From contig NZ_JACHHW010000001.1 in assembly GCF_014202945.1 (NCBI RefSeq), forward strand, positions 496,001 through 560,000: a stretch of 64,000 bases of DNA. The letters run 5' to 3'. The position numbers and the translations under genes were made by a program. Shown in pieces: positions 1 through 64,000 of this stretch (within the stretch, counting starts at the first letter, position 1; each line of letters begins with the position of its first letter). The notes beneath the pieces are model-generated. The model was not told where the DNA came from. It searched no databases and saw only the letters and a list, made by a program, of their open reading frames with translations. The stretch is from Zhongshania antarctica. GTDB lineage: Bacteria > Pseudomonadota > Gammaproteobacteria > Pseudomonadales > Spongiibacteraceae.

Positions 1-557
1 CGCCACGTACGACTATATCTCGCCTCAATTTCCATCGTATCGATAACGGGAAATTCTATACCTTCTTGGATATGGCGCATCAATGCCGCATGCAGAAATC
101 GTCGCTCAATCGCGCTGTAATGAACAACAATCATCTTGCCCTGCAAGTGCGCGAGCAGCGTATCGATAACAGTGGAGAATTCAGGGGCATCTTCCACAAC
201 GGAATGCGTAATACCATGAATCATGACAGAGCTTGGATGTAGACGCGTTTCTGGCTTAATGACCCAATGTTTTGCACCATTACAGCGTATCCGACTTATG
301 TTCATAGGCACCAAGCCGATACTCACAATGCTATCGCGACGTGGATCTAAGCCTGTTGTTTCAAAGTCCAAAGCCACCAAAGACACCTCGGTAATTGGGG
401 TGGACGCGGCAACTACGCCTTGTTGATAAAACGCCTTTAAGCTTGGGTGTTTGCTCGCTTCAGCCAAAAAAGCAAAACGACTAGGCCAATCCAATCGTTT
501 GCCCTGCGGCATAGCTCGAGCTTGGCCAGACATTTGATCTTTAGCGAGATAAAACAT
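1..557 (-). CDS. DnaQ-like 3'-5' exonuclease, partial (3' end beyond left edge)
   Basis: Reading the minus strand from an ATG at 557 gives 185 codons open to the window edge. The Exo I motif DFETTGL lies at residues 64-70, with the metal-binding Asp64 and Glu66 of the DEDD exonuclease superfamily. Further on, HSSVM-type spacing around 'MIHGITHSVVEDAP' and 'VVHYSAIERRFL' fits the Exo II region of the DNA polymerase III epsilon-like family. It starts 9 bases after the stop of the CBS/DUF294 gene, so the two are probably co-transcribed; this neighbour pair is common in gammaproteobacteria. The likely role is trimming of 3' ends during repair or proofreading. The C-terminal Exo III motif is not visible because the gene is cut. 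Confidence 0.85.
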   Translation of the reverse strand, partial: MFYLAKDQMSGQARAMPQGKRLDWPSRFAFLAEASKHPSLKAFYQQGVVAASTPITEVSLVALDFETTGLDPRRDSIVSIGLVPMNISRIRCNGAKHWVIKPETRLHPSSVMIHGITHSVVEDAPEFSTVIDTLLAHLQGKMIVVHYSAIERRFLHAALMRHIQEGIEFPVIDTMEIEARYSRTW

Positions 558-566
558 AAAAGCCTC

Positions 567-2447
567 TCAACCAACCCTGCCCGGCTGATACCTGAATTTC
601 AGAAAACGTTGGGCATTGCTTAGTATTTGAAACGCCTCTTTAAGATTTTTCCGTTCAAAATCCGACAAATTCTCAGGCTCAATATTGTTGTCTGGCTCAC
701 GTTTCAATTCAATATCTAAGGCTTGATGGCGAATCCTCACCATCGCAATAAATTCCAGTGCGTCACGCAAATCAAGTCCCCGACCGGGCGGCAGTATTCC
801 TGCTGCAATAATATCTTCTAGGCGTTCAAAGGTATTGCGCGCCGACGATCCCACCGCCAAGGTATGCACGCGCACAAGGTCGGCAATGGGGCCGGTCCCT
901 CGACGCTTCATATTGATGGAATTCGTTTGGCGACCATCGGTTTCCATCACAAAATCTTTAAAGAAACCCAGTGGCGGAGTTCTGAGCAAGGCATTACGAG
1001 CCATACAGGCTAAAAATCGCGCATTGGTTTGCGCCTTTTGGCGAATCAACTGATTCAATTCTTCTGCCCAGTGGCACTGCCCCCATACGCCTTCTAAATC
1101 AAAGAAAATAGCGCTGTGTAATAATGATTCTGCGGTGGGTTTCTCAACCCATTCATTAAAATATTGCTGCCAAACAGCTAATGGTTGGCGCCACTTCGTG
1201 TTGCTGGCCATTATATTGCCAGTGCAATAACTGTAGCCACAGCGTGCTAAGCCGTCACTGACAAAGTTCGCCAAGGCGCTAAAATACGCGTCGTGCTGCT
1301 CGGCAACAAAGCTGTTATCAAGAATAAGGGCGTTGTCTTGATCCGTCACGATAAGCTGTTCACCCCGCGCCATTGAGCCCAAGGCTAAAAAGCAATAAGG
1401 CACAGGAGGAACGCCCAACTCGGCCTCGCCCAGCTCGCATAAGCGCTGTTTAAAACTGCGGCCTATCACCGCCATCGCACTCCCAATCATTTGGGAATTG
1501 GCGTCCTGATGAACCATGCGCGCGAAACACGCTTGAGCTTCTGGCAGAAGCACCGCAAGTTCATCAACACTCTGGGCATTAAAAATACTTTTAACGACAA
1601 ACAAACTGTTTTGCGACTCGTAACGCAAAATATCAAGATGACTAATCAAGCCCACCGGTACGCCTTTTTTCAATACTGGCAGATGCTGCACCTTGTATTT
1701 GAGCATTAGCATCATCGCGTCGAAGACAAATTGATGACTTTGCACATAAATCAATTCGGTGGTCATAATATCTGCCACCGGAATGTCGCTGCTTAAGCCC
1801 ATCGCCACTAGGCGCCCGCGAATATCCAAGTCTGTAACAATACCAACCACCTGAGCTGGCCGCCCTGGCGAGTCCTGTTCGTTAAGGGTGATTAGCAACG
1901 AGGATACGTTTTCCTCAGTCATGCGAATCGCGGCCTGATGCACGGTCGTGGTGCTCGACACAGTAACGGGTAAGGTGGTGATTAAAGTGCTTATTTTAGC
2001 GGTAAGCAAAGAGTCGTCGTCTTCGCCTTTGGCGATAGATTGACGCAAACGCGTCTGGTCTTCTACTTCAACAAAGTCAGCAAAATGCTCGAAATTATCG
2101 AATAAATAATTAAATGTCTCGTCACTAATGAGGTATACCAAGGTATCTTCTAGGGCTGTCACTGGAAAGCGAACAGGGCGATTTAACATTAAGCTTTGCT
2201 CGCCGAAAAATTCACCTAAACCTAAACGATTATAAAGTTGGCCGTCTCGTCGAAAAACCTCAACCGCGCCACTGCGGATCACATACCATTGATGATTATC
2301 TTGTCCTAAGGCCAAAATAGCAGACTGCGCCCGGTAATACGCGACCTCAACATTTGCAGCTACCGTAGCCAGCACGTCATCCGGTAAATTTGCAAATGGC
2401 GGGTGACGTCTGAAAAAATCCAATACTTCGGATTGCTCCGCCAGCAT
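567..2447 (-). CDS. cNMP-binding / CBS-pair / DUF294 nucleotidyltransferase-like signalling protein
   Basis: 626 residues. Residues 15-125 form a cyclic-nucleotide-binding-type beta-roll, with FGEQSL at 81-86. Residues 150-275 hold two CBS repeats, the first ending VVGIVTDLDIRGR and the second VPVGLISHLDILR. Residues 310-450 are the DUF294 putative nucleotidyltransferase domain, with GSMARGEQ at 357-364 and TDQDNA at 368-373, and the DUF294 C-terminal domain follows. This is the full family architecture at its usual length. It is cytosolic and likely senses nucleotides; the modified target is unknown. The start has a strong Shine-Dalgarno (GGAGTAGGATA before ATG). It sits directly upstream of the exonuclease gene. 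Confidence 0.9.
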   Translation of the reverse strand: MLAEQSEVLDFFRRHPPFANLPDDVLATVAANVEVAYYRAQSAILALGQDNHQWYVIRSGAVEVFRRDGQLYNRLGLGEFFGEQSLMLNRPVRFPVTALEDTLVYLISDETFNYLFDNFEHFADFVEVEDQTRLRQSIAKGEDDDSLLTAKISTLITTLPVTVSSTTTVHQAAIRMTEENVSSLLITLNEQDSPGRPAQVVGIVTDLDIRGRLVAMGLSSDIPVADIMTTELIYVQSHQFVFDAMMLMLKYKVQHLPVLKKGVPVGLISHLDILRYESQNSLFVVKSIFNAQSVDELAVLLPEAQACFARMVHQDANSQMIGSAMAVIGRSFKQRLCELGEAELGVPPVPYCFLALGSMARGEQLIVTDQDNALILDNSFVAEQHDAYFSALANFVSDGLARCGYSYCTGNIMASNTKWRQPLAVWQQYFNEWVEKPTAESLLHSAIFFDLEGVWGQCHWAEELNQLIRQKAQTNARFLACMARNALLRTPPLGFFKDFVMETDGRQTNSINMKRRGTGPIADLVRVHTLAVGSSARNTFERLEDIIAAGILPPGRGLDLRDALEFIAMVRIRHQALDIELKREPDNNIEPENLSDFERKNLKEAFQILSNAQRFLKFRYQPGRVG

Positions 2448-2527
2448 TATCCTACTCCGTGATTTATTGTTTAGGCCCAGCCAGAATCCATAATGAACGC
2501 CAAACGGGCCACCACCAAGCTAAATTA

Positions 2528-4153
2528 TTACCTGGGCTCAGACATCAGGCCCTTAATCATCGAAAATGCAGCAACCAGCAGAACCAAGGTAAAAGGTAAG
2601 CCCGTCGACACTGCCATTGCCTGCAAGGCGACCAGCCCGCCACCCAAAATAAGTGCTACAGCAACCAAGCCTTCAAATAAACACCAAAATACGCGCTGCG
2701 GCGTTGGCGAATCGACCTTGCCCCCTGCCGAAATCACGTCAATCACTAGCGATCCGGAATCCGACGAGGTAACAAAAAATACGATTACCAACACAATTGC
2801 GATAAACGACGTGATGCTGGATAACGGCAATACATCGAGCATGCTAAATAGCTGCAAGGGCAAGTCCGCGTCAACCACTTTCTGATAACCATCAGTCACA
2901 ACTTGCTTGATCGCAGTGCCACCAAATGCCGTCATCCAAAATACACAGGCCGTAGACGGTATCAGCAACACAGAAATAATAAATTCCCGCACCGTGCGAC
3001 CACGCGAAACCCGGGCGATAAACATCCCCACAAATGGGCTCCACGATATCCACCACGCCCAATAAAATGCCGTCCAACCGGAGGCAAAATTACTGTCTTC
3101 GCGGCCTACCGGGTTGGCTAGTTCCGGCAAGTAGCGGAAATAGGCAATGATGTTATCAATAAAGCCGGTGGCGATAGCCAGCGTTGGACCAACAATCACC
3201 ACAAAAGCTAGCAACAGCATCGCGAGCATCATATTGATTTCAGATAATTTTTTTACGCCCGCGTCCAAGCCCTTTACCACAGATATCAGCGCGATGGCGG
3301 TGATTCCGATGACAAGCAGGATTTGGGTGGTTCCACCCAAGGGAATACCAAATAAATAATTCAAACCGGAGGCCGCTTGCGATGCCCCTAAGCCCAAGGA
3401 CGTCGCCAAGCCGAATATCGTTGCCAACACGGCCAAAATATCGATGATATGCCCAGGCCAACCCCAAATCCGCTCACCTAAGAGCGGGTAAAATACGGAG
3501 CGAATCGTTAACGGCAAGCCCTTGTTGAAAGAAAACAAGGCTAAACCCAGTGCCATTACCGCGTAAATAGCCCACGGGTGCAGCGCCCAGTGATAAATTG
3601 TAGCGGCCATCGCCAAGCGTTCAGCTGACTCGGCATCGCCCACTGCACCACCTAAAGGAGCCCAGTCGCTGCGCACGCCATTCTCAGCTGCGGTACCGGC
3701 AAATGAGGTCGTAAAATGCGTAAGGGGCTCCGAAACGCCGTAAAACATGAGGCCAATACCCATGCCAGCGGCAAACAACATCGAAAACCAACCTAAATAG
3801 CTATAGTCCGGCGTTGCCTCCGTACCACCCAAACGCACACGCCCTAGTGGCGAGACCACTAGCACCAAACATATCAGTACAAAAACATTTGCTGCACTAA
3901 TAAAAAACCAATCTAAGTTAGACGTTAGCCAATTCCGCACGCCACTGAACATCGGCTCGGCTTGCTCTTGAAAAAACAGCGTAAGCGCAACAAAGGCAAT
4001 TACCGCGAAAGCCGAGATAGCAAACACCCTATTGTGTATATCTAAGCCAAATGGCCCTATATTCAACACAATATTGTCTTGGCCTACTTGATAGTCGGTA
4101 TCTATTGGAGTGACCTGGCCATCAGGAACCATGGGATCCTTATTATCTGTCAT
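2528..4153 (-). CDS. BCCT-family betaine/choline/carnitine-type transporter
   Basis: 541 residues with about 12 hydrophobic segments. The family signature GMGIGLMFYGVSEP is at 130-143, and the aromatic substrate box, with W360 and the FYWAWWISWSPF stretch at 363-374, is followed by RVSRGRTVREF. BCCT carriers take up quaternary ammonium or sulfonium compounds by Na+ or H+ symport in the inner membrane. The Gly-rich GMGIG motif is typical of Na+-coupled members, so a betaine-like osmolyte is the likeliest substrate, but choline, carnitine or DMSP cannot be excluded. The cytosolic C-terminal tail is very short, which argues against the long osmosensing tail of BetP. An AAGGAT ribosome site precedes the ATG. 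The porin gene lies upstream on the same strand with a 52-base gap. Confidence 0.9.
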   Translation of the reverse strand: MTDNKDPMVPDGQVTPIDTDYQVGQDNIVLNIGPFGLDIHNRVFAISAFAVIAFVALTLFFQEQAEPMFSGVRNWLTSNLDWFFISAANVFVLICLVLVVSPLGRVRLGGTEATPDYSYLGWFSMLFAAGMGIGLMFYGVSEPLTHFTTSFAGTAAENGVRSDWAPLGGAVGDAESAERLAMAATIYHWALHPWAIYAVMALGLALFSFNKGLPLTIRSVFYPLLGERIWGWPGHIIDILAVLATIFGLATSLGLGASQAASGLNYLFGIPLGGTTQILLVIGITAIALISVVKGLDAGVKKLSEINMMLAMLLLAFVVIVGPTLAIATGFIDNIIAYFRYLPELANPVGREDSNFASGWTAFYWAWWISWSPFVGMFIARVSRGRTVREFIISVLLIPSTACVFWMTAFGGTAIKQVVTDGYQKVVDADLPLQLFSMLDVLPLSSITSFIAIVLVIVFFVTSSDSGSLVIDVISAGGKVDSPTPQRVFWCLFEGLVAVALILGGGLVALQAMAVSTGLPFTLVLLVAAFSMIKGLMSEPR

Positions 4154-4205
4154 CAGATTATCCTTAGTACGTGTGTTAGTTTATGGGTGTATGCATTTCC
4201 TAAGC

Positions 4206-5510
4206 TCAAAAGTAGTATCCAATATTGATATTAAAGCGCTGCTCGTAATCGCCGCTATCACCGGCACCACTGCCACCCACAAAAGGCTGATTTTTCGCAT
4301 GCACCCAGTCAAAGTATGTGAACAAACCACCTGCCGCGACTGACACCCCAGTAACGTTCATTACCGTATTCGCGGTGTCATCTGACTTGTCGTAAACAAC
4401 ACCGTAGTTATTATAAAATTGCAGACCTGTTACTGCGCCAAAGTTGACGGCTAAATCGTAAGCGACATTTAGCGTGGTAGACGTCGCTTCTGCAGCAATG
4501 GTGTCGTAGAACGAGTAGGCGCCAATGGCAATTTGCTCTAGTTGATCAATGTCGTAGCGATATTCACTGTGTTGCAGCTGCAAATGCCAGCGTTGATATT
4601 GGCTATTCGCGTGCAATGCCAAGGCCTGATAATCGCCCGCCCTGCTCTCACCGTCATGTATACCACCACTCAGCGCAGACACACCGACTTCTGTCGTTAA
4701 CTCGCCTTGTTTAAAATGATAGGCAAAGCGTCCACTAAAGGTGTTGTATTCAGCCAAGGTTTGACCCGGCTCATCGTAAATTCCTTCACCTGCCGTACGA
4801 GCGCCAACAATATCGTAAGAATAGCGATCTGAACGATTATCTACGTATCCATCTACGCCACCGAGCTCATCATTTTTAAAGAAGCCTAAATCTAACTGCC
4901 AATTATTAGCAATACTACGCTTGAACACGACGCCCAGATCAAAATCATCTTCCAAACCGAGGTAATAATTGGTACTGAAAAAATAGTTTTGCGAATTATA
5001 AGGGCTATTGCCAAAGGGCACCTTAGTGATGCCTGCGTTCACTTCCCAGTTTTCGCTAAATTGATAACCTACATAAGCGTATTTAATCGCCGTCATATAA
5101 TCAAAGAAGCGAATTTCGCCATTAAGCGATACATCGCCGATTTCGCCTCGCAGATTCAGTCGAAAGATATCGAAATCGAAATCGCCGCCACGATCCTTAT
5201 TGCCTTCGCTATAGGAGGTATAATTAAAATTGGTGCGAATCGCACCCCCTACCGTGATGCCATCCTCAGACTTCGCTTTCTCCGACGCAACGCTAACAGG
5301 CTTCTGCTCAGCAAGTGTTTTAGCATTTACCGCCACACTTGTCGTATTGGCTTTTGCTTGCTCTTCAATTTCGGCCAGTTTGGCCTGCAGTGCAGAGATT
5401 TGGGCTTTGAGGCTATCTAACTCTGCCGCGGAAACGGACATAGTTTGAGCATATGCCGGACCAACAAAAGCACTGGCGAGCAAAATCGATAATAAACGAT
5501 GCTTATTCAT
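4206..5510 (-). CDS. Outer-membrane porin with N-terminal coiled coil (DcaP/OprP-like)
   Basis: 434 residues. A Sec signal peptide ends near AYAQ (about residue 22). Residues 25-60 form a heptad-like coiled coil (AELDSLKAQISALQAKLAEIEEQAK), followed by a beta-barrel rich in alternating aromatic and polar strands and ending in the terminal Phe of outer-membrane barrels (NINIGYYF). The coiled coil in front of a trimeric barrel is typical of DcaP-like and phosphate-selective-type porins. It probably lets small anionic solutes across the outer membrane; the specificity is not readable. The next gene downstream is the BCCT transporter, so joint uptake of an osmolyte or small acid is possible. AGGA precedes the ATG. 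Confidence 0.8.
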   Translation of the reverse strand: MNKHRLLSILLASAFVGPAYAQTMSVSAAELDSLKAQISALQAKLAEIEEQAKANTTSVAVNAKTLAEQKPVSVASEKAKSEDGITVGGAIRTNFNYTSYSEGNKDRGGDFDFDIFRLNLRGEIGDVSLNGEIRFFDYMTAIKYAYVGYQFSENWEVNAGITKVPFGNSPYNSQNYFFSTNYYLGLEDDFDLGVVFKRSIANNWQLDLGFFKNDELGGVDGYVDNRSDRYSYDIVGARTAGEGIYDEPGQTLAEYNTFSGRFAYHFKQGELTTEVGVSALSGGIHDGESRAGDYQALALHANSQYQRWHLQLQHSEYRYDIDQLEQIAIGAYSFYDTIAAEATSTTLNVAYDLAVNFGAVTGLQFYNNYGVVYDKSDDTANTVMNVTGVSVAAGGLFTYFDWVHAKNQPFVGGSGAGDSGDYEQRFNINIGYYF

Positions 5511-6059
5511 GATTATTTCCTACGATTAAAAATGGGACTAAGCTAGCGAATCGGCTATCACTTCTGAATTCATTTAGCGGAATATAAGAAATGCGCTTTT
5601 GGTTCAGCGCAAATAATGGACGCAATGTGACTGGGGAGGCTTTTCATTTCAGAAATCAACCGTCCTGCTCCATAATATTAATTCGACATTCACATTAGTG
5701 AGTTTTTATAAACTTGCTTTTATGCGACGAAATAGCATTATTAGGTCTCGTCGCCGATCTCGTACTCGCCTAACCTTTCCTCTAACGATCTATACCCCTA
5801 CGCTCAATTTTCAACAACATCTAAAGTAAGTGCCAACGCTGACACCCTACCACCTTAGCATTAGTGACGCTGATTCGCGACAGCTGAGCACGTCAGCCAA
5901 TTTTCTATTATTATTGCCACTCAACGCATTGCCAACAATACGCCTCAGGATAATTTTTATAACCCTCGACCTGCAGCAGTAAAGTTGAGTATAGACCAGC
6001 ACACCGAGTCCGCCAGCTTTCAACTTAACTTGAACTCGGGAAGCGATTTCACACGGCCA
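5511..6059. other. Intergenic region upstream of the porin gene
   Basis: 549 bases separate the porin start from the end of the NdpA-like gene. No coding frame with a credible start, RNA gene or terminator was recognised. The half next to the porin is AT-rich and presumably carries its promoter and leader, but no confident -35/-10 pair was found by eye. Confidence 0.5.
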
Positions 6060-7076
6060 CTATGTCTCTTTTCGTGCTTTTATGTTGACTACCGCTTGAA
6101 ATCCGTCTTGGTTATCGGTAATGGAAACACCCGACACGGAGTATTTTGAATCACTTATCACCAAGCCCACACCAGCTCTAACTCTGACTCGACTGGTTAT
6201 TGGCTTTGCTTGCTTCGCGAAGTCCTGAGACTTAATTTCATAATCATCGGCAATATCAACACCGGTGCTGCTCATAACACCGGATATCACCTCAGACAAT
6301 GCCTCTGAATCGATGTACTGAGAAGATATATCCTTTATCTCTGCTATAGACGTAATTTCTGATGAATTAATTTTTTCAGTAATTTTCTCGTTCAAATCAG
6401 CAACATCTTGAGAATCTTCAATTTTCGAACTTATTCCCTTCAATATAGAGCCACATATCTTTGCGTAGGATTTTGACGTTGCTCTTGGCGATACCTTTAG
6501 AAAGGAATCCTTCCAGTATTTGGTCTTCTGCCCAAGATTGTCGACGACAAAAACACCTTGTTCATTAGGAAGCACTAAGGCTCCCTTTTGTATTTTATTC
6601 AGCGATATACCCGATCTTTCAATAATGTCAAATGAATCCGATGATTCAGCTATTTCAAGAAAATAATCTTTATTTTCTATTTTCAATATTGCAAGACCGC
6701 TAGACTCTACATCGTCAACTTTAAGCCCAGTAAAGAGTAAAAAGACAAGATCACCAGAGGAGATATTTTGATGTGTTGATGTTGCGTATAAGTGTTTGGC
6801 GATCGCCTGTGTTTGCAGTACAAAGTCACTCTGTTCAGCAAATAGTTTTCCAGTAATATTGGAAACAGTATTCAGTGACAAGTCTGACTCATGGAAGAAG
6901 TCATATATTTCTCTCTGCTTTGCGAGCGGACTTAAGTAGCTTTTAATAAGCAGTTCAGCCAATGACTCACTGACTTCCGACTCATTTTCTGCAAGACGCA
7001 TACCCTCTTCGCGAGTTTTATTACCAACTCGGTGCACCACGATATTACTTAGTCGCGCAGAACTTACATCAACCAT
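6060..7076 (-). CDS. NdpA/YejK-like nucleoid-associated protein (37-kDa family)
   Basis: 338 residues, close to the 335-residue size of E. coli YejK. The N-terminus (IVVHRVGNKTREEGMRLAE), the LLIKSYLSPL helix and the central 'SGLAILKIENKDYFLEI' strand pattern fit the PF04245 nucleoid-associated family, which binds DNA and appears in nucleoid preparations. Identity is judged from pattern only, and it is divergent from the housekeeping form. A GGAG ribosome site lies 7 bases before the ATG. The base composition is clearly more AT-rich than its neighbours and the gene stands alone between two long non-coding stretches, which suggests acquisition by transfer. Members of this family also occur in accessory and defence-like islands, so a role as an accessory protein is possible. 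Confidence 0.6.
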   Translation of the reverse strand: MVDVSSARLSNIVVHRVGNKTREEGMRLAENESEVSESLAELLIKSYLSPLAKQREIYDFFHESDLSLNTVSNITGKLFAEQSDFVLQTQAIAKHLYATSTHQNISSGDLVFLLFTGLKVDDVESSGLAILKIENKDYFLEIAESSDSFDIIERSGISLNKIQKGALVLPNEQGVFVVDNLGQKTKYWKDSFLKVSPRATSKSYAKICGSILKGISSKIEDSQDVADLNEKITEKINSSEITSIAEIKDISSQYIDSEALSEVISGVMSSTGVDIADDYEIKSQDFAKQAKPITSRVRVRAGVGLVISDSKYSVSGVSITDNQDGFQAVVNIKARKET

Positions 7077-7376
7077 TACTTACTCCACTCATTACAAATA
7101 ATTGACAGCCATTCAGCCCCAATCAATATTAAACACACATATGGTTTTGAAATATGCCGCCAGCAGATTATTTCCGCTAGAGAAATTGGAAAATTCTGAA
7201 ACGCTACTTAGCGTTGCATACTGTGCTTATTGTACCGACACCAGGAGATTGTCGCAGTAATCTGTACGACATTAATTAATTCAAGCAGATAGCGCACCCG
7301 CTATACCGCTATTTCGGCTGATGATATCCCCTGCACAGGCGGATTCAGCTGCAAGCAGATGACGGAATGCCCTATA
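7077..7376. other. Non-coding stretch upstream of the NdpA-like gene
   Basis: About 300 AT-rich bases between the NdpA-like start and the hydrolase remnant. No gene, RNA or terminator was recognised. It presumably contains the NdpA-like promoter. Confidence 0.4.
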
Positions 7377-7672
7377 TCAGAGATCACCCGCCGAAAGTGA
7401 GTGCATTTGCGAATGAGCGCTTATTAAGGCAACAAACTGAGGTAAAAGCGGTACTGGTAGATCGTGGCCCATGCCATCAAACAATTCAAGACTCGCATTG
7501 GGGATATGTTTTGCGGTGTCTATGCCGCCAACGCGACACAGAATGACTCCGGCCACGAGACCATCGGCATGCCGAGGCCCATAATCAGCACAATAGCCTG
7601 GTGTCCGGCGTCACCAAACTCCTGAACGGCCAGCTCAATATCCCCCACTTTTATGCGCTTTTCAGTGTTCAT
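7377..7672 (-). pseudogene. Collapsed remnant of an alpha/beta hydrolase gene
   Basis: An ATG at 7672 opens 50 codons that read like the start of an alpha/beta hydrolase (MNTEKRIKVGDIELAVQEFG, then IVLIMGLGMPMVSWPESFC) and stop at TAG 7520-7522. Immediately downstream, in another frame, the sequence GIDTAKHIPNASLELFDGMG, then HDLPVPLLPQFVALI, reads like the C-terminus of the same family, including the catalytic-His context GMGHDLP, and stops at 7377-7379. The central part of about 170-200 residues, with the nucleophile elbow, is missing and the two ends are out of frame. This is what a large internal deletion leaves behind. The reading is from translated sequence; no intact paralogue is in the window. 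Confidence 0.75.
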
Positions 7673-7906
7673 GAGACCTCGAATGACGGGTGCTTCTGCA
7701 CCTAAGGAAATACATCTAGGGCATGCTAGCCAAAGTAAAATTTGACTGCCAGCGTTTCTACGTTAGTGACATGCGCCCTACACGCCGACACCACCCAGGT
7801 TACCAGTACATTAAAGCGCAATGATGACGATACCTCTCAATATTTTGCTAGCGCTAACAAGGCGACTAACAACGGCGAAAATTCAGGCCGTTTCACGAAA
7901 CGTGAT
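7673..7906. other. Non-coding gap between hydrolase remnant and DUF1254 gene
   Basis: 234 bases with no credible coding frame or RNA gene. A short open frame on the plus strand from 7742 runs into the 3' end of the DUF1254-like gene and has no ribosome site, so it is not called. Confidence 0.4.
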
Positions 7907-8428
7907 TTAAGCCGGGCCGCAATGACTCTGTTCAAGTGCCGTTAAGGCAGCAGCGGCCTCGCCTATTGCCGATACCCGCAACAGCATAATGCCCCGCTGA
8001 CTTGGCGACTGTATAACGTCACCGGAGTAGTCCTCAGGATTACTGTCAGGACCTATCAAGGTCACCTTAACGAACGTACCAATGCGGTAATGCTCATCGC
8101 GGCGATTGCTCATACCGGCGTAGTTATCGGTATTCATCTGGTAAAACTGCATAGACCAATAGCGCTCTGGCACTTTCGCTTCAATCAACAGCGGCCCTTC
8201 AGCCAAGTTGTAGATACAACTACCATAGAATAGATCTGGACTGGGCCGCACCACCTCACGGCTCGCTTCGTCCGCGCGCGGTTTAATATACAAGGTGTTG
8301 TAAGCCTGCTTTACCCCACCTCGATGGTAGAGCACCTCCATTACAAGATTCGGTAACGCAAGGGCTAACAGGTACTGGCCAAGATAGGCACAAAGCAGAA
8401 TACCGAGACACCACTTGAGAAATTTCAT
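7907..8428 (-). CDS. DUF1254-like membrane-anchored protein
   Basis: 173 residues. A hydrophobic N-terminal helix (residues 4-28) anchors a periplasmic domain. The run NTLYIKPRADEASREVV, then 'IEAKVPERYWSMQFYQMNTDNYAGM', resembles the DUF1254 core, in which a strand ending in 'YWSMQFYQ' is typical. The ATG overlaps the stop of the DUF1214-like gene by four bases (ATGA), so the two are translationally coupled. DUF1254 and DUF1214 usually occur fused in one protein or as adjacent genes; here they are separate, each with its own membrane anchor. The biochemical function is unknown. A P450 gene lies beyond them on the other strand. Confidence 0.65.
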   Translation of the reverse strand: MKFLKWCLGILLCAYLGQYLLALALPNLVMEVLYHRGGVKQAYNTLYIKPRADEASREVVRPSPDLFYGSCIYNLAEGPLLIEAKVPERYWSMQFYQMNTDNYAGMSNRRDEHYRIGTFVKVTLIGPDSNPEDYSGDVIQSPSQRGIMLLRVSAIGEAAAALTALEQSHCGPA

Positions 8429-9024
8429 GAGCAGCTCTCCAAAATAACCCTCGGCAGGGGAGCCGAGTGCGGTCGCTCAAGGTAAGCCTTACCAGGCGTA
8501 TAGAGGCGCAATAACAAATCAAAGTTGTGCCCTGAACGCTTGCGCCAAGACGGCGCCCCCGAAGGCCCGACAGGTAGCCAGTTTGCAGCTTGCTCCTCGG
8601 CAGCCACATAAATCACCCAGCTGCCGTCTGGGCTGCGGAGGATATTCTCGTTATTGAAGGAGTAGCGCTTTTGCGGGTTTGGTATCAGAAAGTTGTCCCA
8701 GCCATAAGCCGTGATACTCCACCAGTCGGCATCGTAATCATTACCGTCGACTCGATAGCGACAATTCAGGCGCAGCGCTTGCCCGTCGACCGAGTTGAGC
8801 CGGTAGTACATCGAGTTTTCGCGAGTGGATGCCAGCAGGCCGCCAATAGCGATAGTCGCCTTCAGCATGATTCCGGCGTCAGTCGAGCCAGTGCTCACAT
8901 TAGTGACCCAGTTACCGTTTTGCACGCTCATCGCACCGAGACCACTGCCGATGTTGCGTACCAAAAAAAAGATCGATAGCGCCAGTATCAGCAGCACCGC
9001 TGCAAGCACACGAATCACCTTCAT
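8425..9024 (-). CDS. DUF1214-like membrane-anchored protein
   Basis: 199 residues with an N-terminal membrane helix (residues 5-25, LAAVLLILALSIFFLV). The rest carries the DUF1214 pattern: YRLNSVDGQALRLNCRY, 'WSITAYGWDNFLIPN', then DGSWVIYV, 'NWLPVGPSG' and 'LLLRLYTPGKAYL'. These Trp-rich strands are the diagnostic part of the family. An AGGAG site precedes the ATG. It is the first gene of a two-gene unit with the DUF1254-like gene. A third DUF1214 protein occurs at 23651-25045, so the family is repeated in this window. Function is unknown; linkage to P450, TonB receptor and sulfotransferase genes suggests a part in handling hydrophobic compounds at the envelope. Confidence 0.7.
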   Translation of the reverse strand: MKVIRVLAAVLLILALSIFFLVRNIGSGLGAMSVQNGNWVTNVSTGSTDAGIMLKATIAIGGLLASTRENSMYYRLNSVDGQALRLNCRYRVDGNDYDADWWSITAYGWDNFLIPNPQKRYSFNNENILRSPDGSWVIYVAAEEQAANWLPVGPSGAPSWRKRSGHNFDLLLRLYTPGKAYLERPHSAPLPRVILESCS

Positions 9025-9449
9025 TTACGGGTGGCTCCTTATTATTGATATATCAGCGCCCTATAATGCCGTGAATACGAATGGTAGCCTAGCCATTGCA
9101 ACATAAAACGCGCTTTAAGCCGTGCGGCCCAACGCCTACAATTCAATAAATCTAGGGCGAATTCTTCGACGGATAAGCTAACCGCACTAAGGTCATTCAA
9201 AACACCTTAAAAACCATCTCCCCCCATTCTTACTTAGCAAAAGCCATACCCAGCAATGGCTCGCTGAGCCTCACCATGGACCGCAGCTGATTTCTTCAAA
9301 ACTTGGCCGCTTAGGCTTGCTCATTGACCTAATTCCCCCTCTCTTATCACATCTTTCATTGATAAGGTTGGCAATCTATCGCCGTCAAAAATCTCGCACG
9401 ATCAAAAAGTAAAGGCCGCGCGTATCGGCAACACAGGAGAGGAAATAAA
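9025..9449. other. Divergent intergenic region (DUF1214 unit / P450)
   Basis: 425 bases between the divergent DUF1214-like and P450 genes. It must hold both promoters. No coding frame, RNA gene or convincing operator was recognised. The P450 ribosome site AGGAGAGG lies just before 9450. Confidence 0.4.
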
Positions 9450-10700
9450 ATGAGTCAGTGCCCTTTTGCCAATCTACTGAGCTTGGATACCTATCAAAAT
9501 GGAATGCCCTACGACGAGCTAGCCCGTATTCGAGCGCAGGGGTCAATGATGTACATGGAAGATCCAGAGAATGGCGTGCCATATTGGGCCGTGGTTAAGC
9601 GTGACGCGCTAGACTTTGTCTCTCAGAATCCAGACTTATTCTCTTCAAATTTGAAGGGTGCATTCCCAATGGAAGTGCACGAAGGCGAGGAAGAAATCCA
9701 AGCAATTATGCAGGAGAACATCATTATCTCCATGGATCCGCCGAAACACATGAAGTACCGCAAAATTGTCAGGGATGCCTTTACACCCAAAGCAGTGAAC
9801 AATATGGAAGCTTGGTTGCGCCAGAGCGCACGCGCCATTATTGATCGTGTTGCCAGCAAAGGGGAATGTGAGTTTGTAGAAGATGTGGCTGCGGAACTGC
9901 CCTTGATGGCCATTCTTGAGCTACTTGGTGTTCCACAGGAAGACCGTAAGCAGTTTTTTGAGTGGACGAACATCATGGCCTTCGCCGATGATCCAGACCT
10001 CGCCACCGGTCGCGACGAAGCCAACACGGTAAGCTTTGAAGTGATGGGCTATGCCGCTGAACTCGCCGCCAAGCAGCGTGCAAACCCAACTAGCCAAGTT
10101 GTAGAGGCTTTACTAAACGGCGAAGTTGACGGCCAAAAAGTCACCGAAGAAATGTTCGCCTGGATGTTTATATTGATTATGGTTGGCGGTAACGAAAGTA
10201 CCCGCACCGCAACGGCCCATGGCATGCGTCTGTTAATGGAGCACCCAGATCAGCTTCAACACCTAGTCGACCACCCAGAAGATATCGCCGATGCCGTTGA
10301 AGAAATGCTGCGCTACAACACGGCGTTTATTGCGATGCGCCGAACTGCAACCCAAGATATTGAATGGAACGGATACAACATAAAGAAAGGCGATAAAGTC
10401 GTATTGCACTACCATGCAGTGAATCACGACGAAGATGTGTTTGGCGACGACGCAATGAAATTTGATATTCACCGCGCCAAAAAAATGCCAACACTACGCC
10501 GCGAAATGCGCGCATTTGGCATTGGTGAACATTTTTGCTTGGGAATGAATTTAGCCCGAATGGAATTGAATATTATCTTTGAAGAACTTATTCCACGTAT
10601 CCGCAACCCTAAATTTGCCGGTGACGTGACCTATATGCGTTCATTCTTCATCAACACAATTAAATCAATGCCAATCACCTTTGATCCTGTCTCTGCATAA
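9450..10700 (+). CDS. Cytochrome P450 (CYP125/CYP142-like bacterial class)
   Basis: 416 residues, usual for a soluble bacterial class I P450. The C-helix has MDPPKHMKYRK (95-105). The I-helix carries GGNEST at 246-251, with Glu in the acid position before the catalytic alcohol. ExxR is E285-R288, and the heme loop FGIGEHFCLG at 356-365 places the axial ligand at Cys363. It needs a separate ferredoxin and reductase; neither is encoded nearby. The GGNEST I-helix and FGIGxHxCLG loop resemble the steroid/terpenoid-hydroxylating CYP125/142 and related P450s, so a sterol-side-chain or terpenoid substrate is the best inference. The start has a clear AGGAGAGG site. Both flanking genes point the other way, so it is transcribed alone. 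Confidence 0.9.
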   Translation: MSQCPFANLLSLDTYQNGMPYDELARIRAQGSMMYMEDPENGVPYWAVVKRDALDFVSQNPDLFSSNLKGAFPMEVHEGEEEIQAIMQENIIISMDPPKHMKYRKIVRDAFTPKAVNNMEAWLRQSARAIIDRVASKGECEFVEDVAAELPLMAILELLGVPQEDRKQFFEWTNIMAFADDPDLATGRDEANTVSFEVMGYAAELAAKQRANPTSQVVEALLNGEVDGQKVTEEMFAWMFILIMVGGNESTRTATAHGMRLLMEHPDQLQHLVDHPEDIADAVEEMLRYNTAFIAMRRTATQDIEWNGYNIKKGDKVVLHYHAVNHDEDVFGDDAMKFDIHRAKKMPTLRREMRAFGIGEHFCLGMNLARMELNIIFEELIPRIRNPKFAGDVTYMRSFFINTIKSMPITFDPVSA

Positions 10701-10742
10701 AATGGCAAGCGTTTGCTAAAGGCTATTTAAAAGCAAAGAAAC

Positions 10743-10785
10743 CGTCTGTCGTGGTCCGCCTATTTACGCAGGGCCACGACAGACG
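10743..10785. terminator. Strong inverted repeat between convergent P450 and AraC genes
   Basis: A perfect 12-base stem (CGTCTGTCGTGG at 10743-10754 with its complement at 10774-10785) encloses a 19-base loop. It lies between the ends of the convergent P450 and AraC genes, the expected place for a shared terminator. No T-tract follows on either strand, so it may instead be an mRNA 3'-end stabiliser. Confidence 0.5.
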
Positions 10786-10870
10786 ATCCGAAGCGAACTA
10801 TCAAACACCGACAGTATCCTGAGCAGAATCCTTGATCTATTTGCGATCACAGCCAAGCACAGCATTGCCC

Positions 10871-11884
10871 TCAGCCAGCTTGCAACATTGTCCTAAAGCG
10901 GCCTGGCGCCTGACCATACCAACGTTTAAATGCCTTTTGAAAAGCACTTTGGTCGCTAAACCCTAGCGCCGCCGAAATATCTAACAAAGCCAGCTCACTC
11001 TGAGACATCAGTCTAAGTGAGCGCTCACGACGAGTCGCATCAACTAGGCTTTTGTAGCTTGTTGCAGTGCTGTTTAAACGACGCTGCAATGTGCGTGTAC
11101 CTATACCAAGCTGCGCCGAGATATCCTCAAGGCGAGGCACACCGTCAGCCAACTGATCAATAATACAGTCGCGCACCTCTTTTATTAAACGCACTTCATA
11201 CTGCAAATTTGACATCTCAATGCGGGCAGCCTGATCTAAAGATTTGTATATCGCCGGGTGTGGGTACAGTGTTGGCTGGTCCAGTAATTCTCGGCCAAAA
11301 TGAACCGCATTTACTTTTTTGCCAAATTTAACCGGCGCCTCAAACAAATCAGCCATTCGCTGTTCACGACCGCCACCACCATGGGCAAAATGCACTTCTC
11401 TACGCGTTCCACCTTTATCTAACATGGGTTTATTCACGCGGTACCAATTCGCAAAGAAAAACTCAACGACATGGCGGGAAGCCTGTTTACGCGCGGGCAA
11501 CAGCCAACTCAAACACGCTGTTTCGCTGTTAATCTCGCTGAGCACCATATCGCCATGATCAATTAGTAAGCGAGAATAACGCTGCATGGCATCTACCGCC
11601 TCACGGCTATTCGCCGCACTCATGCCGAGATAGTCCACCATCCCCCATGGCGTGCGAGAACAATGTGTACCCGCATGGGCACCTAAGCAAGGGTCATTCA
11701 ACAAACTTGCACCGGCGTCGAGGGTTAATTCAAATAATCGCAGCGGCACCCTGCCCTGCTCACTGAGATGACCCAGCGGGTCTAAGCGCAGCACTGACTG
11801 CAACTGCCGAGCACTGACACCCTGGGTGCCAAGATACGCTAATAGGTTATCGAGATAATCTTTACACACTGTAGGCGTTCGCAT
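10871..11884 (-). CDS. AraC-family transcriptional regulator (N-terminal arabinose-binding-like domain)
   Basis: 337 residues from the ATG at 11884, which has GGAG six to seven bases upstream; an ATG four codons earlier has no ribosome site. Residues 15-200 form the PF12625-type N-terminal domain of OruR/ArgR-like regulators, and the last 100 residues are a double helix-turn-helix: 'PRLEDISAQLGIGTRTLQRRL' for the first and 'LLDISAALGFSDQSAFQKAFKR' for the second, the latter with the typical AraC ending WYGQAPGRFR. It is a cytosolic DNA-binding activator, probably responding to a catabolic substrate. A second AraC-type gene is divergent at 12079, and a perfect inverted repeat lies between them. 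Confidence 0.88.
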   Translation of the reverse strand: MRTPTVCKDYLDNLLAYLGTQGVSARQLQSVLRLDPLGHLSEQGRVPLRLFELTLDAGASLLNDPCLGAHAGTHCSRTPWGMVDYLGMSAANSREAVDAMQRYSRLLIDHGDMVLSEINSETACLSWLLPARKQASRHVVEFFFANWYRVNKPMLDKGGTRREVHFAHGGGGREQRMADLFEAPVKFGKKVNAVHFGRELLDQPTLYPHPAIYKSLDQAARIEMSNLQYEVRLIKEVRDCIIDQLADGVPRLEDISAQLGIGTRTLQRRLNSTATSYKSLVDATRRERSLRLMSQSELALLDISAALGFSDQSAFQKAFKRWYGQAPGRFRTMLQAG

Positions 11885-11980
11885 TGTCCACTCCATCTAG
11901 TATGACTGCTGCCGCGGCCATACCAACACGCGGCTATTATTCGTAGGCGGCTAAAGCAAGCCTTTGTCACCCACAGACTA

Positions 11981-12002
11981 ACAAGTTAAGACATAAACTT
12001 GT
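11981..12002. promoter_or_regulatory. Inverted repeat ACAAGTT-N8-AACTTGT in divergent AraC intergenic region
   Basis: A perfect 7-base inverted repeat with an 8-base spacer between the two divergent AraC-type genes. The size and position suit an operator for one of them. It is not followed by a T-tract and sits between promoters, so a terminator is unlikely. The binding protein is inferred. Confidence 0.4.
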
Positions 12003-12078
12003 CCCCCTACGCCCCCTAAAGTATTATCATTAGTGACCGTCAATTTTTATCATTTATGGCCAAAATAGTTTATTCATT

Positions 12079-13119
12079 GTGCAATTAATCGAAATGGAAC
12101 AGCTCGGCGCCCGATTACTGCGGGTTCTGTGGCGCTTATTGCAACAACACTACCCCGAGATCGACTGCGCTGAGCTAGGCCGGCGCTGTAATCTTGGCGA
12201 GGAGTGGTGGCAGAACCAAAGCAGCAATAAGCTGGTAAATACCCTGATGCTACTAAACGCCTTGCGCAGTCATGACGCACCGGCCATTGCCTTAGAGTTG
12301 GGTGACCTCGCTGAGCTCAGTGACCTAGGCTTACTCGGCTATGCCATGCTGACTGCCGCCAATTGCGAGCAAGCAACGAATATTAGTTGCCACGCATTCA
12401 GCGAAGCCAGCTTTTTAGTAATAGCCAAGCTCGAGCGCGCCGAGCAACATGGTCTAATCCAGTTTCAACTTACCGAAAATGCGCTGCCAATCGAGCAACT
12501 TATTTTAGAGCTGTGCAGCGTCGCCGCATGGCGTTATGTCCAAGCCATATTGCCTGAGGGTCGGTCTGCCGCACCGGACTATGTTGAATTTAGTTGCAGC
12601 CCACCAGATCACGCCGCTCGGTATAGTGAGCTACTGGGCTGCACTGTACATTTTGACTCACCAAGAAATACGATCGCTCTGCCAATAGAGTGGTTGTCAC
12701 GCCCCATCCCCAGCGGCAATGAGCAAGCGCTCATTGCTTGCTCTCACCATGTCCAACACATGCTCGGCGACAGCTATCGCAGTGCCGGGATTGTTCCTCA
12801 AGTAAAACGCCTCTTAATGGCAAGACCTCAGGACTGTCACTTTAAACTAGAAAACACCGCCAAATTACTGCGCCTAAGCCCGCGCAGCTTGCGACGGCAT
12901 TTAGATCAATCAGGCAGCAGTTTCCGAAAAATTTGCCTCGACGTGCGCATGGAGCTAGCCCGTGAATACTTGAACAATACGCGAATGAGCTTAAAACAAA
13001 TTGCGTATCAGCTTGGCTACAAACACCCCAGCAACTTCAATCGAGCCTTCAGTGACTACTACGGAAATTCACCCCAAGCTATGCGCCGAGCCAATCACGC
13101 CGCATTCAAGCAAGAGTAA
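12079..13119 (+). CDS. AraC-family transcriptional regulator
   Basis: 346 residues from a GTG; an in-frame ATG five codons later (12094) is an equal alternative, since neither has a clear ribosome site. The N-terminal ligand domain is divergent. The C-terminal double helix-turn-helix is clear: 'FKLENTAKLLRLSPRSLRRHL' followed by 'MSLKQIAYQLGYKHPSNFNRAF', with a YGNSPQAMRR ending. It precedes the thiolase-like gene on the same strand by 133 bases and is divergent from another AraC gene, so it probably controls the thiolase/dehydrogenase/ligase genes or the nearby P450s. The inducer is unknown. Confidence 0.87.
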   Translation: MQLIEMEQLGARLLRVLWRLLQQHYPEIDCAELGRRCNLGEEWWQNQSSNKLVNTLMLLNALRSHDAPAIALELGDLAELSDLGLLGYAMLTAANCEQATNISCHAFSEASFLVIAKLERAEQHGLIQFQLTENALPIEQLILELCSVAAWRYVQAILPEGRSAAPDYVEFSCSPPDHAARYSELLGCTVHFDSPRNTIALPIEWLSRPIPSGNEQALIACSHHVQHMLGDSYRSAGIVPQVKRLLMARPQDCHFKLENTAKLLRLSPRSLRRHLDQSGSSFRKICLDVRMELAREYLNNTRMSLKQIAYQLGYKHPSNFNRAFSDYYGNSPQAMRRANHAAFKQE

Positions 13120-13252
13120 ACAGCCCTGGCACAGCCCGACATAATTGGCATCACCAGCGCTACTGTTACCGCAGTCAAGACCTCACAATATAAAGTGTAG
13201 CGGAGCCAAGTTCTGCGCTTATTCGCTCTATATTATTGAAACGGGATTACTT

Positions 13253-14785
13253 ATGAATGCAGCCGACAACACCCCCATACTGGTCGGCGTCAGCCAGCGG
13301 ACGTATCGCGACACCGGTAACACGAATCGCACGCCCACTGATGCCCTGCACGATGTCTTGGAGCTAGCCCTAAAAAATAGTGGACGCGGTGAAGCACTGC
13401 GCGGCGCCATCGACACCTTGTGCACTGAGCCCAGCCTGCTCGAGGTATCCGCTGAACTCGGTGCATTAATCAGCCGTTTTCCCGGCCCAGAACTCGCTAA
13501 GCGCCTTGGACTCAAGGACGCGCGCTGCCTGAAAGCGCCCGATGGCGGAAACGGCCCGCAGATGTTGATTAACCATTTTGCCAAGGAGCTAAACCAGGGT
13601 CAGCGCCGCGCTGTGGCTATTTGCGGCGGCGAACTGACGGCCAGCTTCAAGAACTTACTCGGCGGCGGTGGCGACATAAGCCACTGGCCAAGCGACGCGG
13701 CTGGCGAAACACAACAGCCATGGGCTGAGCGCAGCGGGACCCACGCAGAAGAACTCCGACACAATTTATGGCTGCCTACCCATATGTACGCGCTGTTTGA
13801 AAATGCCCTTCGCCACCGCTACGGACACAGTTTAAGCGAGCACCAAGAACACATGGGTAAAATTATGCAAGGCTTAAGCGACACCGCCGCCGCCAATCCA
13901 GATGCGTGGTCTTACCAACGACCACGCAGCGCTAAACAGCTCGTCAGCTTCGAAGAACGCAGCCCTTGCCTCGCACTACCCTACAACAAATACCTCTGCG
14001 CCCAGATGAATATCGACATGGCCGCCGCCGTCATCATGACGACTGTCGGTACCGCCCGCGAGCTGGGTATCAATGAAGATCAGTGGATCTATCTCAACGG
14101 CTGCGCGGACGTCAACGAAGTGTGGTACGTCGCCGAGCGCGCTGACTTATCGCGCTCTAGCGCAGTTGCCCTCGCTGGCGAAACCGCACTTGCACGCGCC
14201 GGATGCCATATTGACGATATCGCCTTAATGGACATTTATAGCTGCTTCCCCTCTGCGGTAGAAATGGCTTGCGAAGCGCTGAATATAGACCCATTTGGTG
14301 AGCGCCCCCTCAGTATAACCGGCGGCCTGCCTTATTTTGGCGGCCCCGGTCATGGCTATAGCCTGCACGCCGTTGTCACGCTAGTAGAGCAACTTCGTGA
14401 ACGCCCTAATGACAATGGGCTAATCACGGCTAACGGCTGGTATATGACCAAAGAATCTATCGGCATTTACAGCGCAAAGCCAAGCGAGATGCACTGGCAG
14501 CGCGGGGACGACGCGGCACTGCAAACTCAAATTGATGCCCAGCCCCACCAGCTCATCGACGACACCCCCAACGGCAATGGCCGCGTCGACAGTTTTACTG
14601 TGGTCTGCGACAACAATGGACCAAAGCAGGGTATTATTATTGGCAGCCTAGACAGTGGCGCCCGCTTCATCGCCCATACTGAGCAAGACAATGCGCTATT
14701 TGCACAGCTGATGACCGAAGACGTGATCGGCCAACGCGGTGTAGTCTCCAGCGGTGAACAACACAATTTATTTCGTTTCAAGTAA
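13253..14785 (+). CDS. Thiolase-superfamily acetyl-CoA acetyltransferase-like protein
   Basis: 510 residues from the ATG at 13253, where the conserved start MNAADNTPILVGVSQR begins; upstream frame extension has no ribosome site. N-terminal thiolase fold (ILVGVSQ), the central part with DIYSCFPSAVEMACEAL, and the C-terminal GGLPYFGGPGHGYSLHAV with the His-containing loop. The last 85 residues form the extra C-terminal domain found in type-1 thiolase-like proteins (GRVDSFTVVCDNNGPKQGII). Where most thiolases have the nucleophilic Cys, this one reads GGNGPQ at 98-103. Such proteins are often annotated as acetyl-CoA acetyltransferases in sterol and fatty acid gene clusters. Without the Cys it may bind CoA thioesters, or act in a retro-aldol or hydrolysis-like step, rather than classical thiolysis. 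Confidence 0.8.
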   Translation: MNAADNTPILVGVSQRTYRDTGNTNRTPTDALHDVLELALKNSGRGEALRGAIDTLCTEPSLLEVSAELGALISRFPGPELAKRLGLKDARCLKAPDGGNGPQMLINHFAKELNQGQRRAVAICGGELTASFKNLLGGGGDISHWPSDAAGETQQPWAERSGTHAEELRHNLWLPTHMYALFENALRHRYGHSLSEHQEHMGKIMQGLSDTAAANPDAWSYQRPRSAKQLVSFEERSPCLALPYNKYLCAQMNIDMAAAVIMTTVGTARELGINEDQWIYLNGCADVNEVWYVAERADLSRSSAVALAGETALARAGCHIDDIALMDIYSCFPSAVEMACEALNIDPFGERPLSITGGLPYFGGPGHGYSLHAVVTLVEQLRERPNDNGLITANGWYMTKESIGIYSAKPSEMHWQRGDDAALQTQIDAQPHQLIDDTPNGNGRVDSFTVVCDNNGPKQGIIIGSLDSGARFIAHTEQDNALFAQLMTEDVIGQRGVVSSGEQHNLFRFK

Positions 14786-14793
14786 CAAAAAAT

Positions 14794-14835
14794 GACGCAT
14801 AAAAAAACCGGCAATTGCCGGTTTTTTTATGCGTC
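14794..14835. terminator. Perfect 42-base palindromic bidirectional terminator
   Basis: The 42 bases are an exact palindrome: GACGCAT, A-tract, CCGGC, AATTG, then the complement with seven T's. It works as a rho-independent terminator on both strands. It separates the convergent thiolase-like and alcohol dehydrogenase genes. Confidence 0.9.
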
Positions 14836-14847
14836 TGAAAACCAACG

Positions 14848-16080
14848 CTAGGCAAATTCAGCAGCTCTCTCGGTCGTGCTTAGCAATGTCGCTAAAATAG
14901 CCTGGCACTCTGCGCGGCTCATCAAAATGGGCACCGGATAAGCTGCACCTTCCTTAACCGCAGCGGCAGCAATGGCAGGGATATCCGCTTTGTTTAAGTT
15001 ATCTAAATACCCAGGAATACCTAAGCGTCGATTTAAGTCAGCGACAGCATCAATGAATTTCTCAGCCGCTTTTTCATCACTGTCGCCACTGCCAGCCACG
15101 TCGATAAGTCGCCCTAATCTCGCCAGCGGCTCCTGTGCAGCCTTTGCCATAAAACGCAGAACTTCGGGCATCACCAAAGCGTTAGCTAAGCCATGAGGCG
15201 TTCCGTACTGACGACCCAGCTGATGCGCAATTGCATGCACATTCCCCACCCCGGCATCATTGATTGCCATACCAGAATAATAGGCTGCAATTGCCATTTG
15301 CTCGCGGGCAACCGCATCACTACCGTCACGATAGGCGCGGGGCAAATACTCAAAAATCATTTTTACCGACGCGTAACCGTAGGCGTTACTACTGTCGGTG
15401 CCCCATAGACTAATATACGTTTCGATTGCATGGGTCAAGGCATCCATTCCGGTTGCCGCGGTGATAGCTCCCGGCATGCCAAGCAGTAAATCGGCGTCGA
15501 GCGCAACGGCTTTTGGCAGCATTTTTGGGTCGGCAATAAAAAACTTTTCATGGGTTTGCTGATCAGAAATTACCGCGGCAATCGTCGCTTCTGAGCCAGT
15601 GCCGGACGTTGTTGGCAGTGCAAATAAAGGTAAGGGCGCCTTCTTCACTTTAAAGTAGCCAACTAATTTCCTACCATCTCTACCATTACTCGCCGCTGAT
15701 GCTATGGTTTTCGCGCAGTCAATTGACGAGCCGCCACCAATAGCCAGTACCGCATCGCAGCTATATTCGGCTTGCAACGCCAACCCCGCATCGACCATGG
15801 AAAAAGTCGGATCGGGCAATGTTCCATCGTAAATCGTACAGACAACCCCTTCCTCTGTCAGTACATCAACCGCACGGGCAACGATACCCAACTCAACCAA
15901 GGGCTTATCACTCACCACGAGAACTTTTCGGATACCCTGGCGTGCAATGTGCCGACATAGCTGCGCCGTGCTACCTTGGCCAGTAAAGGCCATATACGCC
16001 AGCGACGGCATCAACTTAAAGGGAATAGCAATCAATGCTAAATAGGTGCGTTGTAATAAGGTTCTTAAAAACTTACTCAT
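14848..16080 (-). CDS. Iron-containing alcohol dehydrogenase
   Basis: 410 residues from the ATG at 16080, which has GGAG six bases upstream; an earlier GTG in frame has none. The NAD(P) motif GGGSSID is at 115-121. The metal ligands of group III dehydrogenases are present as Asp213 and His217 (GMDALTHAIE), His282 (VHAIAHQLG) and His296 (YGTPHGLAN). Residues 12-32 are hydrophobic, an extension seen in several long-chain alcohol dehydrogenases. It should oxidise primary alcohols to aldehydes with NAD(P) and Fe2+. It lies 85 bases downstream of the acyl-CoA ligase start region on the same strand, so ligase and dehydrogenase probably belong to one unit for a fatty or terpenoid alcohol/acid. Confidence 0.9.
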   Translation of the reverse strand: MSKFLRTLLQRTYLALIAIPFKLMPSLAYMAFTGQGSTAQLCRHIARQGIRKVLVVSDKPLVELGIVARAVDVLTEEGVVCTIYDGTLPDPTFSMVDAGLALQAEYSCDAVLAIGGGSSIDCAKTIASAASNGRDGRKLVGYFKVKKAPLPLFALPTTSGTGSEATIAAVISDQQTHEKFFIADPKMLPKAVALDADLLLGMPGAITAATGMDALTHAIETYISLWGTDSSNAYGYASVKMIFEYLPRAYRDGSDAVAREQMAIAAYYSGMAINDAGVGNVHAIAHQLGRQYGTPHGLANALVMPEVLRFMAKAAQEPLARLGRLIDVAGSGDSDEKAAEKFIDAVADLNRRLGIPGYLDNLNKADIPAIAAAAVKEGAAYPVPILMSRAECQAILATLLSTTERAAEFA

Positions 16081-16164
16081 TTTAAACTCCAGTTGGTCGA
16101 TGACCGAAAACCACTTCACTTATTGCGGTATCAGCTTGTTCAAACTAAGGTGCCTTAGTGGCCA

Positions 16165-17718
16165 CTAGACCACTTCGCCTTGGTATTTGGGAACAATGTT
16201 AGCCCGCAGCTCTTTTTTCAATATTTTGCCGCTTGGGTTCCTCGGCAGCGCAGCCACGTATTCCAAGTACTTGGGCGTTTTAAAACCCGCCAGCGACTCT
16301 CGACAATGACTAATCAGCTCCTCAATTGTAATCTCGCCTTGATCACCAGCCACTATAACCGCCAATGCAACCTCGCCCCACTTCTCATCAGGCACACCGA
16401 TCACAGCAACATCTGCAATTTTGGGGTGGCTCATAAGTACGTTTTCTATTTCAGCAGGGTAGATATTTTCCCCCCCCGATATAATCAAATCCTTCACCCG
16501 ATCCTTAAGAAACAGGTAGCCATCTTCGTCGAGATAACCGGCATCGCCCGTGTGCAACCAGCCATCGACAAGCGTCTTAGCGGTTGCTTCCTCACACTTC
16601 CAATACCCCTTCATCACCTGTGGACCACGCCCTAATATTTCGCCGACTTCACCGATCGGCAGGGTATTACCCTTGGCATCAACCACCCGCAGCTCTGTGC
16701 CAAACACCGCTCGACCACACGAGCGCAGCAGTTCAGGCTTGCCCTGCAAAGCGCGCATGTGGTCTTCGTTAGTTAAAAAGGTCAACGCCGTGGTGGACTC
16801 AGTCTGCCCATAGCCTTGATAAAACTCGCAGTCAAACACCGCTAAACAACGCTTTAGCAAATCAACCGATATCGGTGATGCGCCGTAGTTAATCCAACGT
16901 AAATTAGAAAAATCGTATTTCTCAATATCCGGCACACACGCTAGAGAAAATTGCAGCATCACGGGAACAACTGACACATAGGTAATATTCTCGTTAGCCA
17001 TTGTCTCTATCATACCCACCGGATCGTAGTCCCGGTGTAGGACTAGATCACAGCCGTAATACATTGCCATCAAGGCCCCGACCAAACCTAAGGCGTGGAA
17101 GGTGGGGGCAATGATCAAAGCGCGATCGCCGGCACGGGGCGCGCGTCCCGTTGTCAGAGGCGCTTGGATACTATTACAGATCAAATTACGGTGGGTTAGT
17201 AAAGTGCCTTTGGGCAGGCCGGTGGTGCCACTGGTGTACATTTGAAACAGCACATCATCACCGTGAATAACCACTCGGGCAGGCTCACCAGCATTCCCAA
17301 GCCAGCGATCTAAAGGTGTCGCCCCATCCAGCTCACCAACGATTGAAACCTGCTCCACCCCCGCAAGATAGCTGCCGACCAAGGGCGCAAATTCGCCGTC
17401 GATGAACAACACGCGAGCTTCGGCATTTTCCGCGATAAAACCCACTTCATCGGCGGTAAGTCGGTAATTAATGCCGACCGGCACCACGCCAGCTCGCGCG
17501 CACCCTAGGAAAACCAGCAGATTATTCAGCGAATTTTTACTGAGTATCGCCACTCGCTCACCTTTAGCAACACCGCCAGCCTGCAAGCGGGCTGCCACCC
17601 GGCCAATTTGCTGCCAAGCTTGCGCATAACTCAGTTGCTCGTTGGCATCACTACCAAATGATGCATCGGGCCGCATTTTCACTTGAAAGGCCAAATAATC
17701 CACAAAACTATCAAACAT
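16165..17718 (-). CDS. Acyl-CoA synthetase (AMP-binding, fatty-acid-type CoA ligase)
   Basis: 517 residues. The P-loop-like AMP-binding motif YTSGTTGLPKG is at 161-171. The core motif GYGQTEST, then 'GWLHTGDAGYLDEDGYLFLKDR' and 'KDLIISGGENIYPAEIE', follow, and the catalytic Lys is in PRNPSGKILKKEL (about K500). It activates a carboxylic acid to its CoA thioester with ATP. The substrate could be a medium/long-chain fatty acid or a sterol/terpenoid side-chain acid. The gene precedes the alcohol dehydrogenase on the same strand with an 84-base gap. The start has GAGGA eight bases upstream. A divergent P450 lies 385 bases away, suggesting alkyl oxidation followed by activation. Confidence 0.9.
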   Translation of the reverse strand: MFDSFVDYLAFQVKMRPDASFGSDANEQLSYAQAWQQIGRVAARLQAGGVAKGERVAILSKNSLNNLLVFLGCARAGVVPVGINYRLTADEVGFIAENAEARVLFIDGEFAPLVGSYLAGVEQVSIVGELDGATPLDRWLGNAGEPARVVIHGDDVLFQMYTSGTTGLPKGTLLTHRNLICNSIQAPLTTGRAPRAGDRALIIAPTFHALGLVGALMAMYYGCDLVLHRDYDPVGMIETMANENITYVSVVPVMLQFSLACVPDIEKYDFSNLRWINYGASPISVDLLKRCLAVFDCEFYQGYGQTESTTALTFLTNEDHMRALQGKPELLRSCGRAVFGTELRVVDAKGNTLPIGEVGEILGRGPQVMKGYWKCEEATAKTLVDGWLHTGDAGYLDEDGYLFLKDRVKDLIISGGENIYPAEIENVLMSHPKIADVAVIGVPDEKWGEVALAVIVAGDQGEITIEELISHCRESLAGFKTPKYLEYVAALPRNPSGKILKKELRANIVPKYQGEVV

Positions 17719-18103
17719 CTATTCATTCCTCTTTGTATCATTACACGAGCGGCAAAAATGACGGTAAAAAATAATAGCAATTACACTTTTGGAAAAAATT
17801 CTTAAGAAAAATCGCGGATATCAACGTCACTTTTTATTATTAATAGCCAAGAAAATATCATAAGACCTAGGCTATCAGTGTCTCGAAGTAGGAGTTAGTC
17901 CTGAGGTGCCTGAAGTTGGCAGCGCCCGACCAAAGGCACAGTCTATGACACATTCATAATTGCGATTACCCGCGTCCTTAGCGTTGTTGGCACATACCGA
18001 CTAAGGCCGTCGCGCGCCGACTAGACCCCATTACGCCGCTGCCATAGTGTGCCCGCTAGAAAACGCCACCATACAATGGCGAAGGTCAGTAATGAGGAAA
18101 AAT
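17719..18103. other. Divergent intergenic region (CoA ligase / P450)
   Basis: 385 bases between divergent genes, AT-rich near the ligase end. It holds the ribosome sites GAGGA for each gene and presumably both promoters. No coding frame, RNA gene or clear palindrome was found. Confidence 0.4.
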
Positions 18104-19462
18104 ATGAACAGCCCGAGCATTGATCAAGCAGACTTTCCACGACGTCCAAATCGCAGCCTTTCCCACATCCCTGGCACGAGCGGGCTTCCTGTCTTTGGCC
18201 AGACCTTTAGCTTTTTGCGCAATTACAAAGCCTTGACTGAACTGCGCTTCAAAAAATACGGAAAAATTTCCCGAGGCAATACCCTCTTCCAGCACAGCCT
18301 TACCTTACTTGGACCTGAGGCAAATGAAATTGTACTCAAAAACAGCGAAGCGCAATTTTCCAGCATGCTGGCATGGAACCCGCTGCTTGACCGCTTATTT
18401 CCAAATGGCTTAATGCTTAAAGATGCCGAAGCGCATCGCTATGATCGCAAAATTCTTCAGGGCGCCTTCAAAAAAAGCGCCATTGAAGGCTATTTAGACA
18501 CTATGAACCCCCAGCTTGAACGCGGCTTAGCCGCGTGGCCAAAAGGCCAAGAATTTCATTTCCAGCACACCGTAAAGCAATTACTACTGGAAGTAGCGGC
18601 CGAAGTTTTTCTCGGCGTTGAAATGGGGCCCGAGGCCAGCGGCGTCAATCAGGCGTTTGTCGATACCATGTTGGCGTCAATGGCGGTGGTGAAACTCCCG
18701 ATACCCGGCACCCTTTGGCACCGAGGTCTGCGTGGCCGACAACACCTAGAAGATTTTGTAATGGCGCACATCGACACCAAGCGCCGCGAGCAGGGCCGCG
18801 ATATTTTTTCCCAGATATGTCATGCCACGGATGAAGACGGCAATCATTTTTCCGATGAAGCGGTTCGCGACCATATTATCTTTTTACTATTTGCGGCTCA
18901 CGACACCACAACAAGTACGCTTTGCTCAATCATTTTCGCCTTGGCTAAAAATCCCGAGTGGCAACAGCGACTTCGGGAGGAGTACAAGGCCGTTGGCAAG
19001 ACCCAGTTAGAATACGACGACTTAGGCCAACTGGAGGACAGCAAACTGGTCTTCAAAGAAGCCCTGCGCATGTATCCGCCAGTCCCCGCCATTCCGCGGC
19101 GCACCCTAAAAGACATGGAGCTTTTCGGTTACCAGATACCCAAAAACACAGCAGTAGCGATATCGCCGCTCTTCACCCATTACATGGAAGAATATTGGAG
19201 CGAACCTACCAAGTTTGATCCAGAGCGATTTTCTAAAGCGCGCGCCGAAGACAAGAAGCACTTTTTCCAATGGGTGCCCTTCGGCGGTGGCGCCCATAAA
19301 TGCCTGGGCTTAAATTTTGCCGAAGTGCAAACCAAGCTTTTCCTTTTCCACCTGCTGACCCGTTACCAAATACAGGTAAAAGAGGGCTACGACATGCCGC
19401 GCAGCTGGGTGCCCCTCATCTTCCCCGCAGACGGTTTGCCGGTGACATTTAAACCCTTATAA
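18104..19462 (+). CDS. Cytochrome P450 (CYP120/CYP26-like class)
   Basis: 452 residues from the ATG at 18104, with GAGGA six bases upstream. The I-helix is AAHDTTT at 264-270. The K-helix is E319-x-x-R322 in KEALRMYPPVP. The heme loop is WVPFGGGAHKCLG (390-402), so the ligand is Cys400. The long N-terminal Pro-rich start and VPFGGGxHxCLG loop resemble CYP120A1 and the animal CYP26/CYP51-like group, which act on isoprenoids such as retinoids. It is in a different P450 clan from the 9.4 kb enzyme, so the two are not duplicates. It ends in a hairpin terminator and is followed by a thioesterase-like gene. Confidence 0.9.
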   Translation: MNSPSIDQADFPRRPNRSLSHIPGTSGLPVFGQTFSFLRNYKALTELRFKKYGKISRGNTLFQHSLTLLGPEANEIVLKNSEAQFSSMLAWNPLLDRLFPNGLMLKDAEAHRYDRKILQGAFKKSAIEGYLDTMNPQLERGLAAWPKGQEFHFQHTVKQLLLEVAAEVFLGVEMGPEASGVNQAFVDTMLASMAVVKLPIPGTLWHRGLRGRQHLEDFVMAHIDTKRREQGRDIFSQICHATDEDGNHFSDEAVRDHIIFLLFAAHDTTTSTLCSIIFALAKNPEWQQRLREEYKAVGKTQLEYDDLGQLEDSKLVFKEALRMYPPVPAIPRRTLKDMELFGYQIPKNTAVAISPLFTHYMEEYWSEPTKFDPERFSKARAEDKKHFFQWVPFGGGAHKCLGLNFAEVQTKLFLFHLLTRYQIQVKEGYDMPRSWVPLIFPADGLPVTFKPL

Positions 19463-19486
19463 CGCCTACTCACTATCAAACTAATC

Positions 19487-19515
19487 GCGGCGTCCGGCAA
19501 CGGCCGCCGCTTTTT
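19487..19515 (+). terminator. Rho-independent terminator after P450
   Basis: Stem GCGGCG at 19487-19492 pairs with CGCCGC at 19505-19510 around a 12-base loop, followed by TTTTT. It lies 25 bases after the P450 stop and separates it from the thioesterase-like gene. Confidence 0.75.
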
Positions 19516-19543
19516 ATTGCCCTACACTATTGGACACCACCCC

Positions 19544-19987
19544 ATGACAAACACCTTCTTTCCGCACTGTGATGAATCTCACTGGCAAACTATGCCAATG
19601 GTGGCCGGACGTTCTTTCGACGCCAAAATGGGCGCGTTTGAATTTCGTAAAGTTTCCACGAGTAATGCGCAGGCGCGATTCATCACGAATGAAGACTGTC
19701 GAAATATTCAGCACGGCTTGCACGGTGGCTTCCTCGCGGCCTGCGCCGAGCAAGCGTTCTACCTACCCTTATACACAAACCGCTGCGTTGCCCTCGGCCG
19801 CGTTGTTACCATTGATTTCAATATGCAGTTTCTCCAGGGCGGCGAGATTGGCAAAGACATCATAGCCGATATTGAACTACTGAAAGAAACAGGACGAATG
19901 GGCTTTATCCGGGGCACGCTTAGTCAAGGTGGCCACTGTTTATGTAGTTTCAATGCTACGCTCCGCAAACTGCCACCCCAGGCATAA
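19544..19987 (+). CDS. Thioesterase-superfamily protein (PaaI/4HBT hotdog type)
   Basis: 147 residues from the ATG at 19544; the frame is open from a TTG at 19517 but that start lies right after the terminator. The pattern 'QHGLHGGFLAACAEQAF', with a small-residue helix after HGG, is the hotdog active-site helix, and later strands (VVTIDFNMQFLQGGEIG, ADIELLKETGRMGFIRG) fit PaaI-type acyl-CoA thioesterases. It would hydrolyse an acyl-CoA or aryl-CoA to relieve CoA trapping in catabolism. It lies between a P450 and a convergent TonB receptor. No clear ribosome site was seen, so the start is uncertain. Confidence 0.72.
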   Translation: MTNTFFPHCDESHWQTMPMVAGRSFDAKMGAFEFRKVSTSNAQARFITNEDCRNIQHGLHGGFLAACAEQAFYLPLYTNRCVALGRVVTIDFNMQFLQGGEIGKDIIADIELLKETGRMGFIRGTLSQGGHCLCSFNATLRKLPPQA

Positions 19988-20010
19988 AAAAGCCCAGCGA
20001 ATGCTGGGCT
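19985..20010 (-). terminator. Terminator for the TonB receptor gene (minus strand)
   Basis: AGCCCAGC at 19991-19998 pairs with GCTGGGCT at 20003-20010 around GAAT; on the minus strand a run of six T's follows (plus-strand A's at 19985-19990). It also overlaps the end of the convergent thioesterase gene, so it may serve both. Confidence 0.85.
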
Positions 20011-20031
20011 AAATCACAAAGACGGCAATAT

Positions 20032-22404
20032 TTAAAAGCGCAACACACCCTCTACCGCAACACTGCGCGGCGCATCGGTTGCCGCAAAGTGAGCACCAAC
20101 AAATAATGGAACATCATTGCCGCTTGAGCGTGTCATTTCATTCGTTAAGTTCTTGGCAATCAGCGCGACTTCCCAACCCTTGGCAAAGTTCAGCAGTGAT
20201 AGGCGACCATTGATTTTGTAGTAGGCTTCCTGCAAATCAGACTCGTCGCGATCTTGGGTGTAAAAGTATTCATCGCTGTAATTTAGGTCCAGCTGCACAC
20301 GCAATTCCATAGCATCGCCAATAGGCTGAATATACTGGCTGGTTAAACTCGCCGACACCTCAGGCGCATAATCCGTCCCCGCGCCAGACAGATCCTGACG
20401 ACAATCGGGATTACCGGCCCGGTAGGCCGCATCGGTTTGCTCCGCATTACACGGCCCATCGACAAACGAGGTGAAGTAGGAATCCAGCCAAGCCATTGAC
20501 GCACCCACGGTTATGCGCTCGCTCAATGCCCAGCGCAAATCAGCCTCAACACCTTGCGTAATAGATTCAGCCGCATTGCCAGCCACATAGCCTGTTAATG
20601 TAAAGTTACTGACTTGGCGATCCATAAATTCAGTATAGAATACGGCCGCATTAAATGTCGCCGCACCATCGAGTAAGGTGGTTTTTATGCCCAACTCAAA
20701 AGTGTCGGCTTCTTCATCTTCATAGGTAAATGCATCTTGGCTGGCCGTGGTATCGCTGGCATTAAAGCCACCGTCTTTAAAGCCTTTGGCATAACGAAAA
20801 TAGGTCATTACGTCTTCGACGGCATACCATTGCAGATTAAACGCCGGTGAGACATTAGCCACTTTGCGCGCATTGCTAATATTGTGATTTTCCGAATTAT
20901 TTAACGCGCCAGCAATAATCGCATACAGCGGATTTACGGTGCGCTCTTTAGAACGAAACTCGGCAACATCTAAATATTTTTTCGCCACTTTTTCGTCCTG
21001 CCCCCAACGAAGACCGAAGGTCGCGCTGAGCGTCTCGGTGATATTCCATGTCGCTTGCCCAAATACCGCCACGCTGTCGGTGGTCTGATCAAATTCGGTA
21101 TAGGTCGCCAACTGGGTTGGCAACGACAAGCTTAGCCCCGGAATCGGCAATGTACTTGGTATACCCAGCGCGGCAAAATCCAAGTTAAGCCATAGTGTAC
21201 TGTTTAGTTCTTGGGTGTGCGCGTAAACACCGGCGATAAAGTCGATACGCTCGCCAGCGCTACCAGCAATCCGAAATTCCTGACTCAGCTGGGTGAAATC
21301 CTCAGTATTTTCAGTGCCGATAAATTCCAGATCAGTAAAATCAGCATCTAAATTAAAGGTAAAATCAAACTGTGAATAACCGGTAATACTCGTCAGAGTA
21401 AGCGTATCTGACACCTCATAGTCTAAAGTCAGTACCGCAGCATCACTGTTATTTTGAGTCATCGCTGGCTGCCAAGCAAACTGCCTGTCAGATTTTCGAC
21501 GATCAAGCTGGCCATCCTCACGAGGATCAATTTCATCCTCCAAATTAAATGACAGCAGGGGCAGGGGTAATGAAATAGGTAGGTCAATTGGCAAGGCAAT
21601 ATTGGATTGGTACAGGTTAAACGTACCGGTATTATCCGTAAGCTGAAAGCTAGTGCCCGTTAAACCAAAATCAGATCGCTCCATCTTAAGATTCACATCT
21701 AATTTGTCACTCGCGTCCCAGCGCAATGCTAAACGCAAGGATTCATCGGCGCGCTGCGCTTCATTGCGATCAAGAATAAAATTCTCGACATAACCTTCTT
21801 CATCAAGCCGCTTGTACGCCGCACGAGCAGAAAAGCTATCCCCCATGGGAATATTCAATACGGCAGTCACTTCATTCGCACCGAGCTCGGAATTGTGCTG
21901 ATAGCTCAGTTCACCGCTAAGCTCCTCAGTCGGGCGGCTAGTAGTAATATTCACTGCGCCAGCGATGGTGTTTTTCCCAAATAGTGTACCCTGCGGCCCT
22001 TTCAGTACTTCAACTAGAGCAATATCAAGAAAAGGCGCTTGAAATTGTTGGCCTCGTCCTGCGTAGATACCATCAATAAACATACCTACCGATTGCTCAA
22101 AGCCGCGGTTATCACCCGAGCCAACGCCACGGATGTACACTGCGTTACCCTGCCCGGTTACCGCCATTTTAAAATTAGGCACATAAGCAGCAAGCTCCTC
22201 AATACGCTGAAGCCCCGCATCACGTATTTTAGCACCGTCAACTGCCGCAACCGCAATCGGCACGTCCTGTAAGCTCTGTTGCTGCTTTTGGGCCGTAACA
22301 ATCACCTCTTCGAGCTGTGTGCGGTATTTTTCTTCAGCGGCGAATCCGGCAGCGGGGATCACCATCAGCGCCAATGCGCTACCCCATAGTTTGCTGTTCA
22401 GCAT
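20032..22404 (-). CDS. TonB-dependent receptor (substrate unassigned)
   Basis: 790 residues from the ATG at 22404, where a Sec signal peptide starts (MLNSKLWGSALALMVIPAAG) and an AGGA lies just upstream. The TonB box region is LEEVIVTAQK (about residues 30-40). The plug domain contains 'VEVLKGPQGTLFGKNTIAGA', the fingerprint of the OMR family, and the barrel ends ...GVLRF with a terminal Phe. TonB receptors import scarce or bulky substrates across the outer membrane using energy from TonB-ExbBD. Receptors with this AQK start recur in clusters for hydrophobic or carbohydrate substrates in aerobic degraders. The neighbouring epimerase, DUF1214 and sulfotransferase genes share its strand. Confidence 0.9.
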   Translation of the reverse strand: MLNSKLWGSALALMVIPAAGFAAEEKYRTQLEEVIVTAQKQQQSLQDVPIAVAAVDGAKIRDAGLQRIEELAAYVPNFKMAVTGQGNAVYIRGVGSGDNRGFEQSVGMFIDGIYAGRGQQFQAPFLDIALVEVLKGPQGTLFGKNTIAGAVNITTSRPTEELSGELSYQHNSELGANEVTAVLNIPMGDSFSARAAYKRLDEEGYVENFILDRNEAQRADESLRLALRWDASDKLDVNLKMERSDFGLTGTSFQLTDNTGTFNLYQSNIALPIDLPISLPLPLLSFNLEDEIDPREDGQLDRRKSDRQFAWQPAMTQNNSDAAVLTLDYEVSDTLTLTSITGYSQFDFTFNLDADFTDLEFIGTENTEDFTQLSQEFRIAGSAGERIDFIAGVYAHTQELNSTLWLNLDFAALGIPSTLPIPGLSLSLPTQLATYTEFDQTTDSVAVFGQATWNITETLSATFGLRWGQDEKVAKKYLDVAEFRSKERTVNPLYAIIAGALNNSENHNISNARKVANVSPAFNLQWYAVEDVMTYFRYAKGFKDGGFNASDTTASQDAFTYEDEEADTFELGIKTTLLDGAATFNAAVFYTEFMDRQVSNFTLTGYVAGNAAESITQGVEADLRWALSERITVGASMAWLDSYFTSFVDGPCNAEQTDAAYRAGNPDCRQDLSGAGTDYAPEVSASLTSQYIQPIGDAMELRVQLDLNYSDEYFYTQDRDESDLQEAYYKINGRLSLLNFAKGWEVALIAKNLTNEMTRSSGNDVPLFVGAHFAATDAPRSVAVEGVLRF

Positions 22405-22699
22405 AGTCCTTCCCGTATCGGTATTATTGAGCAAGATAGTGTCACAATGTCTCACAGGAGGATTGTTTAGCAATGTCAGCTGTGTCGCCAAGCGACATTC
22501 CAGCGAACGACAAAACGTGTCCGCCACTTAAATCCCCGCACCTATGACACGCCAACACAAAAAGATGCTTTAAGAGAAGGGTAATAATACTTAGGAAGTT
22601 AATCACGTAGACCCAGTTATCTAAAGCCGCCTAAGGATAGCCGCCCATCACGACAACTATCTCTACACCACGATAAAACCTCGTGAATCCGGCATGCCT

Positions 22700-23599
22700 C
22701 TATGGCGTAACAATATTTTTAATTAAGGCTTTGATCTGATGACGATCATAGCCAAGTACCGCCATATCCTCAGCCGCTGGCTCATAGCTCACCGTAGCTC
22801 CGGCGCCTGCAAACATAATGACATTAGGGAACATAGGATGATCGTCTTCTCTAACCTCAAGTTCTAGCGGATTTCCCACTGCCTCGAACCACAACTCAAG
22901 ATACTCTTTCCAGCTATAATTTTCATCGCCAAGCAGATAGGCCTTGCCCGACTCACCATGATTCAAGGCATTGAGCGCGGCCTGAGCAAGGGAGTGGGCG
23001 CTGATATGGTTGGTGCCGCCTTTAGGTGCGAAAACAGGCAAGCCCGGAATATTGCCCCTCGCGTACTGTTCCAAGGCGCTGATATAAGGCACATCCATAC
23101 TGGGGATATTACCGAGGACAAACGGCGCATTTAAGCTACAAATCGAGAACTGTTCATTACTCAGCGCGCGGACGGCCACATCAGTATTATCGCGCGAGGT
23201 GACATAGGGGCAAACGCCGATCTGCTGTGGCGCAACTTGCGGGTAAAAAGTCCCCACCATCACTGCCCTGCTAAACCCTGCGTCCCGAGCCGCGACAAAG
23301 AAACGGGGTACTGCCTCATCATTTACCTTCGTGTAAAAGTCCTGGGGGGAAACAGAGCTGTCTTGGGGAATATTACGAATATCCGCCGCGGCTGAGAATA
23401 CCAGCCAATCGAAGCCGTTCAGGCGGCCATCAGAAAAATCGTCATTGATGTAGTCGCCTTGGAGAAACGGCATATCAGCCAGCCCCGGCACTGTCGTCGG
23501 CTTGCGGGACATCAGCGTTACCGCATGACCGTTTTCTTGCAAGTAAAGTGCAATCTCGCCGCCGATTAAGCCCGTACCGCCTACCACTAATACCTTCAT
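22700..23599 (-). CDS. NAD(P)-dependent epimerase/dehydrogenase-like (extended SDR)
   Basis: 299 residues. The Rossmann start is VLVVGGTGLIGGEIALYL (residues 3-20), the extended-SDR pattern GGxGxxG. A typical catalytic YxxxK is not obvious, and the MVGTFYPQVAP stretch suggests an isoflavone-reductase-like or NmrA-like member instead. It probably reduces or isomerises a ketone or alcohol, or senses NADP. It is the last gene of an operon with the DUF1214 protein (51-base gap) and the sulfotransferase. AGGA precedes the ATG. Confidence 0.8.
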   Translation of the reverse strand: MKVLVVGGTGLIGGEIALYLQENGHAVTLMSRKPTTVPGLADMPFLQGDYINDDFSDGRLNGFDWLVFSAAADIRNIPQDSSVSPQDFYTKVNDEAVPRFFVAARDAGFSRAVMVGTFYPQVAPQQIGVCPYVTSRDNTDVAVRALSNEQFSICSLNAPFVLGNIPSMDVPYISALEQYARGNIPGLPVFAPKGGTNHISAHSLAQAALNALNHGESGKAYLLGDENYSWKEYLELWFEAVGNPLELEVREDDHPMFPNVIMFAGAGATVSYEPAAEDMAVLGYDRHQIKALIKNIVTP

Positions 23600-23650
23600 G
23601 ATTTATTCCTGTGTTAAAACTAAATTATTCGGTTTCTCGATCATCCGACT

Positions 23651-25045
23651 TTAAAACGCGCGAAAGCGCCGCTGAACATGCCGTTGGCGCAATGTCACTT
23701 GCTGTTGTCGCTGCGCCTGACTAACAACAGGCGTCGATTCCGGTAAGTACTCACGAACTTTGTCAAAAGCCACTTTTTGCACGGTAAGGCTAGGCCACTG
23801 CTCAGGCTTAGGCATCTCGCTATAAGCCCAGCGCGGCGCAAGAAAACCTTCGTGGTGGCCGCTGGTATCCAACCAGTTTGGCACCCCAGGGTCGCTGTGC
23901 GCTACCACCAAACGGATGACGCCGTCCGCATCTGCTGTCATTTGATGGCCGTTTAAACTGCTGATACGGTTGGCGTAATCTATAGATTCACCCCACAGAT
24001 TACTCAACTGAAAGCCGATATAGTTGGGCGGCAACTGAATTCGATTCTCAATAATTAGCGCCTCCCCCTCTTCCAATTCAAAAACCCCGCCCGCGTAGAG
24101 ATTGGTGCTCATACCGCCGCCTGTCGCGCCGGACGCGACATTGATGTTATTGAATGCATTGCGTTTAAACGCCACTCCCGGAATCGAACCGGGGCGCTCG
24201 CCATAAGTGCCCATTGGAATAGCCCAGAAGGCATTCCAAAAATGCACCTGATTGCGCACCAATTGCCCAAGCTCGCGCAGCTGTGCTGCGGCGCTTTCTG
24301 CCGAATACGCTGGCGGCGCCGCGACCACTGCTAAAGGCGTAATTTCAAAATGAATAGCCTCCTCATATTCCCAGTCGTTAAATAGCTGACGTCCGCTTAC
24401 GTAGTTGGCGTAACGCTCTGGGCCAAGTTCAGGCTTTGTGGGATGGGGCCTGTCGACGATTTTCAAGGTGGAAATAAAATTGCCGACATAATCAGCCGGT
24501 TTCTCCGGCGCCAGTAAAATATCAAAACTGCCGTCGGCATTGACCGCTATGCACGAGGAGTCAAGACGCCCGGTCTGGGCCTTCATTCCCGGCCGCAATT
24601 CACTCAGCTCACCGGAATCCCCCGCTAGGCCACCGGCAGTGGCTTCAAAAATAAGATAGTGAGGTGCCTTGCGCACGCCCGCCGCGGACTCACCGCCACG
24701 CCAATGCTGCGAGTCGCCCATTTCGCCGTGAATCCGATAGCTTGCGCGGCCGTCGATAGGCGTGAAAAAATAAATGCCATCGGCGTTATCGATAGTGCCG
24801 CGATTAATCGCACTCAAGGCATTGCGAAATTGCGGGCGCTGGGGATCGCTGTGAAATGCGCGCTCTACCGCACTGTGCATATAGCCCATTAGGTAGCGGT
24901 AACCCTCGGCCAAATTGCGATCACTTGTCGGCGGCGGCATGAGATCGGGATTGTCGATGGCCTCACGGGCTTGCTGTAAAGACCCAATCATCTCATCCCA
25001 AGCCGTGCGCAAGGCTTGCTGCGCTGTCTTTGCATCCATGGTCAT
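23651..25045 (-). CDS. DUF1214 domain protein
   Basis: 464 residues, no signal peptide visible. The C-terminal 130 residues carry the DUF1214 pattern: 'EALIIENRIQLPPNYIGFQL', then SNLWGESIDYANRISSLNG, 'DGVIRLVVAHSDPGVPNWLD' and 'GFLAPRW'. The N-terminal half (MTMDAKTAQQALRTAWDEM, DRNLAEGYRYLMGYM) has the TEAEGYRYL-like start seen in long DUF1214 proteins. Function is unknown. It is transcribed between the sulfotransferase and the epimerase, and two smaller family members occur at 7.9-9.0 kb, so this family is tied to the hydrophobic-substrate region. The start has AGGAGA; GTG/ATG choices within three codons make no difference. Confidence 0.78.
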   Translation of the reverse strand: MTMDAKTAQQALRTAWDEMIGSLQQAREAIDNPDLMPPPTSDRNLAEGYRYLMGYMHSAVERAFHSDPQRPQFRNALSAINRGTIDNADGIYFFTPIDGRASYRIHGEMGDSQHWRGGESAAGVRKAPHYLIFEATAGGLAGDSGELSELRPGMKAQTGRLDSSCIAVNADGSFDILLAPEKPADYVGNFISTLKIVDRPHPTKPELGPERYANYVSGRQLFNDWEYEEAIHFEITPLAVVAAPPAYSAESAAAQLRELGQLVRNQVHFWNAFWAIPMGTYGERPGSIPGVAFKRNAFNNINVASGATGGGMSTNLYAGGVFELEEGEALIIENRIQLPPNYIGFQLSNLWGESIDYANRISSLNGHQMTADADGVIRLVVAHSDPGVPNWLDTSGHHEGFLAPRWAYSEMPKPEQWPSLTVQKVAFDKVREYLPESTPVVSQAQRQQQVTLRQRHVQRRFRAF

Positions 25046-25088
25046 TTAATATTCTCCTGTTCAGTTTTCAGAACAACAAAAAAACGCG

Positions 25089-26225
25089 TCATTGCGTGGC
25101 CTGCGGCCACGCGAAGTCATCAAAAAACACCGCTAGCTCTTTCTCGATACGCTCTGGCGACAATTCATAGTCGTCTATGCTGTAGGCAAACCGGGTACTG
25201 TGACTGCGTTCTTTATCTTCTTGCGCAAGTAAATAACGATCAAATTCTGGCGATACCGTCATATTGAATGCCTCGTAGACCTGCAACACCGTAGCTCGTG
25301 GTTGCCTTGTAAGCTGACGATAATCGACCACAATTTGCGGGGTATTAGGGTGGCGCGCCAATACCTGACGCGGATGCTGAAAGGTCTCGAAAGACACTTC
25401 AGTCAAGGCTCGCAACGACGCGTCATAATCCTCCCGCCGCCAGCCCTTGGCTCTCCAGCTGACTTCTACCAATTTCAGTACACTCGGTATGCACTCACGA
25501 GGATCGCGCACCACTACCGCGATACGGGCATCAGGAAAGGTCTCAATCAAGGATTCAACCCAGCCACTCATTACAGGGTTTTTACTGAGATGAATACCAC
25601 TACCGCCATTGAGCAATAATTGGCGTTTAACGCACTCACGATAGTGACGCAACCAACGACGACGCTTTTTCACCGGCATTTCGTCAACATGGAAAAGATC
25701 AATCACGTCCATCATCGGCACATCCAAGGCCCACTGCTGGGTAAGAAATGCGCCGCGCATAACGAATTGGTCCTCCTCTGAGTTCCACAAACTCATATCG
25801 TGAATGTGACGATATTTGCCAAAGGTTTTTTCATCCCAGGCCATTAGCCGCTTTTTAATCGGACCACCAAACACATGTTGATCGACCCAGCCGAGACCGC
25901 GAATGACCTTTTTCTGGAGCAGTGAGGGAAAGAAGGTCTCCCAGTAAAGAAAGTAACTGAAGGTTTCGCCATCCGCGGCTAATAGACGATGAATCAAGGT
26001 GGAGCCACTGCGCGCATGCCCCACCACAAATACCGGCTGGCGAATCTTTTGGCGCCACAAGCCCGGAAAAAAAAGGTAATCCAATACAAAACAAAGACTG
26101 TGAATAAGGGTTATCAGCGGCACTAAAAAGACAAGCCGGAATAACATGCGTCGGCGCCCACGCCAAACCTTCAGCGACCACACATGGCGTAGCACCCGCC
26201 AGTAATATTCAATATCAAAGTACAT
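25089..26225 (-). CDS. Sulfotransferase-family protein
   Basis: 378 residues. The PAPS 5'-phosphosulfate-binding loop is GHARSGSTLIHR at 69-80, and the 3'-phosphate-binding stretch is VVVRDPRECIPS (the RDPRE motif). Hydrophobic residues 30-55 may anchor it. Enzymes of this fold move a sulfuryl group from PAPS to an alcohol or phenol, or use the fold for other acceptors. It leads an operon with DUF1214 and epimerase genes, close to two TonB receptors. A sulfated or to-be-sulfated hydrophobic substrate such as a sterol is a possible inference. The start has no clear ribosome site. A TetR regulator is divergent, 256 bases away. Confidence 0.82.
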   Translation of the reverse strand: MYFDIEYYWRVLRHVWSLKVWRGRRRMLFRLVFLVPLITLIHSLCFVLDYLFFPGLWRQKIRQPVFVVGHARSGSTLIHRLLAADGETFSYFLYWETFFPSLLQKKVIRGLGWVDQHVFGGPIKKRLMAWDEKTFGKYRHIHDMSLWNSEEDQFVMRGAFLTQQWALDVPMMDVIDLFHVDEMPVKKRRRWLRHYRECVKRQLLLNGGSGIHLSKNPVMSGWVESLIETFPDARIAVVVRDPRECIPSVLKLVEVSWRAKGWRREDYDASLRALTEVSFETFQHPRQVLARHPNTPQIVVDYRQLTRQPRATVLQVYEAFNMTVSPEFDRYLLAQEDKERSHSTRFAYSIDDYELSPERIEKELAVFFDDFAWPQATQ

Positions 26226-26249
26226 AATAAAGGGTCCGTTAAATTGAGC

Positions 26250-26261
26250 AGTCAGCTGACT
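26250..26261. promoter_or_regulatory. Perfect 12-base palindrome AGTCAGCTGACT upstream of sulfotransferase operon
   Basis: A perfect palindrome 25 bases upstream of the sulfotransferase start and in the divergent region with the TetR gene. The position fits an operator for the adjacent TetR, but it is short and could be chance. Confidence 0.3.
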
Positions 26262-26481
26262 CTACGTCCCTGCAAGGACTGCAACAACTCGCGTTTATGC
26301 CCATTCACTTCAATCACAAACCCCTGATATACGGGAGCTTCAAGCTCTTTCAACGTGCAAATAAGAAACTACTCACGTTTACGCTTTCTGTTAAACCGGC
26401 AACAGCTACCCCGAATGCAGGGCGCAAAGTAGCCCCGATTTGCTACAGTTGGGGGGTTCATATACACAATGGGTTTCGACA

Positions 26482-27141
26482 ATGAAGAAATTACCACCAG
26501 AACCCCGTCGTCGGCCGAGTCAGAGCCGCTCAAAAGTATTGGTAGACGCCATTATCCAAGCCTGCAAACAGGTATTGGCCGACGAGGGCGAAGAGCGCCT
26601 CACAACCAACCGCATCGCCGAAGTTGCCGGAGTGACCATTGGCTCCCTTTACCAATACTTCCCAAATAAAGAGGCCATACTCGCGAATCTGCTCAGCGAA
26701 GAATTTGCTGCGGCAAGTGACCAAGTCTGCCGAGAAGTGACGCCCCGGGTTGCCGCACAGATTGGGATTTCCCTGCGCGCCACCATCCACGAGCTCATTC
26801 ACGTCACCGCAGAATTACATCTGCGCTACCTACGACTACACGGCAGCTTTTATCGGGAGTATCACGATTTTTTTGATTTTCACGGCAAGGTCAACAAACA
26901 CATGACCGAGGTTTTCCACCAACCGTCATGGCAAGATTGGTTGCCTGATCTATTAAAAAAATACAAAAGCGAAATTATCGTTAGCGATCTCGATCAGGCC
27001 GCGTTTATAAGCGCGAATATCATTGAAGGCTTAATAAGCACAGCGCTAAAGGACAGGCCCGAGTGGCTTGAGAATGAGGTTTATCTCGACAATATTGAAA
27101 CTGCCGTGATGAATTTTTTACAGGGCTGTAGCGGGGAATAG
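26482..27141 (+). CDS. TetR-family transcriptional regulator
   Basis: 219 residues from the ATG at 26482; the frame is open from a TTG at 26440 and neither start has a strong ribosome site. The N-terminal helix-turn-helix is 'RLTTNRIAEVAGVTIGSLYQ' followed by YFPNKEAILANLL, the standard TetR/AcrR form. The C-terminal domain is unassigned and likely binds a small hydrophobic ligand. It is divergent from the sulfotransferase operon and convergent with the next TonB receptor, so repression of the former, relieved by the substrate, is the likely role. Confidence 0.87.
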   Translation: MKKLPPEPRRRPSQSRSKVLVDAIIQACKQVLADEGEERLTTNRIAEVAGVTIGSLYQYFPNKEAILANLLSEEFAAASDQVCREVTPRVAAQIGISLRATIHELIHVTAELHLRYLRLHGSFYREYHDFFDFHGKVNKHMTEVFHQPSWQDWLPDLLKKYKSEIIVSDLDQAAFISANIIEGLISTALKDRPEWLENEVYLDNIETAVMNFLQGCSGE

Positions 27142-27161
27142 TGTATACGGGGAACTATAAA

Positions 27162-27186
27162 CGCTGAGCAATCGGATTGCCCAGCG
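27162..27186. terminator. Probable hairpin between convergent TetR and TonB receptor genes
   Basis: CGCTGAGCAAT at 27162-27172 pairs with ATTGCCCAGCG at 27176-27186 with one imperfect pair around CGG. It lies between the two gene ends. The T-tract on either strand is weak, so this is a probable rather than certain terminator. Confidence 0.45.
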
Positions 27187-27205
27187 TCATTTATCAATTA
27201 AAATT

Positions 27206-29677
27206 TTAACGTTGCCAAGTATAGATAAAATCCAAGCCAACACTACGCGGCTCGCCAAACATGACCGAACGGCCCGCTTCCGGCAAATTATGAATATTAT
27301 TGATGCTGTACTCTTCGTCGAGCAAATTCTTGCTCCACAGCGAAATATCAACATCGCCATCAAACAGTGTCAGGTCGTATAAACCAAGGCGCGCGTTCAG
27401 CACAGCAAACGCGGCTTGACGGTCTATTTGGAAGGTCGAGGTATCCCTTCTTACGCCGCCATTGCGCTCATCGGTAAAGGAATAGGTCGCATTAAAGGCC
27501 AAGCGCTGTCCGGCATTACCCTGCCAAATACTCCAGTCCATCGCGGCGGTGTAAGCATGACGAGGCGTGGAGTCAAACACAAAGCCATCGTCTATTTCAC
27601 CAGACAGTGGGTTTGCGCTAGGCTCAATACTGGCAGCAAGATAAGCGTAATTTAAAATTAGCACCAAATTTTCATGAGCCAACCATGTTGTATCAAACTC
27701 AAAGCCCTGCAGGGTAGATTCATCGGAATTAGCAACGGTGGTATCGCTCACCGCATTCGGGATACCGAAATTAAGCTGCTGACCTTCAAAAATTTGCACA
27801 AACACATCAGCATTAATCTGTACTCTGTTCTCGAACAAACGCGATTTAATGCCCAATTCATAGGCCGTTACTTTTTCTGGATCAAACCCCTTCGTAAAAC
27901 GCTCTGCGCCTCCGGCATTAACGGGTTCCCGCGTATTAAAGCCACCGCTTTTATAGGCTTCGTTACGCTTGGCGTAAAGGTTAATTTCATCAGTAAGGTC
28001 AAAAGCGGCAACAAGGCTATAGGACTGGTCGTCAAAATCGCGGTCGCCGTAGGCATCGTAAAAAACTTCCGGAAGCTGTGTAGCAATATCCATATCATCC
28101 CGGTCAGTATTGTCACCGTCACCTGGTGTTACTAAAAAGCTAATCTGCCGCCGCTGCTGACGCGCTTTACGGTTGTCTTGAGAATGCCTAAAACCCAAGG
28201 TAAAACTTAAGCGATCGTCTAGTATCTGCGGCCGCCAAGCTAACTGCATAAAGGCGGCCATGGCGGTGTTTTCTATATAGGCATTCTGCTGGGTCATGAC
28301 TTCAATGCGGTTGCCCGTATTGTTGCCGTCTTGATTACTGCCCAGCGGCGCAGAAAGCAAATGACCGACTTCGTCTGACCCCTGGTGCGCAGTTTCTTCA
28401 AAATAATATAAGCCCGCGATATAAGAAAAGCGATCGTCCAGCAGCCCGCCAGAGAACTGAAGTTCATGGGACGATTGTTCTTGGGTAATATCAGGCTGAA
28501 AGCCATCATAGAAAACGCTTCGGCCTATGCAAACAGGGGTACATGGCGCCGTACCACCAGCAACGGCCGCGACAGGAAAGCCAAACACCGCATTATTATC
28601 GAGGCGATAACCGTCCGTCCGCGCTCCGATACCTAAACTGGTTGGCGTACTGTCAAATAATGCGCGCTGCGCGTAGATATACTTAATCGCTAATTGTTCA
28701 CTGTAATTCCAATTTATGCTCAGCTGATGACCGTCAATAATATTATCCGCCTCGACAAGGTCTATCGGAGAATGCATTTTATCCGGACGTCGACCAGACA
28801 CATTAAAATCGTAAAATTGACGAGCGCCCGAGTTAATCAGGTTGGTAATGGCGATGCCAGAATTTGCGCCGGGGTTTGGAATTTCTTCAGATGGCAGCAC
28901 GGCAGAATAAGCCATATTGGTATTAGCCACATCAGCCTTGTCATAGGCGTAATCAACGCGAACTGTATCGCTCACATCCCAGCCGAAATCCACACGATAG
29001 CCGGTAGTCTGGGAGTCACCAAAATCGCCGCCCAAGCCGGTATTTTCAATATAGCCGTCAACAGATTTTTCGAGATAGGACAGCTTTAAGGCTGAGCCCT
29101 GCCAAAGAGGTAGGTTTAACATACTCTTACTGGTAAACAGATTACGGTCACCGTAGGTAAGGCTTTGCTTTAATAACAGGGCATCGGGATCAGGGCGCCG
29201 AGTAACGAGATTTACCGCGCCACCAGTCGAATTGCGGCCGTAGAGTGTGCCTTGTGGGCCTCGTAATACCTCAATTCGGCTTAAATCCGCTATCTCGGTT
29301 GCTAGCGATGACGAGCGCGCAATATAGGCGCCGTCGATATACACCCCCACGGGTGGGTCTTGGGTTATCTGGGCGTCAATCAGGCCGATACCACGAATAT
29401 AAATTCGCAGCGTCGTGGTGTTAATTGGAAATGGCTGGATATTTAGCGAAGGAACATTATTTGCCAGATCGCCAATATTGCCGATACCTTCACGCGCCAG
29501 CGCCTCTTCGTTAAAGGCATCCATTGCAATAGGGGTATCTTGCAAAGATTCCGCTTTTTTCTGGGCCGTGACGATCACCTCTTCGAGCATCATGTTCTTT
29601 TGCTGGGCAAAGCTAGATATCGACGTTAAGGCAAACACCGAACCAAGCGCTAGCGCGTAATGAGCAAGTGGCTTCAT
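27206..29677 (-). CDS. TonB-dependent receptor (substrate unassigned)
   Basis: 823 residues with a clear signal peptide (MKPLAHYALALGSVFALTSISSFA). The TonB box region LEEVIVTAQKKAESLQDTPI is followed by a plug with 'IEVLRGPQGTLYGRNSTGGA', and the barrel ends VGLDFIYTWQR. It resembles the other three receptors in the window in its start and plug, but differs through the barrel, so it probably recognises another substrate. It is transcribed alone downstream of the OYE operon end, with its promoter in the 203 bases to 29880. GGGAGTG precedes the ATG. Confidence 0.9.
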   Translation of the reverse strand: MKPLAHYALALGSVFALTSISSFAQQKNMMLEEVIVTAQKKAESLQDTPIAMDAFNEEALAREGIGNIGDLANNVPSLNIQPFPINTTTLRIYIRGIGLIDAQITQDPPVGVYIDGAYIARSSSLATEIADLSRIEVLRGPQGTLYGRNSTGGAVNLVTRRPDPDALLLKQSLTYGDRNLFTSKSMLNLPLWQGSALKLSYLEKSVDGYIENTGLGGDFGDSQTTGYRVDFGWDVSDTVRVDYAYDKADVANTNMAYSAVLPSEEIPNPGANSGIAITNLINSGARQFYDFNVSGRRPDKMHSPIDLVEADNIIDGHQLSINWNYSEQLAIKYIYAQRALFDSTPTSLGIGARTDGYRLDNNAVFGFPVAAVAGGTAPCTPVCIGRSVFYDGFQPDITQEQSSHELQFSGGLLDDRFSYIAGLYYFEETAHQGSDEVGHLLSAPLGSNQDGNNTGNRIEVMTQQNAYIENTAMAAFMQLAWRPQILDDRLSFTLGFRHSQDNRKARQQRRQISFLVTPGDGDNTDRDDMDIATQLPEVFYDAYGDRDFDDQSYSLVAAFDLTDEINLYAKRNEAYKSGGFNTREPVNAGGAERFTKGFDPEKVTAYELGIKSRLFENRVQINADVFVQIFEGQQLNFGIPNAVSDTTVANSDESTLQGFEFDTTWLAHENLVLILNYAYLAASIEPSANPLSGEIDDGFVFDSTPRHAYTAAMDWSIWQGNAGQRLAFNATYSFTDERNGGVRRDTSTFQIDRQAAFAVLNARLGLYDLTLFDGDVDISLWSKNLLDEEYSINNIHNLPEAGRSVMFGEPRSVGLDFIYTWQR

Positions 29678-29880
29678 AGTTTCACTCCCATGAAATTAGT
29701 TTTTATTTGTCTGATGAAGAAGAATCTTAGTGAGATGGTAAAGAAGTTACCTACCACCAAACACAGCAAAAACAGTCAAGCTAATGCTCATATTAATCCG
29801 AATGTGTCACCCAGCTGCGAGTTTATAATTATTGCAGCCAAGTGCACTCAGCCATCACCAATTTCTATAAGCCATTGTTA

Positions 29881-30936
29881 TCATGGACTTACTGGGTAAT
29901 CGCTATAACCTTCTGGGCCCGGCGAATACAGTAAACGCGGGTTCATTTCAGCCAGTGGCAAGTCATTTGCAAAGCGATGTGGTAAATCTGGATTGGCAAT
30001 AAATGCCCGCCCAAACGACACCGCCGCAATCTGCGGATCTGCCAACGCCGCTTCTGCCTCATCGCGGCTATAGCTGTCATTCACAATGAGCGGACCATTA
30101 AAATGCGCTTTCGCTAAGGCGATATTATCTTGAATTTTAGGCATGCGAATGACGTGCAAATACGCCAAGCCCATTTGGTCGACCGCATCGAGCAAGGCCG
30201 CGAATGTCGCGCAGTGATCGTCATCTTGCAGATCATTAAAGGGATTGCCAGGGCAAATTCGCATACCAACACGGTCAGCGCCGTCTACCGCTGTCATTGC
30301 CGCTAATAACTCAATAACGAAGCGTAGGCGGTTCTCCAACGAGCCGCCGTACTGGTCATCGCGGTGATTAGTACCGGTACTCAGGAACTGTGCGGGAAGA
30401 TAGCCACTGGTGCAGTGCAATTCAACACCATCAAAGCCGGCAGCATATGCCATTTCTGTCGCGCTCACGTAGTCGGCAATCGTTTGTTTAATATCGCCTA
30501 GACTCATCGCCACTGGCGTCACAAAGTCTTGCATGCCCGCTTCAGTATAAATTTGTCCCTGGGCAGCGATCGCCGAGGGCCCTACCGTTCTTACCCCTAC
30601 CCCTTTGTTATCGCTGTGGGCCACTCGACCACAGTGCATTAACTGCAGCACAATTTTGCCACCGCGCGCGCGCACAGCATCACAGACCTCTGCCCATGCA
30701 TCTTGCTGAGCCAGAGTGTACATACCCGGCGTGCGGCAATAGCCTTTGCCTTCCGCACTTGGGTGGCAGCCCTCGGTAATAATAAGGCCGGCGCCGGCGC
30801 GTTGCGCGTAATAGTCCTTCATTATCTGATTAGGCATACCATCCTGCGCTTCTGCGCGGGAGCGGGTCATGGGCGCCATGACCACGCGATTCGCTAAACT
30901 CATGCGGCCTAAGTTTACGGAACTCAGTAATTGCAT
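29881..30936 (-). CDS. NemA/OYE-like ene-reductase with altered active site
   Basis: 351 residues, the usual size for a single-domain Old Yellow Enzyme. FMN-binding start 'NRVVMAPMTRSRAEAQDGMP', then 'DGVELHCTSGYLPAQFLSTG', NHRDDQYGGSLENR and 'IAAVSFGRAFIANPDL'. Where NemA-type enzymes have H-x-x-H/N-GYL to hold the substrate carbonyl, this one has H174-C-T-S177-GYL, so the second donor is Ser. It may reduce or isomerise activated double bonds of enones with NAD(P)H. It is the last gene of the eight-gene operon and its ATG overlaps the stop of the SnoaL-like gene by one base (TAATG), so translation is coupled. Confidence 0.88.
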   Translation of the reverse strand: MQLLSSVNLGRMSLANRVVMAPMTRSRAEAQDGMPNQIMKDYYAQRAGAGLIITEGCHPSAEGKGYCRTPGMYTLAQQDAWAEVCDAVRARGGKIVLQLMHCGRVAHSDNKGVGVRTVGPSAIAAQGQIYTEAGMQDFVTPVAMSLGDIKQTIADYVSATEMAYAAGFDGVELHCTSGYLPAQFLSTGTNHRDDQYGGSLENRLRFVIELLAAMTAVDGADRVGMRICPGNPFNDLQDDDHCATFAALLDAVDQMGLAYLHVIRMPKIQDNIALAKAHFNGPLIVNDSYSRDEAEAALADPQIAAVSFGRAFIANPDLPHRFANDLPLAEMNPRLLYSPGPEGYSDYPVSP

Positions 30937-31556
30937 TATCTCACCCTAATTTTTGGTGCGGGACTGCCGCGGCGCATACGCGTTAAAAACTCATCGACCG
31001 GTGCCGGCGGGGCAACTTCAGGCAGTTCTGCCGGGCTGTTTTGCCAGAACTCTTTCCAGCTGGGGAACAGCTCGTGAAATGCGCCGTAGTAGGGTTCTCT
31101 GCCCGGCCAGCGCATTTTCATATCGCCGATTGGCGGCTTATTCAAATCAGTCGCATACCAGTAACAGGGCAAGCGACGCCGAAAATACCAACGACCGTCA
31201 ATGCGCTGGTAATCATCCCAGTACAACATTTGCATAATGACCCACTCGCCGCCGCACTCGTGTTCATTTTTAGAGTACAACACGCCAATGGCGTTATCTG
31301 GGTCTTTAAATTCGATAATGTGATTACCAGTGTGATGCGAGGTACCGGTAAACTGGTGGCGCAGAGTATCGTCTACCCAAGCTTTTAGATGACTGCGACC
31401 ACTGTGTTCTCTACTCACCCTAATGTCTTCGGCAAATAAATTCACGTGGGCGTCGAGATCACGCATATCCAAAGACAGGGAATACTTGGCTACCAACTGG
31501 CGAATTTCGTCCAAGGATTCGAGTCGATCAATACGCTGCTCTAGAGAAGTTGTCAT
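30936..31556 (-). CDS. SnoaL/NTF2-fold protein (BaiE-like dehydratase candidate)
   Basis: 206 residues from the ATG at 31556; a GTG five codons earlier overlaps the SDR stop and is less likely. The fold is SnoaL/NTF2 (EIRQLVAKYSLSLDMRDLD, ending in a Trp-rich C-terminal part). Residues Y25 and D30 and the His cluster at 74-79 align by spacing with the Tyr, Asp and His that are reported catalytic in the bile-acid 7-alpha-dehydratase BaiE; the DDYQRIDGRWYF strand also matches. A dehydratase of a hydroxysteroid is therefore plausible, but many NTF2-fold proteins share this pattern. It lies two bases after the SDR stop and one base into the OYE start. Confidence 0.65.
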   Translation of the reverse strand: MTTSLEQRIDRLESLDEIRQLVAKYSLSLDMRDLDAHVNLFAEDIRVSREHSGRSHLKAWVDDTLRHQFTGTSHHTGNHIIEFKDPDNAIGVLYSKNEHECGGEWVIMQMLYWDDYQRIDGRWYFRRRLPCYWYATDLNKPPIGDMKMRWPGREPYYGAFHELFPSWKEFWQNSPAELPEVAPPAPVDEFLTRMRRGSPAPKIRVR

Positions 31557-31558
31557 CG

Positions 31559-32338
31559 TTAATCTCCCCACGCCGCCGCGCCAGTATTGAGTTCAGCCAT
31601 GCGGCCACCGTCTACCGGAAGAACAGCACCAGTGATATAGGACGCGTCATCGCTGGCCAAGAACAGAATCGCATTCGCGCACTCGCGAGGATCGCCAATA
31701 CGCTGCAGGGGAATCGTTTTGCCCGTGGCTTTTTGGCTGTCTTCATCGGGGTTTACCGATTCCAGCGACGGCGTTAAAAACGCCCCCGGCACCACCGCAT
31801 TACAGCGAATTTGGGGTGCCCATTCGATGGAAGCATTGCGGGTCAGCGAGATCATTGCCGCTTTGGCAGCACTGTAACCGGCGGTTCCCATTGAGCCTGC
31901 CAGACCGCACACCGAGGACACATTCACCACCGCGCCGCCATTGGCACGCAATTGCTTAAAGGATTCGCGCATCAAAAACATTGCGCCATCGAGGGACACT
32001 TGAAAGTTTTGATGCCAGGCCTTGGTTTTGTGATTAGCCAACATGCCCGGCACCATCAGCACTGCATTGTTGACGATAATATCGATTTTACCGAAATGAG
32101 CGACCGTATCTTCAACTAGCTTTTTAACCGCCAACTCGTCACTGACATCCACCGACAGTGGCAGGCATTCGCCGCCAGCATCTTGGATGGTTTTGGCAAC
32201 AGCTTGCAGCGGCTCAAGACGACGACTGCAGATCACCACCTTCGCGCCCTCTTCGGCAAAGCGAATTGCCGTGGCCGCACCAATGCCCTGACCGCCCCCG
32301 GTAATAATGGCAACTTTGCCCTGTAGTCTCTTCGTCAT
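31559..32338 (-). CDS. Short-chain dehydrogenase (BaiA-like SDR)
   Basis: 259 residues from the ATG at 32338, which has AGGAG five bases upstream; an earlier in-frame start lacks one. NAD motif TGGGQGIGAAT at residues 12-22, NNAV at the end of strand 4, catalytic YSAAKAA around residue 155 with Ser upstream (VNVSSVCGLAGS). A classical SDR of the size of bile-acid BaiA and hydroxysteroid dehydrogenases. It probably oxidises or reduces a ring hydroxyl/keto group with NAD(P). It is followed by the SnoaL-like gene and preceded, 19 bases upstream, by the amidohydrolase, all co-directional. Confidence 0.9.
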   Translation of the reverse strand: MTKRLQGKVAIITGGGQGIGAATAIRFAEEGAKVVICSRRLEPLQAVAKTIQDAGGECLPLSVDVSDELAVKKLVEDTVAHFGKIDIIVNNAVLMVPGMLANHKTKAWHQNFQVSLDGAMFLMRESFKQLRANGGAVVNVSSVCGLAGSMGTAGYSAAKAAMISLTRNASIEWAPQIRCNAVVPGAFLTPSLESVNPDEDSQKATGKTIPLQRIGDPRECANAILFLASDDASYITGAVLPVDGGRMAELNTGAAAWGD

Positions 32339-32357
32339 AACGGCTCCTAATACTTTA

Positions 32358-34121
32358 TTAGCGTGATTCATTTGAAATCACGTCACATTCATTGCGGCCG
32401 CGCTGAAAATAGCAGCGACCCGCAATCCAAACTTGATCGACCTCGAAGTTCAGTAAATTATCTTCGCTAGCCAACGGGCTGCGATCCAGCAGCACCAAAT
32501 CAGCAAACTTACCCACCTCTAATGAACCGATGTCCTGCTCTTTAAAACTTTGCCAAGCGGCATCGATGGTCACCGCGCGCAGCGCTTGCAAAGTATTAAT
32601 ACGCTGTTCGGCACCGAGTACCTCGCCGCTGCGGGTTTGCCGAGTGACACTGGTCCACAGCAATCTGGCCATGTCCATGGGTACGACCGGAGAATCGAGA
32701 TGCACCGTAAAGCGCAGATCGGCAGCCTGCGCCTCGGCAAGTGGGCTAATACGCCCTCCACGTTCAGGGCCGAGGAATTGATCGCGATGGCGATCACCCC
32801 AAAAATACGTATGAGCACTAAAAAAGCTGGGGCTAAGACCGGCCTTTTTCATTCGAATAAGTTGATCGGAGCGAGCCATTTGGCCGTGGACTAAAATCGG
32901 TCTGGCATCGGCGCGAGGACAAGCTTGCTGGGCATATTCAATGGCCGTTAACACCATGTCGATAGCGGCATCGCCGTTACCGTGGAGCGCTAACTGGTAA
33001 TTTTTGCAGTGCAGGGTTTTGACCTGCGCATTCAACTCCTCTTGCTTATAGCGAGAAAAGCCGCGATAGCCAGCATCACTACTGCCAGTTTGCTGTTGAT
33101 AATAGGGCTCGGATAGATACGCGGTGTAGCCCTGAATACTGCCGTCGACAATGATCTTTATTGCCGAGGCAGAAAATGTATCTGACTGGAAATCGTCGAG
33201 GCTCAGCGCGCCACTCTTTAGCTCTGCCTCCATTTTGTCTGCCAAGGGCCAGACCATTACCCGCTGGGGCATACGCTGCAGTTTAGACAGCCAATACAGG
33301 CCATTGAGCAAGCGCGAATCGACCCCGCCGCTCTGCACTGTGGTGACCCCAGCAGCAAGGTATTGGTCCCGGGCGGCGTCCACCATGGCAAGAAAATCAA
33401 GGCCTGAGAAATCCATGGCTTCGGCAGCCACCAGATCGGTCGCATGCTCAAGTAGCAGCCCGCTAGGCTGGGCAGTGTTGCCTTCGCGGACAATAACCCC
33501 ACCTTCAGGGTCGGCGGTCTCGGCGCTAATTCCGGCACGGCGCAAGCCTGCGCTATTCACCACCGCCAAATGCCCAGAGCTGTGCATGAGGTAAATAGGT
33601 CGCGTCGTAGACACCGCATCGAGGTCGTGACGATTCGGGTGGCGCTTTTCTAGTAAGAGCGAATCATCGTAGCCAAAGCCAAACAGCCAATCCTCGTCCT
33701 TGCCGGTTTTTGCTGCCTCAGCTAAGTGCTGTTGAATATCACTAATACTGCGGACAGCGCCCAAGGGCGGGCTACTTAAATCTGTGCCCACTGCGCTAAG
33801 GCCCGTACCGGGAAAATGCCCGTGGGCATCAATAAACCCGGGCAGTAGCGTTTTGCCCTTAAGATCGTATACAACAGTACCAGCCTGACGCAGGGCCAAA
33901 ATTTCATCATCGTTGCCCAGTGCTTCAATACGCTCACCGCGCACTGCCATCGCCGAGACCACGCGATTACTATCATCCATCGTTAAAATCTGACCGTGAA
34001 TGAACAACTGGAGCGGCGGCAAAGGGGGCGTTGCGCCTCGCAAATAGTAATAGCCAACACACAACACCACCGCCGCTAACAACAAGGTGAAGACAAGTAA
34101 GCCCACGATAATTTTTTTCAT
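32358..34121 (-). CDS. Membrane-anchored amidohydrolase (YtcJ-like)
   Basis: 587 residues from the ATG at 34121, one base after the upstream stop. Residues 2-25 form a hydrophobic helix (IIVGLLVFTLLLAAVVLCVG), so the enzyme is probably tethered to the inner membrane with the catalytic part outside. The HxH metal motif is GFIDAHGHFPGTG, and the usual amidohydrolase ending 'EVGKFADLVLLDRSP' is present. YtcJ-like enzymes hydrolyse amides or related bonds of unknown substrates with bound metal. In this operon it could cleave an amide-linked side chain before ring degradation, which is an inference. The neighbouring genes on both sides are within 20 bases. Confidence 0.85.
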   Translation of the reverse strand: MKKIIVGLLVFTLLLAAVVLCVGYYYLRGATPPLPPLQLFIHGQILTMDDSNRVVSAMAVRGERIEALGNDDEILALRQAGTVVYDLKGKTLLPGFIDAHGHFPGTGLSAVGTDLSSPPLGAVRSISDIQQHLAEAAKTGKDEDWLFGFGYDDSLLLEKRHPNRHDLDAVSTTRPIYLMHSSGHLAVVNSAGLRRAGISAETADPEGGVIVREGNTAQPSGLLLEHATDLVAAEAMDFSGLDFLAMVDAARDQYLAAGVTTVQSGGVDSRLLNGLYWLSKLQRMPQRVMVWPLADKMEAELKSGALSLDDFQSDTFSASAIKIIVDGSIQGYTAYLSEPYYQQQTGSSDAGYRGFSRYKQEELNAQVKTLHCKNYQLALHGNGDAAIDMVLTAIEYAQQACPRADARPILVHGQMARSDQLIRMKKAGLSPSFFSAHTYFWGDRHRDQFLGPERGGRISPLAEAQAADLRFTVHLDSPVVPMDMARLLWTSVTRQTRSGEVLGAEQRINTLQALRAVTIDAAWQSFKEQDIGSLEVGKFADLVLLDRSPLASEDNLLNFEVDQVWIAGRCYFQRGRNECDVISNESR

Positions 34122-34122
34122 A

Positions 34123-36261
34123 TCAGAGCCTAACCGCGAGTTCACGGGCGGTGCGCATAGCGCCATCGATGTAGCTAATGTCGGCACTGTCACCAATATT
34201 ATGTGCTTCGATATTAATTGCCGATAGCTGACTCAATATCGACGTGTCTGGCTCTGCACCTAGCGCAATAATCACATTATCGACATCAAGCTCACCATGG
34301 TTTTCACCCTGCGTATAGCAGACCGAACCGGCGGTTATCTCGCTCACACTTGCCCCCCGGCGCAGATCCACACCGTGAGATTTCAAGTCGTGGAGCACAC
34401 GCCAGCGGCGCACAACACTCAGTTCGCTACCCAAGTCGCGGCCCGCCTCGAGCACCGTCACCTGACGGCCACGTTCAGCGAGTAACTCAGCGACTTCTAA
34501 GCCCACTAGGCCGCCGCCGATAATGCATACTTTTTTGCCCAAGGGCATATACACATGACTAAGCTTTCTGAGCACGTCGATATTGCGGCTCAGCCCCAGC
34601 ATATGAGATAGACGCAGCATCACGCGGTGATACCAGGTTAATTTACCCTGCGCGCGGCCCGCGAATAACATATCTCGGAGCTGTTCGCCGTCCAGTACAT
34701 GGGGCAAATCTTTACCGGCAATAAGCGGCGCACTGCGCTTCGCGCCGGTAGCCAATACCACGGCATCGACGCCCGCCGCTTTTATACTCTCAATGCTTGC
34801 CATTTTATTTAGCGATACCGCAATCGGCAGTTCAGCAATGGCATTCTTAAGGTATGTCAGTAAATGGCTATTGGGCTCATAGGCCAACGCAGCAACCCGC
34901 AGGGTACCGCCGAGCACTGAGTCCCCCTCCCAAAGTTGTACTTGATGGCCACGCAAGGCGAGAACACGGGCCGCCTCCATTCCTCCCGGACCGCCGCCAA
35001 CAACCAGAATTCGCCGCGGGGTGTCCGCTGGAATAATCTGCCCTAAGGTATTTTCATGACCAACAGCGGGGTTCACGGCGCAGCGCAATGGCTGATTTAT
35101 AAAGATTTGGCTAACGCAGATATAGCAGTAAATACAGGGGCGGACATCGCTCTGGCGACCATCCCGCAACTTGTTGGGCAACTCTGGATCCGCTAATAAT
35201 TTCCGCCCCATGGCCAAGAAGTCAAAGTCGCCTGCGGCGATATGGCGCTCGGCAACGTCGGGCTCAATACGACCAACCGCAATGACGGGAATACCTATCG
35301 CCGCTTTAACCGCTTTGGCAAAACCAATATAGCCGCCGGGCTCGTGCACCAATGGCCCCTCGGTAAAGCCGATAGCGCTGTTGTTTGAGTAGGCACTGAC
35401 ATTGATGGCATGACAACCCGCAGCCTCAAGCATTTTGGAAACGGCAACTGCATCGGCGATGGTTATACCACCTTCCGTACGATATTCATGGGCGTCTATG
35501 CGCACCATAATCGGAAACTCATCGCCTACGGCAGCCTTAATTGCAGCAACCACTTCGAGTAATAAACGGGCGCGATTTTCCAAGCTGCCGCCGTAATTAT
35601 CATCTCGACGGTTGGCGTAAGGCGAAAGATATGACGACAGTAAGTAGCCATGCCCAGCGTGAATCTCTACGCCATCAAAGCCCGCATCAGCAACCAAACG
35701 CGCCGCAGAGGCAAAGCAGCCAACCACCCAGTCGATATCCTGCTGATCCATTTCCTTATAGCGCGGGCCTTTGCCATCTGGCCCGGCGGAGCGCACGAAA
35801 TTCGCCATTTCCGCCATGGTGAGGCCTTCACCCATATCATTGGCCGCGGGTTTGGGGCGCGAGGGAACAAGTATCTCCCTTCCTTCAGCGACATCGAAGG
35901 CAGACACCTTGCCGCTGTGATTTAGCTGCGCGGCGATGCGGCAATCATGTTTCTGCACACGCTGAGCCAGTTCGCTAAGACCTGGCAAAAACTCATCTTT
36001 AGATAAGCCCAGCATTTTCGGCATCGACATACCAAAAGGCCATGCGACCGAACTGGTTTCCAGCACAATCATGCCGACGCCACCCGCCGCGCGCGCCTCG
36101 TAGTAGGCCATAGCGCGCTCGCAAATACTGCCGTCGTCGAGAATAAACTCGGTGCCCATTGCCGCCAATACGGTGCGATTACGCAGCTCCATCTGGCCAA
36201 TAGCGGCCCCAGACATCAACTTAGGGTGATGGCACTCACGAAGCTCCTTTGCCTTAATCAT
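34123..36261 (-). CDS. FAD/FMN/Fe-S ene-reductase (2,4-dienoyl-CoA reductase / BaiCD-like)
   Basis: 712 residues from the ATG at 36261, which overlaps the Rieske stop by eight bases; an upstream ATG at 36327 would overlap it by 74. N-terminal OYE-type TIM barrel with the donor pair H201-AGH204-GYL and NRRDDNYGGSLENR. The Fe-S cluster has Cys376, 379, 382 and 394 (C-x2-C-x2-C-x11-C), then the FAD motif GGGPGG at 422-427 and an NAD motif GGGLVGLE further on. This is the architecture of 2,4-dienoyl-CoA reductase and of BaiCD/BaiH in bile-acid dehydroxylation. It would reduce or desaturate a conjugated ring ketone. No nearby gene supplies electron transfer, so NAD(P)H is the likely donor. Confidence 0.9.
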   Translation of the reverse strand: MIKAKELRECHHPKLMSGAAIGQMELRNRTVLAAMGTEFILDDGSICERAMAYYEARAAGGVGMIVLETSSVAWPFGMSMPKMLGLSKDEFLPGLSELAQRVQKHDCRIAAQLNHSGKVSAFDVAEGREILVPSRPKPAANDMGEGLTMAEMANFVRSAGPDGKGPRYKEMDQQDIDWVVGCFASAARLVADAGFDGVEIHAGHGYLLSSYLSPYANRRDDNYGGSLENRARLLLEVVAAIKAAVGDEFPIMVRIDAHEYRTEGGITIADAVAVSKMLEAAGCHAINVSAYSNNSAIGFTEGPLVHEPGGYIGFAKAVKAAIGIPVIAVGRIEPDVAERHIAAGDFDFLAMGRKLLADPELPNKLRDGRQSDVRPCIYCYICVSQIFINQPLRCAVNPAVGHENTLGQIIPADTPRRILVVGGGPGGMEAARVLALRGHQVQLWEGDSVLGGTLRVAALAYEPNSHLLTYLKNAIAELPIAVSLNKMASIESIKAAGVDAVVLATGAKRSAPLIAGKDLPHVLDGEQLRDMLFAGRAQGKLTWYHRVMLRLSHMLGLSRNIDVLRKLSHVYMPLGKKVCIIGGGLVGLEVAELLAERGRQVTVLEAGRDLGSELSVVRRWRVLHDLKSHGVDLRRGASVSEITAGSVCYTQGENHGELDVDNVIIALGAEPDTSILSQLSAINIEAHNIGDSADISYIDGAMRTARELAVRL

Positions 36262-37294
36262 CGCGGCTACCCGCAATGAGGAACTGACCATACCAGCGGC
36301 GAAACTTCGCAAACGGGCCGTCGCCATCGCACAGTAATGGCTTTTCTAAATACACTTTATGCGCCCAAATGATTTTGTCTTCTTCCATTTGCTGACAAAT
36401 ATCATCGACGATAGCCTGGGCGACACGCCCCATGGTTTTACCGCCGCCGTCGCGCTGGATAAAAGCGTAATGGGCGCGAGAATGATGGGCATCAATGGGT
36501 GTTATATTGGCCATGAGCACGGTGTCGCAAATACCACTAAAACGCACAACGGACAAACCAGGCCCAGTGCTACTATTTTCTATACGTCCTTGAATGGTGC
36601 CCTTGGGCGTCACCATCTCAGACTCAAATAAACCGTGGCGTAGAAAGCCATCAAACTCGCTGCAGGTGGGCTCTGGAATTTCTGGCGTGCCGTGCACAAA
36701 GCAAAAATGCGCAGCGTCCACGGCATTTTCGCCAATTTCTTGCATATGGGTATCGATATCCCACTGCTGAATTTTGAGCTCGCCCCAGTCACCATTATCC
36801 GACGCCGCCTCCGGAATCGCCGGTGGCTCAAAAAGTGGCTCGATATTCTCAGGGTGGTACCACACGTAGATACACTGATTCAGCTCGCGAACATGCCAGC
36901 TGGGAATCAGCTTTTCGCAGCGCGCCACCCGCGGCGGCAAATTTTTAGCATAGGGGATGCCCGTGCATTCGCCCTCGCCGTTAAACTGCCAGCCGTGGAA
37001 GGGACACACAATACTCTCGCCAACTACGCGAGAGCCGCCGCCAGCGTTGTCGCGTATGCCATAGCCTAGGTGTGCCCCCATATGTGCGCAGTGGGCATCC
37101 AGCACTTTGGCAAGGCCGGACTCGGTTCTGAAAATCACTAATTCCCGATCGAAATAGAATAGCGGCAGAGACGTGCCAACGGTTAATTCATGGGAATACA
37201 AAACCTGAAACCAACCAAAGGGCATCGGCAAATTAACTCGCTGTGCTTGGCGAGTATGAGACCTTGCTATGGTGTCGTTTGTCTTATTCATCAT
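36254..37294 (-). CDS. Rieske non-heme iron oxygenase, alpha subunit (KshA/Neverland-like)
   Basis: 346 residues. Rieske ligands are C69-x-H71 and C97-x2-H100, with 25 residues between them instead of the usual 15-17. Next come IPYAKNLPP (as in KshA's IPYARRVPP) and the catalytic iron His196 and His201 in VDAAHFCFVHG. KshA hydroxylates 3-ketosteroids at C9 during ring opening, and Neverland/DAF-36 desaturates cholesterol at C7; the family is therefore steroid-prone. A reductase partner (KshB) is not encoded nearby. The gene overlaps the SDR upstream by one base (TAATG) and the ene-reductase downstream by eight, indicating tight coupling. Confidence 0.88.
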   Translation of the reverse strand: MMNKTNDTIARSHTRQAQRVNLPMPFGWFQVLYSHELTVGTSLPLFYFDRELVIFRTESGLAKVLDAHCAHMGAHLGYGIRDNAGGGSRVVGESIVCPFHGWQFNGEGECTGIPYAKNLPPRVARCEKLIPSWHVRELNQCIYVWYHPENIEPLFEPPAIPEAASDNGDWGELKIQQWDIDTHMQEIGENAVDAAHFCFVHGTPEIPEPTCSEFDGFLRHGLFESEMVTPKGTIQGRIENSSTGPGLSVVRFSGICDTVLMANITPIDAHHSRAHYAFIQRDGGGKTMGRVAQAIVDDICQQMEEDKIIWAHKVYLEKPLLCDGDGPFAKFRRWYGQFLIAGSRDD

Positions 37295-38058
37295 TATCCC
37301 CGCACCGCGCCGCCGCCATCTACCGACAGTAATTGACCGGTGATAAACGACGCTCGCTCAGACAGTAAAAAGGCAACCGCATGAGCGATTTCCGATGGTT
37401 CACCCAGACGCTGCATGGGCGCAACTTTGCGTAGCTGCTCTTCCATTTTTGGCTGTTCTTGAAAGTATTTTTCTAAACCCGGCGTGCGAATGACGCCCGG
37501 TGACACCGCATTGATTCGAATGCCTTTGCTGGCATACTCGGTAGACGCGCTCTTGGTCAGAATATTAACCCCGCCCTTGGCTGTCGCGTAAGCGGTATTA
37601 AAGGCCTGCCCACGCAGCGAGGCATTTGACGAGATATTCACAATGCTGCCGCCGCCGGAGGCCAGCATTGCCTCGATCTCGTACTTCATACATAACCAGG
37701 TATTCGTAAGACACAACTCCAGCGTTTGATCAAAAACCTCACGAGTGAATTGATGTATTGGGCCACTACCACGGCTCACCGCCGCATTATTGCAGGCAAT
37801 ATCCAAGCGGCCATAGCGCTCAACCACAGCCGCAACCATCGCGCTAACCTGCTCCTCATTACTGACATCACAGGCGATAAAAAAAGCCTCTATACCGCTT
37901 CTATTTAGCTCAGAAACGCAGGCTTCGCCAGCTTCCCGATTAAAATCGACTACCGCAACACTTGCCCCCTCTGCGCCCAACTGTTGGCAAATTGCACGAC
38001 CAATACCTGCGGCGCCACCGGTAACTAATGCAACTTTATCTTTTAACATCTGATTCAC
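37294..38058 (-). CDS. Short-chain dehydrogenase/reductase
   Basis: 254 residues. NAD motif TGGAAGIGRAI at residues 14-24, CNNAAVSRG after strand 4, Ser in VNISSNASLRG, catalytic YATAKGG, and the ending FITGQLLSVDGGGAVRG. A classical SDR of hydroxysteroid-dehydrogenase size. Its ATG overlaps the stop of the membrane-protein gene by four bases and its stop overlaps the Rieske start by one. Position between an inner-membrane protein and an oxygenase fits a ring alcohol/ketone step; the exact substrate is not readable. Confidence 0.9.
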   Translation of the reverse strand: MNQMLKDKVALVTGGAAGIGRAICQQLGAEGASVAVVDFNREAGEACVSELNRSGIEAFFIACDVSNEEQVSAMVAAVVERYGRLDIACNNAAVSRGSGPIHQFTREVFDQTLELCLTNTWLCMKYEIEAMLASGGGSIVNISSNASLRGQAFNTAYATAKGGVNILTKSASTEYASKGIRINAVSPGVIRTPGLEKYFQEQPKMEEQLRKVAPMQRLGEPSEIAHAVAFLLSERASFITGQLLSVDGGGAVRG

Positions 38059-38573
38059 AACTCCTCTGCGCTTATTACCGACTGCTTGCGCAACGGGTAA
38101 AGCGCCATGTAAACAATGGGCATAACAACCAAGCCCGCTAACAAACCAGTAAACAATGATTTACTCAGCACATATTGAATACGGCTAAGCCCGTCGACAT
38201 CCAGAGCAAGAAACATCATAAACAGTACGGGTAGGGAAATTACGCCGGCGTAAATCGCCAGCATCAGGGCTTTTAGCGCGTTACGACGAATCGCAATATG
38301 AGAAAATAGTTTTAAAAAGATGAGTGGCGGCTCGGCGCCAACACGCACTTTTTTCAAAGCGTGTTTCTGCTGTAAGGGCAGTACGATTAAGCTAAGCACA
38401 AATACCAGTATTACCGCCGTTGCGATAAAATCTGCCAACACACCATTACCACCCAAAATAGGCAGACGATCCCGGCCCGCGCTCAGGTACCACGCAAACC
38501 CGCCATTGATGACAGCATTGCTCAAGCCACTGACGAAGGATTCCCTTAACAAATAGCTGCGCATTGACTGCAT
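38055..38573 (-). CDS. Small integral membrane protein of unknown function
   Basis: 172 residues with about four hydrophobic segments (17-29, 48-67, 100-122, 138-160). No known motif or family was recognised; Lys/Arg-rich loops suggest an even number of passes with both ends inside. It is the first gene of the eight-gene operon and its stop overlaps the SDR start by four bases (ATGA), so it is clearly part of the pathway, perhaps in moving or holding a hydrophobic substrate. An AGGAG ribosome site precedes the ATG. Confidence 0.75.
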   Translation of the reverse strand: MQSMRSYLLRESFVSGLSNAVINGGFAWYLSAGRDRLPILGGNGVLADFIATAVILVFVLSLIVLPLQQKHALKKVRVGAEPPLIFLKLFSHIAIRRNALKALMLAIYAGVISLPVLFMMFLALDVDGLSRIQYVLSKSLFTGLLAGLVVMPIVYMALYPLRKQSVISAEEL

Positions 38574-38595
38574 CGACCCTACTCCTTATGCGTAA

Positions 38596-38625
38596 TTGAC
38601 ATTGTTATTGCTGTAACGTCATATT
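38596..38625 (+). promoter_or_regulatory. Candidate sigma-70 promoter for the AraC gene
   Basis: TTGACA at 38596-38601, then 18 bases, then CATATT at 38620-38625. It lies 87 bases before the AraC start in the divergent region. The -35 is perfect and the -10 moderate. Confidence 0.35.
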
Positions 38626-38665
38626 AGGCCAAACTGTAATTCGCTAAAGCACATAATCTTTCATA

Positions 38666-38685
38666 AGCGTCAACATTTAGCGTCA
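38666..38685. promoter_or_regulatory. Direct repeat AGCGTCA ... AGCGTCA (possible AraC half-sites)
   Basis: AGCGTCA occurs at 38666-38672 and 38679-38685, thirteen bases apart, in the divergent region between the operon and the AraC gene. AraC-family proteins often bind direct repeats. The spacing is short of two helical turns, so this is tentative. Confidence 0.3.
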
Positions 38686-38711
38686 CGCATAGTAGTTCTA
38701 AGAGAGAAAGT

Positions 38712-39821
38712 ATGACGGACATCAATAGATTACATGACATACCGGTGAAGAAATTCCAACGATTATTGGATTACCTTGAGCATGTCGGCATTGATTCTAA
38801 GAATATCGCCAAACAAGCAGGCCTTGATGCCAAAAAGCTATTATCAGCATCGGAGAATCGCACGTTGCCGGGCTACAAGTACTCCGCACTTTACGAATAT
38901 GCGGCGGAAGCCATGCAGGAAATGGATGTTGCTGTTCCCTGGGGAGCGGGAATAGGAAGCGATGTATTTCGTTTTATGTGCTACAGCATTATTAATTGCC
39001 AAAATTTAGAGGAGGCGTTGAACCGCGCCGCTCGCTACCAAAAAATGCTCTACCCCATCACCGGTTACAAGATTACTATTAACACCACCTCAGACATCAC
39101 CGAGCTGCGCTACGAATTTAATAGCGACTTCGCGAATAAGCAATTTACCCCAAAATCTTGGGACCGCAATGAACATTCCGACGCCGTCGCGAAAGCCTCT
39201 GGTCTTCGGGTATGGTTTGCTTTTATCGGCTGGCTAACCGCAAGAGAACTGCAACTAACGGGCCTGACTATATCGGCCCCACCCGTGTCCGATGCTTACA
39301 CCACGAGCATGGGTACGCTGCTAGGAATTACCCCGGAATTTAATGCTGAACACACGGCACTATTTTTCAATAGCAGTACTTTACGCGCCAGAACAGTACA
39401 TACGCCGACATCACTTGAGGCATTTCTACAACACGCGGTTTATTCTCTTATCACCCAAGACTCACGGCCTGCTAGTACGAGTGCAGCAATACGCTCCTTA
39501 CTTGCTAATAGCGGCACAGGAAGCTTACCGAGCTTTGAGGCAATGGCCGAGGACCTACACATGTCGCCCTCCAGCTTGCGGCGTAGACTACATAGCGAAG
39601 ACACAAGCTATCAAGAGCTAAAAGACCAATACCGTTGCGATATTGCAATGCGCCAACTGCGCAACCCAATGCTCAAAATACATGAAATCGGCGAGCAATT
39701 AGGCTTTTTAGAATCTAGCTCGTTTATTCGCTCCTTCCGAAATTGGGCAGGCCTAACACCAAAGCAGTTTCGCGATCAGTTAGATGACATTGATCAAGCT
39801 AAGCCCACAATCAGCGACTGA
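38712..39821 (+). CDS. AraC-family transcriptional regulator of the Bai-like operon
   Basis: 369 residues. The N-terminal arabinose-binding-like domain (PF12625 style, residues 20-215) carries GSDVFRFMCYSIINCQNLEEAL, as in OruR/VirS-type regulators. The C-terminal double helix-turn-helix is 'PSFEAMAEDLHMSPSSLRRRL' and 'LKIHEIGEQLGFLESSSFIRSF'. It is divergent from the eight-gene minus-strand operon, with 138 bases between, and is the obvious candidate activator of that operon, with a pathway intermediate as inducer. AGAGAG precedes the ATG. Confidence 0.88.
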   Translation: MTDINRLHDIPVKKFQRLLDYLEHVGIDSKNIAKQAGLDAKKLLSASENRTLPGYKYSALYEYAAEAMQEMDVAVPWGAGIGSDVFRFMCYSIINCQNLEEALNRAARYQKMLYPITGYKITINTTSDITELRYEFNSDFANKQFTPKSWDRNEHSDAVAKASGLRVWFAFIGWLTARELQLTGLTISAPPVSDAYTTSMGTLLGITPEFNAEHTALFFNSSTLRARTVHTPTSLEAFLQHAVYSLITQDSRPASTSAAIRSLLANSGTGSLPSFEAMAEDLHMSPSSLRRRLHSEDTSYQELKDQYRCDIAMRQLRNPMLKIHEIGEQLGFLESSSFIRSFRNWAGLTPKQFRDQLDDIDQAKPTISD

Positions 39822-40059
39822 GGGTAATATAGAGAGCCACAAAAAGGGTAGATCCGCAAATGATTCCCAGCACGCCCTTTTACCAAAACAAACACGATTT
39901 AAGTGTTAATTTATCTTAATAAAATTGACTTTCTTTGCCTCCATACCGAAGTATGAAATACAGCAAGCCCGGCCTCATACTGAATATACTTTGCGAAAAG
40001 GGCATTCTCGCCCTTATAAATTTATCCACGTTTTAAAAATCAGACCGCCCCATATTGGC

Positions 40060-40087
40060 TTGACAAAAAATAAATCGATGGGATACT
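40060..40087 (+). promoter_or_regulatory. Candidate sigma-70 promoter for the Rnk-like gene
   Basis: TTGACA at 40060-40065, 16 bases, GATACT at 40082-40087. A perfect -35 and a good -10, 194 bases before the Rnk-like start, in a region without other genes. Confidence 0.4.
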
Positions 40088-40173
40088 TGCTTACTATGAG
40101 CAAAAAAATTCACCCAAGTTCTCCTCTCTTTCAGGCTATTCTGCCTGTGGTCTTTTGTGCCCGACATGTTATT

Positions 40174-40203
40174 GGCGCTTGAGCTAAAAAAGCCTTAAGC
40201 GCC
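40174..40203 (+). promoter_or_regulatory. Stem-loop in the Rnk-like leader
   Basis: GGCGCTT at 40174-40180 pairs with AAGCGCC at 40197-40203 over a 16-base loop, followed by TAAATTTTTT. It could attenuate or terminate the upstream transcript. Confidence 0.4.
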
Positions 40204-40280
40204 TAAATTTTTTACCAGACAATATTCCAGCCACCGCAAGCTAATTAGCTCGTGGAGGTTTTTTGCTGCGGGTGAGATAT

Positions 40281-40682
40281 ATGATTTTAGATAATACCGA
40301 CGACATCCTCGTAAAAAGAAGTGACTACAAGAGAATTGTGCAGTTGATAATGAGCTCTTCTCTTGACGTGCGCGACAGCTTGGAAAATGAAATGGCACGG
40401 GCCCTCGTGTACAACGATGATGAATACCCTAAAGATGCAGTGTGCATAGGCTCTGTGGTTGAATTTACGGATCTAACGACCAAAGAAGAAGGCCGAATTA
40501 CCATTGTTCTGCCTAGCGAAGCGGATGTTAAAGAGATGAAGGTGTCGGTACTTTCGCCCCTAGGCGCAGCCTTAATTGGGCTTAAAAAAGGTAAAACCAT
40601 ACATTGGCTTATGCCCGGCGCTATTTTCACCGAAATAAAAGTAAACAACGTTCTGCACCCGGAAGCGGAACTCGACCAATAA
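40281..40682 (+). CDS. rnk: Rnk-like GreA/GreB C-terminal-domain protein
   Basis: 133 residues from the ATG at 40281, with GGTGAG just upstream. The C-terminal half reads LSPLGAALIGLKKGKTIHW, very close to the corresponding part of E. coli Rnk (MAPVGAALLGLRVGDSIHW), and the N-terminal half is a short helical part as in Rnk. Rnk binds RNA polymerase in the secondary channel region and affects nucleoside diphosphate kinase levels. It is a cytosolic regulator of transcription. It lies directly upstream of glutamate dehydrogenase, and two relatives occur in this window. The symbol is applied by family resemblance only. Confidence 0.82.
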   Translation: MILDNTDDILVKRSDYKRIVQLIMSSSLDVRDSLENEMARALVYNDDEYPKDAVCIGSVVEFTDLTTKEEGRITIVLPSEADVKEMKVSVLSPLGAALIGLKKGKTIHWLMPGAIFTEIKVNNVLHPEAELDQ

Positions 40683-40788
40683 AACCAAAATGGCTGCTAA
40701 AACGCGTCTATATGGGGCTAGGTCCTAATAATGCAGCGGCCGATATACACTTTCTTTTAACGCATCCATTTTATATGCAAGGCATTGA

Positions 40789-42141
<1,353 letters not shown>

Positions 42142-42322
42142 ATAAATTAGATTTTTCGCTACGCATAGCAAGGCTAAACAAGCCATTAAATTATATTAAT
42201 AACCTTGCTATAAATACAGCAAGAGGTAAACTCTTTAGTTAATATTCAAATAGGACCTTGGTTTTATTATGAAAAAGTTCTCCCTTCCCGATGCGATTCC
42301 ACCCCAGGCCTTCCTCATTTAA

Positions 42323-42349
42323 CCGGATGTGACACTCAGTCATATCCGG
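42323..42349 (+). promoter_or_regulatory. Stem-loop in the leader of the second Rnk-like gene
   Basis: CCGGAT at 42323-42328 pairs with ATCCGG at 42344-42349, extended by GAC/GTC inside. It is the first of two hairpins before the second Rnk-like start. Confidence 0.35.
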
Positions 42350-42380
42350 GGAAAATACTTCTAAACCACTATATTTAGAG

Positions 42381-42404
42381 TACTTTTGGCAGCAACCAAA
42401 AGTA
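42381..42404 (+). promoter_or_regulatory. Perfect 9-base stem-loop just before the second Rnk-like gene
   Basis: TACTTTTGG at 42381-42389 pairs exactly with CCAAAAGTA at 42396-42404 around CAGCAA. It ends 25 bases before the GTG start, close enough to mask or expose the GGGTGA ribosome site. Confidence 0.45.
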
Positions 42405-42429
42405 GATGTATTGCTATGGGTGATTTTTT

Positions 42430-42828
42430 GTGAATACTGAATTTTTTGTAGATGTCCGTCAATTTATCTCCTCACTTAAAGATGAATTCGAAAGTATTGT
42501 CGCGTTCCGCCCTATTACGCTAAGACCGGTTGAGCTAGCGGGCTTACTGGAAAAATTGCAGGGTATTTATGACCTACCAACAAGAAAAATTAGCGATTGC
42601 ACGGTATTGCTTGGTTCTAAAGTTGGTTTGATGAGCATGCAAGATTTCACTGAGCTATCCATCTTGGTAACACTTCCGCAACACAGCGATCCTGCGCTGG
42701 GAAAAATTAGCGTGCTGTCGCCATTGGGTTCGGCTCTACTCGGTTTAAAAAGGGGCGAAACTGTAAGTTTGTTTTTCGGAAATACAGAGAGCCTATTCTG
42801 CGTAATTTCAGTTGACCAAAACCCATAA
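42430..42828 (+). CDS. Divergent Rnk-like GreA/GreB C-terminal-domain protein
   Basis: 132 residues from a GTG, with GGGTGA seven bases upstream. The C-terminal signature KISVLSPLGSALLGLKRGET is clearly the GreA/GreB C-terminal fold, but the N-terminal 70 residues differ strongly from the first Rnk-like protein and from Rnk. It probably binds RNA polymerase or an associated factor. It is downstream of gdhA on the same strand, with 288 bases and two hairpins between. Confidence 0.75.
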   Translation: MNTEFFVDVRQFISSLKDEFESIVAFRPITLRPVELAGLLEKLQGIYDLPTRKISDCTVLLGSKVGLMSMQDFTELSILVTLPQHSDPALGKISVLSPLGSALLGLKRGETVSLFFGNTESLFCVISVDQNP

Positions 42829-42961
42829 AGGGGAAGAAGGAGGGCTAGAACCTTGAAGTCTCAAATTTGCCACTATATGCGTGATTAACTCACATCTAAA
42901 ACTCACTAAAAAGTGGCTTAGTGAAGCTTATTTTATGAACCAATAATAGAAAGGTGATTAA

Positions 42962-43074
42962 ATGAAAAAAGATAAGTTAAAGGTTTCCGACAAAAAACGC
43001 CTCTTAAAAGCTTGAAGGAAAAGCGTAGAGAAAAAAAGGAGAAACGAAGTAAAGGCGGAATAGCTATTTCTTAG
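42962..43074 (+). CDS. Lysine-rich micro-protein with apparent -1 frameshift
   Basis: ATG at 42962 has GGTG seven bases upstream and opens MKKDKLKVSDKKRLLKA, then TGA (43013-43015). If the reading shifts by -1 near CTTAAAAGC, translation continues SLKEKRREKKEKRSKGGIAI to a TAG at 43072-43074, giving a uniformly basic 37-residue protein. The continued Lys/Arg character in the second frame and the good ribosome site suggest a real small gene, broken by a one-base change or read through by programmed slippage. The slip site is not a canonical slippery heptamer. No family is recognised. Confidence 0.4.
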
Positions 43075-43099
43075 TGTTCATTAAACGATTAAGGAAATT

Positions 43100-43126
43100 T
43101 TGCCAGCAGCATTATGCTGCTGGCAA
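43100..43126. terminator. Long hairpin at the end of the TonB receptor gene
   Basis: TTGCCAGCAGCAT at 43100-43112 pairs exactly with its complement at 43114-43126. It lies just beyond the receptor stop on the minus strand. A weak A/T tract on both sides makes it a probable bidirectional terminator. Confidence 0.65.
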
Positions 43127-43133
43127 TTCTAAA

Positions 43134-45647
43134 TTAATAGCGGTAGCGCACGTCCATACCGAAGGTACGCGGAGCGCCATACTGTTCACTAATCAAACCT
43201 AAGCCCTGAAAGTTAAGGCCATAAGAAGGATAGTCATCATCGGTGAGATTATTCACCCACAACGACACCATCAAATCGCCGGTAGCAACAGGAATCTTAC
43301 TTAGGCTGAGGCGCGCGTTAACAACTGTTCGTGCGTCCATTGAGCTATTCGTGTACAAAAATGGTGTATTAGCAACCACCGAGGGCGACAGCGCAACCTG
43401 CTCCCAGGTGTCCTGCCAACTGGCATCAGCAAACACATTAAAATCACCAATCGCGGTACTCGCGAAAGTATAGTCCACACTGGCGTTTACCTTATTGCTT
43501 GGTGAGTTACCGCGTTTAGCTTCCTTTGTGCCATCGATACACTGGTTATTAGCGCAGGTATCTGGGTACTTTTCAAAATCACCGTTGATGTAGGTATGCG
43601 CCAAACTCACTATCATATCTTCAATAGGCGCTACTGATACCTCTAACTCGCTGCCCCAACGATCTGCCTTACCGGCATTAATGGTCGAGGATGTTACACC
43701 ACCGCCGGAGCTTTCTAACACACTCGTTTGAAGGTCGTCGTACTGGTAAGTGTAGAGGCCAGCATTCACACGCAAGCGATTATTCCACCAGTCTGACTTA
43801 ACTCCTATTTCCAACTGTTCAATAATTTCTTCATCAAAACTATCATTAAAGACTTCGCCATTAAAGCCACCCGAGCGGTAACCGGTCGCATAGCGAATGA
43901 AGCTGTTAATATCGTCACTGATATCGTAAGCCACTGTTACGTTGTAGCTGAAATTGTAAAAATTCTCATCGCGCGATAGGGCTTGCGCAGGCTTATTGCC
44001 AAATGGCGTAGCCACCGCACCTAAGTCATAGGCGAGTGCCTTTTCCTCCTCGGTGTAGCGCATCCCTAAGGTCAAGGCTAAACGATCTTCTAATTGAGCA
44101 AAGCGGTAAGTACCTTGCCCATAGATGGCCAAGGCCTCGGTTTCCAGTGTATATCGCAGCGCGTCGCGCCCCGCGAGTGGCATTGCGAAGGCAGCACGGC
44201 GATCGTAGTTTGCCTCATCTTCAAACCAATACAAGCCTAGGGCGTAATCAAACTGTTGCGTTGCACCGACAACTTGGAACTCTTGCGAGAGCTGCTCATA
44301 TTCAGAGAGCGTATCTTGTATGCTGTGACCAGCGCCAAGCTGATCTACCGCAGTCCAGAGCGCATCTACACCCGGGAATGAAGCACCGCTGCTGCCACCG
44401 TAATACTGGAGTAAAACGGCGTGTAAGCCGTCGTTATACACACCAATACCATTGGCATCTAAGCTACTATCAATATCATCGAGATCGCCAGCAACATAGG
44501 TTTCAGTCTCGCGTTGCGCAGTGATTGATTTAAGCGTGACGTCACCCAAGGCGCCACGGTCACCTAGCTGCCACTCAGCCGTTAGCGCGTGCCCGTCGAC
44601 CTCACTTTGCGTCGTCGGCGTGACCTCAACCCCACCACCACTTGGCCGACCTTCACCGCCAGCCAATATCCGCTCGTAGGCGTCAATCGTTTTCTGAATA
44701 GAAGGCAACCAACGGGCGCTGATACGCGGATCAGCCCCCGGCGCCGATGCCAAACCTGTGGCAGATGGTAAAACAGTGTTGCGCAAGAAGTTCAGTCGAT
44801 CACCGCCAAGCGTCGGCCCTTCGGTAAATCCCACGGTTTTTTGCAGGGTATTCACCTCATCCAGCTCGCTGTGGTCATACACATAATCAAGGGTAAGCGC
44901 CTCGCTTGGCTGCCAACGTAATGCGGCACGCCAGGCTTGACGGTCGATGGTGTCAAAGTCTTCGCCACCAGAATAATTCTTATAAAAGCCATCGCGCTCT
45001 TTGCTTAAAAAGCTAACGGCCGCATTCAACTTACCTGCACCTTCACCCACTTGGCCAATCGAATCAAAATCAATATTGGTTTTCAGGGTTTGCTGACCGT
45101 AATTGCCAATACCCGCCGTTACGTCTACCGCGAATTCGCCCAGCGGCTTTCTAGAAATAATATTCATTGCACCGGCGGTCGCATTACGGCCGTATAAGGT
45201 GCCCTGGGGGCCGCGAAGGACCTCAATTCGTTCAATCTGCGCGAGATCCAGAGCGGAGCCAAGCATCTTGCCCACATAAACGCCGTCCAGATACATGCCC
45301 ACCGCAGGATCAAGCGATATATTCGCAGGGGAGCCACCGGATATACCGCGAATACTAAGACTGGTAATACCCCGCGAGCCAGGTGCTGAATAGCCACCCA
45401 TGCCAGGCAATGAGGCAAACATATCGTCGGTATTACTAATACCGCGCTTTTCTATGTTGTCACTGGTCATTGCCGTCATTGCAATCGGGGTATCTTGTAA
45501 AGATTCAACCCGGCGCTCGGCCGTGACCAGGACCTCCTCTAAAACTTGGGCTGAAGCAAAAGACACAAATAGCGGGGCACTCATCAACGACACCGCCAAG
45601 GGCAACGCCGCTAATTTAAAATCACCAGTGGACGAAAATTTCTTCAT
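43134..45647 (-). CDS. TonB-dependent receptor (substrate unassigned)
   Basis: 837 residues. The signal peptide is longer than in the other receptors (MKKFSSTGDFKLAALPLAVS and SFASAQ), then LEEVLVTAERRVESLQDTPI as TonB box and plug start, and 'IERIEVLRGPQGTLYGRNAT' in the plug. The barrel ends in FGMDVRYRY, with a final aromatic. It lies downstream of the second Rieske oxygenase and 3-alpha-HSD-like SDR on the same strand, but with its own 187-base upstream gap. GGAG is eight bases before the ATG. It probably imports the substrate of those enzymes. Confidence 0.9.
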   Translation of the reverse strand: MKKFSSTGDFKLAALPLAVSLMSAPLFVSFASAQVLEEVLVTAERRVESLQDTPIAMTAMTSDNIEKRGISNTDDMFASLPGMGGYSAPGSRGITSLSIRGISGGSPANISLDPAVGMYLDGVYVGKMLGSALDLAQIERIEVLRGPQGTLYGRNATAGAMNIISRKPLGEFAVDVTAGIGNYGQQTLKTNIDFDSIGQVGEGAGKLNAAVSFLSKERDGFYKNYSGGEDFDTIDRQAWRAALRWQPSEALTLDYVYDHSELDEVNTLQKTVGFTEGPTLGGDRLNFLRNTVLPSATGLASAPGADPRISARWLPSIQKTIDAYERILAGGEGRPSGGGVEVTPTTQSEVDGHALTAEWQLGDRGALGDVTLKSITAQRETETYVAGDLDDIDSSLDANGIGVYNDGLHAVLLQYYGGSSGASFPGVDALWTAVDQLGAGHSIQDTLSEYEQLSQEFQVVGATQQFDYALGLYWFEDEANYDRRAAFAMPLAGRDALRYTLETEALAIYGQGTYRFAQLEDRLALTLGMRYTEEEKALAYDLGAVATPFGNKPAQALSRDENFYNFSYNVTVAYDISDDINSFIRYATGYRSGGFNGEVFNDSFDEEIIEQLEIGVKSDWWNNRLRVNAGLYTYQYDDLQTSVLESSGGGVTSSTINAGKADRWGSELEVSVAPIEDMIVSLAHTYINGDFEKYPDTCANNQCIDGTKEAKRGNSPSNKVNASVDYTFASTAIGDFNVFADASWQDTWEQVALSPSVVANTPFLYTNSSMDARTVVNARLSLSKIPVATGDLMVSLWVNNLTDDDYPSYGLNFQGLGLISEQYGAPRTFGMDVRYRY

Positions 45648-45834
45648 GCCAGTACTCCAATTTCATTAATATTATATTGTTATCAGATCACGAATCAGGA
45701 CATTTTTAAAATGCCGTTCTACTGCTTAGTGATACCGTAATCACAGTACTCTGAAGGCACAAATTAGGTAGAACATAATCGTTCACAATAATGCGCATAA
45801 GTGGTCAGGTCAGTGCCTGCCAAGTAAGTACACA

Positions 45835-46923
45835 CTACGTATCAGCCAGCACCTGTCTGTGCAGCAGTGACTCTGGAGGCGGCTCGGCCAAACCGACGAC
45901 GCCATGCACACCATTAACCATTGTGTGCACTGCGATAACAGCCTCGCGAGGCACATAAAATTGGGTATACCACTTGCGCCCAAGAGAAAATGGGCCATCG
46001 GTTTTAAGCTGTAAAACCCTAAATGCCGGCTTTTTGTGTTTCCAAATACCAAAATCCGCAGCCAAAGACGCCAGCGCGCCAGCCTGCAGTTCCCGGGCCT
46101 GGTCGACATCCGCACTGGTCGGATTCTCCTTACCACTATTGACCATTAAGCCATGCCATAACTTCACGCGGCCATCGTCCACCGGCGTGTTAGCGATCAT
46201 CTCAACACTCTCTATATCGCCAAAAATCTGGTGCGAAAGCAGGATTCCAGGTCCCTCGTACCATGTCGTCGTGCGCAGCATCGCTTGGTACTCCTGATGC
46301 AAACCACCCTGACGCTGAATATAGATATGATCCATAAATTCGTTTTCGAAATATTCACATGGCGCGCCATGGGTCGGCCCTAAATGACGGGCATCGGCCA
46401 TATTGTCGATGATTTCCTGGGGGTGAACGTCCAGCTCCCCGAGGTGATCCAGCTGCCATTTAATCCAGCTCTTATTCTGCCAATGCGGCAGATTTGGCAC
46501 GGGAAAATCCGGCCCTTTGCCCTCGGGGTCATGCCACATCCATATACAGCCTAAGCGCTCCTCTACCAAGTAACTTTCCAGTTTGGCAGAACGGGGTTTA
46601 GGCCCGTCAAAATAAGGAATATCGTCGCAGCTACCATCCGCAGCAAACCGCCAGCCGTGATAGGGGCAACGAATAGAGTCACCTTCTATTTGCGCTCCTT
46701 CACGGGCAATAATCGCGCTGTCGGCGGCGAGGTGACACTGCATATGCGGGCAGTGTGCATCGAGTAAAACCGGCTTGCCGCTCTCCCCTCGGTATAACGC
46801 AAAATCCTTGGCAAAATATTTCAGCGCAAGCGGCTTCGCCTGTAATTCACTCGCCTCGGCAATAACAAACCAGCCGCGAGGAAATTGGTGGGACCCAAGC
46901 CCATATTCTGTTCCCGTCGCCAT
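45835..46923 (-). CDS. Rieske non-heme iron oxygenase, alpha subunit (second copy)
   Basis: 362 residues. Rieske ligands C58-x-H60 and C86-x2-H89, again with 25 residues between, then DIPYFDGPKPRSAK as in KshA-type proteins, and the iron site His180 and His185 in MADARHLGPTHG. It differs from the 36.2 kb enzyme throughout except at these motifs, so it is a paralogue with its own substrate or position. It should act with a separate ferredoxin reductase. Nine bases separate it from the upstream 3-alpha-HSD-like SDR, so the pair is one unit. Confidence 0.88.
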   Translation of the reverse strand: MATGTEYGLGSHQFPRGWFVIAEASELQAKPLALKYFAKDFALYRGESGKPVLLDAHCPHMQCHLAADSAIIAREGAQIEGDSIRCPYHGWRFAADGSCDDIPYFDGPKPRSAKLESYLVEERLGCIWMWHDPEGKGPDFPVPNLPHWQNKSWIKWQLDHLGELDVHPQEIIDNMADARHLGPTHGAPCEYFENEFMDHIYIQRQGGLHQEYQAMLRTTTWYEGPGILLSHQIFGDIESVEMIANTPVDDGRVKLWHGLMVNSGKENPTSADVDQARELQAGALASLAADFGIWKHKKPAFRVLQLKTDGPFSLGRKWYTQFYVPREAVIAVHTMVNGVHGVVGLAEPPPESLLHRQVLADT

Positions 46924-46932
46924 TACAGATCC

Positions 46933-47694
46933 CTATATTGAATGTGGACGATACATGGCGTCATGGCCGCCATCGACATAAAGTAGCGAGCCACTGACAA
47001 AACTCGCCTCTGAACACAATAAGAAGCCGATGACATTTGCGATTTCACTCACATTGCCGGCACGCCCCAAAGGAATCGTCGCTAAAAAGTCGAGGATTGC
47101 GGCTCTATATTTGGGGTCTTTTTCCGTCGCCTCGGTCATTGCTGTTCGGGTATAACCAGGCGCCACCGCATTCAGTCTCACGCCAGAACGGGCATAATCA
47201 GGCGCATTTTTTCGCATCCAAATCGCAACTGCTTGCTTCGATCCACTGTAAGCCGCATGACCAGAGATACTGGCCAAGCTCGATTGCAATTGGTCTTGAT
47301 CACCAGAAAGCAAGGCCGCGACATAGTTAGGATCCGTCTCTTGCGGTGCCGAATTTGACGACACCAACACCGCCGCGCCACACCGCATAACTAATGCATC
47401 TTTCAAACCCTGCAGCAATTCAACCGATCCGAAAAAATTGACCTGCGGGATCATGCCCACATCTGGACTTGCGCTCCCGATACCCGCACAGCAAACCAGA
47501 CCATCCAAACCGTCGTTGCAAACCGCTAAGCAGGCCTGTAAAGCCGCTCTGCGCCCCTCAGCCGTGGCCAAGTCCGCTACAATATCTGCATTATGGCGAT
47601 CAAGTTTAATCACCGTTTCGCCATCATCTTCAAGTCGTGAACAGACTGCGGCACCAATACCTGAGGCGGCGCCGGTAACAATAAATTTTCCCAT
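46933..47694 (-). CDS. SDR resembling 3-alpha-hydroxysteroid dehydrogenase (HsdA-like)
   Basis: 253 residues. NAD motif TGAASGIGAAV; then ADIVADLATAEGRRAALQAC, the unusual 'GLDGLVCCAGIG' segment, 'GAAVLVSSNSAP', YSGSKQA as catalytic Tyr-Lys, and the ending VDGGHDAMYRPHSI. The order of these parts, especially the A-D-L-S/T-T-A-E-G-R stretch and the VDGG-D-A-M-RP end, closely follows the Comamonas testosteroni 3-alpha-hydroxysteroid dehydrogenase/carbonyl reductase as remembered, including the missing NNAG. It would oxidise 3-alpha-hydroxysteroids to 3-ketosteroids. It is upstream of the second Rieske oxygenase by nine bases, a chemically sensible pairing. Confidence 0.82.
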   Translation of the reverse strand: MGKFIVTGAASGIGAAVCSRLEDDGETVIKLDRHNADIVADLATAEGRRAALQACLAVCNDGLDGLVCCAGIGSASPDVGMIPQVNFFGSVELLQGLKDALVMRCGAAVLVSSNSAPQETDPNYVAALLSGDQDQLQSSLASISGHAAYSGSKQAVAIWMRKNAPDYARSGVRLNAVAPGYTRTAMTEATEKDPKYRAAILDFLATIPLGRAGNVSEIANVIGFLLCSEASFVSGSLLYVDGGHDAMYRPHSI

Positions 47695-48052
47695 AGCTGT
47701 TCTCCCTGTTTAAACACGAATAAAGTGCGCAGCAGGCTGCGAGCCCATTAAATAGTGGCTCCAAAGCCAATATTACAGACCTTAATTACCGATCCATAAA
47801 CACCTAGTACGCATACATATCCGGCATGGTATCGCCAGTTCACTGTAGTTCAGCCGACAAAAACATCTAATTTCATGCACATTTCAATCACTTCCCCCGC
47901 GTGCAAGAGTTCCCAGTAAAAATGGGTAACGGTGCATTTCGTTATCAATTTTGAACGTATTTGTTCTAAGCAAGCTGACGCGGGGTCTTTACTATAAGGG
48001 CCTGACTTTAGAGCAAGACAGCCAGCGCGCTGCAGACAACGAGAAATAAAAA
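47695..48052. other. Divergent intergenic region (HsdA-like / luciferase-like)
   Basis: 358 bases between divergent genes. Both promoters must be here. No operator palindrome, terminator or RNA gene was recognised with confidence. Confidence 0.4.
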
Positions 48053-48922
48053 ATGAAATTTAGCTATAACCCAAGTATGTGCCCACCCGAGCAATATCTA
48101 GCCCTAGCGTTAGCGGCAGAAGAGCTGGGCTTCAATAGCATGGCCTTTCCCGACAGTCTCTGCTACCCGGAACACTCATCGGCAAACTACCCCTACAACG
48201 GCGACGGTTCGCGGGATTTCTTAAAAGATATGCCCTTTGTTGAACCCTTGGTGACGATTCCATTTTTGGCGGGACAAACAAAACGGCTACGCTTTAACAC
48301 CTCAGTGTACAAGCTCGCGGTTCGCCAGCCGCTGGTTGTCGCCAAGCAGCTGGCAACACTGGCCGCCCTGTGCGGAGACCGCTTTGATTTTGGCGTTGGC
48401 ATTAGCCCCTGGCCAGAAGACTTTGAAGGCTGCCATGTGCCTTGGGAAGCGCGTGGAGAGCGTCTTAATGACCAGATTAAAATCATAAGAGGCTTACTAA
48501 CGGGTGAATTTTTCAGTTACACCGGCAAGCAACTCTCAATAGCAAGCATGCAACTTTGCCCAAGCCCCAAAACACCCATCCCCATTCTTATTGGCGGGCA
48601 TTCAGACGCGGCATTGAAACGCGCTGCGCGCCTTGGCGACGGTTGGATTGGCGCGGGCGCGAGCACTGAAGAGTACGGGGTCTTGATTAGTAAATTAAAT
48701 GAATTTCGAAAACAATATCAACGCGACCACCTTCCCTTCGTTATCCACGTTAGTTCCGCCGACGCCTACTCCACCTCTGGCCAGGACGCTCTCGCCAATC
48801 TAGGCGTTAACGAATGCCACATCGCCTTCCGCAACGCCTACGATGGCACACCAGACACACTCAGTACGGAGCAAAAAATTGATCAAATGCATAAGTTCGC
48901 GACCAAAGTCATAAAGTCTTAG
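48053..48922 (+). CDS. Luciferase-like (LLM) flavin-dependent oxidoreductase
   Basis: 289 residues. TIM-barrel LLM pattern: 'LALAAEELGFNSMAFPDS', VTIPFLAGQTKRLRFNTSVY, 'DFGVGISPWPEDFEG', IKIIRGLL and 'PIPILIGGHSDAALKRAARL'. Members use FMN or coenzyme F420 to oxidise or reduce aldehydes, ketones or cyclic substrates; the F420-type IGGHSxAALRRA form is similar, yet F420 use is not established here. It is followed 69 bases later by an SDR on the same strand, probably in one transcript. Possible role: Baeyer-Villiger-like or dehydrogenation step of a ring ketone. Confidence 0.85.
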   Translation: MKFSYNPSMCPPEQYLALALAAEELGFNSMAFPDSLCYPEHSSANYPYNGDGSRDFLKDMPFVEPLVTIPFLAGQTKRLRFNTSVYKLAVRQPLVVAKQLATLAALCGDRFDFGVGISPWPEDFEGCHVPWEARGERLNDQIKIIRGLLTGEFFSYTGKQLSIASMQLCPSPKTPIPILIGGHSDAALKRAARLGDGWIGAGASTEEYGVLISKLNEFRKQYQRDHLPFVIHVSSADAYSTSGQDALANLGVNECHIAFRNAYDGTPDTLSTEQKIDQMHKFATKVIKS

Positions 48923-48991
48923 TCACAATATTTACACGCGAAGGCAAATTATTTGATCATAACCTTAGACCTATTTTTAAAGGATATTACA

Positions 48992-49747
48992 ATGAGAAGA
49001 CTTGAAGGAAAAGTTGCCATCGTTACTGGCGCGGGTCAGGGTGTAGGGCAAGGTATTGCATTTGCACTAGCCGCTGAAGGCGCGAAAGTTGTGGTAACGG
49101 GTCGAACCCTAAAAAAGCTGGAATCGAGCTGCGCAGAGATCACCAAGCGTGGTGGCGAAGCCTTAGCAGTTGAGTGCGACATCAAAGATCGGACCGCTTT
49201 GGCGTCGCTGGTATCCGCTAGTGTTAAACACTACGGCGGTATTCAGATATTGGTAAACAATGCCCAAGAAGTCCCCTTAGGCAGCCTGCACGAAATAGAG
49301 GACGAGGCATTGAGCGCCGGTTTTGAATCCGGGCCAATCGCCACCTTCCGCTTAATGAAGCTGTGTTACCCGCACTTGAAGGGCGATGGCTGTATCATCA
49401 ATCTCGCCAGTAGTGCCGGAAAGCGCTGGGACATGTCGGGTTATGGCGGCTATGCAGCGACCAAGGAAGCAATTCGTTCGCTGTCGCGAGCGGCCGCCTG
49501 CGAGTGGGGCAAAGACGGTATCCGCACGAATGTTATTCTTCCGCACGCCTTATCGCCGGGCCTTGAATGGTGGATAAATGATCGGCCCGAAGAGGCCGCC
49601 GCGTATTTAGCGAGCATTCCAATGCAGCGCCTAGGCGATTGCGAAGACGATATCGGCAAATTCGTGGTGAGCTTGTGTTCAGAAGATAGCCGCTATGTAA
49701 ATGGGCAGAGCATCGCACTGGACGGCGGCCAAGCATTTTTAGGGTAA
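48992..49747 (+). CDS. Short-chain dehydrogenase/reductase
   Basis: 251 residues from the ATG at 48992, with AAAGGA nine bases before it. NAD motif TGAGQGVGQGI, NNAQ instead of NNAG, Ser in INLASSAGKR, catalytic YAATKEA, and GQSIALDGGQAFLG end. A classical SDR. It is downstream of the luciferase-like gene and would handle an alcohol or ketone in the same path. An AT-rich gap separates it from the convergent Rnk-like unit. Confidence 0.88.
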   Translation: MRRLEGKVAIVTGAGQGVGQGIAFALAAEGAKVVVTGRTLKKLESSCAEITKRGGEALAVECDIKDRTALASLVSASVKHYGGIQILVNNAQEVPLGSLHEIEDEALSAGFESGPIATFRLMKLCYPHLKGDGCIINLASSAGKRWDMSGYGGYAATKEAIRSLSRAAACEWGKDGIRTNVILPHALSPGLEWWINDRPEEAAAYLASIPMQRLGDCEDDIGKFVVSLCSEDSRYVNGQSIALDGGQAFLG

Positions 49748-49841
49748 ATAACAATAGGAAAAATGTGTAGAAGCCCGGAATCGAAACCGCCCTCGCCTGC
49801 ACTTCTACGCCCCTATTCATCTTTTTTAGAACAAATATTTT

Positions 49842-50093
49842 TTATCGGAATATACCATCACTAAATTTTAGCGGTGCCGTACCACTCGGATCGGGAAGCG
49901 CTCGACTAAACCTATCGACAAGGGTCACCAACACATACTCTTCAAAGTGTTCACTAGGGTCGAAGCAGCCGCGATATGTCTCTGTAAATGTGTTCAATAC
50001 GTCGTCAAGACATACATCGCGTTGACCCGCATCAATACTCGCCAAGCTGTCGATCAACTCCACAGCATTATTCCAGAATGCCAGATTATGCAT
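49842..50093 (-). CDS. Small hypothetical protein coupled to the third Rnk-like gene
   Basis: 83 residues. The ATG overlaps the Rnk-like stop by eight bases, a sign of coupling. The protein is acidic, with helical segments (NAVELIDSLASIDAG, LDDVLNTFTETYRGC) and no family recognised. Because the overlap and composition look protein-like, it is more probably real than an accidental frame, but there is no ribosome site of its own and no known relative to confirm it. Confidence 0.5.
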   Translation of the reverse strand: MHNLAFWNNAVELIDSLASIDAGQRDVCLDDVLNTFTETYRGCFDPSEHFEEYVLVTLVDRFSRALPDPSGTAPLKFSDGIFR

Positions 50094-50487
50094 TGGACAA
50101 TGCCTTTGGCGCCGCGCGCAATACCTTTTCTATTTTCAGACTCACCGAACAGTTGTTCAGTAGCGGCCAATCAATGATCGCTCCCACCCGCGCACCGATA
50201 AGTGCTATCCCCACCGGTGACAGGATAGATATGCGCATTTCCGTGATACTGGACTCCCACGGCATAACGATCGTCACGACACGCTTCGCCCCCGTTTTAA
50301 CATCCTTGAAATATGTTTTACTGTAAAGCGAAACGACATCAGCGGGCATGAGTGCATCGGGACACACATCGGCTTTCAGTAGTTCAACATCAAGAGCAAC
50401 GGTTGCCTCTGATCGACTGACTTGAATCAGCCGAGACAATTTTTCGTAGTCAGATTCAGATATAATTAATTCATTTTCAATAGGCAT
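50086..50487 (-). CDS. Rnk-like GreA/GreB C-terminal-domain protein (third copy)
   Basis: 133 residues from the ATG at 50487 with GGAGAGGG upstream. C-terminal ISILSPVGIALIGARVGAII is the GreA/GreB-type signature, and the N-terminal part (SESDYEKLSRLIQVSRSE) follows Rnk's helical start, so it resembles the first copy more than the second. It probably binds RNA polymerase. Its stop overlaps a small downstream gene. The leader contains two hairpins (50585-50615 and 50635-50652). Confidence 0.8.
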   Translation of the reverse strand: MPIENELIISESDYEKLSRLIQVSRSEATVALDVELLKADVCPDALMPADVVSLYSKTYFKDVKTGAKRVVTIVMPWESSITEMRISILSPVGIALIGARVGAIIDWPLLNNCSVSLKIEKVLRAAPKALSNA

Positions 50488-50584
50488 AACAAACCCTCTC
50501 CTAGCAAAAAGAAGTGCGTACAAAAATAGAGCTCGAGTATTGACAACACTCGGAGCTAGTTGCTTGTTTCGCAGATTATTTTCG

Positions 50585-50615
50585 GGCGGTTAAGACAGTA
50601 CTGCGCTTAACCGCC
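50585..50615. promoter_or_regulatory. Perfect 10-base stem-loop in Rnk-like leader
   Basis: GGCGGTTAAG at 50585-50594 pairs exactly with CTTAACCGCC at 50606-50615 over an 11-base loop. It is about 100 bases upstream of the third Rnk-like start, without a T-tract. Confidence 0.45.
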
Positions 50616-50634
50616 AATAGAGAGGAAGGCACTA

Positions 50635-50652
50635 ACGGGATAGAGTTCCCGT
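50635..50652. promoter_or_regulatory. Second stem-loop in Rnk-like leader
   Basis: ACGGGA at 50635-50640 pairs with TCCCGT at 50647-50652. It follows the larger stem by 20 bases, so the two form a tandem hairpin region. Confidence 0.4.
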
Positions 50653-50931
50653 GCGCCAAAGGAGATTTGCTGAGTAGAGAAAGATCGTTTGTCCATAGGG
50701 TGAGATTACTACGTTTAACAGCTTTAGCAAGTAATATTGGTGCAGGTATTTTTTTACCCCCCCTAAATCTTGCCATATTAGTCATCGGCTTAAATTTACA
50801 TATAAAAAATACAGTGACAACTACGCAGTTAGGATTATATCTAAATACCGAAGCTCGCGTATCTTAGCCGCTAATTATCAAAATCGCTTTATGCCAAAAC
50901 CCTCAGAACACATCCAGCCAGGAGATTAATC

Positions 50932-51693
50932 ATGCACGTTTTCGCTAAACGGTTTGATCACAAAGTCGCCTTAATCACCGGCGCTGCGTCAGGCATCGGT
51001 CGAGCAACCGCACTGCGACTTTCCGCCGAAGGTGCGGTATTGATGCTGGCAGATATTGATGAGGCCGGCTTACAGCAAACTATTGAACTACTTACAAACT
51101 CGGAAAGCGCCGCTTTTATCAAGTTGGATGTGAGCAGCTCTGAACAGTGCCGCGCCGCTGTTGCTGCAACCGTAGAGAGGTGGGGCAAGCTTGATGTTCT
51201 GTGCAATATCGCGGGGATTGCCGTTGCTAAACACCTGGCGGAGGTAACCGAAGAAGACTGGCTACGCATGATGGGCATCAATTTAAACAGCGTGTTTTTC
51301 CTCAGCCAAGCGGCGATGCCACATTTAATTGCGACAAAGGGCAATATCGTTAATATGGCCTCATCCGCTGCCTTGGTTGGCCAAATTTATAACGCCGCGT
51401 ATTGCGCCAGCAAAGGCGCTGTAGTGATGCTGAGTAAATCACTGGCAGTTGAGTTTGCCGACAGAGGCGTTCGTGTTAACGCGATTTGCCCCGGAGCAGT
51501 GAAAACGGCACTAACCGAGAAATTTACCATGCCGGATAACGCGAATATGGATATGTTTATGCGTTTAATGCCCTTGGTGGACATGGCCGAGGCCGACGAA
51601 ATTGCGGGATCAGTGGCTTATTTGGCATCAGCCGAAGCTCGGTATATAACCGGCACAACATTGGCGATTGATGGCGGGCAGACCGCAAACTGA
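50932..51693 (+). CDS. Short-chain dehydrogenase/reductase
   Basis: 253 residues. NAD motif TGAASGIGRAT, CNIAGIA instead of NNAG (Ile in the usual second Asn place), Ser in VNMASSAALVG, catalytic YCASKGA, FAKRFDHK start and YITGTTLAIDGGQ end. A classical SDR. It stands alone between the structured region and the convergent TetR gene. AGGAGA precedes the ATG. Its substrate is not readable, but the location suggests a ring alcohol. Confidence 0.88.
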   Translation: MHVFAKRFDHKVALITGAASGIGRATALRLSAEGAVLMLADIDEAGLQQTIELLTNSESAAFIKLDVSSSEQCRAAVAATVERWGKLDVLCNIAGIAVAKHLAEVTEEDWLRMMGINLNSVFFLSQAAMPHLIATKGNIVNMASSAALVGQIYNAAYCASKGAVVMLSKSLAVEFADRGVRVNAICPGAVKTALTEKFTMPDNANMDMFMRLMPLVDMAEADEIAGSVAYLASAEARYITGTTLAIDGGQTAN

Positions 51694-51728
51694 CACTGTT
51701 ACTGCAGCGGACCAGTGATAAACGGTGT

Positions 51729-52382
51729 TTATTGCGACTCCACACCGCCGAATAGCGTCAATACCCGCAACATCAGCGGCCGACTATCATAATCCGGGTT
51801 TGCGACAAGCATTAGTGCCGCCTCAGAAAAGCAGCCAATTAACATTCGCTGCAGTAGCACGACGTCATTTTCGGACAAGGGCTTGGTTAAACTGCCGCTC
51901 TCGTATAAGAGCGACAATTGGTCTTGGAATATTCTGGATACGGCCTGAACAACGCTGGTATCTTCCCAGCGCTCACGACCTAGAATAATCGGCGCATCAC
52001 GCAATACAATTCGGACAAAATTCGGGCGCTGAGTCATTTCGATCAGCATATCCCAAATTTCGATGAGATCTATTTTTTCAGAACTAAAGGAAAATCCCTC
52101 GATCTGCTGGGTGAACTCAAGCTCCATCGCCTCAGTAACCGCCAGAAAAAGTGCCTGTTTATTGCCAAAATAATGATAGATCGGCGTAATGGTAAGCCCT
52201 AGATCCTCAGCTATATCTTTGAGAGACGTATCAGCGAAGCCTTTTTCACCAAAAATTCGACAAGCACTTTCCAGCACCATGGCTTGAGTAGCTTCGCGGC
52301 GTTCTGCTTGGGTCTGTCGCTTTGGCTTAGCGGCCGCCGCACTGGCACCGAGCTTTTTTGGACTTGCGGCGTTTTTTCCCAA
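51729..52382 (-). CDS. TetR-family regulator of the 52.5-58.1 kb operon
   Basis: 217 residues if translation starts at the TTG at 52382, which has GGAAG just upstream; an earlier frame reaches 52511 but crosses the operator region and the divergent start. The helix-turn-helix is 'SLKDIAEDLGLTITPIYHYF' then GNKQALFLAV, the standard TetR form. The C-terminal ligand domain has no assignment. It is divergent from the ene-reductase/epimerase/TonB receptor/SDR operon and a repeated operator-like site lies between, so it is the likely repressor, with a pathway compound as inducer. Confidence 0.82.
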   Translation of the reverse strand: MGKNAASPKKLGASAAAAKPKRQTQAERREATQAMVLESACRIFGEKGFADTSLKDIAEDLGLTITPIYHYFGNKQALFLAVTEAMELEFTQQIEGFSFSSEKIDLIEIWDMLIEMTQRPNFVRIVLRDAPIILGRERWEDTSVVQAVSRIFQDQLSLLYESGSLTKPLSENDVVLLQRMLIGCFSEAALMLVANPDYDSRPLMLRVLTLFGGVESQ

Positions 52383-52442
52383 GATAACTTCCACTTCAAA
52401 TGAACCAGCGCAAAGTATACAGATTGGCTTTTGCACATTCCA

Positions 52443-52473
52443 TATAATTGACTTATATAATATGACTATATAA
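52443..52473. promoter_or_regulatory. Repeated AT-rich operator-like site between TetR gene and operon
   Basis: Two related 18-base repeats overlap at 52443-52460 and 52456-52473 (TATAATTGACTTATATAA and TATAATATGACTATATAA). They lie between the divergent TetR and ene-reductase starts, where a TetR operator and overlapping promoters are expected. Confidence 0.45.
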
Positions 52474-52541
52474 CATGCGATTTTAGTATTGTGCGAGGCC
52501 GCCGACGCCACGCCACCAGTAATAATAAGACCAGAGGCTCT

Positions 52542-53747
52542 ATGTCAGACAGCAGCAACACCGCGCTTAGTAATGCGAGCCTGAACGGGCTTAAGCTGAA
52601 GAACCGGCTTATTAAGGCCGGTACCTTTGAAAACCGAAGCCCTAACGGTATTCCTAGCCAAAGCCTGATCGATTTCCACACGCAATTCGCGCGTGGCGGT
52701 ATCGCCATGACAACCATCGGCTATTGCGCGGTCGAAAACGCCGGGCGCCTGAATGCCGACATGCTCACCATGCATGAGGATTTCCGCAGTGAAATAACTC
52801 GGCTCGTACAAGAGGTTAAAAAACACGACTGCAAAGTGGCTGGGCAAATGGGCCATTGCGGCGCGTTCTCCAAAAATCACACGCTGAAAGGCCGCCCTAA
52901 AGGGCCCAGTGGTGGCGTAAATCTACTGGGTTTTGCCGAGGGTATGTGGTTTTGCGACACCATGACACTGAGTGACATTGACCACATGGTAGAGGCCTAT
53001 AGAGAGGCTGCAAAATTCATGAAGTCGGTAGGTTTTGACGCTTTAGAAATTCACTTCGGCCATGGCTACGGCCTCTGCCAGTTTCTTAGTCCGCTCACTA
53101 ATCGTCGTAAAGACAATTATGGCGGCAGTTTAGAAAACCGTCTGCGACTCCCCCTGCGGGTGCTCACGGCGGTTAGGGCCGCGGTCGGCGACGACTTCCC
53201 TATTCTCGCGAAGATAACCATGTCAGAGGGGCGCCGAGGTGGTCTTCACTACGACGACTCGCTAGCAATCTGCAAAGCACTTGATGCCGCTGGTATTGAC
53301 GCCATCATCCCCAGCAACGGCACCAGCACAATGAACCCAATGCTGATGTTTCGCGGTGACAGCATTCTACCCACGCTATTACGCTATGAACGCAATCGAA
53401 TCATGCGATTCTTACTGCGGCTCATGGGTAAGAAAATGTTCCCAAGCCTGCCCTTCTACAACATGTATCTACTAGAGCACGCCAAACGCATTCGCAATGT
53501 GGTGAAGTGCAAGCTTGTCTATATTGGCGGCGCCACGAGCGGCGAAAACTTTAGCGAAATACTGAACGCCGGTTTCGATTTTATCCAATTAGGTCGCACG
53601 CTTCTAGCCGACCCCGACCTGCCGCAAAAACTCGCAGCCGAGCCAAGTTTTAAAAGTCGCTGCACCCACTGCAATCTGTGCGTAGGCACAATTGAAAGCC
53701 CCCAAGGCATCCACTGCCCTCAATTTACAGATGCCTCAGTACTATGA
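52542..53747 (+). CDS. OYE/2,4-dienoyl-CoA-reductase-like ene-reductase with Fe-S Cys
   Basis: 401 residues from the ATG at 52542, with AGAGG five bases upstream. Ene-reductase barrel with H171-FGH174-GYG and NRRKDNYGGSLENR, then 'FIQLGRTLLADPDLPQKLA' and a cysteine group C374, C377, C380, C392 (C-x2-C-x2-C-x11-C), the same spacing as in the 34.1 kb enzyme. Unlike that one, it ends right after the cysteines, so it lacks the FAD/NAD half and must get electrons from a partner or use FMN with NAD(P)H. It leads the operon with epimerase, TonB receptor and SDR, and overlaps the epimerase start by four bases. Confidence 0.88.
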   Translation: MSDSSNTALSNASLNGLKLKNRLIKAGTFENRSPNGIPSQSLIDFHTQFARGGIAMTTIGYCAVENAGRLNADMLTMHEDFRSEITRLVQEVKKHDCKVAGQMGHCGAFSKNHTLKGRPKGPSGGVNLLGFAEGMWFCDTMTLSDIDHMVEAYREAAKFMKSVGFDALEIHFGHGYGLCQFLSPLTNRRKDNYGGSLENRLRLPLRVLTAVRAAVGDDFPILAKITMSEGRRGGLHYDDSLAICKALDAAGIDAIIPSNGTSTMNPMLMFRGDSILPTLLRYERNRIMRFLLRLMGKKMFPSLPFYNMYLLEHAKRIRNVVKCKLVYIGGATSGENFSEILNAGFDFIQLGRTLLADPDLPQKLAAEPSFKSRCTHCNLCVGTIESPQGIHCPQFTDASVL

Positions 53748-54691
53748 ATCTTCTTATTACCGGCGCCTTTGGTAATCTCGGCCAGATGTGTATTGAAGAG
53801 GCCCTAAAGCAGGGCCATCAACTGCGCTGTTTCGATCTGGACAACGCTAAGAACCAAAAATTAAAACGCCGTTACCACAAGCGCTGTGAAGTCATCTTAG
53901 GTGATATTTGCGACACGACGCTGCACCCAAAGTTGTTGGAGGGTGTCGACGCCGTCATCCACAACGCCTCACTACTTCCGCCACTATCGGAAAACCAGCC
54001 CGAACTGGCTGAAGCGATTAACGTCGTTGCGACCCAAAATCTGATAAAAAGCATGGAGGCCAGCTCGACATCACCACGTCTAATTTTCCCCTCCTCAGTG
54101 ACCGTATTCGGGAAATCGCTGCCAGGGGAAGCCATCAAAGGTATTTCAGACCGCGTTACAGCAAGCGACAACTACACTCGTCACAAGCTAATAATCGAAC
54201 AAACATTAGAAGGCTCGCCTCTGTCATGGTTGATTTTGCGAGTAGGCGTTTCTGTAGACGCACGCACGCTGAAAGCTGACCGCGCCACGCTACATGAATT
54301 ACTTAACATTAATCCCGAATCGCCAATGGAATTCGTACACCCCAAGGACGCCGCGCTGGCAATGTGCAACGCCGCGCAATCAGCGGAAGCTAACCGAAAA
54401 GTGCTATTAATTGGTGGTGGTAAGCACTGCCAAATCAATCACTACCGTTTTATAAAAACGGCATTCAGCGCGCTCTCTTTGACCCTGCCCTACAACGACA
54501 AGGGCACCGGCATTTACTACACCCACTGGATGGACTCCACGGAAGCGCAGCGCCTTCTGCAGTTTCAACGCCATTCATTTGAAGATTATGAGCAGGAAAT
54601 GGCGTGCCGCATGCGCCCCGTGCGCATTGGCCTTACGCCATTACGCCCACTATTAAATCGTCTACTGCCCTACGCATTGGCAAAAATATAA
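53744..54691 (+). CDS. NAD-dependent epimerase/dehydrogenase (extended SDR)
   Basis: 315 residues. Rossmann start MNLLITGAFGNLGQMCIEEA, then 'GVDAVIHNASLLPPLSENQP', Ser and Tyr in FPSSVTVFG, and YTRHKL as the catalytic YxxxK-like pattern. 3-beta-hydroxysteroid-dehydrogenase/isomerase-type extended SDRs share this shape, so a sterol-like alcohol is a possible substrate. It overlaps the ene-reductase stop by four bases (ATGA), and a TonB receptor follows 28 bases later. Confidence 0.85.
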   Translation: MNLLITGAFGNLGQMCIEEALKQGHQLRCFDLDNAKNQKLKRRYHKRCEVILGDICDTTLHPKLLEGVDAVIHNASLLPPLSENQPELAEAINVVATQNLIKSMEASSTSPRLIFPSSVTVFGKSLPGEAIKGISDRVTASDNYTRHKLIIEQTLEGSPLSWLILRVGVSVDARTLKADRATLHELLNINPESPMEFVHPKDAALAMCNAAQSAEANRKVLLIGGGKHCQINHYRFIKTAFSALSLTLPYNDKGTGIYYTHWMDSTEAQRLLQFQRHSFEDYEQEMACRMRPVRIGLTPLRPLLNRLLPYALAKI

Positions 54692-54719
54692 TTACTCGCA
54701 ACAATAGGACTGCTGCAAT

Positions 54720-57302
54720 ATGAACAACAATAAATTACTGGCACTCTCGTTAGCACTTTCAGCTAGCGCTATTCCCAGCTATGCGCAGGATGACAGTGGC
54801 CGTGAAGAAGCAACGTCAAGGCGCCAAATCGAAGAAGTGATCGTCACGGCCCGCAAGCGTTCTGAAAACATTCAAGAGACGCCTGTCGCGGTTACGGCCT
54901 TCAGCGGCGATGCACTTCGCGAGCAAGGCATTATGAGCACCCAAGAGCTCAGTAAATCGGTACCGAGCCTGCAAATTAACGACAGCACCTCACCGCAAAT
55001 ATTCATCCGCGGCATTGGCCAACGCGCCCACATGGCCCGTTTCGACCCATCCGTGAGTGTGTATATCGACGGTATTTTTATTCCCCGCCCAGACGGCCAG
55101 CTACTGGATACGATCGATATTGAAAGCGTTCAAGTCTTGCGCGGTCCTCAAGGCACGCTGTTTGGCAAAAATAATACTGGCGGTGCATTGGTCTTTAATT
55201 TGACCAAGCCCGGCGACACCGTCGGTGGTTTTGTCGAAGGGCTAATGGGTAATTACAATGAACAAAGTGTTCGCGCTGCGGTTGATGTACCGATTTCGGA
55301 CACCCTGCTAAGCCGAGTCTCTGTAAGCAGCCGCCGCCGAGACGGCTTCCTACAAAACCTAGGCTCAGACAGCAACCAAAGTATCGACCGACTTTCTGCG
55401 ATTGGCCAAATTCGCTGGGAAGCCGCCGACAATTTGACCGTTGACGGTCTCGCCTTTTACGGTAAAGTTCGCGAGAAATACCCCTCTTACCACTGCGAGC
55501 TCATTAACGACGATGCGCTATTTGTAAATGGTCTTGGCGTACTCTGGGCTGGCGATACCGACCCAAGTAACCCCACCGCCTACCGCGACAACTGCGCCGC
55601 TAATAATCGTAAAAACCTGCCGGACCTCACCACCAATCAAGGTGACAGTTTCCGCGCCGTCAAAGCGCAGGACATTCTGCTCTTGGGCACGACATTAGAA
55701 TGGCAGATCAGCGAAAACAACACCCTGAAAACCATTATTGGCTATCGAGATGCCACTAAGTTTGGCCCCCAAAGCGCCGCGGATGAAGGTGGCCCGCAGC
55801 CCTTCCTGCGCGCACTCGTACTTGACGATAGTATTCAGGAATCGCTGACCCTAGAATTCCAGCTTAATGGCAGCGCCTTCGACGGCAGCGTTGACTATAC
55901 CGCCGGTTTTTTCTGGCAAGACGAGTACAAGTCTGAGCGCTTTCTTACCAGTAACCCGCTAGTCGGCGCGGAGTCATCAACCTTGATCGCATTGGCCGGC
56001 GGCCAGTCGGGATTAAATCTGCCCAACCTTGGCACCCTAATACCGGGCGGAACAGTACCGTTAATTGCGGGTATACTTCCGTTAGCCACCCTGCAAGATT
56101 TCGACATTAACGGCCAAACCTACGCCGCCTTCACCCAAGCGACCTGGCATATCACCGATAATATTGAATGGACGTTGGGTGGGCGCTACACCGAAGAAAT
56201 TCGTGAATCTGACCTAGTGACGCGTTCAGCCGATCTCGGCGCGATGCTAAGCATCTTGAACAGTATCGACCCGCGCTTCATACCCGTTGTTCCAGACATG
56301 GGTGTTGCTGCTTATGCCGGCACCTGGAGCGAGGATCCGATTCAAATCGCAAATGATGCACTTAATAGCTATTTCCCAGGGGAGATAAAGACGCCCCTCG
56401 GCGCCCCACAATACGACAGCAGAGACAGCACCTTCCGACAATTTACACCCATGACCTCCGCGGCGTGGATAATGCCTGAACAGTGGTTCGACGACGGTTT
56501 GCTAAGTTCAGCAATGGTCTATGGTACCTGGAGCTTTGGCTTTAAATCCGGTTTCCATGAGCCCAGCGGGATAGACGGTTTAACAGAAGTAGCACCAGAG
56601 GAATTGGAAAACCGCGAAATTGGCATAAAAATCGATGCCCTAGAACGCTCACTGCGTATGAACATTGCGCTGTACTCTATGAGCTTCACCAATATGCAGT
56701 TGATCACCGTCAACGTCGACTCCGCGAACTCCTTGGTTGTTACCTCACAGAATGCCGGTGAGTCAACCATCGATGGCGGCGAACTCGAGGTGTTATGGCT
56801 GCCTAGTGAAAATATGATGCTCAGCTTTACCTATAGTAATAATAATTATAAATACGATGAGTTTATGGATAACGACTTGGCGGCCCTTGCACTGCGCGGG
56901 GAATTTGTTCCCGTCGACCGCTCTAAAGAAGACTTTGCAGTATCCCCCGAAACCTCGGCATCATTTGGCGCGCAATACACCATCGTTACTGACTATGGCT
57001 TATTTACGCCGCGCATCGATGTTAGCTATAAAAGTGAAGTCTATATGGGGCTAGACGCCGGCTCTTGGCAAGTTGCCCAAACCAATCCAGAGTTAATTTA
57101 TGCAGAAGCTTATAGTCTGGTAGACGCGCGTTTGAGCTGGAATGACCCAATGAGCGATCTGCGCGTATCAGCCTACGTTAAAAACCTAGCTGACAAACGT
57201 TACGACATTGGCGCGGTCGGTACTGCTGAATCCCTCGGTACCTTTACCCGCGCTTTAGGCGACCCACGCACCTTTGGTATAGAGCTGCGCAAGGAATTTT
57301 AA
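54720..57302 (+). CDS. TonB-dependent receptor in the TetR-controlled operon
   Basis: 860 residues, the longest of the four. Signal peptide MNNNKLLALSLALSASAIPS then YAQ; 'IEEVIVTARKRSENIQETPV' as TonB-box/plug start; 'VQVLRGPQGTLFGKNNTGGA' in the plug; barrel ending FGIELRKEF with terminal Phe. It is placed inside an operon with ene-reductase, epimerase and SDR genes, the clearest link in the window between uptake and a set of ring-modifying enzymes. AGGA precedes the ATG. Confidence 0.92.
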   Translation: MNNNKLLALSLALSASAIPSYAQDDSGREEATSRRQIEEVIVTARKRSENIQETPVAVTAFSGDALREQGIMSTQELSKSVPSLQINDSTSPQIFIRGIGQRAHMARFDPSVSVYIDGIFIPRPDGQLLDTIDIESVQVLRGPQGTLFGKNNTGGALVFNLTKPGDTVGGFVEGLMGNYNEQSVRAAVDVPISDTLLSRVSVSSRRRDGFLQNLGSDSNQSIDRLSAIGQIRWEAADNLTVDGLAFYGKVREKYPSYHCELINDDALFVNGLGVLWAGDTDPSNPTAYRDNCAANNRKNLPDLTTNQGDSFRAVKAQDILLLGTTLEWQISENNTLKTIIGYRDATKFGPQSAADEGGPQPFLRALVLDDSIQESLTLEFQLNGSAFDGSVDYTAGFFWQDEYKSERFLTSNPLVGAESSTLIALAGGQSGLNLPNLGTLIPGGTVPLIAGILPLATLQDFDINGQTYAAFTQATWHITDNIEWTLGGRYTEEIRESDLVTRSADLGAMLSILNSIDPRFIPVVPDMGVAAYAGTWSEDPIQIANDALNSYFPGEIKTPLGAPQYDSRDSTFRQFTPMTSAAWIMPEQWFDDGLLSSAMVYGTWSFGFKSGFHEPSGIDGLTEVAPEELENREIGIKIDALERSLRMNIALYSMSFTNMQLITVNVDSANSLVVTSQNAGESTIDGGELEVLWLPSENMMLSFTYSNNNYKYDEFMDNDLAALALRGEFVPVDRSKEDFAVSPETSASFGAQYTIVTDYGLFTPRIDVSYKSEVYMGLDAGSWQVAQTNPELIYAEAYSLVDARLSWNDPMSDLRVSAYVKNLADKRYDIGAVGTAESLGTFTRALGDPRTFGIELRKEF

Positions 57303-57303
57303 A

Positions 57304-58131
57304 ATGCCTAATGTTCACGGTAAATATAATGATCAAGTTGCGCTCATCACCGGTGCCTGCGGAGGCCTAGGGTCAGCCTTGGCCTCCGCCCTCGCCACGT
57401 CCGGTTGTCATTTGGCACTCGTCGACATCAACGATGAAAAACTCGAATCCCTGACTCAGGAACTAAAGACCTACCCAATTAATGTCAGCATTCATAATTG
57501 TGACATAGGCGATTTAGAGGCCGTTCAAAGCTTAGCGACCGAGGTGTCGGCCCACCATGGCAAGCTGAATCTGCTGATTAACAATGCTGGTATTACTCTG
57601 CAAAAAAGCGCGGCAAACCACAGCCACGCAGACTGGCAGCGAGTATTCAATGTTAACTGGTGGGGCACGGTAAATTGCTGCAGCGCATTTATGCCGCTAC
57701 TGAAACAATCCGACAAAGCCCAGATCGTCAATTTATCGAGCATGGCAGCCTACTATGGACTGCCAAGTCAGGCCTCATACAGTTCAAGTAAAGCAGCCGT
57801 ACTGGCTTACAGTGAATCGCTGCGTGCCGAACTAGCAGTAGACGGCATTGGCGTAACTACAGTCCACCCAGGCGCTATAAAGACTGAGATGATGACGGCG
57901 ACCCTGCAGGAATCTGACAATATGGATCAAGCTCGGAAGCACTACGCATTGGCTACGCGCTGGGGGGTAGAAGCCGACGTGGTCGCCGATAAGATCTTAC
58001 GAGCCGCCACCAAAAAGCGAAAGCAACTCAGGGTCGGGCTAGACGCACATATTTTGTACTATGTTGCGCGCACAATGCCAAATATCTTAGGCTCCGTACT
58101 GTCAAAAACATTCAAAAAATCAGTATCATAA
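57304..58131 (+). CDS. Short-chain dehydrogenase/reductase (last gene of operon)
   Basis: 275 residues. NAD motif TGACGGLGSAL, NNAGI after strand 4, Ser in VNLSSMAAYYG, catalytic YSSSKAA, and a basic C-terminus ending SKTFKKSVS. The C-terminal half follows the long SDR type with 'VGLDAHILYYVARTMPN', similar to SDRs acting on lipid alcohols. It begins one base after the TonB receptor stop, with AAGGAAT as ribosome site inside the receptor end, so it is co-transcribed. Confidence 0.9.
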   Translation: MPNVHGKYNDQVALITGACGGLGSALASALATSGCHLALVDINDEKLESLTQELKTYPINVSIHNCDIGDLEAVQSLATEVSAHHGKLNLLINNAGITLQKSAANHSHADWQRVFNVNWWGTVNCCSAFMPLLKQSDKAQIVNLSSMAAYYGLPSQASYSSSKAAVLAYSESLRAELAVDGIGVTTVHPGAIKTEMMTATLQESDNMDQARKHYALATRWGVEADVVADKILRAATKKRKQLRVGLDAHILYYVARTMPNILGSVLSKTFKKSVS

Positions 58132-58251
58132 AGTAAATTCAACACGCTCAAGGAAGAGCGCCCAAAAATGATCCACTTTTAGACATTAGAAAAAACGTCA
58201 CAAGATAAGTATTTAAAAAATATCATACTCATCATTTTTTAATTAGCCGAG

Positions 58252-59061
58252 TTAACTCCGCGCTGGATTTACGACTTCCGTTTTATATTGACATAGCGGA
58301 TACCAGCTCCGCAAAAAACCACTAGGTTTAAATTTCTGCCATTTTTGTTCTTTTTGAGCAAGACGATCTGCCAATAACCACCAAACTGCAGCGTTAAAAG
58401 TGAGCCCAGAGTGACTGCCATAGACAGCGACATTCTCGCACTCGGCATGACCATCACGTTGCATGGCATTGCGCCAATGGACGATACCATCACTGCGGGA
58501 ATACACCGCAGTTGTTGGTACCGGCGGTGCTAGCTGCACCGCCGCACGCTGCACAGGGTCGGCTGCGCCGTTCAGCATCTTAAATAATTTCGCCACGATT
58601 TTTCCAGAATCTAAACTTTCCGAAATCGGACTGCCTAGACTGAGTACTAGTCGTACTTTATCCGGATGTTTTTGCGCCAGCAGCCTTGCATACAAGCCGC
58701 CCAGACTATGGCCAATTAAACTCACCTTGCGCCCCGTCTCACAGTACTTGGCCAATAAGCGCGCCTCAAGCGCAACTAGCACACCATCCTGCGGCCCTAA
58801 ATTTCTGCCCAAAGTCCAGCCACTCGCATCGTAACCGATGCTCGTTAAATACTTACATAACGCTTGGTTATAGCGATCACTACCAAGAAACCCTGGAATC
58901 AGTATTACGGCATGCTGATCTCCCTTCGGCGCCCGCCTTAGGATTGGGCTGGCCGCGCCTAGCGCGACCAAATCCGCTGCAACCCTCGGAAGTTCAAGTA
59001 AGGCTAGAACAGGGTGAGCCGAAGGTCGCTTCTCCTCCGACAACGCCTCACTGCCCCTCAT
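58252..59061 (-). CDS. Lipase-like alpha/beta hydrolase
   Basis: 269 residues. Nucleophile elbow GHSLGG with Ser119, then ARLLAQKHPDKVRLVLSLGSP. The oxyanion part is 'ILIPGFLGSDRYNQALCKYL'. It resembles PGAP1-like and LipA-like esterases without a clear signal peptide, so it may act inside the cell. It overlaps the wax ester synthase stop by 14 bases and follows it on the same strand, which fits making and breaking storage lipid. AAGGA is eight bases before the ATG. Confidence 0.82.
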   Translation of the reverse strand: MRGSEALSEEKRPSAHPVLALLELPRVAADLVALGAASPILRRAPKGDQHAVILIPGFLGSDRYNQALCKYLTSIGYDASGWTLGRNLGPQDGVLVALEARLLAKYCETGRKVSLIGHSLGGLYARLLAQKHPDKVRLVLSLGSPISESLDSGKIVAKLFKMLNGAADPVQRAAVQLAPPVPTTAVYSRSDGIVHWRNAMQRDGHAECENVAVYGSHSGLTFNAAVWWLLADRLAQKEQKWQKFKPSGFLRSWYPLCQYKTEVVNPARS

Positions 59062-60565
59062 TATGCGCGTCCTTTTCCACCTTTTGTGCAGCGGCGCTTT
59101 TCGTTTTTCTTGGTGCTTTAGACTTCGTTAATTTTGGGCTCTGTTTTGTCTCTTGTTTTGCTGCATCTAGCAAAGCAGTCAACGAGTCGCGCAAACATTG
59201 CGCGTACATTTCAGGATCAGGCAGCATCTCTCGGCAAGCCGTAAACGCGATTGTAAACTCATCACAATAACTGGATATAGCATGAAACAAGCCCACGCTG
59301 TCGATTGCCGGACCAGTTGGGAAGCCAACCAACATCTTTGCGCCACAAAAATAAAGTGGTATTCGCGGCCCGGGCACATTGGTAACGACGCAGTTGTAGA
59401 ATGGGCTTATTCGGTTTGCCAGACTCAAAGAACTTGATAAGCGAGCAGCCGATGCTGTTAAGGTAGACGGCGTAAATTGCAGATAATCCGTCATGGTCTT
59501 GGCGCCAATTGCGTTGGTCAATTCTTTGGCATTGCGCGTACTTTCATTTACGGCAAATAAGCGCTCTTTAGGATCGGCAATATCCGTACGCAACTGCACC
59601 GTCATCTGGGAGACTTCATTACCGGCGGCACCCAGCTTATCCGCCGTGCGAATATTAATCGGCGCTAATGCCGCAAGAGAAGATTCTGGCAACTCGTCTT
59701 TCGCGAGCAAATACTGGCGCAACGCGCCACCGACAATGGTCAACGCTACATCATTGACCGTCGTCGGTGGAAACGCAGTTTTGATACTCCGAATATCCTC
59801 AAAACTGACGCGCAACGCGTCAACGACCCGATGGGGCGACACATTGGTATTAAACCGCGTTCGAGGAATATCATTAACGCGTTTGAGTTTGCCGCTAATT
59901 ACTCCTTTGGCCGCATTATATAAACTAGGGGCGGCATCTTTTGTGATCCCGACAAAGCGAAATGGCAGCCTTAGCGTGTTCTTTTGCGCTTGCCACAACA
60001 TTTCGGTTTTCTTCGGTGGCTGCTCAACAAGCGGCTCAGTTTCTGTATCTAGCTTGGTGACAAAATCAGGCGACAGGTCATGTAATACACTGTTAATTTC
60101 AACTCCCGAGGCACCGTCTATCGCGGCATGATGCATTTTTGTATAAAGGGCAAAACACCCCTTCGGAAACCCCTCAACATCATCTAAGCCTTCAATGACG
60201 TAAGCCTCCCAAAGCGGCCTACGGCGGTCTAAAGGCCGAGCGTGAATACGGGAAATTAAGATGCAGAGCTGACGCCAGTCTCCCGGCTTAGGTAGCGCAA
60301 TATGGCGAACATGGAACTCTGGATCAAAATCACCGTCGGCTACCCAGTAAGGATGATCAAGACGAAAAGGGACTGTCTTTAAACGGCTGGTCATCGCCGG
60401 CACCCGGCGTGCCCGCCGATGCATATGCTCCACTATCTGCTTAAAGCGAACCTTGCCACCAGGTGCAGTGCTAGGGTCGTAAATAGTAAATGCACCGATA
60501 TGCATTGGTGAATTTGCCGTTTCCAGATAAAGAAAAGAGGCATCAAGGCCTGTTAATTGTCGCAC
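59048..60565 (-). CDS. Wax ester synthase / diacylglycerol acyltransferase
   Basis: 505 residues from a GTG with AGGAG six bases upstream. The catalytic HHAAIDG is at 145-151 (HHxxxDG), and the conserved 'GLDASFLYLETANSPMHIG' start and 'NVPGPRIPLYFCGAKM' are present. It transfers acyl groups from acyl-CoA to long alcohols or diacylglycerol, making storage lipids. The last 28 residues are Lys/Ala-rich and look disordered. The lipase-like gene downstream overlaps by 14 bases. Storage of imported fatty material is a likely link to the catabolic genes in this region. Confidence 0.93.
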   Translation of the reverse strand: MRQLTGLDASFLYLETANSPMHIGAFTIYDPSTAPGGKVRFKQIVEHMHRRARRVPAMTSRLKTVPFRLDHPYWVADGDFDPEFHVRHIALPKPGDWRQLCILISRIHARPLDRRRPLWEAYVIEGLDDVEGFPKGCFALYTKMHHAAIDGASGVEINSVLHDLSPDFVTKLDTETEPLVEQPPKKTEMLWQAQKNTLRLPFRFVGITKDAAPSLYNAAKGVISGKLKRVNDIPRTRFNTNVSPHRVVDALRVSFEDIRSIKTAFPPTTVNDVALTIVGGALRQYLLAKDELPESSLAALAPINIRTADKLGAAGNEVSQMTVQLRTDIADPKERLFAVNESTRNAKELTNAIGAKTMTDYLQFTPSTLTASAARLSSSLSLANRISPFYNCVVTNVPGPRIPLYFCGAKMLVGFPTGPAIDSVGLFHAISSYCDEFTIAFTACREMLPDPEMYAQCLRDSLTALLDAAKQETKQSPKLTKSKAPRKTKSAAAQKVEKDAHNEGQ

Positions 60566-60645
60566 ACCTTACTCCTAGACGAGGGTAAATTAATTTGGCT
60601 CCGAAACCACCAGTGTTTCAGGCCGCGCTCCATACAGCCTAAGTA

Positions 60646-60671
60646 GCAAGTCTAGACCAGACTAGACTTGC
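60646..60671. promoter_or_regulatory. Perfect palindromic stem upstream of wax ester synthase
   Basis: GCAAGTCTAG at 60646-60655 pairs exactly with CTAGACTTGC at 60662-60671 over 6 bases. It lies 81 bases upstream of the wax ester synthase start. No T-tract follows, so an operator or mRNA stem is likelier than a terminator. Confidence 0.4.
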
Positions 60672-60802
60672 TTGCCCGCAGACGCCCATACTTTAAGTAT
60701 TCTTATTATTGTTCACAGCGTATCTTTATATCTAACGCCGCACTGCGTAGAAATTACTTGTCGGCACTCAATTTCCTTCCAGTGAATTAGCCGACAATGT
60801 AC

Positions 60803-61510
60803 TCATTGCCCGAGCAGAAGCGCTTTCCCGTCTAGGTAATCTTGCTCAATAGCCCAGTCGAGCTCTTTTAGCAAAGCCGCGCGGGACTTCAGCTTAGTCC
60901 CCTTATGGGCCGGCATATTTAAGGCTGACAGACGTTTGGCCTGCGCCTGCGCCTCTGTCATCAAGGCATCTGCAGGCACTATCTTATCGAGCAAGCCGGC
61001 AGTAACCGCTGTTGCGGGGTCGTATATTTCAGCGCTGATGACCGAACGATCAAAAAATGTCTTATTCAAGCGTGCCCGCGACAGTATTATGCCAACGTGA
61101 TGCATGGTCATGCCAATTTGAACCTCATTCAGGCCAAGATTAAATGGGCCGTCAATGCCAATACGATAATCACAAGCCATAAGTGTGAAACAGCCCTGCG
61201 CGATGGCATGCCCCGTACACACGCCAATAACAGGGTAGGGGAAAGACAGCATTCGCCGACACAGCGACGATCCTGCCTTTATCATTTCAACCGCTTCCAC
61301 TGGGTCACGCTGAATGGTTGACAAATCAAAACCCGCTGAGAAAATACCGTCTTTACCGACCAGCATAACCACTGCTTTGTCAGCTTCAGCCTGATCTAAA
61401 GCAGCTCCTATTGCCTGAATATGCGGCAGTGACATAGCATTTACTTTGCCATTTTGCATGGTGATGGTAGCGATACCATCCAATAAGGAATAATTTAATA
61501 AGTCAGCCAT
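60803..61510 (-). CDS. Crotonase-family enoyl-CoA hydratase/isomerase
   Basis: 235 residues from the ATG at 61510, where MADLLNYSLL begins; a longer frame reaches 61564 but its start is weak. Oxyanion-hole segments FSAGFDL (57-63) and 'AIAQGCFTLMACDYRIG' are present. The second catalytic Glu of hydratases is kept (Glu129 in LGLNEVQ), but the first is Phe108, so classic hydration is doubtful and isomerisation or thioester hydrolysis is possible. It precedes a wax ester synthase and follows an SDR, all on the minus strand; it may belong to fatty or sterol side-chain oxidation. Confidence 0.85.
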   Translation of the reverse strand: MADLLNYSLLDGIATITMQNGKVNAMSLPHIQAIGAALDQAEADKAVVMLVGKDGIFSAGFDLSTIQRDPVEAVEMIKAGSSLCRRMLSFPYPVIGVCTGHAIAQGCFTLMACDYRIGIDGPFNLGLNEVQIGMTMHHVGIILSRARLNKTFFDRSVISAEIYDPATAVTAGLLDKIVPADALMTEAQAQAKRLSALNMPAHKGTKLKSRAALLKELDWAIEQDYLDGKALLLGQ

Positions 61511-61614
61511 AACGTCACTCTCAAATATGGGTAGTTCAATGCCAATGCAAACATCGAAAATCATAGTATCACTGATGTTTTACTCACCATAATTCACCTA
61601 CTTTATGGCCACAT

Positions 61615-62394
61615 TTAGAGCGACAACGCCCCACCATTAATAGCGATGCACTGCCCAGTCATATAGGTATTAGCCGGCGACAACAGGAGAATCATGGCAT
61701 TGGCGACTTCGTCAGGTTGGCCGAGACGTTTCATCACGCAACCACGGCTCAGCACGCTTTCTGCTGCCGCTACGCCCTTCTGAACCGCAATTGATGACTC
61801 TGCCACCATTGGCGTGAGGGTAAAAAATGGGCAAGCCGCATTAACACGGATATTGACGGCGCCAAGCTCCGCCGCCGCCGATTTTGTAAGGCCAACTACA
61901 GCGTGTTTTGCCGCGCCATAAGCAGCGATACCTGGCGCTGCACCGATGCCTGCCATTGAAGATAGATTAAGAATATTACCGCTGCCCTGACGCTTCATTT
62001 GCGCTATTTGGTGTTTCATACCGTATTGCACACCATTGACGTTAACTTCCCACTGGCGCGTCCATACACTTTGTTCAATTTCTTCAAAAGGCGTAAAATC
62101 GTGACTGATCCCGGCATTGTTAACAGCAATATCTAAGCGCCCAAAGGTATCTACTGCGGTCGCCACCAAACGTTGGCAATCTTCTTCAAGCGCGACATTA
62201 CACATTTGCGCCACCGCCTCGCGGCCTTCCGAGCGCAATTTTGCAGCGAGACTTTCAATAGCCGCTTCGTTGACATCGCCCAGTACCAGTTTTGCACCAC
62301 GCTGCGCCAATCCCTCTGCGATTAGCTTACCAAAGCCGCTCGCCGCGCCAGTAATGAGTACCGTCTGATTAGTAAAATCGAGTAATGAATCCAT
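61615..62394 (-). CDS. Short-chain dehydrogenase/reductase
   Basis: 259 residues. NAD motif TGAASGFGKLI, NNAGI after strand 4, Ser in LNLSSMAGIGA, catalytic YGAAKHA, and the ending YMTGQCIAINGGALSL. A classical SDR. It lies 105 bases upstream of the crotonase start and 64 bases from the next SDR on the same strand, so the three could share a transcript. A sterol or fatty alcohol substrate is an inference. Confidence 0.9.
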   Translation of the reverse strand: MDSLLDFTNQTVLITGAASGFGKLIAEGLAQRGAKLVLGDVNEAAIESLAAKLRSEGREAVAQMCNVALEEDCQRLVATAVDTFGRLDIAVNNAGISHDFTPFEEIEQSVWTRQWEVNVNGVQYGMKHQIAQMKRQGSGNILNLSSMAGIGAAPGIAAYGAAKHAVVGLTKSAAAELGAVNIRVNAACPFFTLTPMVAESSIAVQKGVAAAESVLSRGCVMKRLGQPDEVANAMILLLSPANTYMTGQCIAINGGALSL

Positions 62395-62458
62395 AGTCGT
62401 AATGCCTTTTATGTCTAATTTATTTCGTAAAAAATTTATAGTTAATATGGATACCGGC

Positions 62459-63226
62459 TTAAATCGTTAAACCGCCATCCACCACGATACATTCCCCATT
62501 GGTATAGCTACTAGCGTCGCTGGCCAAATAAATAACGGTACCCGCCATTTCATTTGGCTCGGCATGACGCCCCATGGGGATTTTCGAAATCGCTTCGTTG
62601 TATATGTCTTCGTGGGTGAATAAGGCACCGGCAAACTTGGTGTTGGTCAGCCCCGGCAAAATCGCATTACAACGAATGCCGAGATTTCCGCACTCTTTGG
62701 CAAAGGTCTTGGTCATATTAACCACCGCGGCCTTGGTGATTGAATAAATACCTTGAGCCGGCCCTGGCTGCAATGCACTGACTGACGCGGTATTAATAAT
62801 CACTCCGCCGCCCCGCGCCTTCATCAACTTGCCAGCCTCGACTGACATAAAGAAAAAGCCGCGAATATTTACATCTACAGTTTTCTCAAATGCCGCCAAA
62901 TCAGTGTCCAAAACATGGCCAAAGTAAGGATTGGCCGCCGCATTGTTCACTAGAATATCGAGTTTGCCATCGTGTGCATCTTTGAGATATGCATAGACTT
63001 TCGTAATATCCTCTAACTTACCAACATTGCAGGCGAATGCTTCAGCCTTGCCACCCGCGGCAATAATTTTTTGCGCGACTTCTTCGCAGTCCGCTAATTT
63101 ACGGCTAGACACAATCACGTAGGCACCCGCCTCTGCTAAGGCCATCGCAATCGCTTCGCCAATACCGCGACTCGCACCACTTACCAGTGCTGTTTTTCCC
63201 GTTAAACTAAATAACTCTTTATACAT
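62459..63226 (-). CDS. Short-chain dehydrogenase/reductase (FabG-like)
   Basis: 255 residues. NAD motif SGASRGIGEAI, with Ser in place of the usual Thr, NNAAANPY, Ser in INTASVSALQP, catalytic YSITKAA, and YTNGECIVVDGGLTI end. The pattern is close to FabG-like SDRs of side-chain beta-oxidation. It follows the phosphotransferase gene on the same strand by 45 bases. Confidence 0.9.
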   Translation of the reverse strand: MYKELFSLTGKTALVSGASRGIGEAIAMALAEAGAYVIVSSRKLADCEEVAQKIIAAGGKAEAFACNVGKLEDITKVYAYLKDAHDGKLDILVNNAAANPYFGHVLDTDLAAFEKTVDVNIRGFFFMSVEAGKLMKARGGGVIINTASVSALQPGPAQGIYSITKAAVVNMTKTFAKECGNLGIRCNAILPGLTNTKFAGALFTHEDIYNEAISKIPMGRHAEPNEMAGTVIYLASDASSYTNGECIVVDGGLTI

Positions 63227-63271
63227 GATAGATCCCGTATCTAGGCGGTAATTTCAATGCGAGTACAATAA

Positions 63272-64000
63272 CTAGGCGCCGTCTTTTATGATTTGCATAC
63301 CACTGACCGCCAAGGGCTGCACAAAGGCGCCCGCAGTTTGGGCCTGTTTACTGGACGCATTACCCTGCGAGGCACGCTTAGCAACACCTTGGGCGATCGC
63401 CGCCAAACGGAAGAAGCTAAACGCGAGATAAAACTCCCAGTTTGCAATTGGACCAATACCGCGAATCTCGCAGTAGCGGGTCACCAATTCTTTTTCGCTT
63501 GGAATACCAAGTGCTGCTGTGTCGATGCCCGCGAGTCCCTTCATGGCGAGACCTTCACTCGGCATACGCAATTGCATGCAGTGATAGGCAAGATCCGCCA
63601 GCGGATGCCCAAGGGTAGACAACTCCCAATCAAGCACGGCGATAATTTCTTCACGCTCGGGATGAAACATCAGATTATCTAAGCGGAAGTCACCATGGGC
63701 GATACTCAGCGAGCCATCATTGGCAGGCACGTGTGCGCTGAGCCAAACGATCAACTCTTCCATCGCATCTATGGCGCCCATTTCACTAGCGCGGTATTGC
63801 GTTACCCAGCGATCAATCTGGCGCTGATAATAATTTCCAGGACGGCCGTAATCCTCTAGACCGACGTTAGCAGGATTCACCGAATGCAGAGTAGCCAATA
63901 CCTCTACAACCTGAAAATGAATGCGCGCACGCGCGGCGTTATCTGCTATCTCCGGCAGCGCCGAATCCCAGAATACCCGTCCCGGCAGATACTCCATTAA
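63272..64000 (-). CDS. Aminoglycoside-phosphotransferase-fold protein (acyl-CoA-dehydrogenase-associated), partial 5' end
   Basis: 243 codons up to the window edge, where the frame stays open, so the N-terminus is missing. The kinase-like motifs are HGDFRLDNLMFH (Brenner-like loop) and VLDWELSTLGHPLADLAYHC (metal-binding Asp). In ACAD10/11-type systems such a protein is fused or adjacent to an acyl-CoA dehydrogenase and phosphorylates 4-hydroxy-acyl-CoA during side-chain oxidation. The following SDRs and crotonase support that setting. The upstream partner is beyond the right edge. Confidence 0.82.
   Translation of the reverse strand, partial: LMEYLPGRVFWDSALPEIADNAARARIHFQVVEVLATLHSVNPANVGLEDYGRPGNYYQRQIDRWVTQYRASEMGAIDAMEELIVWLSAHVPANDGSLSIAHGDFRLDNLMFHPEREEIIAVLDWELSTLGHPLADLAYHCMQLRMPSEGLAMKGLAGIDTAALGIPSEKELVTRYCEIRGIGPIANWEFYLAFSFFRLAAIAQGVAKRASQGNASSKQAQTAGAFVQPLAVSGMQIIKDGA

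Follow-up and report, generated by a model that had tools for sequence, protein, structure and literature searches.

A putative locus for 12-hydroxy bile-salt catabolism in Zhongshania antarctica

The window analysed here, 64,000 nucleotides of the Zhongshania antarctica genome, contains eight genes that resemble at once the bile-acid dehydroxylation (Bai) system of anaerobes and the oxygenases of aerobic steroid degraders. Which of these resemblances reflects the function of the locus? A sequence-only reading had seen a Bai-like gene set joined to a KshA-like oxygenase, and thus perhaps an undescribed route of steroid or bile-acid ring processing in an aerobe.

A conserved operon and its surroundings

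ORF calling identified eight genuine ORFs on the minus strand between positions 29881 and 38573, arranged head-to-tail. If the longest-ORF starts are taken, each gene overlaps the next, with 1 to 74 bases shared at each of the seven junctions; the tight packing remarked on earlier is real. The gene order is present in 5 of 80 loci collected around the SnoaL-type gene and in all five congeneric regions inspected; the two sets share two contigs, which appear as L030 and L032 among the loci and as G008 and G013 among the regions. The arrangement is thus not a product of chance. The genome search that the sequence-only reading had proposed found the complete order in 8 of 57 related genomes (9 copies, counting the window itself).

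Comparison of the congeneric regions indicates that the conserved unit is larger than the operon, extending from about 29881 to 49747. Upstream lies a divergent AraC-type regulator (38712..39821, plus strand; PF12625, PF12833), followed by a TonB-dependent receptor (43134..45647, minus strand; PF07715, PF00593), both kept in 5/5 regions. A second KshA-like Rieske oxygenase, RO2 (45835..46923, minus strand), is kept in 4/5, and the short-chain dehydrogenase (SDR) genes SDRc (46933..47694, minus strand) and a further SDR (48953..49747, plus strand) in 5/5. Between these two SDRs is an F420-type luciferase-like oxidoreductase (48053..48922, plus strand), which scores 177.9 bits against TIGR03619 (cut-off 166.9); among the 57 genomes, just the 8 that carry the operon have copies of it at 71% or more. 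The flanking DNA was annotated by picking ORFs in a simple way, which misplaces some genes in GC-rich loci, so that flanking family counts are lower bounds. According to the available part of PMC12882949, Caenibius and Chol11 likewise have an AraC gene next to hsh1 and sor1 in their bile-salt clusters.

A 12-hydroxyl module lacking SteA

Three contiguous genes of the operon correspond to a known module. The SnoaL protein (30936..31571, 211 aa; SnoaL_4, SnoaL/NTF2 fold) is an orthologue of SteC/Hsh1, a predicted 12beta-hydroxysteroid dehydratase, with 76% identity to the protein of C. testosteroni ATCC 11996; Y30, D35 and H79 are invariant across 87 distinct homologues. On one side is SteB (31559..32371, 270 aa; adh_short_C2), a predicted 12-keto-steroid reductase of the SDR family with 47% identity to its counterpart in that strain. 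In an SDR tree built from the SDRs of the window together with 26 of the 80 loci and four loci on plasmids, it falls in a 27-row SteB clade (support 100/98). On the other side is a Sor1/SteD-like alkene reductase of the OYE family (29881..30936, 351 aa; PF00724, Oxidored_FMN), 51% identical to a C. testosteroni ATCC 11996 protein whose gene directly adjoins SteC. There, SDR-SteB-SteC-SteD adjoin TesB and ScdL1/L2, in agreement with the order in Table 1 of PMC8399759. Both SteB-like and Sor1-like genes flank the SnoaL gene in 60 of the 80 loci, a count that ignores relatedness.

Orthologous SteB, SteC/Hsh1 and SteD/Sor1 are likewise contiguous, and tied to 9,10-seco steroid genes, in SteABCD of C. 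testosteroni TA441 and SteA-SteB-Hsh1-Sor1 of Pseudomonas stutzeri Chol1. In contrast to these, the Zhongshania operon has no SteA, is joined in one operon to an amidohydrolase and a MEM-SDRb-RO-BCD block, and lies away from the TesB region. Hsh1, Sor1, SDRs and an AraC regulator also occur in bsd II of Caenibius tardaugens and nov2c12-nov2c19 of Sphingobium sp. Chol11, the latter with a 5beta-Delta4-ketosteroid dehydrogenase nearby, judging by locus numbers. Gene order differs in both, and the available parts of the sources show no operon-borne Rieske gene for either.

With Litorivivens SteA as query, no match at E<=1e-30 was obtained in this genome or in four other operon genomes. SDRb (37294..38058, 254 aa; adh_short_C2) falls outside the SteA clade of the SDR tree, ruling it out as a SteA orthologue. 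We therefore treat the operon as a SteA-less variant of the module. SDRb might possibly stand in for SteA, an idea weakened by Litorivivens, which has SteA plus a separate MEM-SDRb-RO-BCD block.

Removal of the 12-hydroxyl from bile acids by enzymes of the SteB, SteC and SteD types has already been published (PMC13101464, PMC8399759), and the notion of an undescribed route was thus mostly wrong. The literature searched, including searches by generic gene names, yielded no description of this gene arrangement, of the absence of SteA or of a function for the RO lineage. What is novel is the arrangement, the added steroid oxygenase of putative role and the missing SteA; the enzymes that strip the 12-hydroxyl are themselves known.

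Flavoenzyme, oxygenases and accessory proteins

BCD (34123..36327, likelier ATG start 36261; 734 aa) has the Oxidored_FMN and Pyr_redox_2 domains. In a tree restricted to proteins of 600-820 aa it lies in a 35-row clade with relatives of 5beta-Delta4-ketosteroid dehydrogenase (support 99/99), and thus has both the clade and the domain architecture of the OYE-type enzyme. The OYE plus pyridine-nucleotide architecture is shared with 5beta-Delta4-KSTD1 (Nov2c19) and CasH, and BCD groups with a Sphingobium plasmid protein encoded in a nov2c19-like position; it forms its own branch, however, in a three-way split without clear branching order. As far as the available part of PMC8044976 goes, homologues of this type are divided: Nov2c19 and CasH are active, Nov2c085, Nov2c314 and C211_11427 are not. 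Deletion of the homologue in Pseudomonas stutzeri Chol1, an inactive one, had no phenotype. BCD is an OYE-family relative of 5beta-Delta4-ketosteroid dehydrogenase with a putative steroid substrate.

RO (36254..37294, 346 aa) contains Rieske and KshA_C domains by Pfam, and the residues that we take to be the metal ligands are intact. The same domains are found in KshA1 of Rhodococcus rhodochrous and KshA3 of R. jostii RHA1, and the best PDB matches of RO are KshA (E 1.6e-34). The description of RO as KshA-like holds at this level, but not for its placement. In a tree of 58 distinct rows (from 75 matches, rows above 420 aa trimmed to the C-terminal part), RO sits apart in a lineage of 40 rows (100/99) and joins neither of the two presumed KshA groups of Proteobacteria, whose KshA rows were assigned from best match and linkage; phylogeny thus does not fix its regiochemistry. 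The long branch of RO2 joins the presumed KshA of C. testosteroni; long branches were flagged in the trees, RO2 and SDRc included. The place of main KshA in this genome is taken by a TesB-adjacent gene, so that RO was rejected for this part. It was also rejected as a 4beta-methylsterol monooxygenase, its best NCBIfam match, at 48.5 of 600 bits; four other Rieske proteins score 51.6-57.6.

The Amidohydro_3 hydrolase (32358..34196, likelier ATG start 34121; 612 aa, PF07969) carries an N-terminal hydrophobic segment and is possibly a bile-salt amidase. Near copies (>700 bits) are confined to the 8 operon genomes of the 57. MEM (38055..38573, 172 aa), a small membrane protein that occurs beside relatives of BCD and RO, has no Pfam domain. 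Its model has a mean pLDDT of 79.2, and the best PDB fold match, at E 0.86, gives no identification.

Probable bile-salt catabolism and its alternatives

The check for 9,10-seco genes covered TesB, KshA, HsaA and IpdA. KshA-, TesB- and HsaA-like genes are mutually adjacent in this genome, and IpdA is present at 67%. The HsaA-like gene scores below its own family cut-off, and 7 of 14 control genomes also have matches to this family that stay under the cut-off. TesB is found at 200 bits or more in 16 of the 17 genomes (among 57) with the SnoaL orthologue and in 12 of the 40 others, relatedness being ignored; in the remaining genome with the orthologue, G050, the search found no TesB match. That genome, the weak HsaA-like score, the absence of SteA and the inactive Chol1 homologue of BCD (PMC8044976, available part) count against a bile-salt function.

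We consider it probable (about 0.85) that the locus serves the aerobic catabolism of 12alpha-hydroxy, 5beta bile salts. Sequence evidence for this consists of the orthology of SteB, Hsh1/SteC and Sor1/SteD, the family of BCD and the presence of 9,10-seco genes. Bile salts would enter through the TonB receptor, and taurine or glycine may then be split off by the anchored amidohydrolase. BCD would place the Delta4 double bond in the 5beta A-ring. Since SteA is missing, oxidation of the 12alpha-hydroxyl is ascribed to another SDR, with SDRb the first candidate, after which SteB would reduce the 12-keto group to 12beta. KshA-type oxygenases (the TesB-adjacent one, putatively RO2 and perhaps RO) would carry out 9alpha-hydroxylation and ring B opening. 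Once ring A is lost, the 12beta-hydroxyl would leave as water via Hsh1/SteC and Sor1/SteD would reduce the resulting double bond, so that the C/D-ring remnant could enter the common HIP route.

An aerobic copy of the Bai pathway, with 7alpha-dehydroxylation by enzymes of the BaiCD, BaiH and BaiE types, is very improbable. The operon shares fold families and the combination of dehydration with OYE chemistry with the Bai operon of Clostridium scindens, BaiCD is the second NCBIfam match of BCD, and BaiE is a weak PDB match of the SnoaL protein, fourth (E 0.003) after a putative scytalone dehydratase and LinA. To this extent the reported Bai-likeness stands, but it is a distant one. BCD reaches 424.6 bits against a BaiCD equivalog threshold of 825, and the close SteC identity, with SteB and Sor1 as neighbours, puts the dehydratase at C12, whereas the Bai system acts at C7, anaerobically and without ring cleavage; on that score and that identity we reject it. 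Steroid or bile-acid processing in an aerobe is, by contrast, well supported by the Ste-gene orthology and TesB co-occurrence. The same evidence makes it hardly credible that the operon handles a non-steroid alicyclic substrate with borrowed steroid-like genes, even if OYE, SDR, SnoaL_4 and Amidohydro_3 are generic families.

A tentative case, short of even odds, can be made that RO and SDRb oxidise a position other than C9, a new step beyond known 12-hydroxyl removal. The two are paired in the loci compared, RO has its separate lineage, and with the TesB-adjacent KshA and RO2 a third 9alpha-hydroxylase seems redundant. However, the two presumed KshA groups are as distant from each other as from RO, and several KshA per genome, including a cholate-dedicated isozyme, are known (PMC4064121, available part). 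It is conceivable but rather unlikely that RO (as a third KshA-superfamily lineage), with SDRb as its partner and the luciferase-like enzyme alongside, performs a non-C9 oxidation or the part of SteA; 12-hydroxy-steroid catabolism would then have a marine variant that uses F420.

For the marine Spongiibacteraceae, known steroid degraders whose genetics have been little studied, catabolism of bile salts would thus have a concrete locus. Here, SteA can be absent from the 12-hydroxyl module, and the separate Rieske lineage and the F420-type enzyme are candidate steroid enzymes.

The eight-gene operon and its surroundings

The sequence-only reading of eight tightly packed genes is confirmed: 29881-38573 is filled by eight minus-strand ORFs with overlapping junctions. 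By Pfam they fall, in order, into OYE, SnoaL_4, SDR, Amidohydro_3, OYE plus pyridine-nucleotide oxidoreductase (BCD), Rieske plus KshA_C (RO) and a second SDR (SDRb); for the last gene, coding for a small membrane protein (MEM), the Pfam search returned no family. An AraC-type gene (start 38712) is divergent from the operon.

The check proposed with that reading, a search for the gene order in genomes, found the complete order in 8 of the 57 related genomes examined, the host included. These hold 9 copies, two of them in Zhongshania sp. BJYM1, which with Z. aquimaris, Neomelitea salexigens and Spongiibacter marinus is in the genus group of the host (genome 3.85 Mb). Within this group the SnoaL orthologue is absent from 10 of 18 genomes. 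Beyond the operon, the AraC gene, a TonB receptor, SDRc (46933-47694, minus strand), one further SDR and a luciferase-like gene are each kept in 5/5 congeneric regions, and RO2, a second KshA-like Rieske gene (45835-46923, minus strand), in 4/5. Unlike these genes on the AraC side, the TonB receptor at 27206-29677 is present in only 1/5.

Between the AraC gene and its neighboring TonB receptor, a glutamate dehydrogenase gene is flanked by two small GreA/GreB-like genes (40263-42828). This arrangement is also found in G010 and is missing from the other four congeneric regions. The upstream stretch 9450-26225 encodes two P450s, an AMP ligase, a thiolase-like protein, a TonB receptor and a sulfotransferase family protein, possibly a lipid or sterol side-chain set; it is conserved in G010 and largely absent from the remaining four.

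The SteB-SteC-SteD core

Aerobic removal of the 12-hydroxyl has been described. Hsh1 and Sor1 take off the former 12beta-hydroxyl (PMC8399759); the C12beta-hydroxyl dehydratase is SteC, a SnoaL/NTF2 protein that is BaiE-like at ~28% identity, and SteD reduces the double bond left by SteC (PMC13101464). Table 1 of PMC8399759 gives consecutive locus tags for SteA, SteB, ORF7 (Hsh1), ORF6 (Sor1), TesB, ScdL1 and ScdL2, and the gene order in C. testosteroni ATCC 11996 (locus L095) agrees with it. The window proteins are 76% (SteC), 51% (SteD) and 47% (SteB) identical to their counterparts in this strain, and the first operon SDR groups with SteB in the SDR tree (support 100/98). By homology, the operon core is thus the known module for 12-hydroxyl removal, and the earlier suggestion of an undescribed route does not hold for it; what is new is the arrangement.

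All 87 distinct homologues compared keep Tyr30, Asp35 and His79 of the window SnoaL protein. BaiE has a Tyr and an Asp at the positions of Tyr30 and Asp35, but its histidine is aligned to His80 rather than His79. Residues of this kind (Tyr, Asp and His) are catalytic in BaiE.

When named genomes were scanned with the SnoaL protein, there were 248 pattern matches, of which 229 are relatives. Among the best 80 of these 229 (74-96% identity), a SteB-like SDR (at least 44%) and a Sor1-like OYE (at least 45%) are both near the SnoaL gene at 60 loci; singly, the OYE is found at 63 and the SDR at 61. Flanking families shared between SnoaL loci include BphC-type extradiol dioxygenase, CoA transferase, nitronate-monooxygenase-like protein, enoyl-CoA hydratase, acyl-CoA dehydrogenase, thiolase and AMP ligase.

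One Hsh1 homologue (79%; L056:10007-10630) is on a contig binned as Acidimicrobiia, with neither SteB nor Sor1 alongside, reflecting either transfer or misbinning. Vibrio alfacsensis plasmid pVa1 (L111) and two more V. alfacsensis records carry Hsh1 and a Sor1-like gene together with SDRs, a Rieske gene of the KshA group and a FadD3-type ligase; a 2016 survey of 186 marine Vibrio genomes reported no steroid genes.

The other operon genes: Rieske oxygenase, BCD, SDRb and amidohydrolase

In a 58-row tree RO falls in a 40-row lineage (100/99) apart from presumed Comamonas KshA, presumed Pseudomonas KshA and the TesB-adjacent gene of the host. RO2 is a long branch that joins the Comamonas sequences. 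Because the distance between the two presumed KshA groups is about as large as their distance from RO, a separate lineage is compatible with 9alpha-hydroxylation. Residues taken as Rieske and mononuclear-iron ligands are invariant. Rhodococcus has a KshA1 dedicated to cholate (PMC4064121), and low 9alpha activity is described for 3 of 5 Chol11 KshA homologues (PMC8540908). RO would be somewhat favored as a 9alpha-hydroxylase (probability about 0.55); oxidation of a position other than C9 is a serious but lesser prospect. RO orthologues (at least 486 bits) occur in 11 of the 57 genomes, and the SnoaL orthologue in 11/11 of these versus 6/46 others.

The description of BCD as BaiCD-like stands for its OYE plus pyridine-nucleotide family but not for BaiCD itself, the score of 424.6 bits being under the cut-off of 825. 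Its family membership is clear: a tree of 47 OYE-type proteins groups it at 99/99 with Pseudomonas, Comamonas, Thauera and Sphingobium homologues, in a clade of 35 rows, where it is its own branch in a three-way split without resolved order. Around the Sphingobium herbicidovorans plasmid homologue the gene order fits nov2c12-nov2c19 of Chol11, as matched by locus numbers, and nov2c19 is 5beta-Delta4-KSTD1 (PMC8399759). This activity would be a candidate role for BCD. Evidence against it comes from PMC8044976, according to which the sole Chol1 homologue is inactive and its gene dispensable, and two further Chol11 homologues are inactive.

At E<=1e-30, a Litorivivens SteA query matched 2 of 8 genomes searched, Litorivivens itself and UBA5047, with no match in the host, four other operon genomes and one Haliea genome. 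SDRb as SteA was ruled out by the SDR tree. Litorivivens holds SteA-SteB-Hsh1-Sor1 and also, separately, a MEM-SDRb-RO-BCD block; therefore SDRb need not be a SteA replacement. Compared with Litorivivens, the window operon lacks SteA and looks like this block joined to the amidohydrolase and SteB-Hsh1-Sor1. A hydrophobic segment lies at the N-terminus of the amidohydrolase. Among the 57 genomes, near copies of this protein (>700 bits) are limited to the 8 with the operon. It may be an amidase; a cholate-induced amidohydrolase of Caenibius tardaugens is proposed for deconjugation (PMC12882949).

Genomic setting: 9,10-seco genes and predicted F420 use

HsaA-, TesB- and KshA-like genes are adjacent elsewhere in the genome (C1:361108-364296). 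The HsaA-like protein scores 360 bits, under the family cut-off of 450, and half of the control genomes (7 of 14) also have sub-cut-off matches to this family; the call is therefore carried by adjacency to TesB and KshA. IpdA/ScdL1 is at C3:139700 (67%). The SnoaL orthologue is present in 17 of the 57 genomes (at least 337 bits; next match 52 bits), and TesB (at least 200 bits) in 16/17 of these versus 12/40 others (Fisher p 7e-6, relatedness ignored). The one genome of the 17 without such a TesB match, G050, is assembled in 390 contigs.

The luciferase-like oxidoreductase (48053-48922), kept with the bile-acid locus, passes the cut-off of the F420-dependent family TIGR03619. Relatives (E<=1e-20) occur in 27 of the 57 genomes, with cofD over cut-off in 27/27 versus 4/30 others, which supports predicted F420 use. 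Copies of at least 71% are confined to the 8 operon genomes, and cofC, cofD and cofE lie ~5.5 kb from the TesB-KshA genes (G000:C1:354354-356903; L155:10354-12903). By its linkage to the locus, the oxidoreductase is a candidate for a steroid role. At L092 and L098 (9908-11537) a luciferase-like gene directly follows an Hsh1 homologue (77%), with no Sor1 match in the flanking DNA examined; perhaps a luciferase-like reductase stands in for Sor1 there.

Cholesterol-growing Spongiibacteraceae isolates are known (PMC5790920). Since the Ste module is published, yet the locus was not found in open-access literature on Zhongshania or Spongiibacter with steroids or bile acids (titles and abstract openings, among the matches listed), the operon would represent known chemistry and known families in a new gene arrangement, with one oxygenase, RO, of candidate role.
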